Of a stretch of 64,000 nucleotides of DNA, positions 1 through 64,000 are shown in pieces. The position numbers and the translations under genes were made by a program. The first letter of the stretch is position 1. Each line of letters begins with the position of its first letter. The notes beneath the pieces are model-generated. The model saw nothing but the letters and a program-made list of their open reading frames with translations. It was not told the origin of the DNA and ran no database searches. This stretch comes from Antedon bifida (taxonomy: Eukaryota; Echinodermata; Crinoidea; Comatulida; Antedonidae), in NCBI GenBank assembly GCA_963402885.1, contig OY727096.1, forward strand, positions 23,603,820-23,667,819. The letters are read 5' to 3'.

Positions 1-1444
1 CATCATTTAAATTGCGAAAAATATATACTAAAAAATAAAATAAAAATACACGTATTTTACTGTATAGTCTAAAATATAAAACTTTTAAAATATAGCTTAT
101 AGGCTGTGTACTGTAGCATTAAAATCGACTAATGATTTACCCACATATAATTTGCAACTAACTCTTATCAAAAACAAAAGTAGGCCTATGTACATTCAAG
201 GCTAGCCTTGATACAAGTATAAAATATAATGTTCATTAATAACTCGTGTTATTAACTTCTGTATATTTTGGAATTGGAAAAAAAAATCACATACTGATCT
301 ATAATATAGACTAATGCTTGGTTCCCACCTGGGCGTACGCATGCTGAACAACACAGGTTAGTTAACCAATCACAGATAGTGGCAATTTGTATGATCCTTC
401 TCATCGTCGTGATTGGTCAATATACTAATAACGTGTATGTACGTCATCGTTGCGTCAAAGTGGGAACCAAGATTTAAAGCCGGTTTTCCACTAGACGAAT
501 TTATTCACGCGAATCGAGAGTGTTTACTGATGCGCATGCGTATGAATATGTTCATATACTTTTTGTGACGTGGAAAAATGCGCAACCAATCATTACTCAG
601 GATGTTCGATTCGCGCGAATATTTTCTAATAAAAAAAAGGCTTAAGCGTCGTATGCGCAAGGTTTGGCGAAGGAATCTATTGAGATATCATCTTTGTCAT
701 ATTGCGATTACCCATTTAATAAGCACGCGAATTGTTATATTATAATTATTATTAACACATAGGTCTACAATGTCAACATTCAACAATGTATAATATGTTT
801 TAAAACTATTATTAGGCCTATTATTATTATCTAACCTTGGAATAGCATATCACACAGTCATCTTTCCTGTGATCGCTTTAATATATTATAAGTACAGATA
901 ATATATTAATGTTGAGACAAAACATCGGCATATGTACAATTGCAAATGTCCAAAATATATGTTATAATAATTACTTTATCTAAACCTGGATGACTTAACG
1001 ACCGGCTCTTTGCCGTGATCGCTAGAAATAAATGTGCTGTAAAACCATGGAGCAATTACAAACTATAGTATTCAAATAAATTGGAAGTTAACATGCAGCG
1101 TATTATTCTAAATACAACATTATAATGTAACATTAATGTATATTTATAACGCGTACAAGCGGGAAGAAGTAAAAGGTTTCAGCCTGGACATTTTTTAGGG
1201 TAAAGACGTAGGCTTACATAGCGGAACTAAATTTGATTCATAGCAATGTATGCTATATATCTGTAAGTAAAATTTATCCGTCGAAGTGATAAGTAGGCCT
1301 ACGAATTTAAGCAATGAACGACATCGTATCAAAGTATTGTGGATGGCTTATCGATCAAAAGTGAAGTATGTTCCTTTATTCTGCTACATGTTGAGTCTAA
1401 CAGCTATCACACAAACAGTCACGATCAATCAATTTATTCTGGGC
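1..1444. other. Flanking DNA beyond the myosin 3' end
   Basis: No coding exon is recognised. A family-B palindromic MITE lies at 315-475 and an inverted pair with arms ACGCGAATCGA / TCGATTCGCGCGAAT at about 505-625. On the minus strand AATAAA motifs at 1433-1438 and 1375-1380 are candidate poly(A) signals for the myosin; the second, about 65 nt past the stop, is the more plausible. Confidence 0.45.
315..475. mobile_element. MITE family B, copy 1
   Basis: Inverted ends GCTTGGTTCCCAC and GTGGGAACCAAG flank an inner inverted pair (TTAACCAATCACAG / GTGATTGGTCAA). Confidence 0.75.
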
Positions 1445-4400
1445 TTAGAATTCCATTTCTGAACGATTGTTGTGTCTAGCCCATAAACGTTTTTCCTGCG
1501 GGGCTGTGCCATCTCCGTTAGCATCGATGCGTTTGAAGCTTCTATGCCGATACACAGCTGAAAAACAAAACAAAAGTCCATCATTGCATTTTTAGATTTT
1601 AGATAATATTTACAATAAACACGAAGAAAGGAAATGAACTAATAAAAATAAAATAAATATAGAGAAAAGTATGTTTAGAAAATCATTTTGAAAGCCAAAT
1701 AATAATAAAATAGTATTTTAAACCAATTCTAATATTTATTTAGCAAGAAAAATTCAATCTCGATATTGTTCGCGAAATAGAGCGACTCGAAAATTAAACG
1801 ATCGCGAAAATTAAACAATCGCGAAAATTATTATTTTGGAAACATTTTGAAACATGGTGGTAAGAGGATTTACAACTAAAGCCTTGATATTACAATGTTT
1901 TAATTAATCAAGAAGTCTGCAGTCGCGTTCGAATTTGTTTATAAATATTTTCTCAAATTCCGGATTTCAATTATAAGAATCATTCGAACTTAAATAACCC
2001 TTTTGTTATAGCAAATCACAATCAACTTCTGTTACCGCACTGGAAAGGTGACTGAATTCAAAACAGGGAAAAGGGTAAGATACGGCGGTAAGTATCCGTA
2101 TTTTTTGTCGTCCTCAAGCTTAACTGCAATCTTGATTCTACATTCACACTGAGGCCACCAGACCCTCAGTGTGAACGTAGCTTTAAGCCTGGTTCCCACT
2201 AGGATGCAACGCAAGGACGTAAGCCGCAACGCAAACGAATTGACTAATCACAATTATGGGCCCTTGGGGGATAAACTTAAAACCTTTAGATATAGTATTG
2301 AAATACTTAGACAATACTGTTAATTCGTATTAACCATTTTTGGTCGCCATTTGAATCGCAAATTTCTTACTTACATATACAAATAAACTTTATTACTGAC
2401 AGTTGCTTCTCAACGTTTATATTAATTAATAATTTTTTAAAAAATAGTTAGTGTAATGTGGATCACAATCACAGATTGACCTTTGTTTAACTTTACGCTT
2501 CAAGTTTCTGACGACGTGGTGAGTTGTGCGCGTAATTAAAGATTTATTACCGTATAGTTTGAAGGAGAAAATCAACTTCATATAAAAATGATTACATAAC
2601 TGATGATTGATGGAATCATTGCATTTACATGACATTTAAAAAATAATTCTTATCAAATAGTTGTATTTGCGAAGTAGGCATACAAAGTGTCCTGTTATGA
2701 AGGGGAGTCCCATAGTAAAACATACCGTATACTCTTGGTTGGTTCTAAACATTTTTCCTTAATGAAATATAAAAATATTTGTTTACTACTCATATTCAAC
2801 TATCGAACATGTATTTTTTTTAAATTTTTACACCTTGAAGAAATTTAATAGAATTTGCCATTCTGAAATCCAGTTTGATTTATATCTAAGTGTATCAAGT
2901 AATTCATTTGCGTTAATGAACCTGTCATCAGTTACAATATCCTTATTATTTCACACACCTGACCTTGTCCAATTTTTCTAAAGAATAATGACATGGCCAT
3001 TGTATAAAATCATTTTGTTAAACCAAATTTGTTGATGTAATATAGCATCATAACATAATGGACGTTTAATCATACAGCAATTAAGTTGAGCTAACTTACA
3101 TAGTATCGAATTATTATTTATGGCATGCTTTTAAAAATATTATTTTTCATATCATCAGAAGAGTAAAAATGAAGATTTCAATGTGATGAAAAATAAACAG
3201 TGAAACGTCTATCATTAGATTTACTCATCGCTATGGATTATATAATATGTCTCTCAAAAACATATTTAAAAGTAATTTATTTCATAAATAGATAATTTAG
3301 AATTCAATTATATAGAAAATGTGTATCTGTTACACTAATATTATATTTCATTTTAATGTATTGAGAATAGGTTTGACAATATAAATACCGATACAACAAT
3401 GATTGAATATCACTGTGCATTATCAATAATACTAACAATAGAGCCTCTTAACGGTTATTTCTTTAATAACATTAGTTTAATTGAAATTGAAATATTTTAT
3501 TTATACTGGGTTAGTTGAAACAAGGGTATCTTTAATAGCCTTGGTTGAAACGAAGAAACGTAAACGAAATGAAATACAGGCAAAGATGTTTTACCTCCAT
3601 GAATCATACCTCATTGTTTTACATTTTCCTTTGTTCATTATTCTGTTTGTTAAGCCGGCGAAATAAATGATATGATCAATAAACGTTTACTGTAACTAGA
3701 TTTGAACTCGTCACCACGAAGAGTTAGTTGAAGCAAGGGTATACTTAATAACCTTGGTTGAAACGAAGAAACGTAACGTTTATGTTGAAATATGGGCAAA
3801 GATTTTGTATGCTTGGTTCCCATTCTAGGACGCAAGGACGTAAACGCAACGCAAACGTGTTACCAATGACAAGCGACAGTTCGAATAATTCATCGCTTGA
3901 ATTGGTCAACTCACTTACGTTGCGTCTACGCCTTTGCGTTGCGTCCTAGTGGGAACTAAGCTTTACCTCCATGATTCAACTACCTAGGTAGAGTTTTTTT
4001 TGTGTTGAGAATTCTTTAATAGTCGAAGCTGGTTACTACTAACCATTTCCCCAAATCTGAAGTTATTGTTTTTTTTATGTTAGTCCACCAATCGGCGTTT
4101 CGATTTTAGTCTACCGGTAGTTAGTTTACGAGCTCAAGTATTATACGTATGAAACGCAATATGTGCCAAAAAAATTATCTTTTACTAATATTAAGTCAAA
4201 CCTACTAACCTTTGCTCCTTCGATTAATGGTATCCAATGCAGTGCGTTTTCTTTCAACGGGTGGTTGGTTGGTCGTGCTGCCGTACAACACCGATTCGTT
4301 ATCATCATCGTAATCCATCACTGAAAGTCCATTTTGCGGTGGTGGTCCAGCTAATGATAAAAAATAAAAATGAATTAATTAAATAGATAGGCAAGTCAAT

Positions 4401-7400
4401 GCTTTGAGATGTGTAATATTTAGTATCATGTTCATGGTGGGACGGACTGAAAAAAGTAAAACATTATTTAGAATTTGGCATTTTGCGGAAGCGATGATAA
4501 GTTATCACAACTCTGATAGTTATAAGCATGCGCAGATGATTGGAACGTTCTCTCATAAGTTTAAGCATGCGCAGATGATTGGAACGTTCTCTCATAAGTT
4601 TATAAGCATGCGCAGAATGACTGGATCTCTATCTAGTACTTCGACGCCTAATAAACAGTTCATAATTCAAAATGATATAGGCCTACCATTTGCCTTATTT
4701 TCGTTTGAAGTTTGCCAACTGTATTTGACTGGAGCTCCCTTGATCCTGTTAACTTCTGCTTGCTGGAGTCTAGCTCGACGGCCTTCGGGGTTTTCACGGT
4801 TCCCATTGGCTACTCGTGAACTGCCTTTAGCCCACATTCGACTTGCCTAATAATCATAAGAAGAATTGTGTTAAATATTATTTTATTTGCTTTCTTAGAT
4901 AAAGGTTAACGTCGTAATTATCAATATGATGTTAATACATACATTAGTCAATGTATCAAATAATAACGCCATTAATAACAAACAACCATAGAAAATGAGT
5001 TTTAAAAAAGAAAAAAAGTAATTTATGACAATAATGAACAAATAGTTCGTAATTATTAACGACAAAAAAAAACAAAATATAATTGACTAAAATTATATAT
5101 TAGGCCTATTACCGATCGTCCCATTTGATTTCTTTCAATGTCGGATGCTTTCCTGAAAATTTGTAAAATTTCGGTTGCGCCTTCAAGAACTGAAATAAAA
5201 CATCATATTAATGTTTTAAATTGAATTAAATAAAATATGAATGCTTTTAATAATAATGTATATATAGACGCTAACGATTGTTGATTTAATGTTAAGTGCC
5301 GTTTATAATCAAACAAGACAAGGTTAAAGCTCTGTCTACACAACCAAACTAGGCCTAGTTTGACAAAAAATGTGTCCAAATATGGTAGTGATATGGCCAA
5401 ATATAGTAGCGATATGACATATCATATATTTTGCCACATAGAGTTTGATAGTGTAGAAAGAACTTAAGGTACTGTATGGTGACGTCAGTTGATACCTTTT
5501 ATATTGTCCATTCTCATTGCTGGTAACACTACAAGAACAATCCAACATGGCGTCTTGGCATCTTCAACTGCGTCTTTCACAAAACTCAGCGCAACAGACG
5601 ATAAGTGGCGAATCCGTGCTCTGTCAACATTCTCTTTACGCGCTTCTAGTGCCAGCTGAACTTTGAACTCTTGAATGTCGAAAATCTTTTAAAATAATAA
5701 AAGGAAATAAGTTCAGTTATCTACAAAGTCAATTTTGCCTATGGGTAACCGTCTTTAGTTTGTAAATTCAAACACGATGAAGCAACTATGTAAGTACATT
5801 GTATGTAACCTTTTTGAGAATTAGGTTTGGAACGGGAGCTTGTCATTGGTCAACTTGTTTGCGTTGCGTATACGTCATTTGGTTGGTTCCTAGTGGGAAC
5901 AAATCTTTTAGCTTGACGTATGCGCAACGCAGGTGAGTTGACCAATCACAAGTGACAATTTGGACGATCCATCGCGTCGTGATTGGTCAAATTACTTGCG
6001 ATGCGCTTACGCCTTGCGTTGTGATCAAATTGGAAAAAGGCTTAAAGAATATTGTATATGCTATGAAACATCAACGAATAAACGTCTATTTCCGTATTAT
6101 TATACGATACACAAAGTCTTTGAAAATGTTTAAGAGTATATTTAAAGTGCTCTTCAGTTGAGAGGAATCGGTGACGGTTGACTTAAGACAAAGTTCAACG
6201 TACATTATTTCTGTTATGATTATGTTTTCACTATTCATAGGCCTAATATTATTAACCATAATAAATTACTGCAATCTAAACATAATTACCTTTAATGGTT
6301 GATTGACTTCTAAATGACCCATATTCTCGACCAGTTCCGGTGAAAGACAATGATCTTGAGGTTCAAAACATCCTTTGACAAACACTTCATTTTTTCCTAG
6401 TCTTGTTGCCCAAACATTGCCTTCCTGATCTACCTCTAGTTGAACTCCTCGCCCTATGTGTGCCCGCACTTTCTCTGTCTGTTGGTCCCGTAACGGGTTT
6501 CGCAGAATACCAAAACCTAGCCTGAAAGGACAATTTTCAAATTTAAATTCAACAAACATTTATTTCATCAAATGCCATAACAAAGCATAAAATAAGGTAT
6601 TATTATTTTATTACAAAAAAGAACAAGTACGAATTTGAAGCACCAGTAATAATGTATAATAAATAATATAATAAAAATGCTTAAACATATTGAAAATAAT
6701 TATATATCTATGTACGACTGCCCCACCTTTTCCGAATATCTAGGTCCACCCATGATTTATGGGTTTATTAATATTAGTCAATGTGTTGCACCTGAAAAAG
6801 CTACAGACATAGACTTATACATGGATCCCTTACGCTACTTTTTTTAAGTGAATCGTTAGGACGAATGCAAATATCACTTGTTATGTAATTGCTCCTATTC
6901 ATGGTAGTTTTATGTCAAACAACCAAAACTGTGTTTCTATTTGCTATAAGTATAAGTGGTGATTATCGGATGATAAACCAATTAAACAATGAAGCGATGA
7001 AGAAAACTAAAAAGAAAGTAAAACGACCACCAGGAAGACCAAAGGATAACTGGATAAACCAAATAAAAAAAAAAGATTTAAAAGGAAAAAAATGTAGACT
7101 TTAGCGCAACAACAAAACCATCCTGCCCAATACAGAAAAGTATGGAAACGAATAAAAAGCGTAATGTCTGAATGACGTAAAATGTTCCAAGAGAGATATA
7201 AGTAGTGTGTTTACCTGCCAGGGTATTGAAATCGGTACCCATCCACAATCAATGTGGGTGATTTTATGCAAAACTCAGTCAGTCTACAATGTTTCTCAAG
7301 GAAGTAAACTTTGGCCCAACAATCATCATCTATGTCGTTAATTTGTGAATACACTTCATCTGTTAGTTCCTGAAAAATAAAACAGTCAATCAATCAATCA

Positions 7401-10400
7401 ATATATCAATCAATAAGTCCATTAATCAATATATTAATCAGTCAATATCAATTAATTAATCAATATATCAATCAAACAATATCAATTGATTAATCAATAT
7501 ATCTATCTATCAATAATAACATTTGATCAATAAATGCATATCAACCAATAAATCCATTGGTCAATATATCAATCAGCCAATCAATTAATTAATCAATATA
7601 TTAATCAATCAATATCAATTAATCAATATATCAATCAATCAATATCAATTAATCAATATATCGAACATCAATATATCAATCAAAATAATCAATAATATAA
7701 TATGAATCAATCAATATATCAATCAATATATCAATTATAAAAAAAAATGTATCAATCAATATTATCAATGTTTTCCTACCTCTTGCATTTTACTTTTCTT
7801 TGTTTTTATGTCTGTTTTGTTAACATTCGGACTTTCGAATTCACCGTAACTCAATCTTTTTGGTTTTCTTGCTGGTACTGGGGCTACTTTCCTGTTCTCA
7901 ATATTTACCCGATGGCGATCAGTTCGTACCTTTAGTTCTCCATACAACATCTGGAATAAGCCAAATGAAAAGGAGGTTATTTATTTTATGTATTTCAACT
8001 TTATTAAGTCATTTGACGCGATGACGTGGGCATTAATAGGTCTATTTATTAAAAGAATTAAAACTTCTTAAAATTAGTCATAAATGCAAGGACAATCGCA
8101 AACTACCGGATCATTCGAACCGTCGCTTTCTGATTGGTCAAATTGCTTGCGTTGTCCGTACGTCATTGCGTTGCATTTCCTAGAGTGGAAATTAAGATTC
8201 AATATTGCCTTATAAAATAATGTATTATGCTAACATCCCTACCTCTCGTTTTCGACTGTCCTGTTTCTTTTGGTCAAGTTTATCTAGCCTCACAAATTCA
8301 GAATGAAATCGATCACCAAGTTGGTGCATCATTTCAAACATCTGCCGCTGTTCTTTGACTTCTTTTCGCCGTTTCGCCAGAATGGTGTGATAACGCCGCC
8401 TTGCCATTCGCCCGCGAACCATTCGTTGACACGTGATCACACGGTCTATCAAGTTATCAAGGATTGAGTCAAGTTGTTCTGTGTGCCAATATTTTAGGAA
8501 TACCTGTGGAAGAAGGTATTTTTTATTATTGATTTAATTTAACATTATTTATAGAGGATGACCCTAAATAGCGTATGCTGACAATCTAAGGGCCCTCATG
8601 ATCAGTTATGATAACTGTCTGTGTGACAGTGTGGCTGTGTGTGTATACTAGTACACCGAGGTAACTCAAAGATGTACTAGGTGCACATGAGCCAGATGTG
8701 TACACAGAAGAGTTGTTCCATGATTATTTGATAATCGTCGTTTCAATTTATTCAGCCATGTCTTACCTTAGTTTTACCAATCTCATAGCCTTCCAATCCA
8801 GCCACTTCAAGGAGTTTCCTACACGCAGATGACGTCATTTTGATGTCTTTTGATGCATTATATGCGATAAACTTATACCTTTAACGAGAGAAAAAAACAT
8901 ATTATTTTGCAGACATATTCAGACGGTCATTGGGTTTAACATTAAAATAATGAATCGGACACCATGAAGGTGAATTGTTGACCAAAAGGAAGATGGAGAT
9001 TGCGTCTGCGATCCTCAAGCCCCATATGAATACCCGTAATTGTTCTTAGATGGGCTGCTAACACTCTTAAACAGTGCTGCAAAAATCGCAGGTTTGATAT
9101 CACGCAGGCGGGGAAAACACAATTATTGGAAGGGCGTTTTATTACGTTGCGTAGGTTACTTTACGTTGGGAACCACGCTTTAAGCTCTGTCTACACCATT
9201 AAACTAGTTTGACAAAAAGTGTGGTGTGCCCAAATATAGCCTAGTAGTGATATGAAATCCTCATGTCCATATATGCGAACATCACATTTTTTGGGTCTCA
9301 TAAAGTTTGATAGTGTAGACAGAGCTTAAGTCTTACAATGTTTTTGAACAATCTAATACCTGCGCAAAAATTCTGCAAATATCAGTCGCGTAGGGTATCC
9401 CTCGCGACGTATGCGAGTAGTTTCTAACACTCCAGTATATCGTAGTTGTCTGACAACTAGTTGAGGCTCAAATGTGTTTGGCTGACTGTACACGTTTGGT
9501 TTGACACAACGAACAAACTGTGGCTCTGCTCCCAACATCTTCTGCATCAGATCAGTCAAAGATTCCTAAAATAAGAAATACAGGTACAGTCAAATACAGT
9601 CAAATAAAACAACAATTTGTTGGTCGATGTTCTGATAAAATTCAATTTGTGTTACTATATCACACTGTATTATTTACTTGGATCCATTGCTCACAAATCA
9701 CACTTTTCAGAGAATTCTTAAACTATAAGTATTTTCTTTAGTGAAACTTACACTACCTTGTAAGTTTCACTATAAGGTTTTGTTATTAATCATGAGAAAA
9801 AAAAGCTCGATTAAGATATCAGTATTATACACTAAATTGTTTTGTGGTATGTTAGGTTACACGAAATAGTTTAATCTAGTTTAGAACATAGCATATGTTT
9901 CTAGGAGAGCCCGTTTATGTAACGACAATATTCCATACTTTCAAAAGATGACAAATACGCACTTTAAGGTCTGCTGTAATATAAATGTGTTCGCTCGAGA
10001 ATACACTCAAACTGATATTCTTTATATCCACCCATATTTCTAAAGCTATCAAACTTTATGTGACAAAAAATGTGATGTGCCCATCATGGACATGATGATG
10101 TCATACCACTACCATATTTGTGCATATCACTACCATATTTGGACACATCACACTTAGTTTGGTAATGTGGACAGAGCTTTATAAACGTATACTGTAATTA
10201 GTCCTAAAGTAATGTTTTCTTACTCTAAAATGCAGGCCACTTGATGCGAGTTGCTTTCGTTTCTTGTCGTCCTTCGCTTTCCCCAATCCTTCTTTCATTC
10301 TGAAATAAAACAATTATACGACTGTTCAATTCATTTGATTCCCAATACAAGCAACATGTTACACGGTTCAAATAGTTTCTTTACCGTGGATTAGCACCAG

Positions 10401-13400
10401 TGATAATCCTATTCCAATCTTAATACACCAGGCTTTAGTCAACAACTCACCAATATGCCTAACACACGTGTAAATATTCAATTTCAGATATTATTCGTAT
10501 TGTTACAAAGAAACGTAAACAAAACCGTAGTAGTAGCCTCTGTCAAAGTCATCCACAGCTGATGGCTTATTTAAGTCGAAATAGAGGAAGTGATCAATGA
10601 CGGTAGGTCTAACACTGCGGAAGTGGCGACACATTTCTGGCACGCATTTACACACGGAAGGAAACGCGTGCAGTAGTGTTTATATATAGCAATTGTTTAT
10701 ATTATCGTTAAAGTTATTTAGCGTTGTATTATACAAATGAATGATCAAAGTTGACATATCACAATCCTTCGTGCTCCACATCCTTATCCCTACTCTGACG
10801 TAATTTATACTTTATACTAAGTATATTGAGAATACCGAGCTTACGCTGATGGCTAAGGGTTAGATTCGAGCCCAAGTAAGCTGCACCTACAAGATTGTAA
10901 TTGTTTGTAACTACTGTGGAGTAGCTTTGCGTCAGGGTGTTGAGTAATTGGTCAGATTGTTGCCCTACTTTGACGTAATTTGCACTTTCGTAATTCGTAA
11001 TATGAATGTATTTTTATGCTAAAATAATGTTCACATAGCTAGTTCGACTATAGGCCTACTCTGTTAATTGCCCCTAGGCCTACCAATACCAGATCACCAG
11101 GTTATGCATTAATAATTTCTGCACACCCAGTCTTTTTTGGAAAGCTTAATACAGAAATATCGAAAGCAGGGTTGAAATTCAGGAGTTGATAACAACTGAA
11201 GGCCAATATTAAACGCATTTTTCACCTTTCAAAAAAGTAATTTCAGTATTTAGAAATTGGCACTGAGAGAGCTAGGCCTACTTACTGTTTCTTGAGTTTC
11301 TTGCCCTGGCTACGTGATATGCTCATTGTCCCGTCGTGGATAATTTTAGTTGGTTTTTTACAGAGTAAGATATCTCGTTGGTTACGAAGAGCTTGTCTTA
11401 CATCTCTGGTAAATATAAATAACATTAAAAAACATAAGACATGGTACTAAGTTGGATTTGTATCATTCCCAGTTGGGTATGCCTGTTATCGATCTTTTAA
11501 TAATTTGACTTAAATGTACTTAGCCTAAACGTAAATGTACTTAGGCTAAACTTAAATGTACTTAGGCTTGCTTATGTACTTAGGCTTGCTTATGTACTTA
11601 GGTTTGACTTAGATGTAGGATAAAACGCTTACTTACTTTTCATTGCCTTGTTCTGAAAACAAAAATTTCACCAAAATGTTGTCACTTTCGCTCATCACAT
11701 CTTGAAGATTTTGGCTAAAAGTGTCACGATTCTTCTCAAGAAATCCGTTTGCGTCATACATAATCTATAACGTAGCAAAAAAAGTAAGTCTATTTATTTA
11801 TTTCTTTATGCAAAGACAAAATACAATAAAAAATAATAAATATTGTAAATTTCTAATAATTTCTAATAACGTTATTATATAATAATAATAATGGTAATCT
11901 TTATAGTGTCTAATACAATGTTTCTAAGCACTGATCTTGTTTTTTTTAAAGATGGTGTTTTAAACCAAAATTCGAACTAGCTGCTTTTGGTGGACAAGGC
12001 AGGTACCCTACCATTATATCATATGCTTACTTACATCTGCTGCGAAGTGTTTGATTCCAAAAACCGACAGTCCGCTATTTTTCTTCGCAGGTTTAATCAC
12101 GTTTGAATGTTTTCCGTGATTTGATATTATTTTGCTGACCAGTGATTTATCTGATGCTTTTGGAAAACGACTTTCTTCATCCAATATTGCGAGTATACCA
12201 AGTGGTTTCTAAATATAAAGGTCGAAGGTCAAATACGGTCAAACAGTATGACAATATACCACAATCAAATATGGCAACACCATTACTATATATGGCAATA
12301 GCGACAATAACAGATAACTATAATTACTTGTCTAGACACAACTTTTCAATCGTTTATCAATGAAAACAAGATCATAGCATACCATAGTGGGAACATGGAT
12401 ATAACATACAACTAATTACCCCAAGAAATAGGTCCAATGTGGCTTGATTATCGGTAAATTTGATGCTAGATTTGGGAATTCCTTCTTGTGAATACTCTTG
12501 TAGTTCCCACGCAAATATACGTTGATTGAAGTAGAATTGAAGTTGTTCGTTGGTTACGTTTATACATAGTTGTTCGTAGCTGTTTTTCTCGAAGTTCTCA
12601 AATCCGTAAATGTCTAAGATTCCTACCTCGCAACCAGGTTGACCCCTGCAAATAGTTTTGTAACATTAAAATATGGAATAGTGTGATTGAAAACGAAAAC
12701 TGTAGCAACGATGGTGCCGAGAATGAATATGTAGATGATGATGTCGGTGATGATTGCAATAATATAAATGTAGGGGATCGGAATAACATGCGACATAACT
12801 GTAGACGACACGTAACACTTTCTTCTCCACTCTAAGGGTCTCTTTATGTCGTACAAACGGCAGTCATTCCAGTCGTCTGTCCAAGACATATGTTAAGATG
12901 GACCAGTACACATGTGTAACCCCCTACTCATAAGATGCACTGGGTTCTTTAATGTACACGAGGACGTTTACGCTGGATTCCTTATCCGATAAGACTTGTG
13001 TTCATAGCGAAAAGTCCATGAAGATGATGAGGATGAAGATGGTGACAAGTACTAATGGTGATAGCGATGATGATGATGTTGATGATGATTATGACGATGA
13101 TGATGATGATAATGATGATGGTGATTATGATGACTTTGTGGATGCTAAAATAAATATGATGATGGACGTTTTCCACTTACGCTTGAGATTCGTCGGGAGC
13201 CAGTAATGTGTTGATTTGACGAACAATCCAACTAAAGAGACGACTGTAGAGGGCTTTGGCGAGAGCATCACGTCCATCTTTGGCTTTGTCCACATTCTTT
13301 AAGGTTAAGATTCGCTCACCTGTAAACAGAATGTGCAATATCATGATAGGCCTAGGTTGTGAACTTAGTAAAATAATTGACAGCTTGTGTCGAATAAATA

Positions 13401-16400
13401 ATCAAATAGATCAAAAGAAGACAACAACAAGTAGTATAATACAGTATAACCTCTATTAAGTGGACACCTTCGGAAACAAATAAATATGGGTTGGGTCGGG
13501 ATAGATGGCCGTACATAAAAAGTTCCCGCTGAATAGGAGTGTCAAATGAATAGGTTAGGTCCGGTGTGTCCCGACGGAAAGGTTCTACTTTACACTGAAC
13601 AAGATAGGTTTTATAAATATAAATTACCTCTAGTTACATTGACGTTCGATATAAGAGCAGTTGCAAGTTCTGTAGTATCAATTGACAGAAGTTGAGATAC
13701 TGAAAAAAAAGAAGGTTACATTTTAAACAAACGTCACAGTGTCGAACGACCTACATCTCGACAGCAACCAAAATGTGTGACGATATAGAGGGCGCACTAT
13801 AATTTAATACCAGATAATTCCAGTAATACTGTTAAACGGTCGATTACATTATGTACCAGCAGTACATGATGCATCTTAATACTTTTTAAAACACTTACCG
13901 ACTTTAAGAACGTACTCATCCACGATATAAGCACCATCGGTATCTTGATCGGTATCAAATTCAATATCAGCAACTTGGACGACAGCTGAGAGCATTGTGA
14001 AAATCATAAGGATGTCCTGTCAACAACAAATTACAATATCACAAATTATATAAATGTTTGCATATTTTCTACGACAAATAATCTGACATATGTGACATTA
14101 TTTACATGCCCACAGCTTCTCTATATGACGTCACCGCGTCAATGTATACATGGCTAATTAATACGAAATATGCATAAGCCTTCTCCGTGATTGAAGGCTG
14201 GTCCCAAAGATGTATCTGTGCTCTAACGTACAGTTGTTTCCTATCCCAGATGACGGCTCCCCCAATGAAAGAGCATTCTTCGATAAGAGTCGCCGCTTAT
14301 GATAGGTCGAATCATTTGCGTAGTTTAAACGCGTAGCTAATGTGAACTAAGCTTAATACGCACATACAGTAATCTATCTTTTTTAATCTAGCACGTGCTG
14401 GGAATTCAATTCACTTTCGATTGACAACATACCTCTGGTGTAAATCCAACCATTTCTAAGATATCTTGAAGCTCATCAAACATCTTCTGGCAGTGAAAGA
14501 AGTCATCTTCACTTTCGTAGATGTGACCTTTTCCGTATTTATTGAGAACCCTGCAAGATGAATTGGTTTAGATTTCATATAAAAAAAAGAAAGTATTACG
14601 ATTCAACTTATTCTTACTGACAAAAGAGGAAGCTATCGATGTGTAATTCTATACTATGAGAGGAGGCACGCTCTCTTTTACAAAAATGCAATATAATATA
14701 ATGTCTTCGCACGTGCTCGTCTTAAGCTCTGTCTACACTATCAAACTAGTTTGATAGTGTAGACAGGGCCATACACAAATTCTATGAAAAATCAAACACC
14801 AGTCATGATATTTTGTGAGTAGGCCTATACGACCTTTTTGGAGTATCCTTACTATGTGTTCAGAGATCTGATATTGATCTCTATTAGAGAGCTGGAAACA
14901 GAAAATATGGCTAATTTGAGGTCCTTTAATATTACTGTGATTTATTAAAGAAATACCTGGCCTGCACTTACCTGTGTTGTTCCGGTGGGCTGAGTAGAAG
15001 ACCTACTAACTGCTGTTCCGTAAGACCCGCAAACATGTAATAAAAGATGTGGAAGTTCTTCTCTCCATTCGACTGATAAATGACTCTTGATTTCTCCAAT
15101 AAATATTGGTCAATCTTTGCTGTAGATAAACGATTCAATACACAGTTAGAATATATGAACCCATTCATCTTGTAGTTATGCTTGGTTCCCACTAGGACGC
15201 AACGCAAGGACGTAAGCGCAACGCAAGTTGACCACTGACGAGAGTGATAGTTGAAAATATCCATCGCTTATATTGGTAAAATCACCTGCGTTGCGCTTAC
15301 GTCCTTACGTTGCGTCTTAATGGGAACCCAGCTTTTTGTCATTACACATTGCCTGAAAGCTCGGTCTACGCTATCAAACTAGTTTGACAAAAAAAAGTCT
15401 GATGTACCCAAATATGGTAGTGATATGCCCAAATATGGTGATATGAAATCATCATGTCCATATTATGAGCACATCACATTGTTGTGGCAAAATAACAGCT
15501 CTCTGGACATCGGCACGATATAAGCTGTCTTGTTTCATTTCACGAATTTGAAAGACAAGTAACTGAAGAACTTGAACCAGTCTCGGATTTTGAAATCGAG
15601 GACCCAAATGGCCTAAATGATGTGCTTAGCTAAACTATCTCTTGCATGTATTTTTGTTTTCAAAGTTTAGGAGGATCCATTTGATCTGCAGTGTACTTTT
15701 AATGATTTTATTATTAAATGTCCATACCTCCTACTATTTGTCCATCATCTGAAAATTTTAGTTCAACGAATTTGCCAAATCGACTTGAGTTGTCGTTCAT
15801 TACGGTTTGTGAGTTGCCAAATGCTTCCAGAAGAGGATTTACCTTGAATAATAATAAACATAAATAATGTATCGAATAATACAATGTTCAGCGTCTTTAC
15901 TTCCAGATCTGATGGTTGCAATCCACAGCCTGTTTGTCTGTATATCCGTGTGTCCCAGTCCATGTTTGACTTTCTTAGTTAAACTTTAACAATTTGTATA
16001 TACAATTTTGTTTTGGGAATTGCAATAAAGTTTCTTATCTATCTATTTATCTACCGTATCTTATCTTTGATACAGAAATCTGGACTACTATTTTTCTTTC
16101 TCTGTGTTAAAATTCCGCTCGAGTGTGAGGGTAGAGGTAAACCATCTATATCTTACTTTAATTCTACTCTATGTTTTTATCAAGCACTAGCCTAATAACA
16201 CGATCTAGATTTTACGCTTGCTACGCATAATATGAATGGTTTACATAATTTAATAATTATGTTATCTGTAATGCATTATTTATTTCTCTCGGTAAAACGA
16301 ATTTCCATAAATTATAAATCTACGGAAATCGTTATCCCATCAGCATTTCTTAATAGGTTCTTTTAACAAATGTTGCTGGTACAACTTAGCAACAAACAGG

Positions 16401-17782
16401 TGTTTTGTTTTGTTGCAATCAAACTCTCATTTCAGCTGAAGGCTGTTTTGATACAGACTACCAAATAACAATGACAATACAGATGATAGATATTATCATA
16501 CGAAAATAAAATATACTCTCATACAACACCAACAAGGAAACAAACAATATTATTAATATATTCTACTTGCATTAATCAAACTCTTTCTAAAACAAATTTG
16601 TTCATGCTTCAATACAGCCTATTACACAATTAATGTAGGCTTACACATATGTTTGTTTTCGTGAAGATAAACTATAACAGAGTCACAACGCATGAAGGGA
16701 CATAAAGCGGACGCGCGCGTACAAAATGCAGCATTAATCATCAGCTTTTGTACGCGCGCGTCTCTTTTATGGTGCGTGTACGGTTTCAGTCATACCTGTA
16801 GAATTTTAGCTTGTAGATTTTGTTTCTGGCTGTTACAGTGACTGATAATATGGCCTATTATGTACTTCGCACTTTCCGTTTTTCCAGCACCGGATTCACC
16901 GCTTATGACGCAACACTGTCTACTGCGGGTCCGCTTCATGTTGCCGTAAGCTTTATCGGCTACCGCGAATATGTGTGGCGGCATCGATTTGCGGTATGTC
17001 AGGTTTGTGTAAGCACATGATAGCTAGAATATAATGAATAAGTTGCGTTTTAATGATAGATTGATTTGTTTTATAGAACTCAAATGCCTCCCAACATCAT
17101 TTTCATCGTCATAATCATCGTCGTCGTCCTATCTATCATCGCCATCATCTTTATATCTATCGTAATAATCATAATTACAATAGATGTATTCATTTTTAAT
17201 ATCGCCTTCATCATCATTCATCTCACGCTGTTTTCTATCATTATACTTACATCGTATGTGTAGATTGACAAGGGCTGATATGGATTCACGGAAATCAAAA
17301 TATCACCAATGTATGTCTGTAAAAAAAAGTCACAACAACTGAATAATGTTTAGACTGGCATACTAGTAGTCAATGCGCAACAGTAGTTACTATAGTTGAT
17401 TACGTATCTACACACTATGTTATGCAGAGGTTTAATGTGCGCATATTAATGTTTTATGTAAAATTTGTACTTGTATATTTATCTATTTCTACGATAATAC
17501 CGTACAATTATACGGAAAATCTGCTATAGCTCGAGATAGAAAACCAGTACAGTATATAAATTGCGGTTAAAGAGGGTTAGGTTTTAATTCTAATGATCCT
17601 GGTGTAAAACAAAGCAAATAACAGGAACTAGAATAGATAAGTGTTTCGTGTTCGTTTTCTAGGCCACTTACATAGATAATATTATTTTCATAACGACGCA
17701 TTAACTCCGCAATTAACGTCTTCTCGTCGAGGGTTGTCAGAACCGTCAGATCGTCAATCAAACCAGTGCTGGCCTGCGCCAT
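1445..17782 (-). CDS. Unconventional myosin (class III-like motor, no kinase) with IQ motif and C-terminal SMAD4-like MH2 domain
   Basis: Complete gene, about 1218 residues, in 25 coding exons in transcript order: 17672-17782, 17251-17316, 16796-17023, 15728-15842, 14972-15119, 14433-14550, 13899-14016, 13628-13699, 13181-13319, 12420-12645, 12035-12208, 11637-11764, 11286-11405, 10224-10299, 9360-9565, 8767-8878, 8243-8503, 7780-7950, 7215-7369, 6290-6521, 5496-5685, 5113-5189, 4687-4846, 4210-4350, 1445-1557 (stop TAA). Every junction is GT-AG and keeps phase. The motor (about 8-720) shows GESGAGKT (101-108), switch [10 protein letters not shown] (151-159), switch II DIYGFE (383-388), the actin-binding FVRCVKPN segment and KVFLKYWH. 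An IQ motif lies at about 741-760, followed by a basic/Gln-rich helix and a linker with [11 protein letters not shown]2 spans about 878-1060. The tail of about 158 residues is low-complexity. The motor resembles class III most by eye, but no protein kinase precedes it. Position 327, 16 residues before DALAK (the TEDS site), is Glu. Likely role: actin-based transport or scaffolding in the cytoplasm. Class assignment and the motor-MH2 join are inferences. Confidence 0.87.
2184..2256. mobile_element. MITE family B, half copy
   Basis: Left half only: CTGGTTCCCACTAGGATGC through ACTAATCACAA. The right half is absent. Confidence 0.65.
3811..3963. mobile_element. MITE family B, full copy
   Basis: Ends GCTTGGTTCCCAT and AGTGGGAACTAAGC in inverted orientation, each followed inward by GACGCAA-rich sequence. 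The inner palindrome is CCAATGACAAG / CTTGAATTGG. Confidence 0.8.
4524..4632. repeat. 39-bp direct repeat, about 2.6 copies
   Basis: The unit begins AAGCATGCGCAGATGATTGG; copies start at 4524, 4563 and (partial, diverged) 4604. It lies in myosin intron 23, just past the exon ending at 4687. Confidence 0.85.
5326..5468. mobile_element. MITE family A, copy in myosin intron 21
   Basis: Left AAGCTCTGTCTACA, right TTTGATAGTGTAGAAAGA. Inside, TTTGACAAAAAATGTG is followed by CAAATATGGTAGTGATATG. It lies 27 nt past the donor of the last MH2-core exon. Confidence 0.75.
5830..6045. mobile_element. MITE family B, rearranged copy
   Basis: Contains GTTCCTAGTGGGAAC, TTGACCAATCACAAGTGAC and GTGATTGGTCAAATTACTTG. 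It looks like two overlapping or nested copies in myosin intron 20. Confidence 0.6.
6980..7160 (+). mobile_element. Probable retroelement remnant (RT C-terminal-like) in a myosin intron
   Basis: The plus strand encodes [19 protein letters not shown] followed by KDLKG and, after a frame change, a degenerate tail. The pattern R-x-x-GRP-x-x-W-x-x-x-I-x-x-D-L is typical of the region after reverse transcriptase in many LINE-type ORFs. Only a short piece remains, antisense to the host gene, in the intron between MH2 exons 19 and 20. Called by eye only. Confidence 0.4.
7380..7760. repeat. AT-rich ATCAATCAATAT-type tandem repeat
   Basis: About 380 nt of imperfect repeats of TCAATCAATATATCAAT in the intron between myosin exons 18 and 19. 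It has no coding content. Confidence 0.85.
8081..8195. mobile_element. MITE family B, degraded copy
   Basis: Retains CTGATTGGTCAAATTGCTTG, a GCGTTGC segment and a decayed right end. It lies between myosin exons 17 and 18. Confidence 0.5.
9181..9330. mobile_element. MITE family A
   Basis: Terminal AAGCTCTGTCTACACC and GATAGTGTAGACAGAGCTTA, inverted, with the family's internal AAATATAG/GTGATATG. Confidence 0.85.
10042..10184. mobile_element. MITE family A
   Basis: Carries CTATCAAACTTTATGTGAC at the left, the double ACTACCATATTTG core, and TAATGTGGACAGAGCTTTA at the right. Confidence 0.75.
11510..11620. repeat. Short minisatellite of ATGTACTTAGGCTTGCTT-like units
   Basis: About five imperfect units of roughly 18-22 nt containing TGTACTTAGG, in the myosin intron 11406-11636. 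Confidence 0.75.
13020..13160. repeat. GAT/GATGAT microsatellite
   Basis: Imperfect trinucleotide tract in the myosin intron 12646-13180. It gives spurious Asp-rich and Ile-rich frames on the two strands. Confidence 0.85.
14724..14771. mobile_element. MITE family A, ends-only relic
   Basis: Only the two terminal inverted repeats remain, meeting at ACTAGT: AAGCTCTGTCTACACTATC then GATAGTGTAGACAGGGC. Confidence 0.8.
15179..15335. mobile_element. MITE family B, full copy
   Basis: Best-preserved copy: CTTGGTTCCCACTAGGACGC at the left, TGCGTCTTAATGGGAACC at the right. It sits about 60 nt from myosin exon 5. Confidence 0.85.
15356..15500. mobile_element. MITE family A, right end decayed
   Basis: AAGCTCGGTCTACGCTATC start and AAATATGGTAGTGATATG core; the right TIR is not recognisable. 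Confidence 0.6.
16701..16771. repeat. Near-perfect inverted repeat with CGCGCGCG arms beside a myosin splice donor
   Basis: Arms of about 28 nt. A perfect 17-bp core, GACGCGCGCGTACAAAA at 16710-16726, pairs with its complement at 16746-16762 around a 19-nt loop, and the outer CATAAA/TTTATG bases also pair. It lies 25 nt past the donor of exon 3, which encodes the P-loop. It may be a miniature palindromic transposon or a structured intronic element. Confidence 0.75.
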
Positions 17783-18140
17783 GCTTTCGCGGGACTTTCG
17801 TCTGAAAAAAAGAAAGAAGAGGGGAATGAGCATATGCCTAATAAACACACCATTAATAAGCATATACTGATTATTAATATTAAACAAAGTTTGCAATGGC
17901 ACAATCAAATAAGAGGTATTCCAATTCTCCTAGTGTATCTTGGCTAATGTTTATATTCCAAATTCCAAATGTGACAAAGTATGTTTAAACGACGCTGTAA
18001 TACAATACTTTCCTGAAAGAAAGAAATTGATCACTTTTTAAAAAGAGTGGAACAGGGCACTTACATTTCGCTGTATTTGACGAAACTCGAAATATTCGTA
18101 AGCACTTATAGTATACGCGCCGTATATAGTATATGTCGTC
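17783..18140 (-). other. Myosin 5' UTR and candidate untranslated exon
   Basis: The first coding exon starts at 17801, after a polypyrimidine tract and CAG, 19 nt before the ATG. Upstream on the minus strand a strong donor (AAT then GTAAGT) ends a candidate exon at 18065. Spliced to 17801, the frame leading into the ATG carries an in-frame TAA (about 45 nt inside that exon) and no earlier ATG. This supports MAQAST as the true N-terminus and argues against an upstream kinase exon. The 5' end of this exon is not visible. Confidence 0.5.
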
Positions 18141-21100
18141 ACAGTATTCAATTGTATATGAATACACGATAATTAATACAATGATCCAGTGACGTTTATA
18201 TAGTCTCTCTCTATGACCATATGCGAAAAAATAAATAGAATTTTAAGAACGCAATCCTTAATGTGGATTACACACAATTTAATTCTAAATATTGCATAAT
18301 CCTTGACAATGGCCTACAGTTACTGGTTATTTGGTATAGAAATATTTCACCTAATGGTAAGCCTAGTGTTTTTGCAGAATGACGAGGGTGACAATTATTT
18401 ATATGGATTCGGTCTTCAATCGATATGATATATAATAATATTTATTTCAGCTGACATCTCGCATTTTCCTACAATGAAAATGGCACTTCCTGATAATTTC
18501 GGCTTCGAACCAATAATCTAGGATTTATAAGTCGGTCACCGTCACCTCTTTTGCATGCAACCTACACTGTATATGTTGGTGGTATAAAATCAAAATCCGC
18601 ATTGACATTGTACCCATCTTGCGCGACCTATCCATAGCATTACCTCCTGAACTTATTTACTGAGTGAAGGGGAATAGACCTACCTAAAATACAAATCGTT
18701 GAATCTTCCATGTTTGAACTATAAAAGTGCACACTCACTGTTCAACCTTTTTTCTTCAGTTTGTATGAGTCAATTGGGATACTAGGGTTGAATGTTCAAG
18801 TATATTACAAACATCATTAACTAATGTTTGTGTGTAGGCCCTATTTAATGTTCGTGCTGTTTTTAAATATCCGGGCTATTTCCGAAATGGATCAAATAGA
18901 TATAGGAAATAGAGTTCACGTAACGGTTAGTAGGCTTATTCAAAGTGTGAATTTAGGCTTCATATAATAGGTTACTTTGAAATCTTACTTATCCCCATGT
19001 TTAATGAATGAAGGCATACATGGAGATAGTAAACTATTGATATTCTCAGTATGTCTTTATAGCCTACGTGTCCACTTTAAAGGCGTTTACTCCTACATAC
19101 AGTAATTCAACATAGTTTAATGCCCTATAGACTATACAAAAGATATTCTCAGTACGTAAAGGAATGTTTTACGTGTTTTTTGTCTTAAACCTACCCAGGC
19201 TGCTAGATATCACAGTGAAACGCACGTATCAACAAGAAGACACGGACAAATATACTATATAGTACCACGATCTTTTGTCGCGAATGCACGCGCAAATTTC
19301 TCTGCCTGACAAAATTATCAATACCGTAATGAAACGTTATCTACGTTTTAGGAGCTACGTTTCCGATGGATGTGGCGTAAAGTTACAACAGGGCATTTAA
19401 CTATGTATAGTATAGGTACAGTACTCAAAGTTTTAGGCCTATTTGTATAGACCTATTTGAAATTATTCAAATAGTGTATTTCAAAATGTATAGGCCTAGA
19501 CGTACGTGTGAATGTACAATGGTTGTTGTACGGTACTTGTAGGCTACTCATGTAAATATTGTTATGTGACAACAGTCGTACAGAGCTAGATAAACGTGTG
19601 AAACGGACAATGTGGTAGGCCTTATGGTACGCATTTTACTTGTCAATTTAGAATTAAATACTGTAAATATTGTCCTGTAATAGTCGTACAAAGAAACAAA
19701 GGAACTCTATCAACTTTTAAATGTCGGGTAAGGCCAGTTGGCTTACTAATATAGACCTAATAAGGAGTAAGCATTATAACCAGGTCCAAGCGGGGCCCAC
19801 AAAAAGCAACCATTAAGAATACCAACTAACCTTTTTATCCAATTCATAATTGATTGTTTTTCTCACCAAAATATATGGCCTATACACAAATATCCGGATC
19901 GTATACAGTAGGCCTCCCTGTTGCCGTATTGTAGCAAATAACACTGATCTAGATTCGAAATCAAATCACCTAACCCACGGTTCCTTTGAGTATGGCATGT
20001 TTGAGTTGATCTCTAAAATACCCAAAGATTTCGCTCCTTTTCTGCCACTCTATTTTAATTAATCCGCCTATTCATAAAATTATATTTATGAATGGGTGAC
20101 GACAAACCACACTGTTTCATCTAACGCTACCGCAGTTACGTATAACTCAGGTATACAAGTCTTTGTTGTTGTGAGTTAACACGCTTCAGTAATTTATTGA
20201 TAATCTAAGCGAACGTGATGTCAATCTGCTGGAACCGTACAAGCCGTTTGAAGAATGGAATATTGTTTGCAAAATCAAGTATTAATAAGGTTCATTCATA
20301 ATTTATAATATCAGATTTAATCATGTTACGAACAATGTAAGATTAAAACATACGTAGGTGATTAAAATCGTTTATGATCATTTCAATTCATATTTTTTCG
20401 AAATTAATAATATTAATAGCGAAATTATTATCGTTAATTTTTACGAGATTTTAACCGGTTAGTTGGCATGCGTTTGTCCATGGGCAGTTCTTTCAACGAC
20501 ATTTCACACTCCATACCCATAGATATAATCTGGGTTTCAGACGGAGTTTTGACTTAATATTAGTAAAAAGATAAATATTTTGGCACATATGACGTTTCAT
20601 ACTACTTGAGCTTTGTATTTCAGACAAACGTCGAAAAGCCTCGAAATAACTACAGACTTAGGGCAAGTCTACCATAGATATACAGTACTCGAGATATTTA
20701 ATGGCAAAAGTTTCGCCAACTCAAATGTGTTCATTTGATGACGTCACTGAAGACTTCTTCCGTTAATTGTAATCCTGCTATGATTATTGTCATTGTCACA
20801 AAACCACCGACTGCTGTTTGGTTGCGACATGGTACAATTTGTTTACAAAAATAGAATAGTTACAGTATTTCACATACCACAATAACGATGACACAATTGA
20901 CGTAACAATTCATTCATGTAACATAACACCGTACATAATTAATACCTTTTTATTACTATTTTTGTACTATATCTTGTTTTTTATATGGGTGATTCACAGC
21001 AAACACGAATCACCATGGAAATTAATCCATTAAATACTGCATGCAATTTGACGATGATGAAGAAGACATTATTTCGCATCAAAGCCTTGTATTTATGTGT

Positions 21101-21199
21101 TTTTCTCGATCATTGCCATTGGCAATGTGCGGACTGAAGTGACACTGAATGATAATAATGACGATAATTCGTTGCGGAAGATATGATATGATAAGGCTG

Positions 21200-22018
21200 G
21201 TGAAGACGATTATGATGATAGTGACGGCGAGACGACACCATCATTGAATGATGACGGGAGGAGATGTGATGATGATGATTGTGAAGCGAGGCGACACCAT
21301 CATTGAATGATGACGAGAGGAGATGTGATGATGATGATGATTGTGACGGCGAGGCGACACCATCATTGAATGATGACGAGAAAAGATGTGATTATGATTT
21401 ATGATGATTGTGACGGCGAGGCGACACCACTATTGTAATGCTGATGGGAGGAGATGTGATGATGATTTTTATGATTATGATGATAGTGACGGCGAGGCGA
21501 CACCATCATTGAATGATGACGAGAGGAGATGTGATGATGATTATGATAGTGACGGCGAGGCGACACCACCATTGAATGATGACGAGAGGAGATGTGATGA
21601 TGATGTTGATTGTGACGGCGAGGCGACACCATCATTGAATGATGACGAGAGGAGATTTGATGATGATGATGATAGTGACGGTGAGGCGACATCATCATTA
21701 AATGATGACGAGAGGAGATGTGATGATGAATGTGACGGCGAGGAGACACCATCATTGAATGATCACGAGAGATGTGATGATGATGATGATGATGATTGTG
21801 ACGGCAAGGCGACATCATCATTAAATGATGACGAGAGGAGATGTGATGATGATTCATGATTGTGACGGCGAGGAGACACCATCATTGAATGATCACGAGA
21901 GGAGATGTGATGATTTATGATGGTTGTGACGGCGAGGCGACACCACCATTGAATGACGACGAGAGGTGATGTGACGATTATTATGATAGTGACGACGAGG
22001 CGACACCATCATGAAATT
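21200..22018. repeat. Minisatellite, about 60-bp units, Asp-codon rich
   Basis: Over a dozen degenerate units built on GATGACGAGAGGAGATGTGA, GTGACGGCGAGGCGACACC and ATCATTGAATGATGA. Because the unit is mostly a multiple of three and lacks stops, both strands carry a 152-codon open frame (21401-21859 plus, 21399-21857 minus). Neither resembles a protein family, and both are best read as repeat artefacts. Confidence 0.85.
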
Positions 22019-22068
22019 AATGATTGATGATTCACGATTCAGACGATACATTGTATGATGGTGATATG

Positions 22069-22155
22069 ATCCATCGCGTCGTGATTGGTCAAATTACATG
22101 CAGTGCTCGTACGACGTCATTGCGTTTCGTTCTAGTGTGGGAACCAAGCTTAAAC
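22069..22155. mobile_element. MITE family B, right half
   Basis: CATCGCGTCGTGATTGGTC through TGTGGGAACCAAGC, abutting the 21.2-22.0 kb minisatellite. Confidence 0.65.
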
Positions 22156-25100
22156 AGTTTTGTCAGCATTATGTTTAACGTCTACAAAACACAAGTTGGC
22201 AATGTATGTTAATTTGTACGTAAGATTATCATAATGGGTATTGGCAAGAAGGGAAATCCCCTACTATTTACCGTACAATTAATCTCAATTACTGAACATT
22301 ATTAATTTATTACTGTCTTACTCTTACTTAAGTATAAAAATACCTCCATGGTTTTACTGTAGTATATCACGTGTAGACTTTATGTAAACTCACACTTTGT
22401 ACATTGCACTTTGAGTTGATAACAAACAACACACGCTACATAAATAAAGGCTGATTTAAAGGACTTTTACTTAGTATTCAATTCATATCAAGTTTTACCG
22501 GTAGGATACATCCGGAGACAATACCAATCTGTCCGTTACCGGTATAAATCGAAACCGAAAATGAATTTATCATATTTTTAATAGATCTATATAGGCCTAA
22601 TATGTTCTCGTGGTTTTTATACCCGATTACTCCCGTTGTACCAGTATTCTATGATTGTTTTAATGCAAGCAAAAAAATGACGTTCTCTGTGCCATTAACA
22701 TTCCAACGCAAATGAATTTATTATACACGTTCTTTTTTATACCCGATTACCCCCGTTGTGTACCCCACGATTTTCTAATGTAGGGAAGCGACGTTCTCTG
22801 TGACAGTAACATTACATTGAGGCTTAAGCGCAACGCATAATGTACGCGTGTATTTAATAAGAATACGTACTGTAGGCCTACTACGTGTAATAATATTATG
22901 TCTGAACGTTTGAGAGGACTGGTATATATAGTTATTCATTTCTGCTAATTAGGCTTCAGCCGCTCTCAAATTGAGTATATCATATCATGTGGGTTCCAAT
23001 CACAGAATGTACAGTATAAGTAATACGTCGCAATCAAGTTAACGAATATTAGTGTGGAACAATACGGTTACTGTATGACGTGTAAACCATGCTAAAACAA
23101 AGCATTTCATTGTCTGCTGTTAGGCCAATGTCAAAGTTTAAAGTTTTACGATTCTATGTACAGTATCGGTAATTATCTTCAACACAGCGGAACACGGATG
23201 ATATTGTTATACTGTATTTATATTCTATAGAACATATCTTTGAACAAGTGTACTTGAACCTGCTTTGTGTTCGATGAGCACCTAGATAAAAGGTTTTACT
23301 TAAAGTGAAACCCGTACCCAACCATGGTCTGCTACCCAAACCCACGAGGCTTACACAATAGGCCAATACACAGGTTTTTTTTTCTTCATATTTTAACTTT
23401 TTAGCGTTTAAAAGTGAAACAAATTCGTTTAATTTGATGAAATAACCTCAAAGTACATTGCATTTATAATCCTAATAGCATTGTCTTTCGAACATAAAGT
23501 TTCGCCGAAATAACTTCCGCGCCGATTAAAGTCCATTCACACACACGTGTATACTGTATTGATTATATAAAGGCGTATATACGTCTTCCATTATTTAACA
23601 TACCGTATCAATCATTTCGATTAAATTTTACCGTATTTTCTCTTAAACGTCTTGTTCACAAGTATAAAGATGGTTAGGTAATGATGTATATTTTTTTTCA
23701 GTCAAATTTGTTATAATAAATATAAAATTCAATGTCTGACAATATTTTAAATGAACACCAAAAGTTCATAAATTCAGCTCTAAAATGTATGACATTGTCG
23801 TTCCTAGTGCTAAATTTTAAATAATTATGATGGAAGTAGATTTGTTTCCAATGGATTTGGAATAGCAATAGGTTAACTTTGGATGGAGGTGGGTGGTATG
23901 GCCTATTAATTTGCGTTTATTTACGATTGTTGTGTATATTCGTTTTGCAAGTTATGTACTGGGTACGAAGAACAAAGTTAGAAGCATGCAACGAATGCAA
24001 TGAATCATTAGTAGATATATAGAGACCCGCTATTTTATACTGGCCGATCTGAATGAATACCGATAGCCTGGAACAAAGAAACATATTTGATATTATGTTT
24101 AGGTATAAGGTGTATAGATCTTATCGACTCTTTGATCATGTAACGACTTCTGTCGACATATGGCCATCCGCAAACAAATTCTTACATAACTTTGCGATCT
24201 CTTTTACCTGTATTGTATTCATTTTCTCATTTCCAACCAAATGTTATTATTGTAGTGTTATGTTAATCTCGGCCCATTCATACCTGTACTTACAACATTG
24301 TTCTTTCCGCTTCAGTGTCTTTTATAACTTCCGTGTTTCTATCAAACTTACCTTGTTTAGCAAAAAGGGTTGGTCCTGATAACTTCCTATCAACTTTCAG
24401 ATATATAATTCCACGAGAATATTGAATTAAACCAAAGTACCGATTCTTGATCGCCTTCTTAGGCCTAGAAATGAAGCAAGCCGCTGAAGAATACCTTGTG
24501 CTAATACTAATCACGATCAATAAGTGCTGACTAGTTGATCATTAAACCGATTCGTGAAAACGAGCCTATGACGTGAATTGATGGTAAATAAAAAGCGATT
24601 ATTTGATAACAACAATATATGCTCAGTCATGCGTTTAAATGTATACAAAGTACAATTGGGCGCAGCTAGCAGCCACTGACTCAACCCCGGTACTGTTGTT
24701 ACCTATCCTTACAGGTGAACACGGAACTGTATTAGTATAATTCTAAAAATAAATCAATTTTAGTAGGTACCTATAGATCTTTACCGTATACGAGGACATC
24801 CCAAGAACAGATAAAGGCTTCAAAATGGGCGTGGCCGGATCATTTATCTCATTAAAGGTTGCAGATATCAAAATGGGTGGGGTTAGGATTATGACACGTA
24901 GACATACGCATTTATAGGAGCCGATACGATTGATGGAACAGTGATTATTTGGGTGGACCCTAAAATGCCGGTGATATTATTAGCCTATATGGAGGGTGTG
25001 GCGTAGGCCTACCTCATTTTATTTTCGCGAACGTTACTTCGTCGTCATTTTATTTTCGGGGTCATACTAATCTACGCCCGGTACCGCCCGTAATAATGTA

Positions 25101-25228
25101 CTTCATATCGTTCTTTTTTATCAAGAAACCCTACCATGCGATACCGTATGTAGATTAGTGACCGTATTTTTGCAGAACTTTGGTAGCTGTCTATGTTACG
25201 AATACTTTCTGTAACGTCGTATAGGTTA

Positions 25229-25348
25229 AAGCTCTGTCTACACTATCAAACTTTGTGACAAAAAAATGTAATGTCATATCACTACCATATTTGGGCACAT
25301 CACACTCTTTTTGTCAAACTAGTTTGATAGTGTAGATAGAGATTTATA
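25229..25348. mobile_element. MITE family A
   Basis: AAGCTCTGTCTACACTATC and GATAGTGTAGATAGAG ends with a shortened core. Confidence 0.85.
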
Positions 25349-26964
25349 TAACTACAAATTAAGGCAACAAATCCCATTATTTATATTTGAGTCCTTTTAT
25401 TATTGGGCTTAATTAAAGTAAGATAGAATACATTCTACTTTACTGTATTTGATTATCTCCGTCTTTTGTCGTTTCTTATCTAATGATTCCTGATTTTAGC
25501 TACTATATTATTATAAGTCAGAAAAGGGTTTAACGCGAACAGCATCTAGAGTAGTAGTTTTACAGGAAAACCCCGAAAATCCTGCGTGTACGGTGTATTC
25601 TGTAGACATTTAGCTACTATATTAAAGATCAGAAAAGGGTTTAATAACGCTAACAGCATCTAGTAGGCCTAGTAGTAGTTTACAGTGGAAAAACCCACGA
25701 AAAGACAGCGTGTACAGTGTATTCTGTAGACAATAAGTGTAACATGTTCTATATTCCGGGGTTATCTTTTTAGTAATGTAAATTCAGCAAGGGTAAGATG
25801 TAAAAGATAAAACTTATTCGATGTGGGTCCAAAAAATTCTTTTTTCGCATAATTGTTATCATCAAAACTAGATATCGATCACAGAGATTAGAATACAATA
25901 CGCATACCCAAATTCGTTAGTGGTAAGGAAGAAGTTGTAGGCATGGAAAGTGAAAGGGGCCGCGCGGGGCAATGATGCTGTTTCTTTTTATTTATAAAAT
26001 TGCATAAATCGATGTATTATATCAGACAAAAGAACGTATCTAGAGTATCCATACGATGTTTTAACCAACTACATACTTAGTTATATTATTATTAGTTTAG
26101 ATTTAATATTCGTAAAACAAAACATTTTGGCAAACAGGACATTCTCATTCTGCACTGATCAAAAGAAAGTATACATAGAAAACAAAAAGAGTTGACGAAA
26201 TTCAGGAATTTGTTTATGTTAGTAATACTACTTAATTTAATAGACAACATTCAATTCAAGAAACCATTGACCATATTTTAGCATAACATTATTACAATGG
26301 TTAGCATATAATATATATAGTCGAGAGACTACAAAAGGCCCGATGGGCCTGTCGCTGTAGTCACATATGGTGGACAAAATTTAATATGGAATAACAATGT
26401 ATTCAATATTAAATGATGTAATTGTAAAGGCAATCCCGTCACAAGATTCACATCTTTCTATGATCTGCCTTCGTCCATTTTCTTTATTATCTCTTGCCAT
26501 TGTTGTTTTTTTGTTACATTTTATCTGTTGGACGTTAATAAATGTTCTTTGAATTTAATTGAAATGTAATAATTATGATTAAGTTATTGATCAGATATAC
26601 ATACGTTACATGTATGTATACCAGCAACTTTTATTTCTGTTTTATGTTTCAGTTCCAATTACCACTTTGGGATAGTGAAGTTACTTGCAATCGATGTACT
26701 ATGGAGGAAATCATTCCTTTATTCAATAGACCTGCTAAAAGTAGTTTCAGCATAATAATATTGCAGGCTCACTTACAGTTTCTCTTTTTCAAATGATTTA
26801 TAATGTAACAGATACGTTGTCGTGGAAACTGTACATTTCAAAATCATGTACATCTAAACAATTACCGAGTTGAAAACCATCGGTACTGTTACCATCACTC
26901 TGGCCCTCACCTCAATATTTGTTTCCACGCCTTTGTATAGATGAAAACATTCTCAAATCCCAAG

Positions 26965-29900
26965 TCATGTGACTTCCTTTCCACCATTCTGTAACTTCTG
27001 TTTGACGGAGGTCAGCAGACAATGCTGGACAATAGGATATAACCTTTGACATCCTTCAATGCAACTCTGCATACCCTGATAACCAAAAGAACAGAACATT
27101 TTGTAAAAGAATTTATGCCGATATACTTGTAGACTAAACAGTCTTTGACCTAACCTGTGACCTGAATGACCTTTTGAAATGTAAACTACAAATGTTGTGC
27201 TAATCAGTGAAAATACTTACCTGTACCGACGCTTCCACGTCTAGTTCCCCTTCTTGCAAAAAGGCCGAAATTTGGTTGATAGAGGGCAGTAGACACACTG
27301 TGGTTTGACCGATATTGTTGTCAGAATCTTCTTTGACCTTCATTATTAATTGTTCCTCGTCATAGGTCGGGTCAATTAAACTTAATTCTCCAAGTTGCTT
27401 CTAATAAAACATAAATCAATATTAAATTTCTAAATATTGGTCATTTTCAATGAGTCTTGACACAAAAACTCTTTTGCTATTGAATACCCTTATCTTACTA
27501 CAACTTACCACTGAGCATCCTATGGCCACATCATACATATCAATACCAGCATTGGCCACAGCGGCAGACGCACACGTCAACGCCGCTGCCAAACCTGAAA
27601 TCACAAATGGTATGAATACTATCAACAATTTTCCTTTATTGCAGTACAGTACCTTTAAGACTCAACTCCCTTTTATAGAGGTTTCCACTGATTACAGGTT
27701 GGCCATAGTGTTAAAACATATATTGCCAAAACATATATTGTCAATTGTTCATTTCATGGGAAAGTATATCTTCTAATGTACTCATTATCTTTGTTTAAAA
27801 ATTAATTGTTAATGTAAAATAAATACAAAATTTTCCTTACAACTTCCTCCTTCTTCAAGTACTGTCACAAATATGTCCACTTGAGCTTTAGGAAATTTAC
27901 TCTGAAATGAGAGATTAAACCAAAAAATATTAGACATACATTACATATTATACATTTACTATGATGTAAATAGGTAATAATCTAAATTGATATACAGTTC
28001 GAGTTTGGGTGGCAAAGATTTAAAAGCAATTAAATACTAGAGCATTCTTTGGGTTTTAACTGGTAATAGCTTTGTCTACACTATAAAACTAGTTTGACAA
28101 AAAAAGTGTGATGTGCCCAAATATGATAGTGATATGCTCAAATATGGTAGTAATATGACATCGTCATGTCCATATATGGGCACATCACATGTTTTTGTCA
28201 CATAAAGTTGTATAGTTTAGACAGGGCTTACAAGGCAAACAGCAGGTGACAGTGCTTGCTGGATGATGACAGAATAATCTTTTTCTTCTCCGTCACTTTG
28301 ATGTTGACGACGAATCCGACATGCGAACGTGGCAAACTTAAACTCGCACCGTAGCTGTCCATTCATCTGGAAATCTTCCCTGCGTGCAACCTCGTGTGGC
28401 CCGTAAACTGCGCACATCACCTTCGTTTTATCAACCTCCATGTATGCAGAGCCTTTCGATTGACTGACAACTCCAGCTTTTAAAACTAAAAAAAAATATC
28501 ACTTTTGTTAAATGTAGTGTTATTGGTAATTTAACATTATTAGTAGCTAGGCCTATATCAAAAACATTATTGTTTACTTTTAAAACAGAAAGATATATAT
28601 TTATATTATTAGAAAACATTAAATATTAATCAAAGAGTAGTACTAGTATTAATAATAATAATAATAACTGGTACTTGATATAGCGCATTATGCTGAAAGC
28701 CTCAATGCGCTTTACAAAGACAGAAAATTTTGAAAAATTACAAATTAAAAAGGTGGGTTTTGAAGAGAGATTTGAAGACACTGGTGGAAGTAGCCTGACG
28801 GATTTCAAAAGGCAACGCATTCCATTAAGAAACGGATGCCGAAGAAAATGAACGATTCCCATAAAACTTAGTGGAGGGATGATTGTTTTGGGGCATTCCA
28901 TAACAATGTTTAATATTAATAATAGTAATTTTTATATATTATTGAATTTGTATTAAATTCTAAAATTCACTCACAAACGGGTCTAAGTTCATCTGGTTTT
29001 CTTCCATCAGGTCTTTTGAATTTTTTACCAACCTAAAAGTAAAGTAATAACTAGATTTAATTCGTCACTATGACGAATTATAGGTTATATGCATTTGATT
29101 AAAATAAAGATAATTGATTTGTAAAAGATATATTGATTTATTGATTTTCTCAGAATCTTTAATTATTTATAATATATGCTAAGATCTTGCTAAGGCAAAT
29201 ACAATAGCCGGTATCGCAATCCGATCAAAGATCCCTCTGCGTATAATGTCATAAACCATATTTGTTACATAATAATAAAGACATAAGTTTCTTTTTATCT
29301 AGATTTCATTATAAATCATGTGTATAATCTATACACTAAGAAATAAAATTGAACAAACAATACAAATAATAAAAAAAAATCTTATTTCGTTTCGTTACCC
29401 AAGGTGAGGCTCGATCTCGGTACCTTGAATGCCATAAACACGAGCACAGACCACCGAGCCATACACAACTTACTAAAACATGTAGAAAGATTTCTCCGTG
29501 TATTTACTATTCAGTAGCCACTTTGGTGCAGATAGATTATTACATACCGCAATGAATTATAATTTATTACTATGATGACATCTTTAAAAATTTAAAAAAA
29601 TGATGCACTGTCAAACTATATACTTTTAACTTTAATATATGAACTTCTTAAGAAAGAAAGTTAATGTTAAGTTTGTTATTTCGGCCTAAGAAAATGTCAA
29701 AATTTGTTTGATTGTCAAAATTAATTTTTTTTAATTCAATATGCAATTAATGATGACTTAATCAACTTTTGTTCTCTTAATTTGATAATAAATCATACAT
29801 ATGATACATACACTTCAAGAAAATGAAATAAAAAATAGGTGTTCCCCAGCATTCTGACGATATATATTTTAAAATTTAGCATATTTTCACTATTTTGTTA

Positions 29901-32243
29901 ACTTATACGTGCGTAGCCTGTCACTTTTGACGTGCTCGTATAACGCAATTTCGAGTTGAAAAGTGAATCAAATATGATGATATTATTAAAGAAAGGTTGT
30001 AAAACAGAAATCGGGCAAAAATAGTGCGCATTAACGTTTAACGCGCAGTGCGCGTGCAAAATTCTGCGCACTCGTGGCAATTTTTTAAACGCTTAAAATT
30101 GCCTGAAACGTACTCTAATTTCATCGAAAATAAATTTTGACAATTTTAAAACTTTTAAGCGCGCGTACGCATGCGTTATATGCGCTACGCACGTAATTAT
30201 ATTGCCATATGATGAAATATGACCTGAAATTTATGAGTACCAAATTTTGTTTAAAAGTGATTCATGCTTGTGAAGATATGATTACAAACGTGATTTCATT
30301 AAATCGCGCGTAGACCGCGTAATTTATGATTGCGCACCGTGAAAACATGACCACATCGATTCCTGGCCATAAGGAATATACTCTGAAAAATTGACTTAGC
30401 TAGATGAAACTGATGCCAAGATAATTCACGGACAAAATAGTGCTAAGGAAAGAATAAATAAATAAAGATCCTGACAGAATCAAGAGGTTATATGCATATC
30501 ATGCATATAACCTAATAACAACATACTGTATTATCTATGAAGTTAAGCCTTGTGCAGTATCAGCTTGTGGTGGGTAGTGGATAGGCTGACACTGATCTGT
30601 CGTTCGTTGTTGTGGTGCATGCATGCAACGAATACAGGTCAACCCGTACCCATGCCAACTCGTACCCAAATTTTGGCTTACTCGTACCCAAAATTTTGGC
30701 TCACCTGTACCCATCATTGGCTGGCCCGTACCCAAGTTTAATGCTATTTAAAGTATATTTATATTACATTTAAACCCAGTTTTATTAAATTTTTAGATAC
30801 CAATCATATGTTCAATATTATAATGGCAAAAACTATTGACCTAAAAATTATAATAATATCTACAGACTCGTACGAAAAAAGCACAGCTTTCATCGTATTT
30901 GGGTACGTCGTATTTGGTCAAGTTAATACTTGAGGGTGCTGTTTTACATGGAAGATGTCAGTGGTCGGCTGTGCTGCATTCTATTTTTTTTCATTTATGA
31001 ATAGTTATTAATCTAGTATTTACTACGAATAGTAGTACACGGAAATTGAAATACCCACTAGTCTGTGATGATGAAAACTTGAATTATTAAAAGTAAACAT
31101 GAATATCTTTTATACATAATTTGTATTTTCATTTTATGTTACAGATAATGATTTTTGAAAATCGTTTTAAAACGAATGGTTTTTGTTGTTTTGTTTTGCA
31201 AGTTTTGGAAAATATTAAACTGTTTTAACATTTCGAAAATGTTTAATACATTTTTAAGTAGTCACTCGTATTTTAAAATCACGAAACTATTTACTATTAA
31301 AAGGTTAATCCCGGTCAGCAAAAACATGTAACACAAAATCTACGAGTAATTCGACCCCATAGCCCTGCAGGCTTTTTGCTTAAAACAGGGCATTGTTAAT
31401 TCAACCAATTTTAAATATACCAAAAAAAAAAGTATAAAATTATACGTTGTTGGTACTTTACCTGGGCTTAATTGAATTGTAATACTATTACTAACAATAC
31501 AACAGTTAAAATATTTTTTTATTAATTAATGTTCTCTTACGTAAATAAAAAAGACACATCAAACATACGTTTATAAAACTATAATACTACATTTAAATAA
31601 ATGTTAACAAATATATGCCTAATTAAACGAAGTTTACAATCAAATCAATGGTCATTTTTATTAGCACACATTTCACCGAGACCTGTAAAATAAAAAAACA
31701 ATTTAAATATAAAAATATTCATACGGCAAAAGCATACCACTAGTTTTGCGCCGATCAAATCATTACAAGCAATTATTCAAATCGGGTACGAGTAGGCCAA
31801 ATAATGGGTACGAGTAAGCCAAAAATGGGTACGGGTAAGCCAAATAATGGGTACGAGTAAGCCAAATACTTGGGTACGAGTAAGCCAAATATTTAGGTAC
31901 GAGTTGGCATGGGTACGGGTTGGTTTGGGTACGGGTTAGCCAAAGTGGGTACGAGTTGACCAATTATTTGGGTACGGGTTAGCCAAGTTGGGTACGAGTT
32001 GGCATGGGTACGGGTTGGTTTGGGTACGGGTTGACCAGCACCCGCATGCAACAACGGCCTATATAGGCCTAGGCCTAGCCTAGATTTAGCAAGGGCCAAG
32101 GCTAGATTTAGGCCTACAATTTTTTTTATGTGTATATTAATATTACAGAAGTGACTCACAGTTTTTGGTTTTTCCTTTTCTTTGTAAAACCATTGATAAG
32201 GTTGTGTAAATTCTGGACCTGGAACTCGTTTTGTATCAGGCAT
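26965..32243 (-). CDS. EXOSC6: Exosome complex component MTR3
   Basis: Seven coding exons: 32160-32243 (ATG), 28975-29032, 28232-28485, 27841-27901, 27509-27594, 27221-27400, 26965-27075 (TGA); 277 residues, close to the 272 of human EXOSC6. All junctions keep phase. It is an RNase PH-fold subunit of the six-membered ring of the nuclear and cytoplasmic RNA exosome, structural rather than catalytic in animals. Landmarks along the protein: RPDGRKPDELRPVFLKAGVV, SQSKGSAYMEVDKTKVMCAV, YGPHE, FPKAQVDIFVTVLEEGGS, AGIDMYDVAIGC and GCQRLYPIVQHCLL, each with a clear MTR3 counterpart. The 3.1-kb first intron holds the GTACCC-array element. The exon ending at 27841 could use either of two GT sites 3 nt apart; GTAAGG is preferred. 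A poly(A) candidate on the minus strand lies at 26718-26723. Confidence 0.93.
28069..28230. mobile_element. MITE family A touching EXOSC6 exon 3
   Basis: Ends AGCTTTGTCTACACTATA and TAGTTTAGACAGGGCTTA. The right end runs up to the splice donor of the exon ending at 28232, so this element appears to supply the intronic side of that donor (GTAAGC). Confidence 0.75.
29390..29470 (-). repeat. tRNA-like sequence (SINE head or decayed tRNA)
   Basis: On the minus strand TGGCTCGGTGGTC resembles an A box and ATCGAGCCTCACC a B box, at roughly tRNA spacing. The cloverleaf was not established. In EXOSC6 intron 1. Confidence 0.35.
30598..32060. mobile_element. Non-autonomous element with inverted GTACCC-array termini
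   Basis: The left end (about 30620-30741) carries five units reading CCCGTACCC/ACTCGTACCC separated by CCAACT or TTTTGGCTTA. The right end (31784-32045) carries about thirteen units in the opposite orientation. The outermost units match as inverted repeats (GGTCAACCCGTACCC against GGGTACGGGTTGACC), each preceded by a GCATGCAAC-containing flank. The about 1 kb between has no open frame of note. Lies wholly in EXOSC6 intron 1. Interpretation as a single transposon is inference. Confidence 0.6.
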
Positions 32244-32975
32244 GTTTTTTTTGTAGAACAGCGCCACCAATATTGCAACCTTGTTACTCAACTAAATTTC
32301 AGAATATTTACGGCCCGACTCGAACCACTTATAATTAACGAAGAACAACTGATCAATTCTCAGAATGATTTGAAGGCCACGACGAGTAGGCACAAAGCGT
32401 GTGTGACCGGTGTCGTGTCTGATTTTATTGTCTGAACTAGGCCTAGCAAATTTGGCATTTTAAGTGTTTTTTATAGACTGTGTAAGTAAATAAATTAGGC
32501 TATCATTAGTAATTAAATGTACAGGCAACTTAGACAGTAACTATCATATTGCGTTGTATTGTATGTTCTTCGAGTCTGGGTGGATGCGTTGGGTCTCAGG
32601 CGCGCCTACTCCATGTTTTGTTTTTTTTGTGGGTTGAGTGGGTCTCTCTCTTGCTGCAGGACGGTTGTCTGTGTGAAATAAAATGGGGAGGGTTGATGGG
32701 ATGAATATCTTTTTTTGGTATAACATTGTACAAATCAATTCACTATTATTATTATGTAATAATGATTTATACTTTACTATCATATCAATCTCGTAAAAAA
32801 AATAAGATTTTTTGTTTATACAGTAATTACATTTTAAAAGTCTGGAAGGATCTGCTGGTATCATAAAATAATATATGATTCCTTAATGTGGTACTGGTAG
32901 TGTATGATAATTGACATATACTGTATATAACAACATTTTAAACACTTTATTATTGATTTAGAAACTTAGTTCATC
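32244..32975. promoter_or_regulatory. Head-to-head intergenic region EXOSC6 / CCDC47
   Basis: 732 bp separate the two ATGs. The CCDC47 side has a splice acceptor (GATTTAG at about 32960) just before its start codon, implying an upstream untranslated exon here. A shared bidirectional promoter is likely; no TATA box is obvious. Confidence 0.5.
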
Positions 32976-35900
32976 ATGAAGCTTCTAACCTTGATTTATA
33001 TGGGTTTACTCATATTCACGTTCGTCGACGGTATTCAGAAAGGAGCAGATGTTGAAGATAATGAGTTTGCCGAATTTGAAGATCTCGATGATGAAGAAGA
33101 AGCAACAGTTGAGGACGAGGGAGACGCCGCATTTGAGGAGTTTAATGAAGAAGAGACAAACGAACAAGCTGTCAATGAAGAAGACTCCGATTTTACAACT
33201 GGTGACAACCTTGAGGTGCTCGTATGAACAGTGTCTAAAATTTCATTTTAAGCTCTGTCTACACTATCAAACATTATGTGACAAAAAAATGTAATGTGCC
33301 CATATTTAGACATGATGATGTCGTATCACTACCATATTTGGGTATATCACTACCCTATTTGGACACATCACACCTGTCTTGTCAAACTAGTTTGATAGTG
33401 TAGACAGAGGTTTATAACTAACCTATTTGTACACAATATGATTTAAAACAAATAAGCAGATGATCTACAGTATAACTCCTTTTCCTGCACTTTGTTGATA
33501 ATAAAACATGTACTTTATTATGTTATGTTATATAAACTATTGTTGGAAATAAACCTTATATCAAATTTTGATCTATGAAACTGTAAAACTTTCACTTGGA
33601 TTGGTTTAAAAATCTGACTCTCTTTTCTTTTCCCTCCAAAAAATCGTTTTGCTATAAATTTGTTTATATTTGTTCTCTCGTATTAAAAATGTTTTGTTGA
33701 TTACAATATTTTGACATGATGATTTACATAATATTTTACTTGCACCTTATAGTTTACATACTTTCCTATTAAAATTTAATGTATTTTTTTTCTTCAGGAT
33801 GATGAATTTGATGAAGATGAGTTTGAAAACATTGAACCTTTGAAGGGAGTCAACAAAGACGCTGACCTGAAGATTAAAGATGTAAGCAAATTAAATATTC
33901 ATGAGCTCTAGTGAATATTCATAAACATATATTAATATTCTTTGCTATACAGTAAAACCTCTTTTATTTCAAGCATACAATTATATCAGAGTTTATAATT
34001 GTCTTATTATTATTTGTGCTTGAATCCAACCTGGATCATCGAGCAGAAGCTTGCTGGCCTAAGTGTAGACCCAGCCTAGTGATCTGGAGGGCAAGTCCCA
34101 CCTTAGATCAACTGTTTTTCACCCTACAATTTAAGTCTGAAAACATCTTTGATATTCATTGTATTTTTTTCAGGTACCTCTTCATTTCCGCACCAACTGG
34201 GATAGCTATTACCTTGAGTTCATAATGGTAGCTGGCGTCTTGTCTTATGTGCTGAACTATTTGACGGGTAAAAACAAAAATAATAAATTAGCAACAGCCT
34301 GGTAAGTACCATAGTAAATGTTTAGTATCTTTGCTTGCTAGCCCCTTTAAATACACTAATTAAAAACATCCAATCTGTAATATTAGTCAAACTTTATATA
34401 TCCATAGAGGCCCAGATCAACACACTGGGACTGTGTACCTACAAAATACATAAATATAACATCATTTGAAAAATAAAAGAAAATGTTAACATAATCCTAG
34501 TTATTGTTTAATTTATTTTCCCCAGTACTGTGTTTTAGAAAGTCTTTTATTCAGATTAATTATCTTGACAGGTTTCGAGTGCATAAAGAGGTTCTTGACA
34601 GTAACTTTTCAATAGTTGGAGACGATGGAAGCGGAGATACGATCCAGAATGGTGTTCTGATGAAGGATAGTGAGAGTAGATACCTGATCTGGTGCTCAGG
34701 ACGAATATATTGCGAAGGCATGCTGGTGGAGCTTAATGTAAATCTAATTTAAAATGTTCTATAAATAACTCCGTATTCACCAATCACACTTAAGTGTGAT
34801 ATTCCCATTTGAATGATTTGGAACCACTGAGACACCATAAGAACATATTAAGATTTGGCAAAGTTTTCATTTTGGGTATTTTACTTTAACAAAGAATATA
34901 CCCTATAATATATTATTTTGCTTTATTAGTATTTTCAAGCATCATGTTTTTTTACACACAGTTTTTAAAGAGGCAAGACTTGGTGAGCGTTATGGCAAAG
35001 ATGATGAGACCAACATCAGATGAAGTTGTAAGTTTGTTATGTTCTGTAATCATCATTACAAAATGCAATAGGTTTTTTTAAAGTGCACACGAGCCAGATA
35101 TGTATGCACTGGAACTTAGTTTGAGGAGTCTTGTCGATTTTATGGCTTTGGTTTGTGGCGCCCCAGCCTTAGGAGAGCTGGCCACATGGCTTGACACCAG
35201 AATAGAAAGATTTTTTAACCAAATCATTGAAAGATTTCTTTATCTGTTTGTTTATTTCTTTATTCATTGCTTTTGTTTTTCCTTCAGAAAATAACAGTAA
35301 CAATGAGCAAAGAGAACATGGACACGTTTGTCTTATTTATTGGCAACAAGAAAACTGCATCGAAAATGGGCAAAGAAATGAATGATTTGGTGAGTATCTT
35401 TGTCTCTCTAGTTTAGTATATTTTTAATTTAGATTTAATTGATTTTTTTTTTAATATTGTACTGAGACGATGATGAGTTTATCTTGTGTGAAATTGCATT
35501 TTAGTTAAACACTTTAAAATCTAATATTCTTTGTTTTGCGTTTGTGTGTTAAACTCTAGTTCTGTTGTTTTATTTACATATGTTATGTCTGAACTGGATT
35601 TTAGATACATTTTAAAACTAATTTTATTCTTGTTTTGAATTTCAGTATAATTTTTGTCCAGAAAGACGTAGCGGTGATAAATTTGGTCTTTCATCGTCAC
35701 TTAGTATTTTAGCAGAAATGGGGGATCTAGCTCAGGGAATAATAGATTCTAAGGTAGGTAGCAACATCAAGTGAGCTTTATCAGACTCTTAAAGCTTGGT
35801 TCCCACTAAAGACGCAAACGCAAGGACGGAGGCTCAATGCAAACATGTTGACCAATCACAACTGACAGTTTGAATAATTCATCGCTTGTGATTGGTCAAA

Positions 35901-37911
35901 TGAATTTACGTTGTGCTTGCGTTCCTTTAGTAGGAGCCAAGCATTAGATGGTGTAAGAACATCAAGGTTCATCAGCCACTTTAGACAGTTTAGCAGCTGA
36001 TTAGTAAATTGTACTTTTTTGGACTACACTAAATATTTTGTTTGTGCACTACTTTTAAATTATATGTATTTTTTTCAGATTCAAAATTGTTTGAATGCAT
36101 ATCCAGAAATGTTTGATTATATGCATTTTTCTGATCAGTACTGTGGGTCACGACCTTCCACTGAGTAAGTTTTTATAATATTTATATTTTATATTTTCTG
36201 TAAGGTATATTCAACCACCTAGATTGTAATTTAGAAACATAGGTGTCCAAATACCAATGTTCCACACTGTACTAGTTTAGTACGTTTATCGGTTAGGATC
36301 CACAAATTTTCTACAATTATTTTGTTTTCAGGGAAGACCAGCCTACCAAAATGCCAGAAACTACCAAAGTTCTTATTTTCAATTTTAAAAGTAAGTTTTC
36401 ATTTTCTAATGACTGTATTTTTTATCGTCGTCTGTTTTTTTTCCGGATCAACTCAATTTAATAGAAATAATTTAAATATTGTTTAGTACCTGTCAATGTT
36501 TTTAAAAGTTTCCAGCCAATGGTTGAGCAAAATTCAATTCAAATTGTCCAATCAGCTAACCAGTATAGTGCATTTAGCCAATTAAAGGACAATTGTTACA
36601 TATATATACATATAAACGTTATTTATTCACGAGACTGATGTACAGTACAATCTACAATCAACATTGATTGTTGTTTTTACACAAGTTTGTGATATCACAA
36701 AATAACCCAACACCATATAAATACGGAAAAAAAAAGGAAAACAATTTAGAAATTGAAAAGAAAAATTACAGCAGAATCCCTTCCAAATAAATAAAAAGCT
36801 TTGTTTTTAGTTCCAGGTAAAGGTAAGTCAACTATTAAAGACGTAGAGGCCATGCTACCAATGATGAAGATGGTCATTTATTGTATTGATAAGGTCAAGA
36901 GATACCGTCTTAGCAGGGAGGTAATGTCTACTTTGTCTTTGTCTATTTTTATTCCACAATTAAAGTTCAAATGTTTTTGGAAATTGTATTTTAAATGAAA
37001 TGAGTGCTAGAAGTAGTTTGTTTGAATGGGGTGAATATTTTCATCATGAATTGAAATATTGAAGGTTCAGAGCTGCCATGCAATAGAGCCATTAAATACT
37101 TTGGCATGTGATGCAAAATTAACCAATCGGATACTAAGGATACACTCGGATGTGTTTTAATAAATTATAATGGAGATAAGTGACAGCATGTTTGAAACAA
37201 ATTCAGAGCTGCCATGCAATAGAGCCATTAAATACTTTGGCATGTGATACAAAATTAACCAATCGGATACTAAGGATACACTCGGATGTGTTTTAATAAA
37301 TTATAATGGAGATAAGTGACAGCATGTTTGAAACAAATTCAGAGCTGCCATGCAATAGAGCCATTAAATACTTTGGCATGTGATACAAAATTAACCAATC
37401 GGATACTAACGATACACTCGGATGTGTTTTAATAAATTATAATGGAGATAAGTGACAGCATGTTTGAAACAAATGTTCTTACTAGTATAGATATTCATAA
37501 GTTATTCATCATTGTTTAAAAAACATTCTGTTTGGGTTTTTTTGCAGGGAAAAATTAAAGCTGACAAGTCACGTGCAAAGTTCGTGGAATCATTTGAGAA
37601 ACTTTCACACGCACAGCGACAGGAAGCATCGCAGCTGAGAAAGGAAGAGAAGATACGCGCCAAGAATGAACGTCTGATGAACGAAGACGATCCGGATAAA
37701 ATCCGAAAGCTTGAGGTGAATAAATATGTTTGTTGCTTTAATACTTTGTGTTTTTTTTTATAAAGTCTTCAAGATTAGATATCTAATACAGACAGAAAAT
37801 ACAAAAGTAAAATTTGGTTTCTTTTATTTATTTTTTTATTAGGACAAGCAACGTAAGCAAGAAGCAAAGCGACGCTCAAGTTCTAAACAGAAGCAAGTCA
37901 AAATCCGTTAA
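32976..37911 (+). CDS. CCDC47: CCDC47 / calumin, ER membrane-protein insertion factor
   Basis: Twelve coding exons: 32976-33215 (or 33221), 33798-33881, 34174-34301, 34572-34737, 34962-35027, 35288-35389, 35646-35753, 36079-36164, 36332-36390, 36811-36920, 37548-37715, 37843-37911 (TAA); about 461 residues against 483 in human. The family product is an ER protein of the PAT complex and multi-pass translocon, chaperoning membrane-protein insertion and linked to calcium handling. Seen in order: signal peptide ([19 protein letters not shown]), an acidic luminal segment ([12 protein letters not shown]), [15 protein letters not shown], one membrane helix (about [15 protein letters not shown]), [52 protein letters not shown] and a Lys/Arg-rich C-terminal coiled-coil tail. 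The exon 1 donor is ambiguous between two in-frame GT sites 6 nt apart. AATAAA at 38028-38037 is the likely poly(A) signal. Confidence 0.95.
33249..33413. mobile_element. MITE family A in CCDC47 intron 1
   Basis: TTAAGCTCTGTCTACACTAT and ATAGTGTAGACAGAGG ends, starting about 28 nt after the exon 1 donor. Confidence 0.85.
35791..35946. mobile_element. MITE family B, full copy in CCDC47 intron
   Basis: Ends GCTTGGTTCCCACTAAAGAC and TTTAGTAGGAGCCAAGC with an inner palindrome TTGACCAATCACAA / TTGTGATTGGTCAA. Confidence 0.8.
37066..37473. repeat. 136-bp tandem repeat, three copies
   Basis: Copies begin at 37066, 37202 and 37338 with TTCAGAGCTGCCATGCAATA and are nearly identical, so the expansion is recent. 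In CCDC47 intron 10. Confidence 0.92.
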
Positions 37912-39354
37912 ACTTGTGATACTCATATACGAAATATGTTAACAATGTTGACTCTGCATGAAAATGCAACACAATTTTAGGACTGTATTAGAAATACAAA
38001 GTGTACAATGTTATTTGTTAGATAAGTAATAAATAAACTTAAGTATGAAATGAAGTTAATGATTTTTTAGTATGCAATCTTTTTGATAGTAGTTATTATA
38101 TTAGCATGCGGCGATGTGTTCTCTGTGTGTACTTTAGGTGCTAAATATTGTATACATAAACAACAATTGTGATCTTTTTTTTGGTTTTTTTTTTGGGAAA
38201 AATTATCAATTAACTCGTATAATGAAATTATTTATGGATGTACATTTTGTTTTAGATAGTGCTTTTGTTTTTATAGTATAGGTACGTACTGGGTTTTCTA
38301 ATAGTATAACGGATTGTTTATGTAAAATAGTTTAAACAGAATATTAATATAAGCTACTCAACTTCCAAGAATAATTGTGCTTGTGAAGTGTTATTAACTT
38401 TTATAAATTCAAATCTTGGAATTGAAGGAGGGTATGTGTGTCCTCTCGTTGAGCAGCAAGAATTGTAACTTGCGCTAAACGTTGTGTATAGCATTTTGAT
38501 CTTTTACCTTTCCACATGAAACAAGTATAACATTTTCTACAGGTTTTTACTGTTGTACATGTGGAGGGAAAAAGAAATCGTTTTATACTGTAATAAAATA
38601 ATGGTACCGTATCTTGGTGGTTAACATGCTTGCCTTCCTATCCCAAAGTTTTGGTTCTATTCAAGGGTAGTACCAGGGGGTTTTCATACCTTCTAAACAG
38701 TGTCACCTTTTTTCACTTTTAAATACAGTTACAAAGTAATGTAATAATAGAATAAGAGAACAGAGGACTTCATATACAGTAATTAATTTTTTAATTAATT
38801 TTCCAAAAGGCTCCCAAAACTCTGCAGAATGATTTAGTTAACAAGAAAAAGTGTATGCAATAATTATGGATAAATAGGTTAATTAATTAATGAACTGCTA
38901 ACAAATATTTAGGATCCTGGTACTGGTAACTATTGTCTAGGTTCTGGTACTCGTAAAGGAATACAGTACCACCAACATGAACAAGACAATAGCTAGAGAC
39001 GTAGGCCAAGTCTACTAGTAGGTACTTAGCATAAGCTCTCTGATTATACACTATATACTCTTATTAATGAATTAATTAAAACATTACTGTGGAATAATTG
39101 TATGGTTTGTTGTATGTTTTGGCTTTGAAATTCATGGAAGTGTCTAAAGAATGAAGAAATCGAATGGATATGTGAGATGTAATTGAGAACTCAAATGCAT
39201 TTTATGAAAAAGAACAAAAAAAAACACAAACTGATTTTAATTGAAGCATAAGCTTTACAAAACATTTATTAAAACAAATAAAAGCTGCACCAGGGAGAAA
39301 AAAAATCTGATTGGAAAACATTTTTTTTTACAGAAATGACAATTTACTACATTG

Positions 39355-39455
39355 TCATGATAGCGCTAAGTTACGAGAAATTCCAAAGTCACAACATTTA
39401 AAGTTCCATTTATCTGTAATTTTAAAAATTTGTAATTTGATTTCCAGACATTTCC
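39355..39455 (-). pseudogene. Decayed fragment of a kinase catalytic/DFG region
   Basis: The minus strand reads EIK...ITDKWNFKCCDFGISRNLALS then TGA. This aligns with DIKSPNLLITDKYNLKLCDFGISR of the kinase gene 3.6 kb away at about three-quarters nucleotide identity. The HRD motif is lost and no other kinase subdomain is found nearby, so it is a relic of a duplicate, not a gene. Confidence 0.7.
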
Positions 39456-40312
39456 ACTGCCTTACAAACAAACAAAACATGCTGAGCAAAAACAGCAAGG
39501 TGTAATGTTCTGTGTATATTTTCTATAATCAAATTATTTTTTTTCCACAAATTTGCATCATGCACAAGTCATTATATAGGCTCTTGCGTCGAATCTGGCG
39601 CCACCACGTCATTTATATATTTACTAATACAATAATTGGATTTAGCTATATATAGGCATGTCATACCTTTCACATAAGGAATAAACTTACTGCTCTAACA
39701 GTATAACATTATATAATATTAGGCAGGCTGTTCATTTTATACAAACGTTATTATATTTGAATTAATTTAAAAAAAACAGAATATATATTGACACACCAAT
39801 TTAAATTTCTTATTTGTTATCTTATTCAATTACAATACATTGTCATATTAACATTTTAATTGTTACAATATAATTTTAAAACACCTTACATAAATTGTCT
39901 GGGTTAAAATATTAATAACATTTATCATTCTTGAAAAATATAAAATTCGCAAAAGTAAAACAAAAATAATGCACAGCAATGAAGCTTAATATTATTTATC
40001 TAATTAATTTCTATATTGTTTATGCAAATTTTAGACATAATACTAAATTGCAAACCAAAAATTGCATAGCATTTTTTGCTACAAGTAAAATTATACTGTT
40101 TTAAAATCTTGCACCAACTAAAATACTAGTATATCAACTTCTCAATACCAGTTCCCCTGGAAAATAATTAAAATACAGGCATGTTGGGTTGGTCCAAGGG
40201 TGTCTGGTACTGAAGAAATTGACAATAGTCTATTGCTACCTATTGCACACAGCACATATAAACAGAATGGAAGAAAAGCATCAATAGAGTCCTATTGGTA
40301 TTAGCATCAATA

Positions 40313-40715
40313 ATTATTTACCTCCTAATACAGTAGATCCACTGTATGGCCCCAAACAACAGTGTCCCCTGGATAGAGGTTGACTGCAGTGTAAAAACAT
40401 AGTTCCCATCTTTCATATCGTGGTAAAGTGTCCCCTTAATAAGGGTATTCCACAGGAGGGGTTGTACTGTAATTAGGGTATTAGCATGGTGTACTTTTTT
40501 ACCTACCCCTCCTATTCCCAATACAGTTGAACCACTGTATGGAACCTAACAAAGTGTCCCCTGGATATGGGTTGACTGTAGTGTTAAAATATATATTTCC
40601 CCTCATTCATGTCATAGTAAAGTGTCCCCTGAATAGAGGTATCCCACAGAAGGGATTCTACTGTAATTAGGGTATTAGCATGGTATACTTATTTACCCAC
40701 CCCCCACTACTACTT
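40313..40715. repeat. Two-copy dispersed repeat with AAGTGTCCCCTGGATA-like motif
   Basis: Segments starting near 40313 and 40512 share CCACTGTATGG, AGTGTCCCCTGGATA and TGGTTGACTG-like strings. Related wording (gaa-AAGTGTCC, TGGACACC) is seen at 13440-13570 and 45720-45790, so it is a dispersed family. Confidence 0.6.
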
Positions 40716-41448
40716 GCATTCTAAAGTAGGTAATCCACGTAATGACCTATTGTCACATGTCACAATGGACACAAGGTTATGTAAATAAATTAGAATGATA
40801 GACCTTTGAAAGGTCACGCTATTACTGAATTTGACCTAGTATATTCCTATATGTCCTGGCTACAAAATATCCCAATTCCCATATTCCCCTTCCACTAAAA
40901 ATTAGTGGGAGGGGATAACAATGAATTTATTGAAGTCCTTTGGAGTTAACCTAAGCTATGCGGTTACAGCATTGGTTTACAGGTCAAATACAGTATTTCA
41001 ATAACATACAAAACAACTGTTTATAACAGTTTGATAAAATATTTATAATATTTGCAACTGAAATTATAAAAATTCATTAATTTTTAATGTAAAAAAAAAT
41101 CCTTTAGAAGATTACAGCATCTAAACTATTCTTGTCAATTCAAATCAGTAACAAACAGCTATAAAAAATACACATTACACACATTTGATAGGTATCTCTT
41201 AAAATAATAATGCTAGCTACCGAAATACTGTACTTTATTCTCAGTTAAAAGATGGTTCCCATAGAATTGGAAAGCCTATGTTACATTTGAAGGGCTGCAC
41301 AGCAAAGAGAACATGAAGGCAAGAGAAATTGTCTATTGCAAAGAGATTTATGGAAAGAAAGAGGACTCTCGGTCTGCAGCTGGCAGAAAGTTTGCGATTC
41401 AGAAAAAGCCATCAATAATAAAACAATAAATTTAAAAAGAATTAAAAT

Positions 41449-43508
41449 TTATAGATCCAGTAGAAACTGGTATACAGATTGCTCTATGCCTTCTTCTTGA
41501 CACGCTTTTACCACATCGCTTATTCTGACGAAATCAGGCGTCGATGACATGCGTTTCCGCCACTTGTTGAAGGCTCCGAACACCTGGTTACGTGCTGAAA
41601 ACTTGTTTTCATTCTTAGCTTGAAAGATCTCTGCATCCGTGACTCCAAGAGATCTGGCAAGACTTTCCCATTCACCTAGTTTTCCTGACAATGTGTTCAA
41701 ATGCTGTTCTGTAAATGTTTTGTTGGGGTTCTTAGCCTGAAATATTAAAAATACAAATATTTTAATAATGCAGTATTATGGAATTTTGTAACTGTGAAAA
41801 AAATTGAAAGTAAAACTATTTAAGAAAATATGTCATAAATGTGTACATATTAAATTTAATTATAATAAAAACAATGTTTTCTGAAAACCAGTTTTGCCAG
41901 CAAGATTTATCAGAATCAATTAGCACCACTCTCTATCAGAATTCAACATGATATTGGAAAATATCAAATGCAAACACTTGACTGGTAAGCCAGACCTAGC
42001 TGGAGGATATATTTTGTCAATTGGATTGATAAAGTACAATATAATTGACAATGTATCTCAATTACATCACAAACAAGGATTTGGTAATTGTCAGAAATTA
42101 ATTTCTTGATTGAAAGAATACTAAAAATATATCATTGTTTACATACTTGTGGTAATGTTTCTTTGACATTTACAGCATTATTGTCACCACTTCCACTTGG
42201 TAGTGGCCTGTCATCTGGCATCTATAAATTGTAGAAAACAAAAATTAAATTGAATGAAATGAAACATGAATTAATGTATGCTTCTGTGAAAATATACATT
42301 GTGCGTTTGGTATTGTATGAACATTCTTGGCCTTAAAATTTGTGGTCTCCAGTGGCGCAACAGCTATGAGCGCTCACTGGCTAAACCCAGGTGCCCCGGA
42401 GCTTATCGGGGCCCCTGAGTAGTATCCAGAGGAAAAAACAGGCATTAAAACATGGCTAAAAACGTTCAAGGCCTTCAGCGTTGGAGGGCCACTTAGGGTT
42501 CCGAAACCAGGGACCTCAGGACTGACGTTACGCCACTGGTGGTCTCTTCATAGAAGGAGGTTCGGCAGAATCAGTTTTTTTTTTTTTTGTGAGAAAACCA
42601 CCAGAGTAAACACTATTGAAGTACATTTTTAGGAAACACACCTCGATAAAGTCTTTTACTTCAACACCCATTGTAATAGACAAATCCTCCATAGTTTTCA
42701 GTATTTCTTGAATACTTGGCCGTAACATTCTATCTGCCTCCCAGCAACCATGCAGCATATCTTTTAACTTAGAGGGCGTTTCCTCATTTAGTGGATACAT
42801 ATTGTCCACCATCTCTGTATCTTGCGGTTTTTGACAAGTCCACATTTCCCAAATCACAACACCGTACGAGTATATGTCCGAACGCGGTGAAACTTTTATG
42901 TGATTTGACCTTTCTTTAAAAAACTCATGATTCTCTGGGGCCATCCATGGTAACGACCCAGCCATGATAGTACTAATTGTCCCATCAGTTATACGGGAAA
43001 TTCCAAAGTCACAAAGTTTCAAATTATATTTATCAGTAATTAAAAGATTTGGAGATTTGATATCGCGGTGAATTATATCATGTTCATGGAGATACTCTAA
43101 TGCGAGGGCGCCTTGACGGGTCCATGTGAAAAATTTGTCATCCTCACGAGGTTGCTGCTGTTTTCGTTTATGGCTTATATAATCTAGTAATGACCCCTTT
43201 GCAGCATATTCCATTATGATACAGTACCAAGGCTCTTGAGTAATTACACCTAAAATCTCTGTTATAAACTTTCTACCAATGTGTTTCTTTCCTTCATCAT
43301 CTTTGATTCTTCTTAATGTAACAAGTTCAATTTCTTGGACACGGTTGAGATGTTTAATCGCAACCGGAAAATTGTCTTTAGTTTTCCAAACGCCTTTAAA
43401 CACGCTGCTTGTTCCACCTCTTCCAATACGTTTTCCAAATTCAATATCATCGAATGGTATTTCCAAAAGCCCTGGAAATGAATCCGTTACTGTTTCATTA
43501 CCTGCCAT
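41449..43508 (-). CDS. TKL-type protein kinase with C-terminal death domain
   Basis: Three coding exons: 42642-43508 (ATG), 42147-42221, 41449-41736 (stop); 409 residues. Residues about 20-280 form a complete kinase: glycine loop GRGGTSSV (29-36), VAIK with Lys52, HRDIKSPN (147-154), DFG (167-169), MAPE and DIYSYGVVIWEMW. The HRDIKSPN and DIYSYGV wording is typical of tyrosine-kinase-like kinases (RIPK, IRAK, TAK1, MLK groups). After a 25-residue linker exon and about 12 more residues, the last about 80 residues read LGEWESLARSLGV, NENKFSARNQ and FNKWRKR, a death-domain pattern. Kinase plus C-terminal death domain is the RIPK1 order, but no RHIM is seen. Probable role: signalling through death-domain adaptors to NF-kB or cell death (inference). 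A 5' UTR intron acceptor lies just upstream of the ATG. Confidence 0.88.
42345..42545. mobile_element. Palindrome-ended insertion in kinase intron 1
   Basis: GTGGTCTCCAGTGGCG at the left and CGCCACTGGTGGTCTC at the right are inverted, enclosing about 170 nt of GC-rich sequence unlike its surroundings. The right end runs to within about 100 nt of the kinase exon. Confidence 0.6.
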
Positions 43509-45472
43509 TGTTATTCATCAGAGAAGGCTATCTGTAAACAAAAACGTGAAAACATTTTTGAATAAATTAATAGTAGGCTAGGCCCTACTACTAGTAGCAC
43601 TATTTTATAATTATTATATATATTATACTGTACTGTATAAAAGAGGTAATTTTCACAAATTTAATTTTTTCCCTACCTGTAATCTTATTAAAACTACTAG
43701 GAAATATTGTTTGTATGTAATATAACAGAAGTATTATTATTTGTGCCTTTACAGGGAATAAAAACTGGAAAGAAATTGCTAGGCCTATCATATTCGAATT
43801 ATCCTTTACATTAGGTCAGCCAAAAATAGCAGGCAAGCCCTGACTGACTGAATCAAAGAATCGGATGTCGGGTGGTAAGACATGACCAAGTAATTTCAGA
43901 CAATTAATTTACTTATTTATAATAATCAATTTAACCAAATAATGATTTAAACTAAATTTACACACGATATCAAATTCAAAACCTTTGATTTTCCCACTTT
44001 TTGGCAAATAATTACCACCGCCCTATTGTTGTTGTTTTAATCTTCCCCCGAACTTCCGCATGAATGTCGCCCTCATGAGATATTCTGTACCGACAGTCTT
44101 TGAGTAAACTATTTATTTAATAGGGGTACAAAATTAAAACTAATTATGCTACGAGTCATTATGAGCTTTCAATTTTAATTATTTATATTATTAATGTTTA
44201 AAAATGTATATGCTTAATATTTATATGTTTTAGAGTATTTAAAATAGAAAAACAAACGTTTGTGCGCCAACTTGTTTAGATTTATCCCCGTCACCAATTG
44301 CTGGTTGTCGCATGGCAACTATTATCAGTGTACAATATGGCCGCGCCGTCGACGAAGGATCGTCCGAGTTTTTATTTCCATTTTTAAGAAGAAGAATATC
44401 AACTAGCCTAGTAGATCTTCGGGGGTGTGTAATAATATTTCAGCTCAATGTGTATTTAGTAGCCTGTAAATATGAGTCTTAGTTTTACAGCTATATATGC
44501 CTAGGCCTAGGTCTGACTAACCAGGCCAGGGTGCCAGGGCCCGGGGGCTAAGCTAGCCTAGCTATATGCCCTACTAGGCTAGGCCTAGGCTACTACTAGC
44601 TCGCGAGAAGCACCCTACTACTTGGCCTAGCCTAGCTGGTGGGCCTAGGAGAAGGAGGTCAGGATAGATATAGGCCTACTACAGGGGAAAACAGACGACC
44701 GGGACCACGAACGATTGGGCCCAAAACAAAGTGTGAGAGATCGGGCCCACCCAGCCTGCCCAGCCCAGTCCCAACCCAGACGATCAGGCCCAACAAATAA
44801 AACGATTGGGCCCAAATCGGTCACGTTTATTTGGAATTTTTTATGGCTATTTTTTTTCTATAGGCCCATCTTTTTTCACTTTGACCAAAAGTTGGACCGA
44901 AAACAACATTATTTACCTGAAAATACTATAATTTAAAGCAAAAAAAGTCAAATTGACTGAGTCAATGAGTTTTTGGTTGAATTTACAATTCGTCATTTAC
45001 AAATAATTACTGACACCGTGGTGCGTCAAAAAACTTAGATGCTACATCACATCAATGAACAATGGTGTGTCAATGTCTGTCACTTTACCACCCACAATAT
45101 CATAAAATAAACAACATGGTCTCAGTACAGTGTGTCAAAATGGTGCGTTATAGTCACCTAAAAAGGTAATTAACATTTTTGATGCACAGGTACGTCATGA
45201 TATTCATAAGGTATGCCGCACATTGGACAAATGACACACCTCTCCGGGGGTCGTATAGTGGGTCATACAATTGACAAGTGCATTACAGTGTAAGGTTTTC
45301 TATCCAATTTTTGGTCATTTTTGGTATTTGTTATTATAGTAGAAAAATATGTCTATGGTCTTAACTTATTATTTATAGAGTCAAGTCCTACAGTAGGTAG
45401 CGAAAATTGTTCGTGTAAAAACACAGCACTAATTTGTAGCAAACTTACACTTACAGGCCAACATAAGCCAAC
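43509..45472. promoter_or_regulatory. Head-to-head intergenic region kinase / DLEC1
   Basis: Divergent promoters are expected here. GGTTGTCGCATGGCAAC at 44303-44319 contains a perfect CATGGCAAC half of an RFX X-box. AATATGGCCGC at 44334-44344 resembles a YY1/initiator site. A DLEC1 untranslated exon probably starts near there and splices to the acceptor CTTACAG ending about 45457, 16 nt before the ATG. A dense TAGGCCTA cluster covers 44490-44680. Confidence 0.45.
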
Positions 45473-48400
45473 ATGTCTGCAGGAGTAAGGTCAATGCGAA
45501 GCACTCCCAGTGAGCCACCTATGTTTCTACAACGACCTTCATCTGGAAGCTCTCAAAATGTGGAACACATACTTGCACGGACATTTAGACAGTACTATAC
45601 CAGAGATTTGGTTTCAGACGAAACTGTAAGAAATTTAAACAAGTCACGAGCAGGGGACAATAGCTATCACGATAAATATGTGGATGAATTAACCAAGGTA
45701 ACTTGATTGATACAGTTTAATTATCGTCAGGTCCCGGAAAAATGTCCTATAGTGGAATCTACTGTATGACCCGAAAAGTGTCCGTCTGCTTTTTGAATTA
45801 TTTAAATTCTCTGATAGGTCAAACTAACAGGATTTTATTTTATCAGAAAGATACAAGAGCTATTTGCACAAGGAGGTTAAATTGTAATTATTGAATAAAG
45901 ATCAAAATTTATATCTATTTAGTTTTAATATGTTTAAATTTGTTTCTGTTTCTAGGTACAAGCTGAACATGAGCGACGGCTAGCAGAAGCTTCGATGTTG
46001 TCACAGCATATCATGCAGGCTAGAGCTAAAGCCCTTGAGGCAGACAGGAAGGACTTGGATGAAGCAGCTGAAGGATGTGATATGTACCATGAGCTAGGCC
46101 TACCACCCAGTATGTACAGTATCAATCAAGTTTATCATCTTTATTTATCATCTTAATGCTGTCATATATGTTATATACTGTATTAATTATTGTTCTTTGT
46201 CATTCTCATGGTATGACAATAGTTACACTAAGATCACTATTCATCTACATTCTTTTCATAACCATCCATCAATATTGTCTTGTCAATTCTGTCAGGTGTC
46301 ATCTGTGTTATGTTGCATTGTCACCATGATTATTGGTGTCATTTTCATCATTGTCATTTAGTAGAGTGTGTCTTTTTTATGAATGACTTAGGATGACACG
46401 CACAACACAAAATGTTATTGCTATTATTTTTATTCTGCACATTTCATTAAATACTGTAAAATCTTGCTTATTACAGAATGGTTTCTTTTTTGAACAATGT
46501 ATCATTGTATTAATCATTTTATAAATAAGCAACATCCTTCATATTGACCAAATCACCTATAAAGCCAAAATCATTGAAACTAATTCCAATTTCTTGAAAA
46601 AACATTAATACTGTGATTGTTTTTTATTTTATTTTTCCAGGTGAATCAAACTACAGGTCATTCTTAGATCTCGATCTTCTTAAAAATCACAACTTGATTA
46701 TTCCAGAAGATTTCTCAACAGCAGAAAAGCCAATAACCAAAGCTCCTAAAGGTAGGAATAATACCAAACCAATTGTGTATCATTCTTAAATCTATTGGAA
46801 GGAGATGAAGCTTGTAATGATATCAACAATATACAATATTCATAGCATTGTATAAAAGATGATGGCTTACATCACTTTGGACTGTGTGCTTTACTATAGC
46901 ATTGTATATACTTACTATTTTGATACGTATGTAGATAAAATACAGCCAACTCTCCCTACTGTATAACCAGATGTTGCAGGCTGGCAAACACCCTGAACTG
47001 GCCGTTTACCCAGATACTACAAGGCAGCCCAGCCCAAAACCAAACACCCTGAACTGGCCGTTTACCCAGATACTACAAGGCAGCCCAGCCCAAAACCAAA
47101 CACCCTGAACTGGCCGTTTACCCAGATACTACAAGGCAGCCCAGCCCAAAACCAAACACCCTGAACTGGCCGTTTACCCAGATACTACAAGGCAGCCCAG
47201 CCTAAAACCAAACACCCTGAACTGGCCGTTTACCCAGATACTACAAGGTAGCCCAGCCCAAAACCAAACACCCTGAACTGGCCGTTTACCCAGATACTAC
47301 AAGGCAGCCCAGCCCAAAACCAAACACCCTGAACTGGCCGTTTACCCAGATACTGCAAGGCAGCCCAGCCCAAAACCAAACACCCTGAACTGGCCGTTTA
47401 CCCAGATACTACAAGGCAGCCCAGCCCAAAACCAAACACCCTGAACTGGCTGTTTACCCAGATACTACAAGGCAGCCCAAAACCAAACACCCTGAACTGG
47501 CCGTTTACCCAGATACTACAAGGCAGCCCAGCCCAAAACCAAACACCCTGAACTGGCCGTTTACCCAGATACTACAAGGCAGCCCAGCCCAAAACCAAAC
47601 ACCCTGAACTGGCCGTTTACCCAGATACTACAAGGCAGCCCAGCCCAAAACCAGACACCATGAGCAGTCTTAAAATCAAATCACTCTGGGCTGGCTCAAA
47701 ATGTCTTTTTATGTATAAAATAATTGAGAACAAATTTAGGCATTGATTGTACAATGATTTTGTGATTTAAAAAGCAAGCTATTTATGCTTCCAAGATTCC
47801 AAACATTTGAAATCTTTTCGAAGTTAAATACTTATTTTTCAATGATAACTAAACTTTGTTTTTGCAGGAGAAAAAAGACCTCATTATTCACTAGCCACAG
47901 AGACGTCCACACAGCATGGCATCAAAGAGATGCAGTCTGGTGACTGGCAATCAGAGTCTAGTTCATCAAGTCGACTATCATCCTACAATGTGATTGATCC
48001 TGTAGGTATATTGATTATGTTTTAGGTTCACTCAATAACAACCATTACACTACTAAATGCTGTGAATAAATGGAGCGTTTCTCTTTTAAAAATGTTGTAT
48101 GATTCTATTTGAGTTTACAGTCTATACCAAGTCTCTTTGGATAAGGACTGCCATGTTTTTTTTAATCAGATACCTACAAAAGTACAGTGGAAAGACCACA
48201 TGTCTGCAGAAAAACGTGAACGTGATCGTAAAGATCTTGCTATCGTTCATAAGAAATCTGACTTCCTTCGCAATCCTCGACATCGACCGCCATCAGAGGC
48301 TAAAGGAGGAAAACTGCTCATCAAACCAAATAAAGTAGTTCACAAGCTTGGAGGCGCTAAACCTAAAGTATTGGTGACGAGGTGCGTGCTTTTTCTCATA

Positions 48401-51400
48401 AATAAAATTTAAATTGCTTTTATAGTGTAATTCATAAAAACCAATCATGAATCATGCTGTCTATATATTTATATATAACTGGTTTACATACTTTGTTTTA
48501 TAGTGAAAAAGAACCATCAGTAATTTTCCTAGCTACGCCCTCTACAGTCATGTTTACAGACTACAAAGTACGACAAGTGTATGAAATGACCTTAGACTTG
48601 AAAAATGTATCGGCTGCCAGTCGCAAACTTAGGGTCATTCCTCCAAAGACAGAATATTTCTCTGTTGGCCTTGGTAAGACTCCAAACAAATTACTTTCAT
48701 TTATTTATAAATAGCAAAGATAGTTTCTGTCCCTGGCAGGTTTTCAAATGTAGTTTAAAACCTTCACAGGACAATTACGGTCATTTTGCTATGTCGTGTA
48801 TGGATGCATGTAATAGCAAAAATGTATAATTATGTACAAATGCTCTCTCTTATAATAAACATGCTATTACATTATTGAAATAATTTCCATGTAAAGTATG
48901 GCTGAGGAATCCCCTTTGGCGGATTTAGAGGGCTATCCCCAGTACCATACAAAATGATTGCATATTTTTGTTTTGTTTTTATCGGTATTTGTACTTGTAT
49001 GGTATTGTAGGGGCCCTCATGAGACAAGCTTTAGCTTCTAGTGCAAGCCCCAGTTATTATGGTTATAACTGAATAAATGTATATGAATTAATGAAATCAA
49101 ATCAACATTATTGTAAATATGGGTTTTTAGAAAATTTTCAAAATGTTTGAAACTAAATTGTTTTCTTTGTAGGTCAATTTCCTGGTGAATATGGCATCAT
49201 TGCTCCTGGAATGAGTTGCCAGTACAACCTCCGCTTCATCCCTGATGCTCTCATGGACTTTGATGATGAGTTACAGATTCAAACTCAGTCTAGCCAGCCT
49301 TTGGTGGTTCAACTGCAAGGCAGGAGAAAACCACCACAACTCACATGTAAGTTAAGCTAAACTTTTAAGCTCTGCCTACACTATCAATCTTTATGTAACA
49401 AAAAAAAATGTGCCCATATATGGACATGATGATGTCATATCACTACTATATTTGGGTATATCACTACCATATTTGGGCACATCACACTTTTTTTTGTCAT
49501 ACTAGTTTGATAATGTATACAGAAATAATGTGAACTAAGGCCCTGTGAAAACTATTGTGGGCACTTTATATAAATCATGACATTTGTTTGAAAAGGATGT
49601 AGCCCTTGGCTAGTTTATCAAATCTTATTCTTCCAGCAGATTTCACCTTTCATACTTTTAACGCTATGCAGAGTACAAAACATATACAATAGGTTTGACT
49701 GGTTTTAACATTCAATTATATTAATGCCTTACTCAATACTATTAGGAAATACTGTATGTTGGTTACCAGGTGCAAACATGATGTGGGTATGTTAAGACAT
49801 AATGCACAAGACAGGAAGAAGTGTAGAGATGGTGTACCAGTATGGAAGGAGTGACAGTCAGTAAGCCATTTGAAGAGGAAGAAGAATTACCCTATATTGG
49901 TCCTCAATAAAATTATTCTTCTATTATAATCCTGACCATTAAAGTATCTTCATTATTTCAGTGGACAGTGTGATAGACTGTGGCTACTGTTTAGTAGGCG
50001 GAAGACATGTGGCTCAGTTTACAGTGAAGAACACTGGTGGAAGTGGTAAATTCTGCATCATGCCTAGTGACTCCTGGCCTGCTACTAATCTCAAGGTTTG
50101 TAGTACTGTGTTCTTTATTCCATAAAACAACAGTGTATTACACAATCTCAAGGCCATCTTGTGGGACAGAGGTTTTGAAATTGACATTTCTAAATGGTCT
50201 GAACACAACTCTTGTTTTCAAATTTACTATTTTTTTCTAAATTGATTGTTTTTAACTTGCTCTTTATAGTCATTAAATCCTGAAAGGGTAAAACTTGAGC
50301 CGTTTCAAATTCAACCAGCTATGTTTGAATTGCCAGCAGGATATTCCATTCTTTTACAGGTAAGATTTTTGCTATAAATGAATGCATTTATTAATATTTT
50401 ATCCCTCTTTTGTGCAGTGTATCCTAATCATCATGCATAGTTTCACACACATTTTTAAAAACACGTTATTTGAGTTCCTAAATTTCTTTCTAATAAACAA
50501 ACATTTTTTGTGATTTTCATGAGGAGTTGTTTTACCAAATCAAAAGTTTTGATTTTTCTTTTCCACATGTTATAGGTTGTGTTCACACCAGCGTCTGTTG
50601 ATACGTTTATCCAGAAGATTACAATGATATGTGACAATTGCCATGTGAAACACTTCACTCTAAAAGGTAAGGACTGAACAAGACCAGAGAGTAATTCGTT
50701 TTTCGCACACTCGGAAATCTGTGAGCATGTGCAGAATAAAAATTATGTGGTGCGTCATGAAAATGAAACGTTGCTAACTTCAATGTTTGCAATGAATTTG
50801 TGTCATCATAATCAACAATATTACCATATCGTCATCTAATCAATTGTCACTGAAATCATCACTACTATTATCTGTTTCGTCATTTTCAATAGCATTAAAA
50901 TCATCATTACCATCACCATTGTTGTGATCATTCATTGTCATTACCACCACCAAACATCATAATTTCCATTATGTAAAACTAAACACCTTTTGTCTTGGAA
51001 ACAGGTGAAGGTCAAGAACCCGGTGTGAAACTTGTAAGTGTCAAACCAGGTGGAGAGAGTTTCCCTCTGCTAGGTGAGATCTGTGACACCACTGCTGGTC
51101 ATCTTATTAACTTTGATACACTGAATCCAATGACATATGCAGAGAAGAAGGTACAGATTCAGAATACAACGTAAGTATTGCCAGACAGATTGCTCATTCT
51201 GTTACTGTTGTGTACTAACACCAATTAAGGTAGAATATCCAAACATAAAAGCACAACAAGAAAACACTTGTGAGTCGAGGTTTAGTCGTTCTCCATCTTC
51301 CCCGCATCCAGGCTTTATTCATTCTCCACAACACTATATATACATAGAGGGCCTTACAACATTAAAATTGGTTACACGGTTACAAGTGGTGTACAGTATA

Positions 51401-54400
51401 TGACAGTTACTCAATTTAAAACTTTTAAAATTATCAAGTGAAAGAAAAAAATTCTTAAGCTCTGTCTTTACTATCAAACTGTGCCCAAATATGGTAGTGA
51501 TATGACATAATCACGTCCATATATGGACATTTTTTTGTCACATAAAGTTTGATAGTGTAGACAGAGCTTTAGTTTAGTTATATTGATATAGAAAGGAAGG
51601 ACTGACCCTGTTGTGTGCCCATTGCCACTACATTCTACACTACTTTTCAAATCATTTAAGGACAATACACTGAGGTGCAATAAGTAACAAGTGAAACCAT
51701 TTACAATAGCATATGTAGTATGTTTATTATGTTTCCATAGAAACGTACCACTATCCTTTTCATGGGACATGTTCAAGCCAAGTTTAGAATGTCCAAAAGC
51801 AGGGATGACATCATCAGCAAGCGATGGTCAAGTAATTGGCAGATTGCGAGATGGTGGAGGTCACTACTGTATCGCACCGGATCAAGGCACTCTGTCACCT
51901 AATGCAATCAAAGAATTTATTGTAGGATTCTCTCCAGATACGGTAAGCACTTGATAATTTTTTAAATAGATAGTTCTTTCTCATATTACTGTCTGTATAT
52001 GTTAATATCAAACTTATATTCATGTTGCTGAAAGAATGCATATTATGTTTTAGTAGTATTATTAAATGTTTTCATTGATGTGGGATATAAAATAAGTAAA
52101 TAAAAAGAAATGACAGGACCCAATTTTAATATTTTATATTATGTTTATGTTTATGATTTTTTTCCTAATTGAAGTATCCATTTTTTTATAGATTGGTTCA
52201 TTTCATAATGTTGCCCATTTAGTTCTTCATGGCATACCAGTTATCAACGAACCTAAGCCACTGTCAGGAAAAGCAAATAAATGGAATGGAAATGGAACCA
52301 AAAGCTCATCAGCCTCCACCAGAGAGCTGACTACTAAGGATTTAGTAGGCCTAGAGGTTGAACTTAAGGCAAAGTGTGATGCGTACCATGTGTTAGTGCA
52401 ACCATATGCTATCATAGTGCCTGGTAGTACCTTAGTTACTACAACTATTAGAAAACATTTTCAGGTACATTTGTTACTTTTACCATTTTCCATACTAAAA
52501 CCTGTTGTTGGAATTTAAACAAGTAGCCATTGTACCAGCCAGCCATATTGATATAAAATTACTTTCATTTTTTAGATGGTCAACTTTAGCCAGTACCCAG
52601 TAATATTCCAATGATCATCTTTGATTTGTGAATGTGGTATCAAAGAATCTTGTTAAAAAGTAGCTACTTCGTCAAATTCATACATACATTAATAATTTTC
52701 CATTTTTCAGATGGTCAACTTTAGCCAATACCCAGTAACATTCAGTTGGTCATCTTTGAGTGACTGTCATATTGTAGAGGTTGGAACTCCCCAAGGTATC
52801 ATTCCTGCTGGAGAAGTTGCTGACTTGAAGCTTACCATTACTGGTGGACAGCCTGGCCTAATTGACCACACACTGATTTGTAAGATTGAATACCAAGATG
52901 AGCCGCTTATGCTTCGAGTGAGGGCGCACATCAAGGTAATAATTTTCTTGGAGATAATTTATCAACCTTACTATTAAAATCTGGTTGGGAAAGTTAATGT
53001 CTTTGTATAAAGGGTCTTCCACACCTGTTCCGGCACGGGTCTGGTCTGGCGATTCAAACGCCAATGTTTCGTTTTCACGACACTCCACGCAGTTATGCAC
53101 CAATTGATATGAGGGGAACGTGAAAACGAAACATTGACATTCGATTGGAATTGCCGAACCACAACCATGCCGGAACAGGTGTGAAAGACGCTTTACTGTG
53201 ACACAAATTCTCTAGGGTCAATGAAGTTGTAAAGATACACAGTAGTAATTTATTTATTGTACAGTAGTTCTTGGAAAGTATTCTTAAATATAATTGTACC
53301 TTCAATAGGGTCCAGAGGTAGTAATTGACACCCCATCAATTGACTTTGGTCTTGTTCGGAATAAGTATGAAGTAACAGAAGAAATTGTGATTAGGAATAC
53401 ATCGCAGATTCCAGCAAAATGGAGTATAGAGGAAAGTAAAGATCATCTAGATACAGAACTGAATGATGTAAGACTGTTTATCTTTATCAATTTATCTTTG
53501 TCCTTGTTTGATAATCCATTTGCTGCTCAAACAAAGATTTCGGTAAAATCTTATGCAGTATTAGATATATAATTTTGGTATTTGGTAGTCATTATAAATG
53601 TTTTTTTTTCTCCCAGGGTATGTCAGAGTTTTTATTTAGGCCATCCAGTGGTGATTTACCAGGATTGGGTTCTACTGTCATCACGGTGACCTTTAACCCT
53701 TCTCACTGCAGACACCTTAGATCAGTCTTTGAATGCTCCGTCATTGGTGGTATATCAAGGTAAATGAGCACTATCTATAGTTTTTACTAATATACCATAA
53801 CATCTCCCAGTTTAGCATCATTTTGAGGGAACAATGCACCAAAAAGGCCCCATCTCGAAAAAAAGCCCCCTCTTCGGTCTGCAAAATTAATCTCGAAAAG
53901 AAGCCCATCTTAAAAGAAGCCCACCCAAGAGTACTAAATGGGATTCTTATTGATGTTTTACACTATGTACGTAATACAATCAACTCTCACAATATCAAGA
54001 CTCTCTGTTAACTAAACGTTTCTTCAGGTCCCAAATTCTATTTATACCATTAAAACCCCGGATTTCCGGAAAGAGAGTGTTGAATGTTCATGTTGATGTT
54101 GTCTTGTATTTGTTTCCCTATTATTGTATTGTTTTTATGAGCATCTCGAATAAAGCCAATCAATCAATATCCCAACTGTTTATTTCTTGATACTAACATT
54201 TGTTTGTGATCATTTTAAGCTCTGTCTACACTATCAAACTTTATGTGACAAAATGATGTGCCCATATATGGACATGATGACATCACTACCATATTTGTGC
54301 ACATCACACTTTTTTTTGTAAAACTAGTTTGATAGTGTAGACAGAGCTTTACAAATTCAAACTTTCGAGAAGAATCTTTTGATGAATGAATATTTGATAT

Positions 54401-57400
54401 ATGATCTGAAGAATGTGGTAAAGATTATATATTATAATAATAGTAACATTATCATTAATTTTCTGTATAGCTACATTGGTGTACAAGCAGACATTAAAGA
54501 ACCACAGGCTTGTCTATTATCAAGTCACCTACAAATGCCTGAGGTTTATGTCAATGTACCGATAAAACACACTGTTCAACTTCTGAACCAGACCCCACTT
54601 GCTACAAGGTTTTTCTGGGGTGAGGTGAGTATTGTATACCAATTTCGAGGTCTAAGGTATTGTTTTATTCATTTTTTCAAAATTCTGAAATATTCGTAAG
54701 ATGTAAAGTGCTTTGAATTAATTGCCTTGAATTTAATAATTTATTTGTATAGCATACAATTTGTTCATTGCTCAGTCAAAAAGAACAGGACAAGTGAGTT
54801 TTGAGTAGTGACTTGAAGCTGTCTAATGATGGGTTTACTGCCTAGGTCCATCAGAAAGTCTAATTTCCCTAGCTATCTTTGCTCCTCTAAATCTTAGGAA
54901 GGCAACATATAAAATGTTGCTACTACGGTATGTTTATTCTTGTGATAAAACAACAACACAACCATCTTCATTTACAGTAATACCTATAATAAATGCATAG
55001 TTACCAACCGCCTTGTATCGTTTGGGATGGTCTCGCATTTTAAATTGATTTTTAATGAAACACGCATCAAATCTCGCAGGCTGGTAACTATGTAAATGTT
55101 GTAACAAGAATTAAATTTGTTGTTAAAATGTTGTACTTTTGTAGACTCAAGGTAACCAGTCTGAATATTGTACAATAGTTTGCCAACCAAGTTCTGGAGT
55201 ATTAAAGCCTAGGCAACAAATTGACATTGTTATTGAATGCATATTCCGAAAGCAAGAAGAATTAAGTGATGTGTGCATACCATGTCATGTTGAGGGTATG
55301 TGTGACCCTGTGTACCTCAAGTTGTCGGGAACTGTACAAGGTTTAAAAGTGTCTTACTACAAAAAAGATGAACAAGAAGCTATGTAAGTATTTTGAAATT
55401 GTTTCAAATTAATTATTATTTTGGTGAATGGTTGTACCAGTGATGAGAGTGGTGTTGATGGCAGCATTGTGAATCATAGAGAATGAGATGATGGTAGGGC
55501 CAGCTTCACTAGAAGTCTATGAGTTCTGACCTAGTATTTTACGGACTACTTTGTGTAATTTAGTGCAATGTCTGTGGTATTAAAAAACACAACCAAAAAA
55601 TATTGTGTACACTTAAATGTAGCATTAATCTAAATGCCAACTTTATGCCAATGGCTACCAGATGTCTCTATGTAGATGGTTACCGGAGCCAGTAGCAGAT
55701 GATTATGATTGAGTATTTTACAGGGATAGGGAGTATTCTGTTCGTGATTAGGAAGATGGTAATGGTATATGATTTAAGTTCCTGTTCCCAACTAGTCATC
55801 CATTCATAGAAGCACTGATGTAGAAAGTCTATCTGGTGGTGACTATATAATGGAAACGACTCAAGAAAAGACCAAACTTTGGCTTTTGATTGAAATGTTT
55901 TGTTAGAAATATAGATGTAATGATTTAATGTTAATGAAGATGGCTATTGTGATGTAGTTGGTTATTTATGGCGATTATTAAATTAAAAGAGGATGAAATC
56001 ATTCTAGCTTATTTCCTGTTATTATACATATACAAAATTATCATCTATACAGAATTGAAGATGATGATTTAAGCCTAGACTTTGGAGATGTTGAACTTGG
56101 GAACTTCACAAAAAAAGTCTTCTGTATCAAGAACCAGACTGCTATTTCAGCTTCTTATAATATTCTTGTCAGCCATTTCCAAGCAGGAAAACCACCAACT
56201 CCTCCAGAAGAAAAAAAGGAAAAATATGAAAAGTAAGGGTGGCTATATTATTCACCATTAACACTTAAGCTAATGGAAACCCTGTCCTTAAAATTCAGGA
56301 GTTATCCTGTCAACACTTAACACCACTTAAATGAAATACTTCAGCGTGATTTGCCACTGAAATTTGCACTGAGGAAAAGCTAAGTGTTGTCCAAAAGCTC
56401 TGAAAATTCTTTCTGCCTGTTTTGCTTTATTGTTAAGATTTCCATTGAGATCCAGCCACTGATATGCACAGCATTGTAATTTTTTTTTCAGTATTTGCCT
56501 TTTTAAAAATAATATAGAATAGAGTTATATTTATTTTTTATTATTGTAAGACAACAACTTCTGCTCTGTTTTGATTGATTGATAATTGATTGAAATATGT
56601 TTATTTAGCTATTTTGGTTTTGATTAAAGGACAGTTTGAACAAAGTGTAATTAAGATTGTGCTTAAATCTTATAGCAGGTGGTCTAATTACATACACTCC
56701 TCTCCTCAAAGCCGAAGCCTTCTTAGCCGTACACAAAACATAGCTGACCCAATGAGTAAGAGCCCATCTAAACTGTTAGCAGATTATACCAAAGTGGTTC
56801 TTCGAGAGGGTAAAGGCCTAGCCTTCGTGGTTCAGCCATCATGTGGGATGCTTGATCCATTTGATGAACTGGAAGTGGAGGTTACTGCTTATGCGGATAT
56901 GTGGGGGCAGTATTCAGATGACCTTGTTTGTAAGGTAGAATATTAAATGTTGTTAATTCATTTTACACATGAAAGATTTTTGATATTATTAAAGTGATTA
57001 CTATTACTTTTTAATTATCTTTTTGTTCCTAAAGCAAGATTACTGGAACATTTATATTCAATAATACATATAGGCCACTGGTCTTAATTCTGAGTATTAC
57101 TGTAGTGCAGAATACTATCTTATTTTATATGCAAGATAAGTTAATTTGAACTAGTGCTAGTTTAGGTGTTTTTCTTCAAAATTCCTGATTTTTTTTTGCC
57201 TGACAAGGCAGAATAAATTTAAATACTGTATGATCTATTACATTAACTGTTGTCATCAGAGACTACTGTATTAGTATTTAACACAAACAAACTCAACCAA
57301 AGTTGACTCCATTTCAATTTTTTTTGTTTAATTAGGTGTCTGGTCAAGAAGATGTTATAATTCCACTAAGCATATCCATCACTGGCTGTCCACTCAACTT

Positions 57401-60400
57401 CCAAATGGCCACACTAAAAGGTCAAATACCAGTGGTCCGCTTTGGGACTCACGTTCCTGGTGTAGCAGCCATTAAGAGGCCACTAAGAATCATGAATAAA
57501 AGTTCATTTGGTAAGATAATTTACAGATATTCTTTAAATTAATTGCCTATATGAATATGGCTTCTCACAGTTACAGACCATTATAATAATATCCTAGATT
57601 TTTAATCACCTAATGTTGTGAAACGTCAGGCGTACATAATTACCTGGTCATTTTTTTATCAAACATGTATAGAAACATACCCCCATAATGCGTTTAGTAA
57701 ACAGTGCAAAGTTGTGTCTTGACCCTACCAGGTACCCATTTGTACACCTGGATGGAGAAAGGCAAACATGAATAAAGTCTTGCCTAAGGATACAAAAAAT
57801 TTTACAAGCATTGGATTCAAACCCACAATCTCGCTATCAGTGGTCCACCATCCGACCCACTGCGCCACACACCCTTACAGACCATCATCCTACAGTATCT
57901 GCTCCTCTGGAAATCACTGGCAAATGTACTTATGTACCTATGACAGGAGAATCCATCTATGGTTGAGAAAACTTTTGGTTTGGTATGAAAATCTGCTTCT
58001 TTTAACAAGAAGGTTTACATAAAAAATAAAGACCAATGAAGATGTCAATTATTGAACTAGAGGTCAATAAGTTTTTTGTATGTGTATTTCAAATGTTATT
58101 TCTTCTTTTTTTTTTTTTGGTTGGTACAGATATTAGAGTTGACTGGCAGATGTTTAACCTACAAGAAAACGATAATAAACTACTTGATATGATTACTAGC
58201 ATTGGTGACCCATTTCCTGAATGTGATGAAAATGGATTTGAAATCATTCCTACCGAAACTGAATTGTCACCAAGAGTAAAGGAAAGTGAATTGTCACCAA
58301 GAGAAAAGGAAGAAGGACTTACCCCTGATATTGAGGTGACCGGTGAAGAACATGGTGAACCCATGTCAGAGGTCAATGAGCAACCTCAAATAATTAGAGT
58401 TCAATTTAAAGAGCATGAAGGGAATAGGGCCGAGGAACCTTTTGGAATTATTACTAAGCAAATGGTAAGATAATTGGTTTTTTAATGTAAAATCACGAAA
58501 CTATACAAAAGATAGTAGGATTTATAGTAAGTATTTACTTACACTAACTTTTGGGCCAAGACAAAATGTTACACAAATTTGACATGAAAGACTTTAAATT
58601 TACTTACAGGTTATTCCAGCCAGAGGAAGTCTACAGATAACAGCGACATTCAGTCCCAGCATGGTCTCCCCTACCCAGATAAGGACTGTTGAGTGCGTAG
58701 GCTATGCACTAGGGTTTATGAGTCTGAATCGAGAGGATGATCGCTTCAAAGAGAATGCTTACAAGAGGTTGCATGGCTATGATATGACACCGCTGAGACT
58801 GAACCTAACAGCCTTCATAAAGCCTGCAGTGTAAGTCACTTATTTGTCATCACAACAACCAGTATCTACAAAAATTAATAAAAAACTTAAAAGAACATAA
58901 AACAATGATGAAAAAAAAAATTCAAAATACAATTTTCCCAGCCCACTACTTAAAATGCATTCTGAAATGAGACCAGATATTTCTGATGATTTTGTTGCTA
59001 ATGGTTATGAACTTATAGAGCACAAAATAAAAATATATATATGAAGCGTTGTGAAGAAATGAAAAGGGTGAAAGTGTAAAGCTCTGTCTACACTATCAAA
59101 CTAGTTTGACAAAGGAAGTGTGATGTGCCCAAATATGGTAGTGATATGACAACATCATGTCCATATATGGGCACATTGTTTTGTCACATAAAGGTTGATA
59201 GTGTAGACAGAGCTAATAAGTTCATGCCAGGACCCAAACCAAAATATGAAGATATTCCCTTGTCGCTAACCATTGACCGTACATTATATTTCCTCTAGGC
59301 TGACAATTGAGACAGCAGATGATGATGGTATGACATACACCACAGCAGCAAGTCATCTCATAGTGGATGGAAACATCGGTAAAGAGTACACAAAGACAGG
59401 CCTAGCAACTTTGATGAACAATACAGAAACACCTTTAACATTCCAACTTGTCGTACCAGAACCATTTGCCCTTGGTCAAGTGGAACCAAAACCAACGGGT
59501 GGTACTGATGGTTTTATTACTGTCAAACCAAGGCATAATTTACAAGTAAGTGGGTTTTTTGCATATATATACCAACGGCATGAAAGTAATAAAGTATTAT
59601 CGTCCTATTCATACTTTGTATCTACCTGTACTTTTGAATATACTGTATTTGTGATGATAATGTTTACAGTATATTGTATACAAAGCAAGTGACCAGATCT
59701 TTTTGGTTTGGTTTCCACTAGGACGCAACGCATAGATGAAAGCACAATGCAAATAATATTACCTAGCACAAGTGATGGATTATTCACACTGTTGCTTGTC
59801 CTTGGTCAATTCACGTCCGTTTTGCGCTTACGGCATTGAGTTATATCCTAGTAGGAACCAAGCTTTAAGCTGCATTCACACTTGTTATGACAGTGCAGTT
59901 TTGTTAGATAACCGAAAATCATTTTTAAATCAGTTTAAAGAATTTAACCTTGCCATCTTCCATTCGGAACACATGTGAATGTATCCTTAAATGCCATAGT
60001 TACTTGTTTTCACAGATACAAGTTTCTTTCCGATTAACGTCGGAGTTAATACAACGCTATCTTGATGAACTACGACCTGACCAAGAAATGGAAGGTGTGG
60101 CATTAATAAAACGTGATCAGGAAAGAAAATTTACTATCGACAAAAATCTACAAATTGTATACAATAATACATCCATTCAGGTATGGATATAATTCTTTGC
60201 AACACCAGAACAAAATGATTTAGGGATGTCAAAATGATTATACTGCAGTTACTATTTTATACTGTAATATAATGTAAATTGTTAGTGTTTTTCAATGTTC
60301 AAGTTTATGAGTCAATTACTGAAACAAACCGTGTGTTTATGATTATCCCCAAAAAAGCTTGTTAAATATTGTATAAACAATTTGAAAAGTAAACATTGTT

Positions 60401-61608
60401 AGTTAGTTTACTGCAGTAACTGCAGTAGGAGAATTTGAACATGGTCTCTTATTAGACAAATAAACCACAGCAGACTATAGCACAGTTGTTTACTTTTTAG
60501 ATAGTTGACTCCATAAGATCAAGATTTGATTATTAATTTTTAATTAATTAATTTTGTTTGTTGCAATAGCCTGTACCCCTGTATGCCTCCATCGTGTTAC
60601 CTTCTCTCGTGTTGTCATGTGATTGCTTGGACTTTGGTGTGTGCCATGTTGGACAGCAACGAGAAAAAGAGATACTGCTACGGAACCCAACGTCCTCGGC
60701 CAGCTTTTGGACAGGTGTCATAGGTATGTATGCTAAAAGACTGTAGTAACAGCCACACCAAACCAAAACCAGTACAGTAGTTCATGCTAATTTTTATGTA
60801 GTTTAGGACATGGACTCTATTATTACAGGCATTGGGACCATTAATACTTTTGTCAAGGTAGATGACTTTTTGATAATATATACATTGTTGATAAAAAAAC
60901 ATAGCACTAGTGCTCACAATTATGTGGTTGTTTCTCACTTAAAACGGTTTAGACAGGGGCGCCGCATACCATAGCCGTACAATCATCACAGGTTCAAGGC
61001 ACTCCTCGACCATTGTTCTGGTGGTGGAACAAGTCTTCTCGGATAAGGCCTTAAAACTGGAGGTCCAGTGTACACATTTGGCTTGTGTGGACTCCCCGGT
61101 GCATCTTTTGGGAAAAGTAGGGAGATACTCCGATGTACAGGTCCATCTGTCGTTGATGACTGTCATGGGCCCATAGAGGGCCTAATCCAAATGCCCTCAG
61201 TTTGCTGTTAAGCTTGAGGTGCATTATGATTATATTTAAATTTACCCCTAGATTGGTGCAATTACCAAGATGATGCTGTGTTTGCATTGACACCAAGTAG
61301 TGGCATGTTAGAAGCACATGTGACTCATGTTTCCAGTAGTAAGACTCTGTTAAAGGTTCACTTTACAGCCATGTAAGTAATTATATATTCGCATACTTCC
61401 ACCAATCACAGAATAAATTTAAGCTCTTCCGTTTATTAAACATCCTCCCTCTGCACTTCACATCACATTTTTTTGTTTTTTTAGGCATAACATTGAGTAT
61501 GATTGCATCTTCGTTTTGAGAGGCATGCTAGGAGAAGAACCATGTTATCTGAGGGTCAAAGGTGAAGGTTCATATGATAGCCGTCATGAAGCATTAGTGA
61601 ACATCTGA
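45473..61608 (+). CDS. DLEC1: DLEC1 / CFAP81, ciliary protein with ASH/MSP-type domains
   Basis: Twenty-eight coding exons, 1678 residues (human about 1755): 45473-45697, 45956-46109, 46641-46751, 47868-48001, 48170-48381, 48504-48673, 49173-49346, 49962-50095, 50270-50359, 50576-50666, 51005-51170, 51741-51942, 52192-52464, 52711-52935, 53309-53467, 53617-53759, 54471-54624, 55145-55383, 56053-56232, 56676-56934, 57336-57510, 58130-58464, 58610-58830, 59299-59545, 60016-60180, 60570-60723, 61252-61372, 61485-61608 (TGA). All phases agree. The N-terminus has a short coiled coil (about 80-125). From about residue 280 the protein is a chain of Ig-like ASH/MSP domains. Human-like landmarks include FTDYKVRQVYEM, DCGYCLVGG, SDCHIVEV, VVIDTPSIDFGLVRN, TSQIPAKW, CVGYALGFMSLN, FGVCHVGQQRE and the terminal RVKGEGSYDSR. 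DLEC1 acts in motile cilia/axonemes. The exon at 56676 has a NAGNAG acceptor. Confidence 0.96.
46985..47655. repeat. 56-bp tandem repeat, about 12 copies
   Basis: The unit starts CAAACACCCTGAACTGGCCG and includes TTTACCCAGATACTACAAGG. Copies start at 46985, 47041, 47097 and so on; one copy near 47461 is shortened. Nearly identical copies in DLEC1 intron 3. The unit has no spacers, so it is not a CRISPR array. Confidence 0.95.
49366..49524. mobile_element. MITE family A in DLEC1 intron
   Basis: AAGCTCTGCCTACACTATC and TTTGATAATGTATACAGA ends; begins about 20 nt after an exon donor (49346). Confidence 0.8.
51456..51571. mobile_element. MITE family A in DLEC1 intron
   Basis: AAGCTCTGTCTTTACTATC and GATAGTGTAGACAGAGCTTT, with half the core deleted. 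Confidence 0.8.
52566..52640 (+). pseudogene. Decoy copy of a DLEC1 exon start with in-frame stop
   Basis: TTTTTTAG then ATGGTCAACTTTAGCCAGTA at 52576 duplicates the acceptor and first about 50 nt of the true exon at 52711. It begins in the same phase but reaches TGA at 52612-52614. GT sites follow (about 52634-52636). It could be a dead duplicate or, if spliced, a poison exon. Confidence 0.75.
53013..53190. mobile_element. MITE family C (palindromic) in DLEC1 intron
   Basis: Ends GTCTTCCACACCTGTTCCGG and CCGGAACAGGTGTGAAAGAC are inverted repeats. The interior is also palindromic around TTTCGTTTTCACG / CGTGAAAACGAAA. Confidence 0.85.
54216..54350. mobile_element. MITE family A in DLEC1 intron
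   Basis: Both inverted ends are intact: AAGCTCTGTCTACACTATC and GATAGTGTAGACAGAGCTTT. Confidence 0.85.
57690..57890 (-). mobile_element. tRNA-derived SINE in DLEC1 intron
   Basis: On the minus strand TGGCGCAGTGGGTCG gives an A box and GGGTTTGAATCC a B box about 40 nt apart. Downstream (plus-strand wording) are CCAGGTACCCATTTGTACAC and CTTGCCTAAGGATACAA, typical of the body of SINEs seen in invertebrate deuterostomes. Confidence 0.65.
59078..59214. mobile_element. MITE family A in DLEC1 intron
   Basis: Both inverted ends are intact, with a core reading AAATATGGTAGTGATATGAC. Confidence 0.85.
59706..59868. mobile_element. MITE family B, full copy in DLEC1 intron
   Basis: Ends GGTTTCCACTAGGACGCAAC and ATCCTAGTAGGAACCAAGC, inverted. 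Confidence 0.7.
60945..61185. other. GC-rich unexplained block in DLEC1 intron 26
   Basis: About 240 nt of much higher GC than the surrounding intron, open on both strands for 75-88 codons. No family is recognised. It may be a repeat insertion. Confidence 0.4.
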
Positions 61609-64000
61609 ATTGTATATTTTATGAGAAAGAAAGTTTTAATATAAGGAAAAAATTCTATAAATAACAAAGAATCTTAATTGATTACCGTATATTTCGGTGT
61701 ATAAGTCGCACCTGTGTATAAGACGCACCCCCTAAGTTGGAGTAAAATATCGGTATTTTTTATATCGTCGATGTATAAGACGCACTTTATATTTCATCAA
61801 AACAAGGTTTTTTTAAATTGTAATCAATATTATTGTAATAATATATTTTGTTATATCTACAACGGCGTCTTTTATTTAGGTTTTTTTCTTACCTAGGCTC
61901 GGCCGCACCCGCAACATCGAGTGCATGACCGTGTGTGTAACACGCACGTGTGTGGGCTAGCCTCGCTCGATCATTTCGAGAGGGCGCACGTTTTCACGGA
62001 CAATCGTATTCGATTAGTATCTATGTATCCGAGAAGTGTGTACGCTAGGTCCATGCTATAATCAACTGGAGAATATACTAGTCGAATACCGTACACCATG
62101 TGGCCGCCAAGAAGGGCTTGCGCTAGGGGTACGGCGGTCGGCGATCGTGCGTATAACTATAAATAAATACTATTCCAATCGTAATCGTTTACAAAGGAAA
62201 TGTTATCGGAGCGCCTAAAACAGCTCCATAATGAACAAATCTTTTCATCATATTTAGTATAACATCACGCTAAAATGCCTTGAAAACTAGGCAGAAGCAG
62301 GTTGCCGTTACGTTACGGTTAGTACACTGTAGCTAGGCCTAGCCTACTCAGCAGGCCTAGCCAGCGAGGTGACGATATGTACAATCTGTGTGGTGAGGCA
62401 TTTATGTTCGGTGTATAAGACGCACCCTTAATTTAGATGTCAAATTTGCGTGTCAAAAGTGCGACTTATACACCGAAATATACGGTAGTTTATTTCAAAT
62501 AGTATATATATATATATATTTTAGAAATGATATTTGCATTATTATTTGTATATTGTTATAGTGTACTGTATTATGTATATTTTGATATTAAGAATAGTTG
62601 TAAATTTTGAAAGCCTGCTTTGTGTTGGATAAAGATTTATTTATGGTTTTGAGGGAAACAAATAAAAGTTTTCAACAAAAACAAAAATTGAATTGTGTGT
62701 ATATAATTTTGTTTTTTGCATTATTGCAGCTAAAAAAAAAACAACTTTGCATAAAACAAGACAATTTGAACAATTAATACATTTAGCATTTTGAAAATTG
62801 AAAAAAATATTGTTTTGTTGGAGTTGGTAGCCTATCAGCCATGTAGCTGTAGCGCCACCAATAAAGTTAAGAACGAACTTCGGGGCACCAACGGAACACA
62901 TGGCCGGCCGACAGAGTGGTAATTTCAATCTATTTAAATCCCGATTTCAATGCATTTTCTATTTTAAAAGTATACAAATTAATGTATGATGTGTACATAT
63001 AGCGTCCAACTTCGGCGTGGTCTATGAAAAACTAGCCTGACATTAGCTACACTAGAAAGAATGATAGAGCTAGGCTTATTAATTTATTAAGCCCAGGCCT
63101 GCCTGCCCTTACCTCACTCAGCCCAGGCGATAACAGTCAAGCATAAACTAGGCTTATATGGTCTGGTTAGGCGGGTGTAGGCATAGTCTAACAAGGCTCA
63201 GACTCCAATATATATATATTATATAAAGGACCCCACGCTAGACTCGAGCCTATTGATTTTTTGGTTTTGTATCTATTTTGCTTTTGATTAATAATTATTT
63301 ATTAACTAGACAAGCCTAAGGAGGGCTAGGTAGTCTCTCTCTACTAGGCCTATTTATTTATTTATTAATATTTTAAGTATTTGTATTTTATACTTTTAAA
63401 TGTACTACAGTAGCATGTTTTTAAATCACTTTAGAATGCAGTTCAATTATTATTAATCATCATTAAGTCTAATTTATTTCATTCTTTACAAAAATAGGTT
63501 GCTCTTGTCTCTTTTTACATCTCTGATAAAAATGGTTCTTTTGGTAAATTGTATGTTATTTTTTGCAACATGAGGGCATTGCACTTGACAAAACCTTTCC
63601 ACACTTTTTTTTTCTCAAGTTCAACGATCGATCGGAATGTGCTAGATAAAAACTGCATAGATTGTGCATTTACCAGATTATGTACTATACCCCAAGCAAA
63701 GGTACTAAACCCAGCAGTTAATGTCCTATCATCTACAACATGCTATGTTACATCAGTTTGACCTTGGCATGAGAATTCCCGCTAGATTTTTGTTAATGTA
63801 TATTTTGATGTGAGGAATTATGTCATCTACTAAAATGTATGTTAGGAAAATTCCCACACTTTTTGATCGGAATAGAACACGATTCACATACTACACCTAC
63901 ACTAATGGATTTGAATTTTCTTCTCTAATCGCTTTCATTTCTGTTTAAAAATGATTAAAATAAAAAATTGTTTTAAAATGATTAAAATAATTTTTTTATT
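61609..64000. other. DNA downstream of DLEC1
   Basis: The DLEC1 3' UTR probably contains the 61683-62489 element and may end after AATAAA at 62661-62666. A short minus-strand frame (62880-62912 start, MCSVGAPKFVLNFIGG then ATATWLIGYQLQ) is hydrophobic but matches nothing I recognise. The remaining 1 kb is AT-rich without recognisable genes. Confidence 0.45.
61683..62489. mobile_element. 0.8-kb TIR element (TACCGTATATTTCGGTGTAT ends)
   Basis: The left end TACCGTATATTTCGGTGTAT and right end ATACACCGAAATATACGGTA are perfect inverted repeats of about 20 bp. Both continue inward with TAAGTCGCAC / GTGCGACTTA and GTATAAGACGCACC copies. No transposase frame is seen. Lies just past the DLEC1 stop codon. 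Confidence 0.85.

What the first reader, a model, noticed from the sequence alone, without database searches (positions are those of the whole stretch)
4210..17782. Myosin motor apparently fused to a SMAD4-like MH2 domain
Exons 1-17 encode a full motor plus IQ; exons 19-22 encode an MH2 domain, and all intervening junctions are phase-consistent GT-AG. The intron between exon 17 and exon 18 is only 292 bp, leaving little room for a terminator and new promoter. Established: MH2 is the SMAD oligomerisation/receptor-tail domain, and no human myosin carries one. Inference: an actin motor or scaffold with a SMAD-like adaptor, perhaps linking TGF-beta/BMP components to actin. Caution: exon 18 starts with ATG straight after its acceptor, so a separate downstream transcript is possible.
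Basis: partly seen in the sequence, partly recalled or inferred. Interest (0 to 1): 0.87.

Follow-up and report, generated by a model that had tools for sequence, protein, structure and literature searches.

The report
Feather-star myosin with Expansion-type MH2 tail

Summary
The fusion is real and is one gene: 25 minus-strand exons, 17782 to 1445, 1218 aa, aligning ungapped to a predicted Antedon mediterranea protein with 11 substitutions. Pfam finds Myosin_head and MH2. The architecture is in print as class-80 myosin of echinoderms and hemichordates (PMC5583752) and, earlier, in a choanoflagellate and a sponge (PMC3942036). The SMAD4/TGF-beta reading is not supported: the MH2 scores higher against Expansion than SMADs and its L3 loop is six residues short, as in Expansion (PMC4388265), whose domain is reported unfit for SMAD-like trimers. 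Raw identity does not separate the two. In MH2 trees arthropod Expansion falls with lophotrochozoan MH2 myosins (98/97, 98/99), but AU tests do not reject one myosin group (p 0.155, 0.146). My mechanism, an actin motor whose tail organises apical membrane or matrix-export complexes, is inference by homology; I had no expression, localisation or binding data. Interest is moderate: known architecture, with a link to Expansion/Rebuf that I did not find in print.

The parts
1445..17782 (-). whole gene, 25 coding exons, 1218 aa
   Evidence: single open frame, 24 introns all GT-AG, 1218/1218 ungapped to P0001
17672..17782 (-). exon 1, start codon, motor N-terminus
17251..17316 (-). exon 2, motor
16796..17023 (-). 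exon 3, motor, P-loop GESGAGKT (aa 101)
15728..15842 (-). exon 4, motor, switch [10 protein letters not shown] (aa 151)
14972..15119 (-). exon 5, motor
14433..14550 (-). exon 6, motor
13899..14016 (-). exon 7, motor
13628..13699 (-). exon 8, motor
13181..13319 (-). exon 9, motor, TEDS-site Glu 327, DALAK
   Evidence: the TEDS rule is recalled
12420..12645 (-). exon 10, motor, switch II DIYGFE (aa 383)
12035..12208 (-). exon 11, motor
11637..11764 (-). exon 12, motor
11286..11405 (-). exon 13, 40 aa in the loop-2 region (placement recalled); frame stays open with or without it
   Evidence: present in P0001
10224..10299 (-). exon 14, motor
9360..9565 (-). exon 15, motor
8767..8878 (-). exon 16, motor
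8243..8503 (-). exon 17, end of motor and lever with one loose IQ match (aa 743)
7780..7950 (-). exon 18, basic linker; opens with an internal ATG
7215..7369 (-). exon 19, stretch upstream of MH2 and start of MH2
6290..6521 (-). exon 20, MH2 core
5496..5685 (-). exon 21, end of MH2 with short L3 loop
5113..5189 (-). exon 22, tail after MH2
4687..4846 (-). exon 23, tail, first post-MH2 WAK motif (aa 1086)
1445..1557 (-). exon 25, C-terminus with WAR motif (aa 1207) and stop

Best explanation
It is a crinoid class-80-type myosin: a myosin-III-like actin motor with intact nucleotide-binding signatures, a lever with one loose IQ match, a basic linker and an MH2 domain of the Expansion/Rebuf (N-alpha-MH2) type near its C-terminus. 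Shown: gene structure, domains, relatives, short L3. Inferred from homology: the motor works on actin, and the MH2 acts as a monomeric protein-binding module, not a SMAD-style trimer, that recruits or spaces partners at the apical membrane, perhaps complexes that make or export extracellular matrix.
For: One frame, 25 exons; Myosin_head and MH2; P-loop, switch I, switch II, acidic TEDS residue. MH2 best solved match 4r9p, E 2.8e-28, against 6.8e-11 for the best SMAD (Mad) and 8.4e-11 for SMAD4. Core-only profiles favour Expansion over SMAD in 13 of 13 myosin rows tested (of 29 held), window 106.4 against 74.2 bits. L3 spacing 7-9 residues in 29 of 29 myosin rows, 8 in 120 of 120 Expansion-type rows, 14 in 4 of 4 SMADs. 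In a bivalve relative the model has a helix at 840-850 before the first MH2 strand at 861, pLDDT 70-92 by blocks over 841-1040. Passages: the Expansion domain elutes as a monomer and its helix would clash with a SMAD-like trimer (PMC4388265); it is needed for chitin translocation in the fly (PMC9894549, section 2.1).
Against: I found no functional data on a class-80 myosin. Raw identity of the window MH2 to SMAD4 (33.3%) is not below that to Expansion (mean 30.2%, highest 34.5%), and Glandiceps is closer to each of the four SMADs (23.9-32.1%) than to Expansion (21.8%). BLAST to Expansion reaches clearly upstream of the conserved Trp in 21 of 29 database rows, not in 8, starfish among them. Short L3 could be ancestral. 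Expansion's CM2, DPYYCG in 115 of 120, is in none of P0001-P0120. The fly study finds no support for a physical Kkv-Reb interaction. One paper calls Ciona and sea urchin non-chitinous (PMC1945033), so chitin itself may not be the cargo.
Confidence: 0.6

Rival explanations
1. The tail is a SMAD-like adaptor that ties TGF-beta/BMP components to actin.
For: MH2 family match; 33.3% identity to SMAD4 in the aligned core.
Against: Short L3, no MH1 match, no C-terminal SXS, higher Expansion scores.
Confidence: 0.07
2. Two adjacent genes: a motor ending in exon 17 and an MH2 protein starting at the ATG of exon 18.
For: ATG directly after the acceptor; 292-bp intron.
Against: Phase-consistent junction; same joined protein in P0001-P0008 and in relatives named from echinoderms, hemichordates, molluscs, a brachiopod, an annelid and a sponge, nine unnamed or unplaced ones on transcript-sized contigs.
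Confidence: 0.03
3. The MH2 only inhibits or dimerises the motor and carries no cargo.
For: Long predicted helix 704-787 in P0080 and a basic linker leave room for regulation.
Against: Motor-MH2 contacts were not examined; recurring motifs after MH2 hint at further partners.
Confidence: 0.2

Closest known systems
Class-80 myosins (Kollmar and Muehlhausen 2017, PMC5583752; passages read)
   Same: C-terminal MH2, Ambulacraria, nearest named motors of class 3 type
   Different: No sequence carrying the class-80 label was compared. My quick motor tree puts ambulacrarian and lophotrochozoan forms together (SH-aLRT 98), whereas that paper reports the lophotrochozoan ones polyphyletic; I had no class-36 motors
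MH2 myosins of Salpingoeca rosetta and Oscarella carmela (PMC3942036; passages read)
   Same: myosin III-like motor with C-terminal MH2
   Different: sequences not compared here
Drosophila Expansion/Rebuf (PMC4388265 passages; PMC9894549 abstract, passages and section 2.1)
   Same: short L3, higher profile scores, match reaching upstream of MH2 in the window
   Different: no motor in Expansion; CM2 absent from the myosins; Rebuf not compared separately
SMAD MH2 (PDB chains)
   Same: MH2 fold family
   Different: L3 six residues longer; MH1 and SXS (recalled and PMC4388265)
Myosin III
   Same: closest named motors outside MH2 myosins include class III; database name myosin-IIIb-like
   Different: no kinase domain match here

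Membership tests
class-80 myosin | myosin motor plus C-terminal MH2 | tested here: met
class-80 myosin | occurs in echinoderms/hemichordates and groups with them by motor | tested here: met
   quick tree, 31 rows, SH-aLRT 90 for the ambulacrarian group; no labelled class-80 sequence in the set
Expansion/Rebuf | MH2 with added N-terminal helix | tested here: inconclusive
   window alignment covers the stretch, 21 of 29 database rows do; helix in the P0080 model, crinoid not modelled
Expansion/Rebuf | short L3 loop | tested here: met
Expansion/Rebuf | CM2 motif | tested here: not met
   string DPYYCG; P0001 stands for the window
Expansion/Rebuf | no motor domain | tested here: not met
SMAD | MH1 domain | tested here: not met
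   E up to 0.001
SMAD | full-length L3 and C-terminal SXS | tested here: not met
SMAD | phospho-dependent trimer | not testable with these tools
   needs biochemistry
myosin III | N-terminal protein kinase | tested here: not met

The most novel reading that the evidence does not exclude
Arthropod Expansion/Rebuf, the regulators of chitin export, descend from the tail of an MH2 myosin that lost its motor; MH2 myosins of echinoderms and molluscs keep the older form, in which an actin motor itself places matrix-exporting complexes at the apical membrane.
Probability: 0.25. Interest if true: 0.72.

Novelty: new member of a known kind. Interest (0 to 1): 0.42.

Why it matters
It corrects a tempting SMAD reading and ties a little-studied myosin class to proteins with a tested role in chitin export. 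If the descent holds, it would explain where Expansion came from and give a testable function for class-80 myosins in sea urchins and sea stars.

Tried and rejected
Rejected: WAK motifs after MH2 as Expansion's CM2; I take CM2 to be DDPYYCGL from the primers and P0121 (inference). Rejected: shared SRR...LDQTF stretch of Lingula and fly Expansion; shuffle p 0.0035, but LDQTF is in 21 of 120 Expansion-type rows. My first gene model of 21 exons and 1063 aa skipped exons 13, 22 and 23 and the true end; searches used it or its tail. protein 1 joined exon 20 and exon 19 in the wrong order, with some intron letters, and is superseded. One search stopped with an error. The L3 regex miscounted and was replaced by alignment columns. 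The Expansion-type model had mean pLDDT 43.6 and was not searched. Foldseek on the P0080 model showed 50 of 403 matches, all motors or motor fusions, and the A3 profile search showed 60 of 176, again motor chains, so neither bears on MH2. I did not establish whether echinoderms have chitin synthase. P0024 was left out of the MH2 trees; it is the one row counted at 7 and it lacks PCW.

In searches I saw no paper joining MH2 myosins to Expansion (listings; open-licence PMC only). One search listed 7 papers with three of four terms; by its counts none holds all four.

Full report
What is there. The minus strand holds one gene of 25 coding exons, 17782 to 1445. All 24 introns are GT-AG and the frame is open to a single stop, giving 1218 aa. 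It aligns over 1218 of 1218 positions without a gap to P0001, an NCBI prediction named myosin-IIIb-like isoform X2 of Antedon mediterranea, with 11 substitutions. The window is thus probably from a feather star of or near Antedon (taxonomy); the species is not settled. Pfam gives Myosin_head at E 2.6e-213 and MH2 at 5.9e-27 on the shorter first model, and the same pair on P0001.

One gene. In one search that Met is invariant in 10 rows that continue from the motor. In one search, 28 of the 120 listed proteins (of 7954 hits) carry both Myosin_head and MH2; the named ones come from echinoderms, hemichordates, Lingula, Liolophura, Owenia, four bivalves and the sponge Corticium (groups recalled). 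Nine of the 28 have a longest contig of 3.3-5.5 kb, which I take for transcripts; that is inference. P0009 of Anneissia lacks most of MH2, perhaps an annotation gap.

Known kind. Kollmar and Muehlhausen describe class-80 myosins with a C-terminal MH2 in echinoderms and hemichordates and mention lophotrochozoan orphans of the same architecture (PMC5583752, passages). Sebe-Pedros and colleagues report MH2 myosins in a choanoflagellate and a sponge (PMC3942036, passages). So the architecture is not new. The Expansion paper's abstract says that only Smads and Expansion contain MH2, so it did not count the myosins.

Which MH2. The best solved match is 4r9p, E 2.8e-28 over 43-254 of the tail, against 6.8e-11 for Mad and 8.4e-11 for SMAD4. 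The chain is named RE28239p; that it is Expansion I recalled, and its letters nearly equal P0121. Part of that lead comes from the longer match. On the core alone, 13 of 13 myosin rows tested (of 29 held) score higher with a four-row Expansion profile than with a four-row SMAD profile, the window by 106.4 to 74.2 bits; the SMAD rows are few and close. Against this, raw identity of the window is 33.3% to SMAD4, 28.6-30.1% to the other SMADs and 30.2% on average to 120 Expansion-type rows; Glandiceps is nearer to each SMAD than to Expansion. L3 spacing is 8 in 26 of 29 myosin rows, 9 in two and 7 in one, 8 in 120 of 120 Expansion-type rows and 14 in 4 of 4 SMADs. The Expansion paper gives 17 for Smads and 11 for Expansion, the same difference. 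The BLAST match to Expansion starts well upstream of the conserved Trp (its position 33) in 21 of 29 database rows and at 27 or later in 8.

Trees. With four SMADs as outgroup, 12 of the 120 Expansion-type rows fall in a clade with lophotrochozoan and unnamed MH2 myosins, support 98/97 with 44 rows and 98/99 with 38 rows, where Corticium and five unnamed rows were dropped; both runs warned of long branches that meet. Inside that clade Expansion sits next to Lingula and Owenia at 82-87 without a star. None of 200 bootstrap trees in either run has the myosins as one side. Yet holding them together is not rejected: p 0.155 and 0.146; ambulacrarian myosins plus Expansion p 0.093. Descent of Expansion from a myosin tail is therefore suggested, not shown. 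In a quick motor tree of 31 rows, 16 bilaterian or unnamed MH2 myosins group at SH-aLRT 98, with Corticium outside; all 17 at 78. Class-36 chitin-synthase myosins were not in that set.

Structure. Structure prediction takes whole returned proteins, and P0001 exceeds the 1200 aa it states for a single protein, so I modelled the bivalve P0080 (1199 aa, 23 rows). Mean pLDDT is 69.5; blocks over 841-1040 run 70-92, with a helix at 840-850 before the first MH2 strand at 861. This is a relative, not the crinoid.

How it most likely works. The motor signatures and acidic TEDS residue (the rule is recalled) point to an active actin motor. Expansion's domain is reported as a monomer whose helix would block SMAD-like trimers and as needed for chitin translocation but not for localisation, with no support for physical interaction of Rebuf with the chitin synthase. 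By analogy, the myosin tail would recruit partners at apical actin. That the cargo concerns matrix export is a guess, weakened by a report that treats sea urchin as non-chitinous.

Noticed in passing
window 42528-43514 (-): Single open frame of 328 aa with a protein kinase domain (PK_Tyr_Ser-Thr E 1.7e-43).
   Followed up: partly
window 54328-59692 (+): Several exon-like frames; one matches DLEC1 sixth Ig-like domain (E 3e-08), another weakly, below cut-off, CFAP65/HYDIN-like Ig domains. Perhaps a cilia-associated gene.
   Followed up: partly
window 21398-21881: Repetitive stretch open on both strands (153 and 160 aa), acidic on one strand and His/Ser-rich on the other; perhaps a tandem repeat, not a gene.
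   Followed up: no
window 7370-7779: The intron between exons 18 and 19 is largely a degenerate TTGATTGATATA-type repeat.
   Followed up: no
window 2183-2224, 3872-3964, 5845-5908, 15175-15335: Dispersed direct and inverted copies of a short repeat in introns, perhaps a small transposable element.
   Followed up: no
aa 1086 and 1207 of the protein (exons 23 and 25): Two W[AS][KR] motifs after MH2. The C-terminal one is in 25 of 29 rows (P0009 counted), sponge included; the first is missing in the sponge and Owenia rows.
   Followed up: partly
window 11286-11405 (exon 13): A 120-bp exon in the motor keeps the frame if skipped, so it could be alternative.
   Followed up: no
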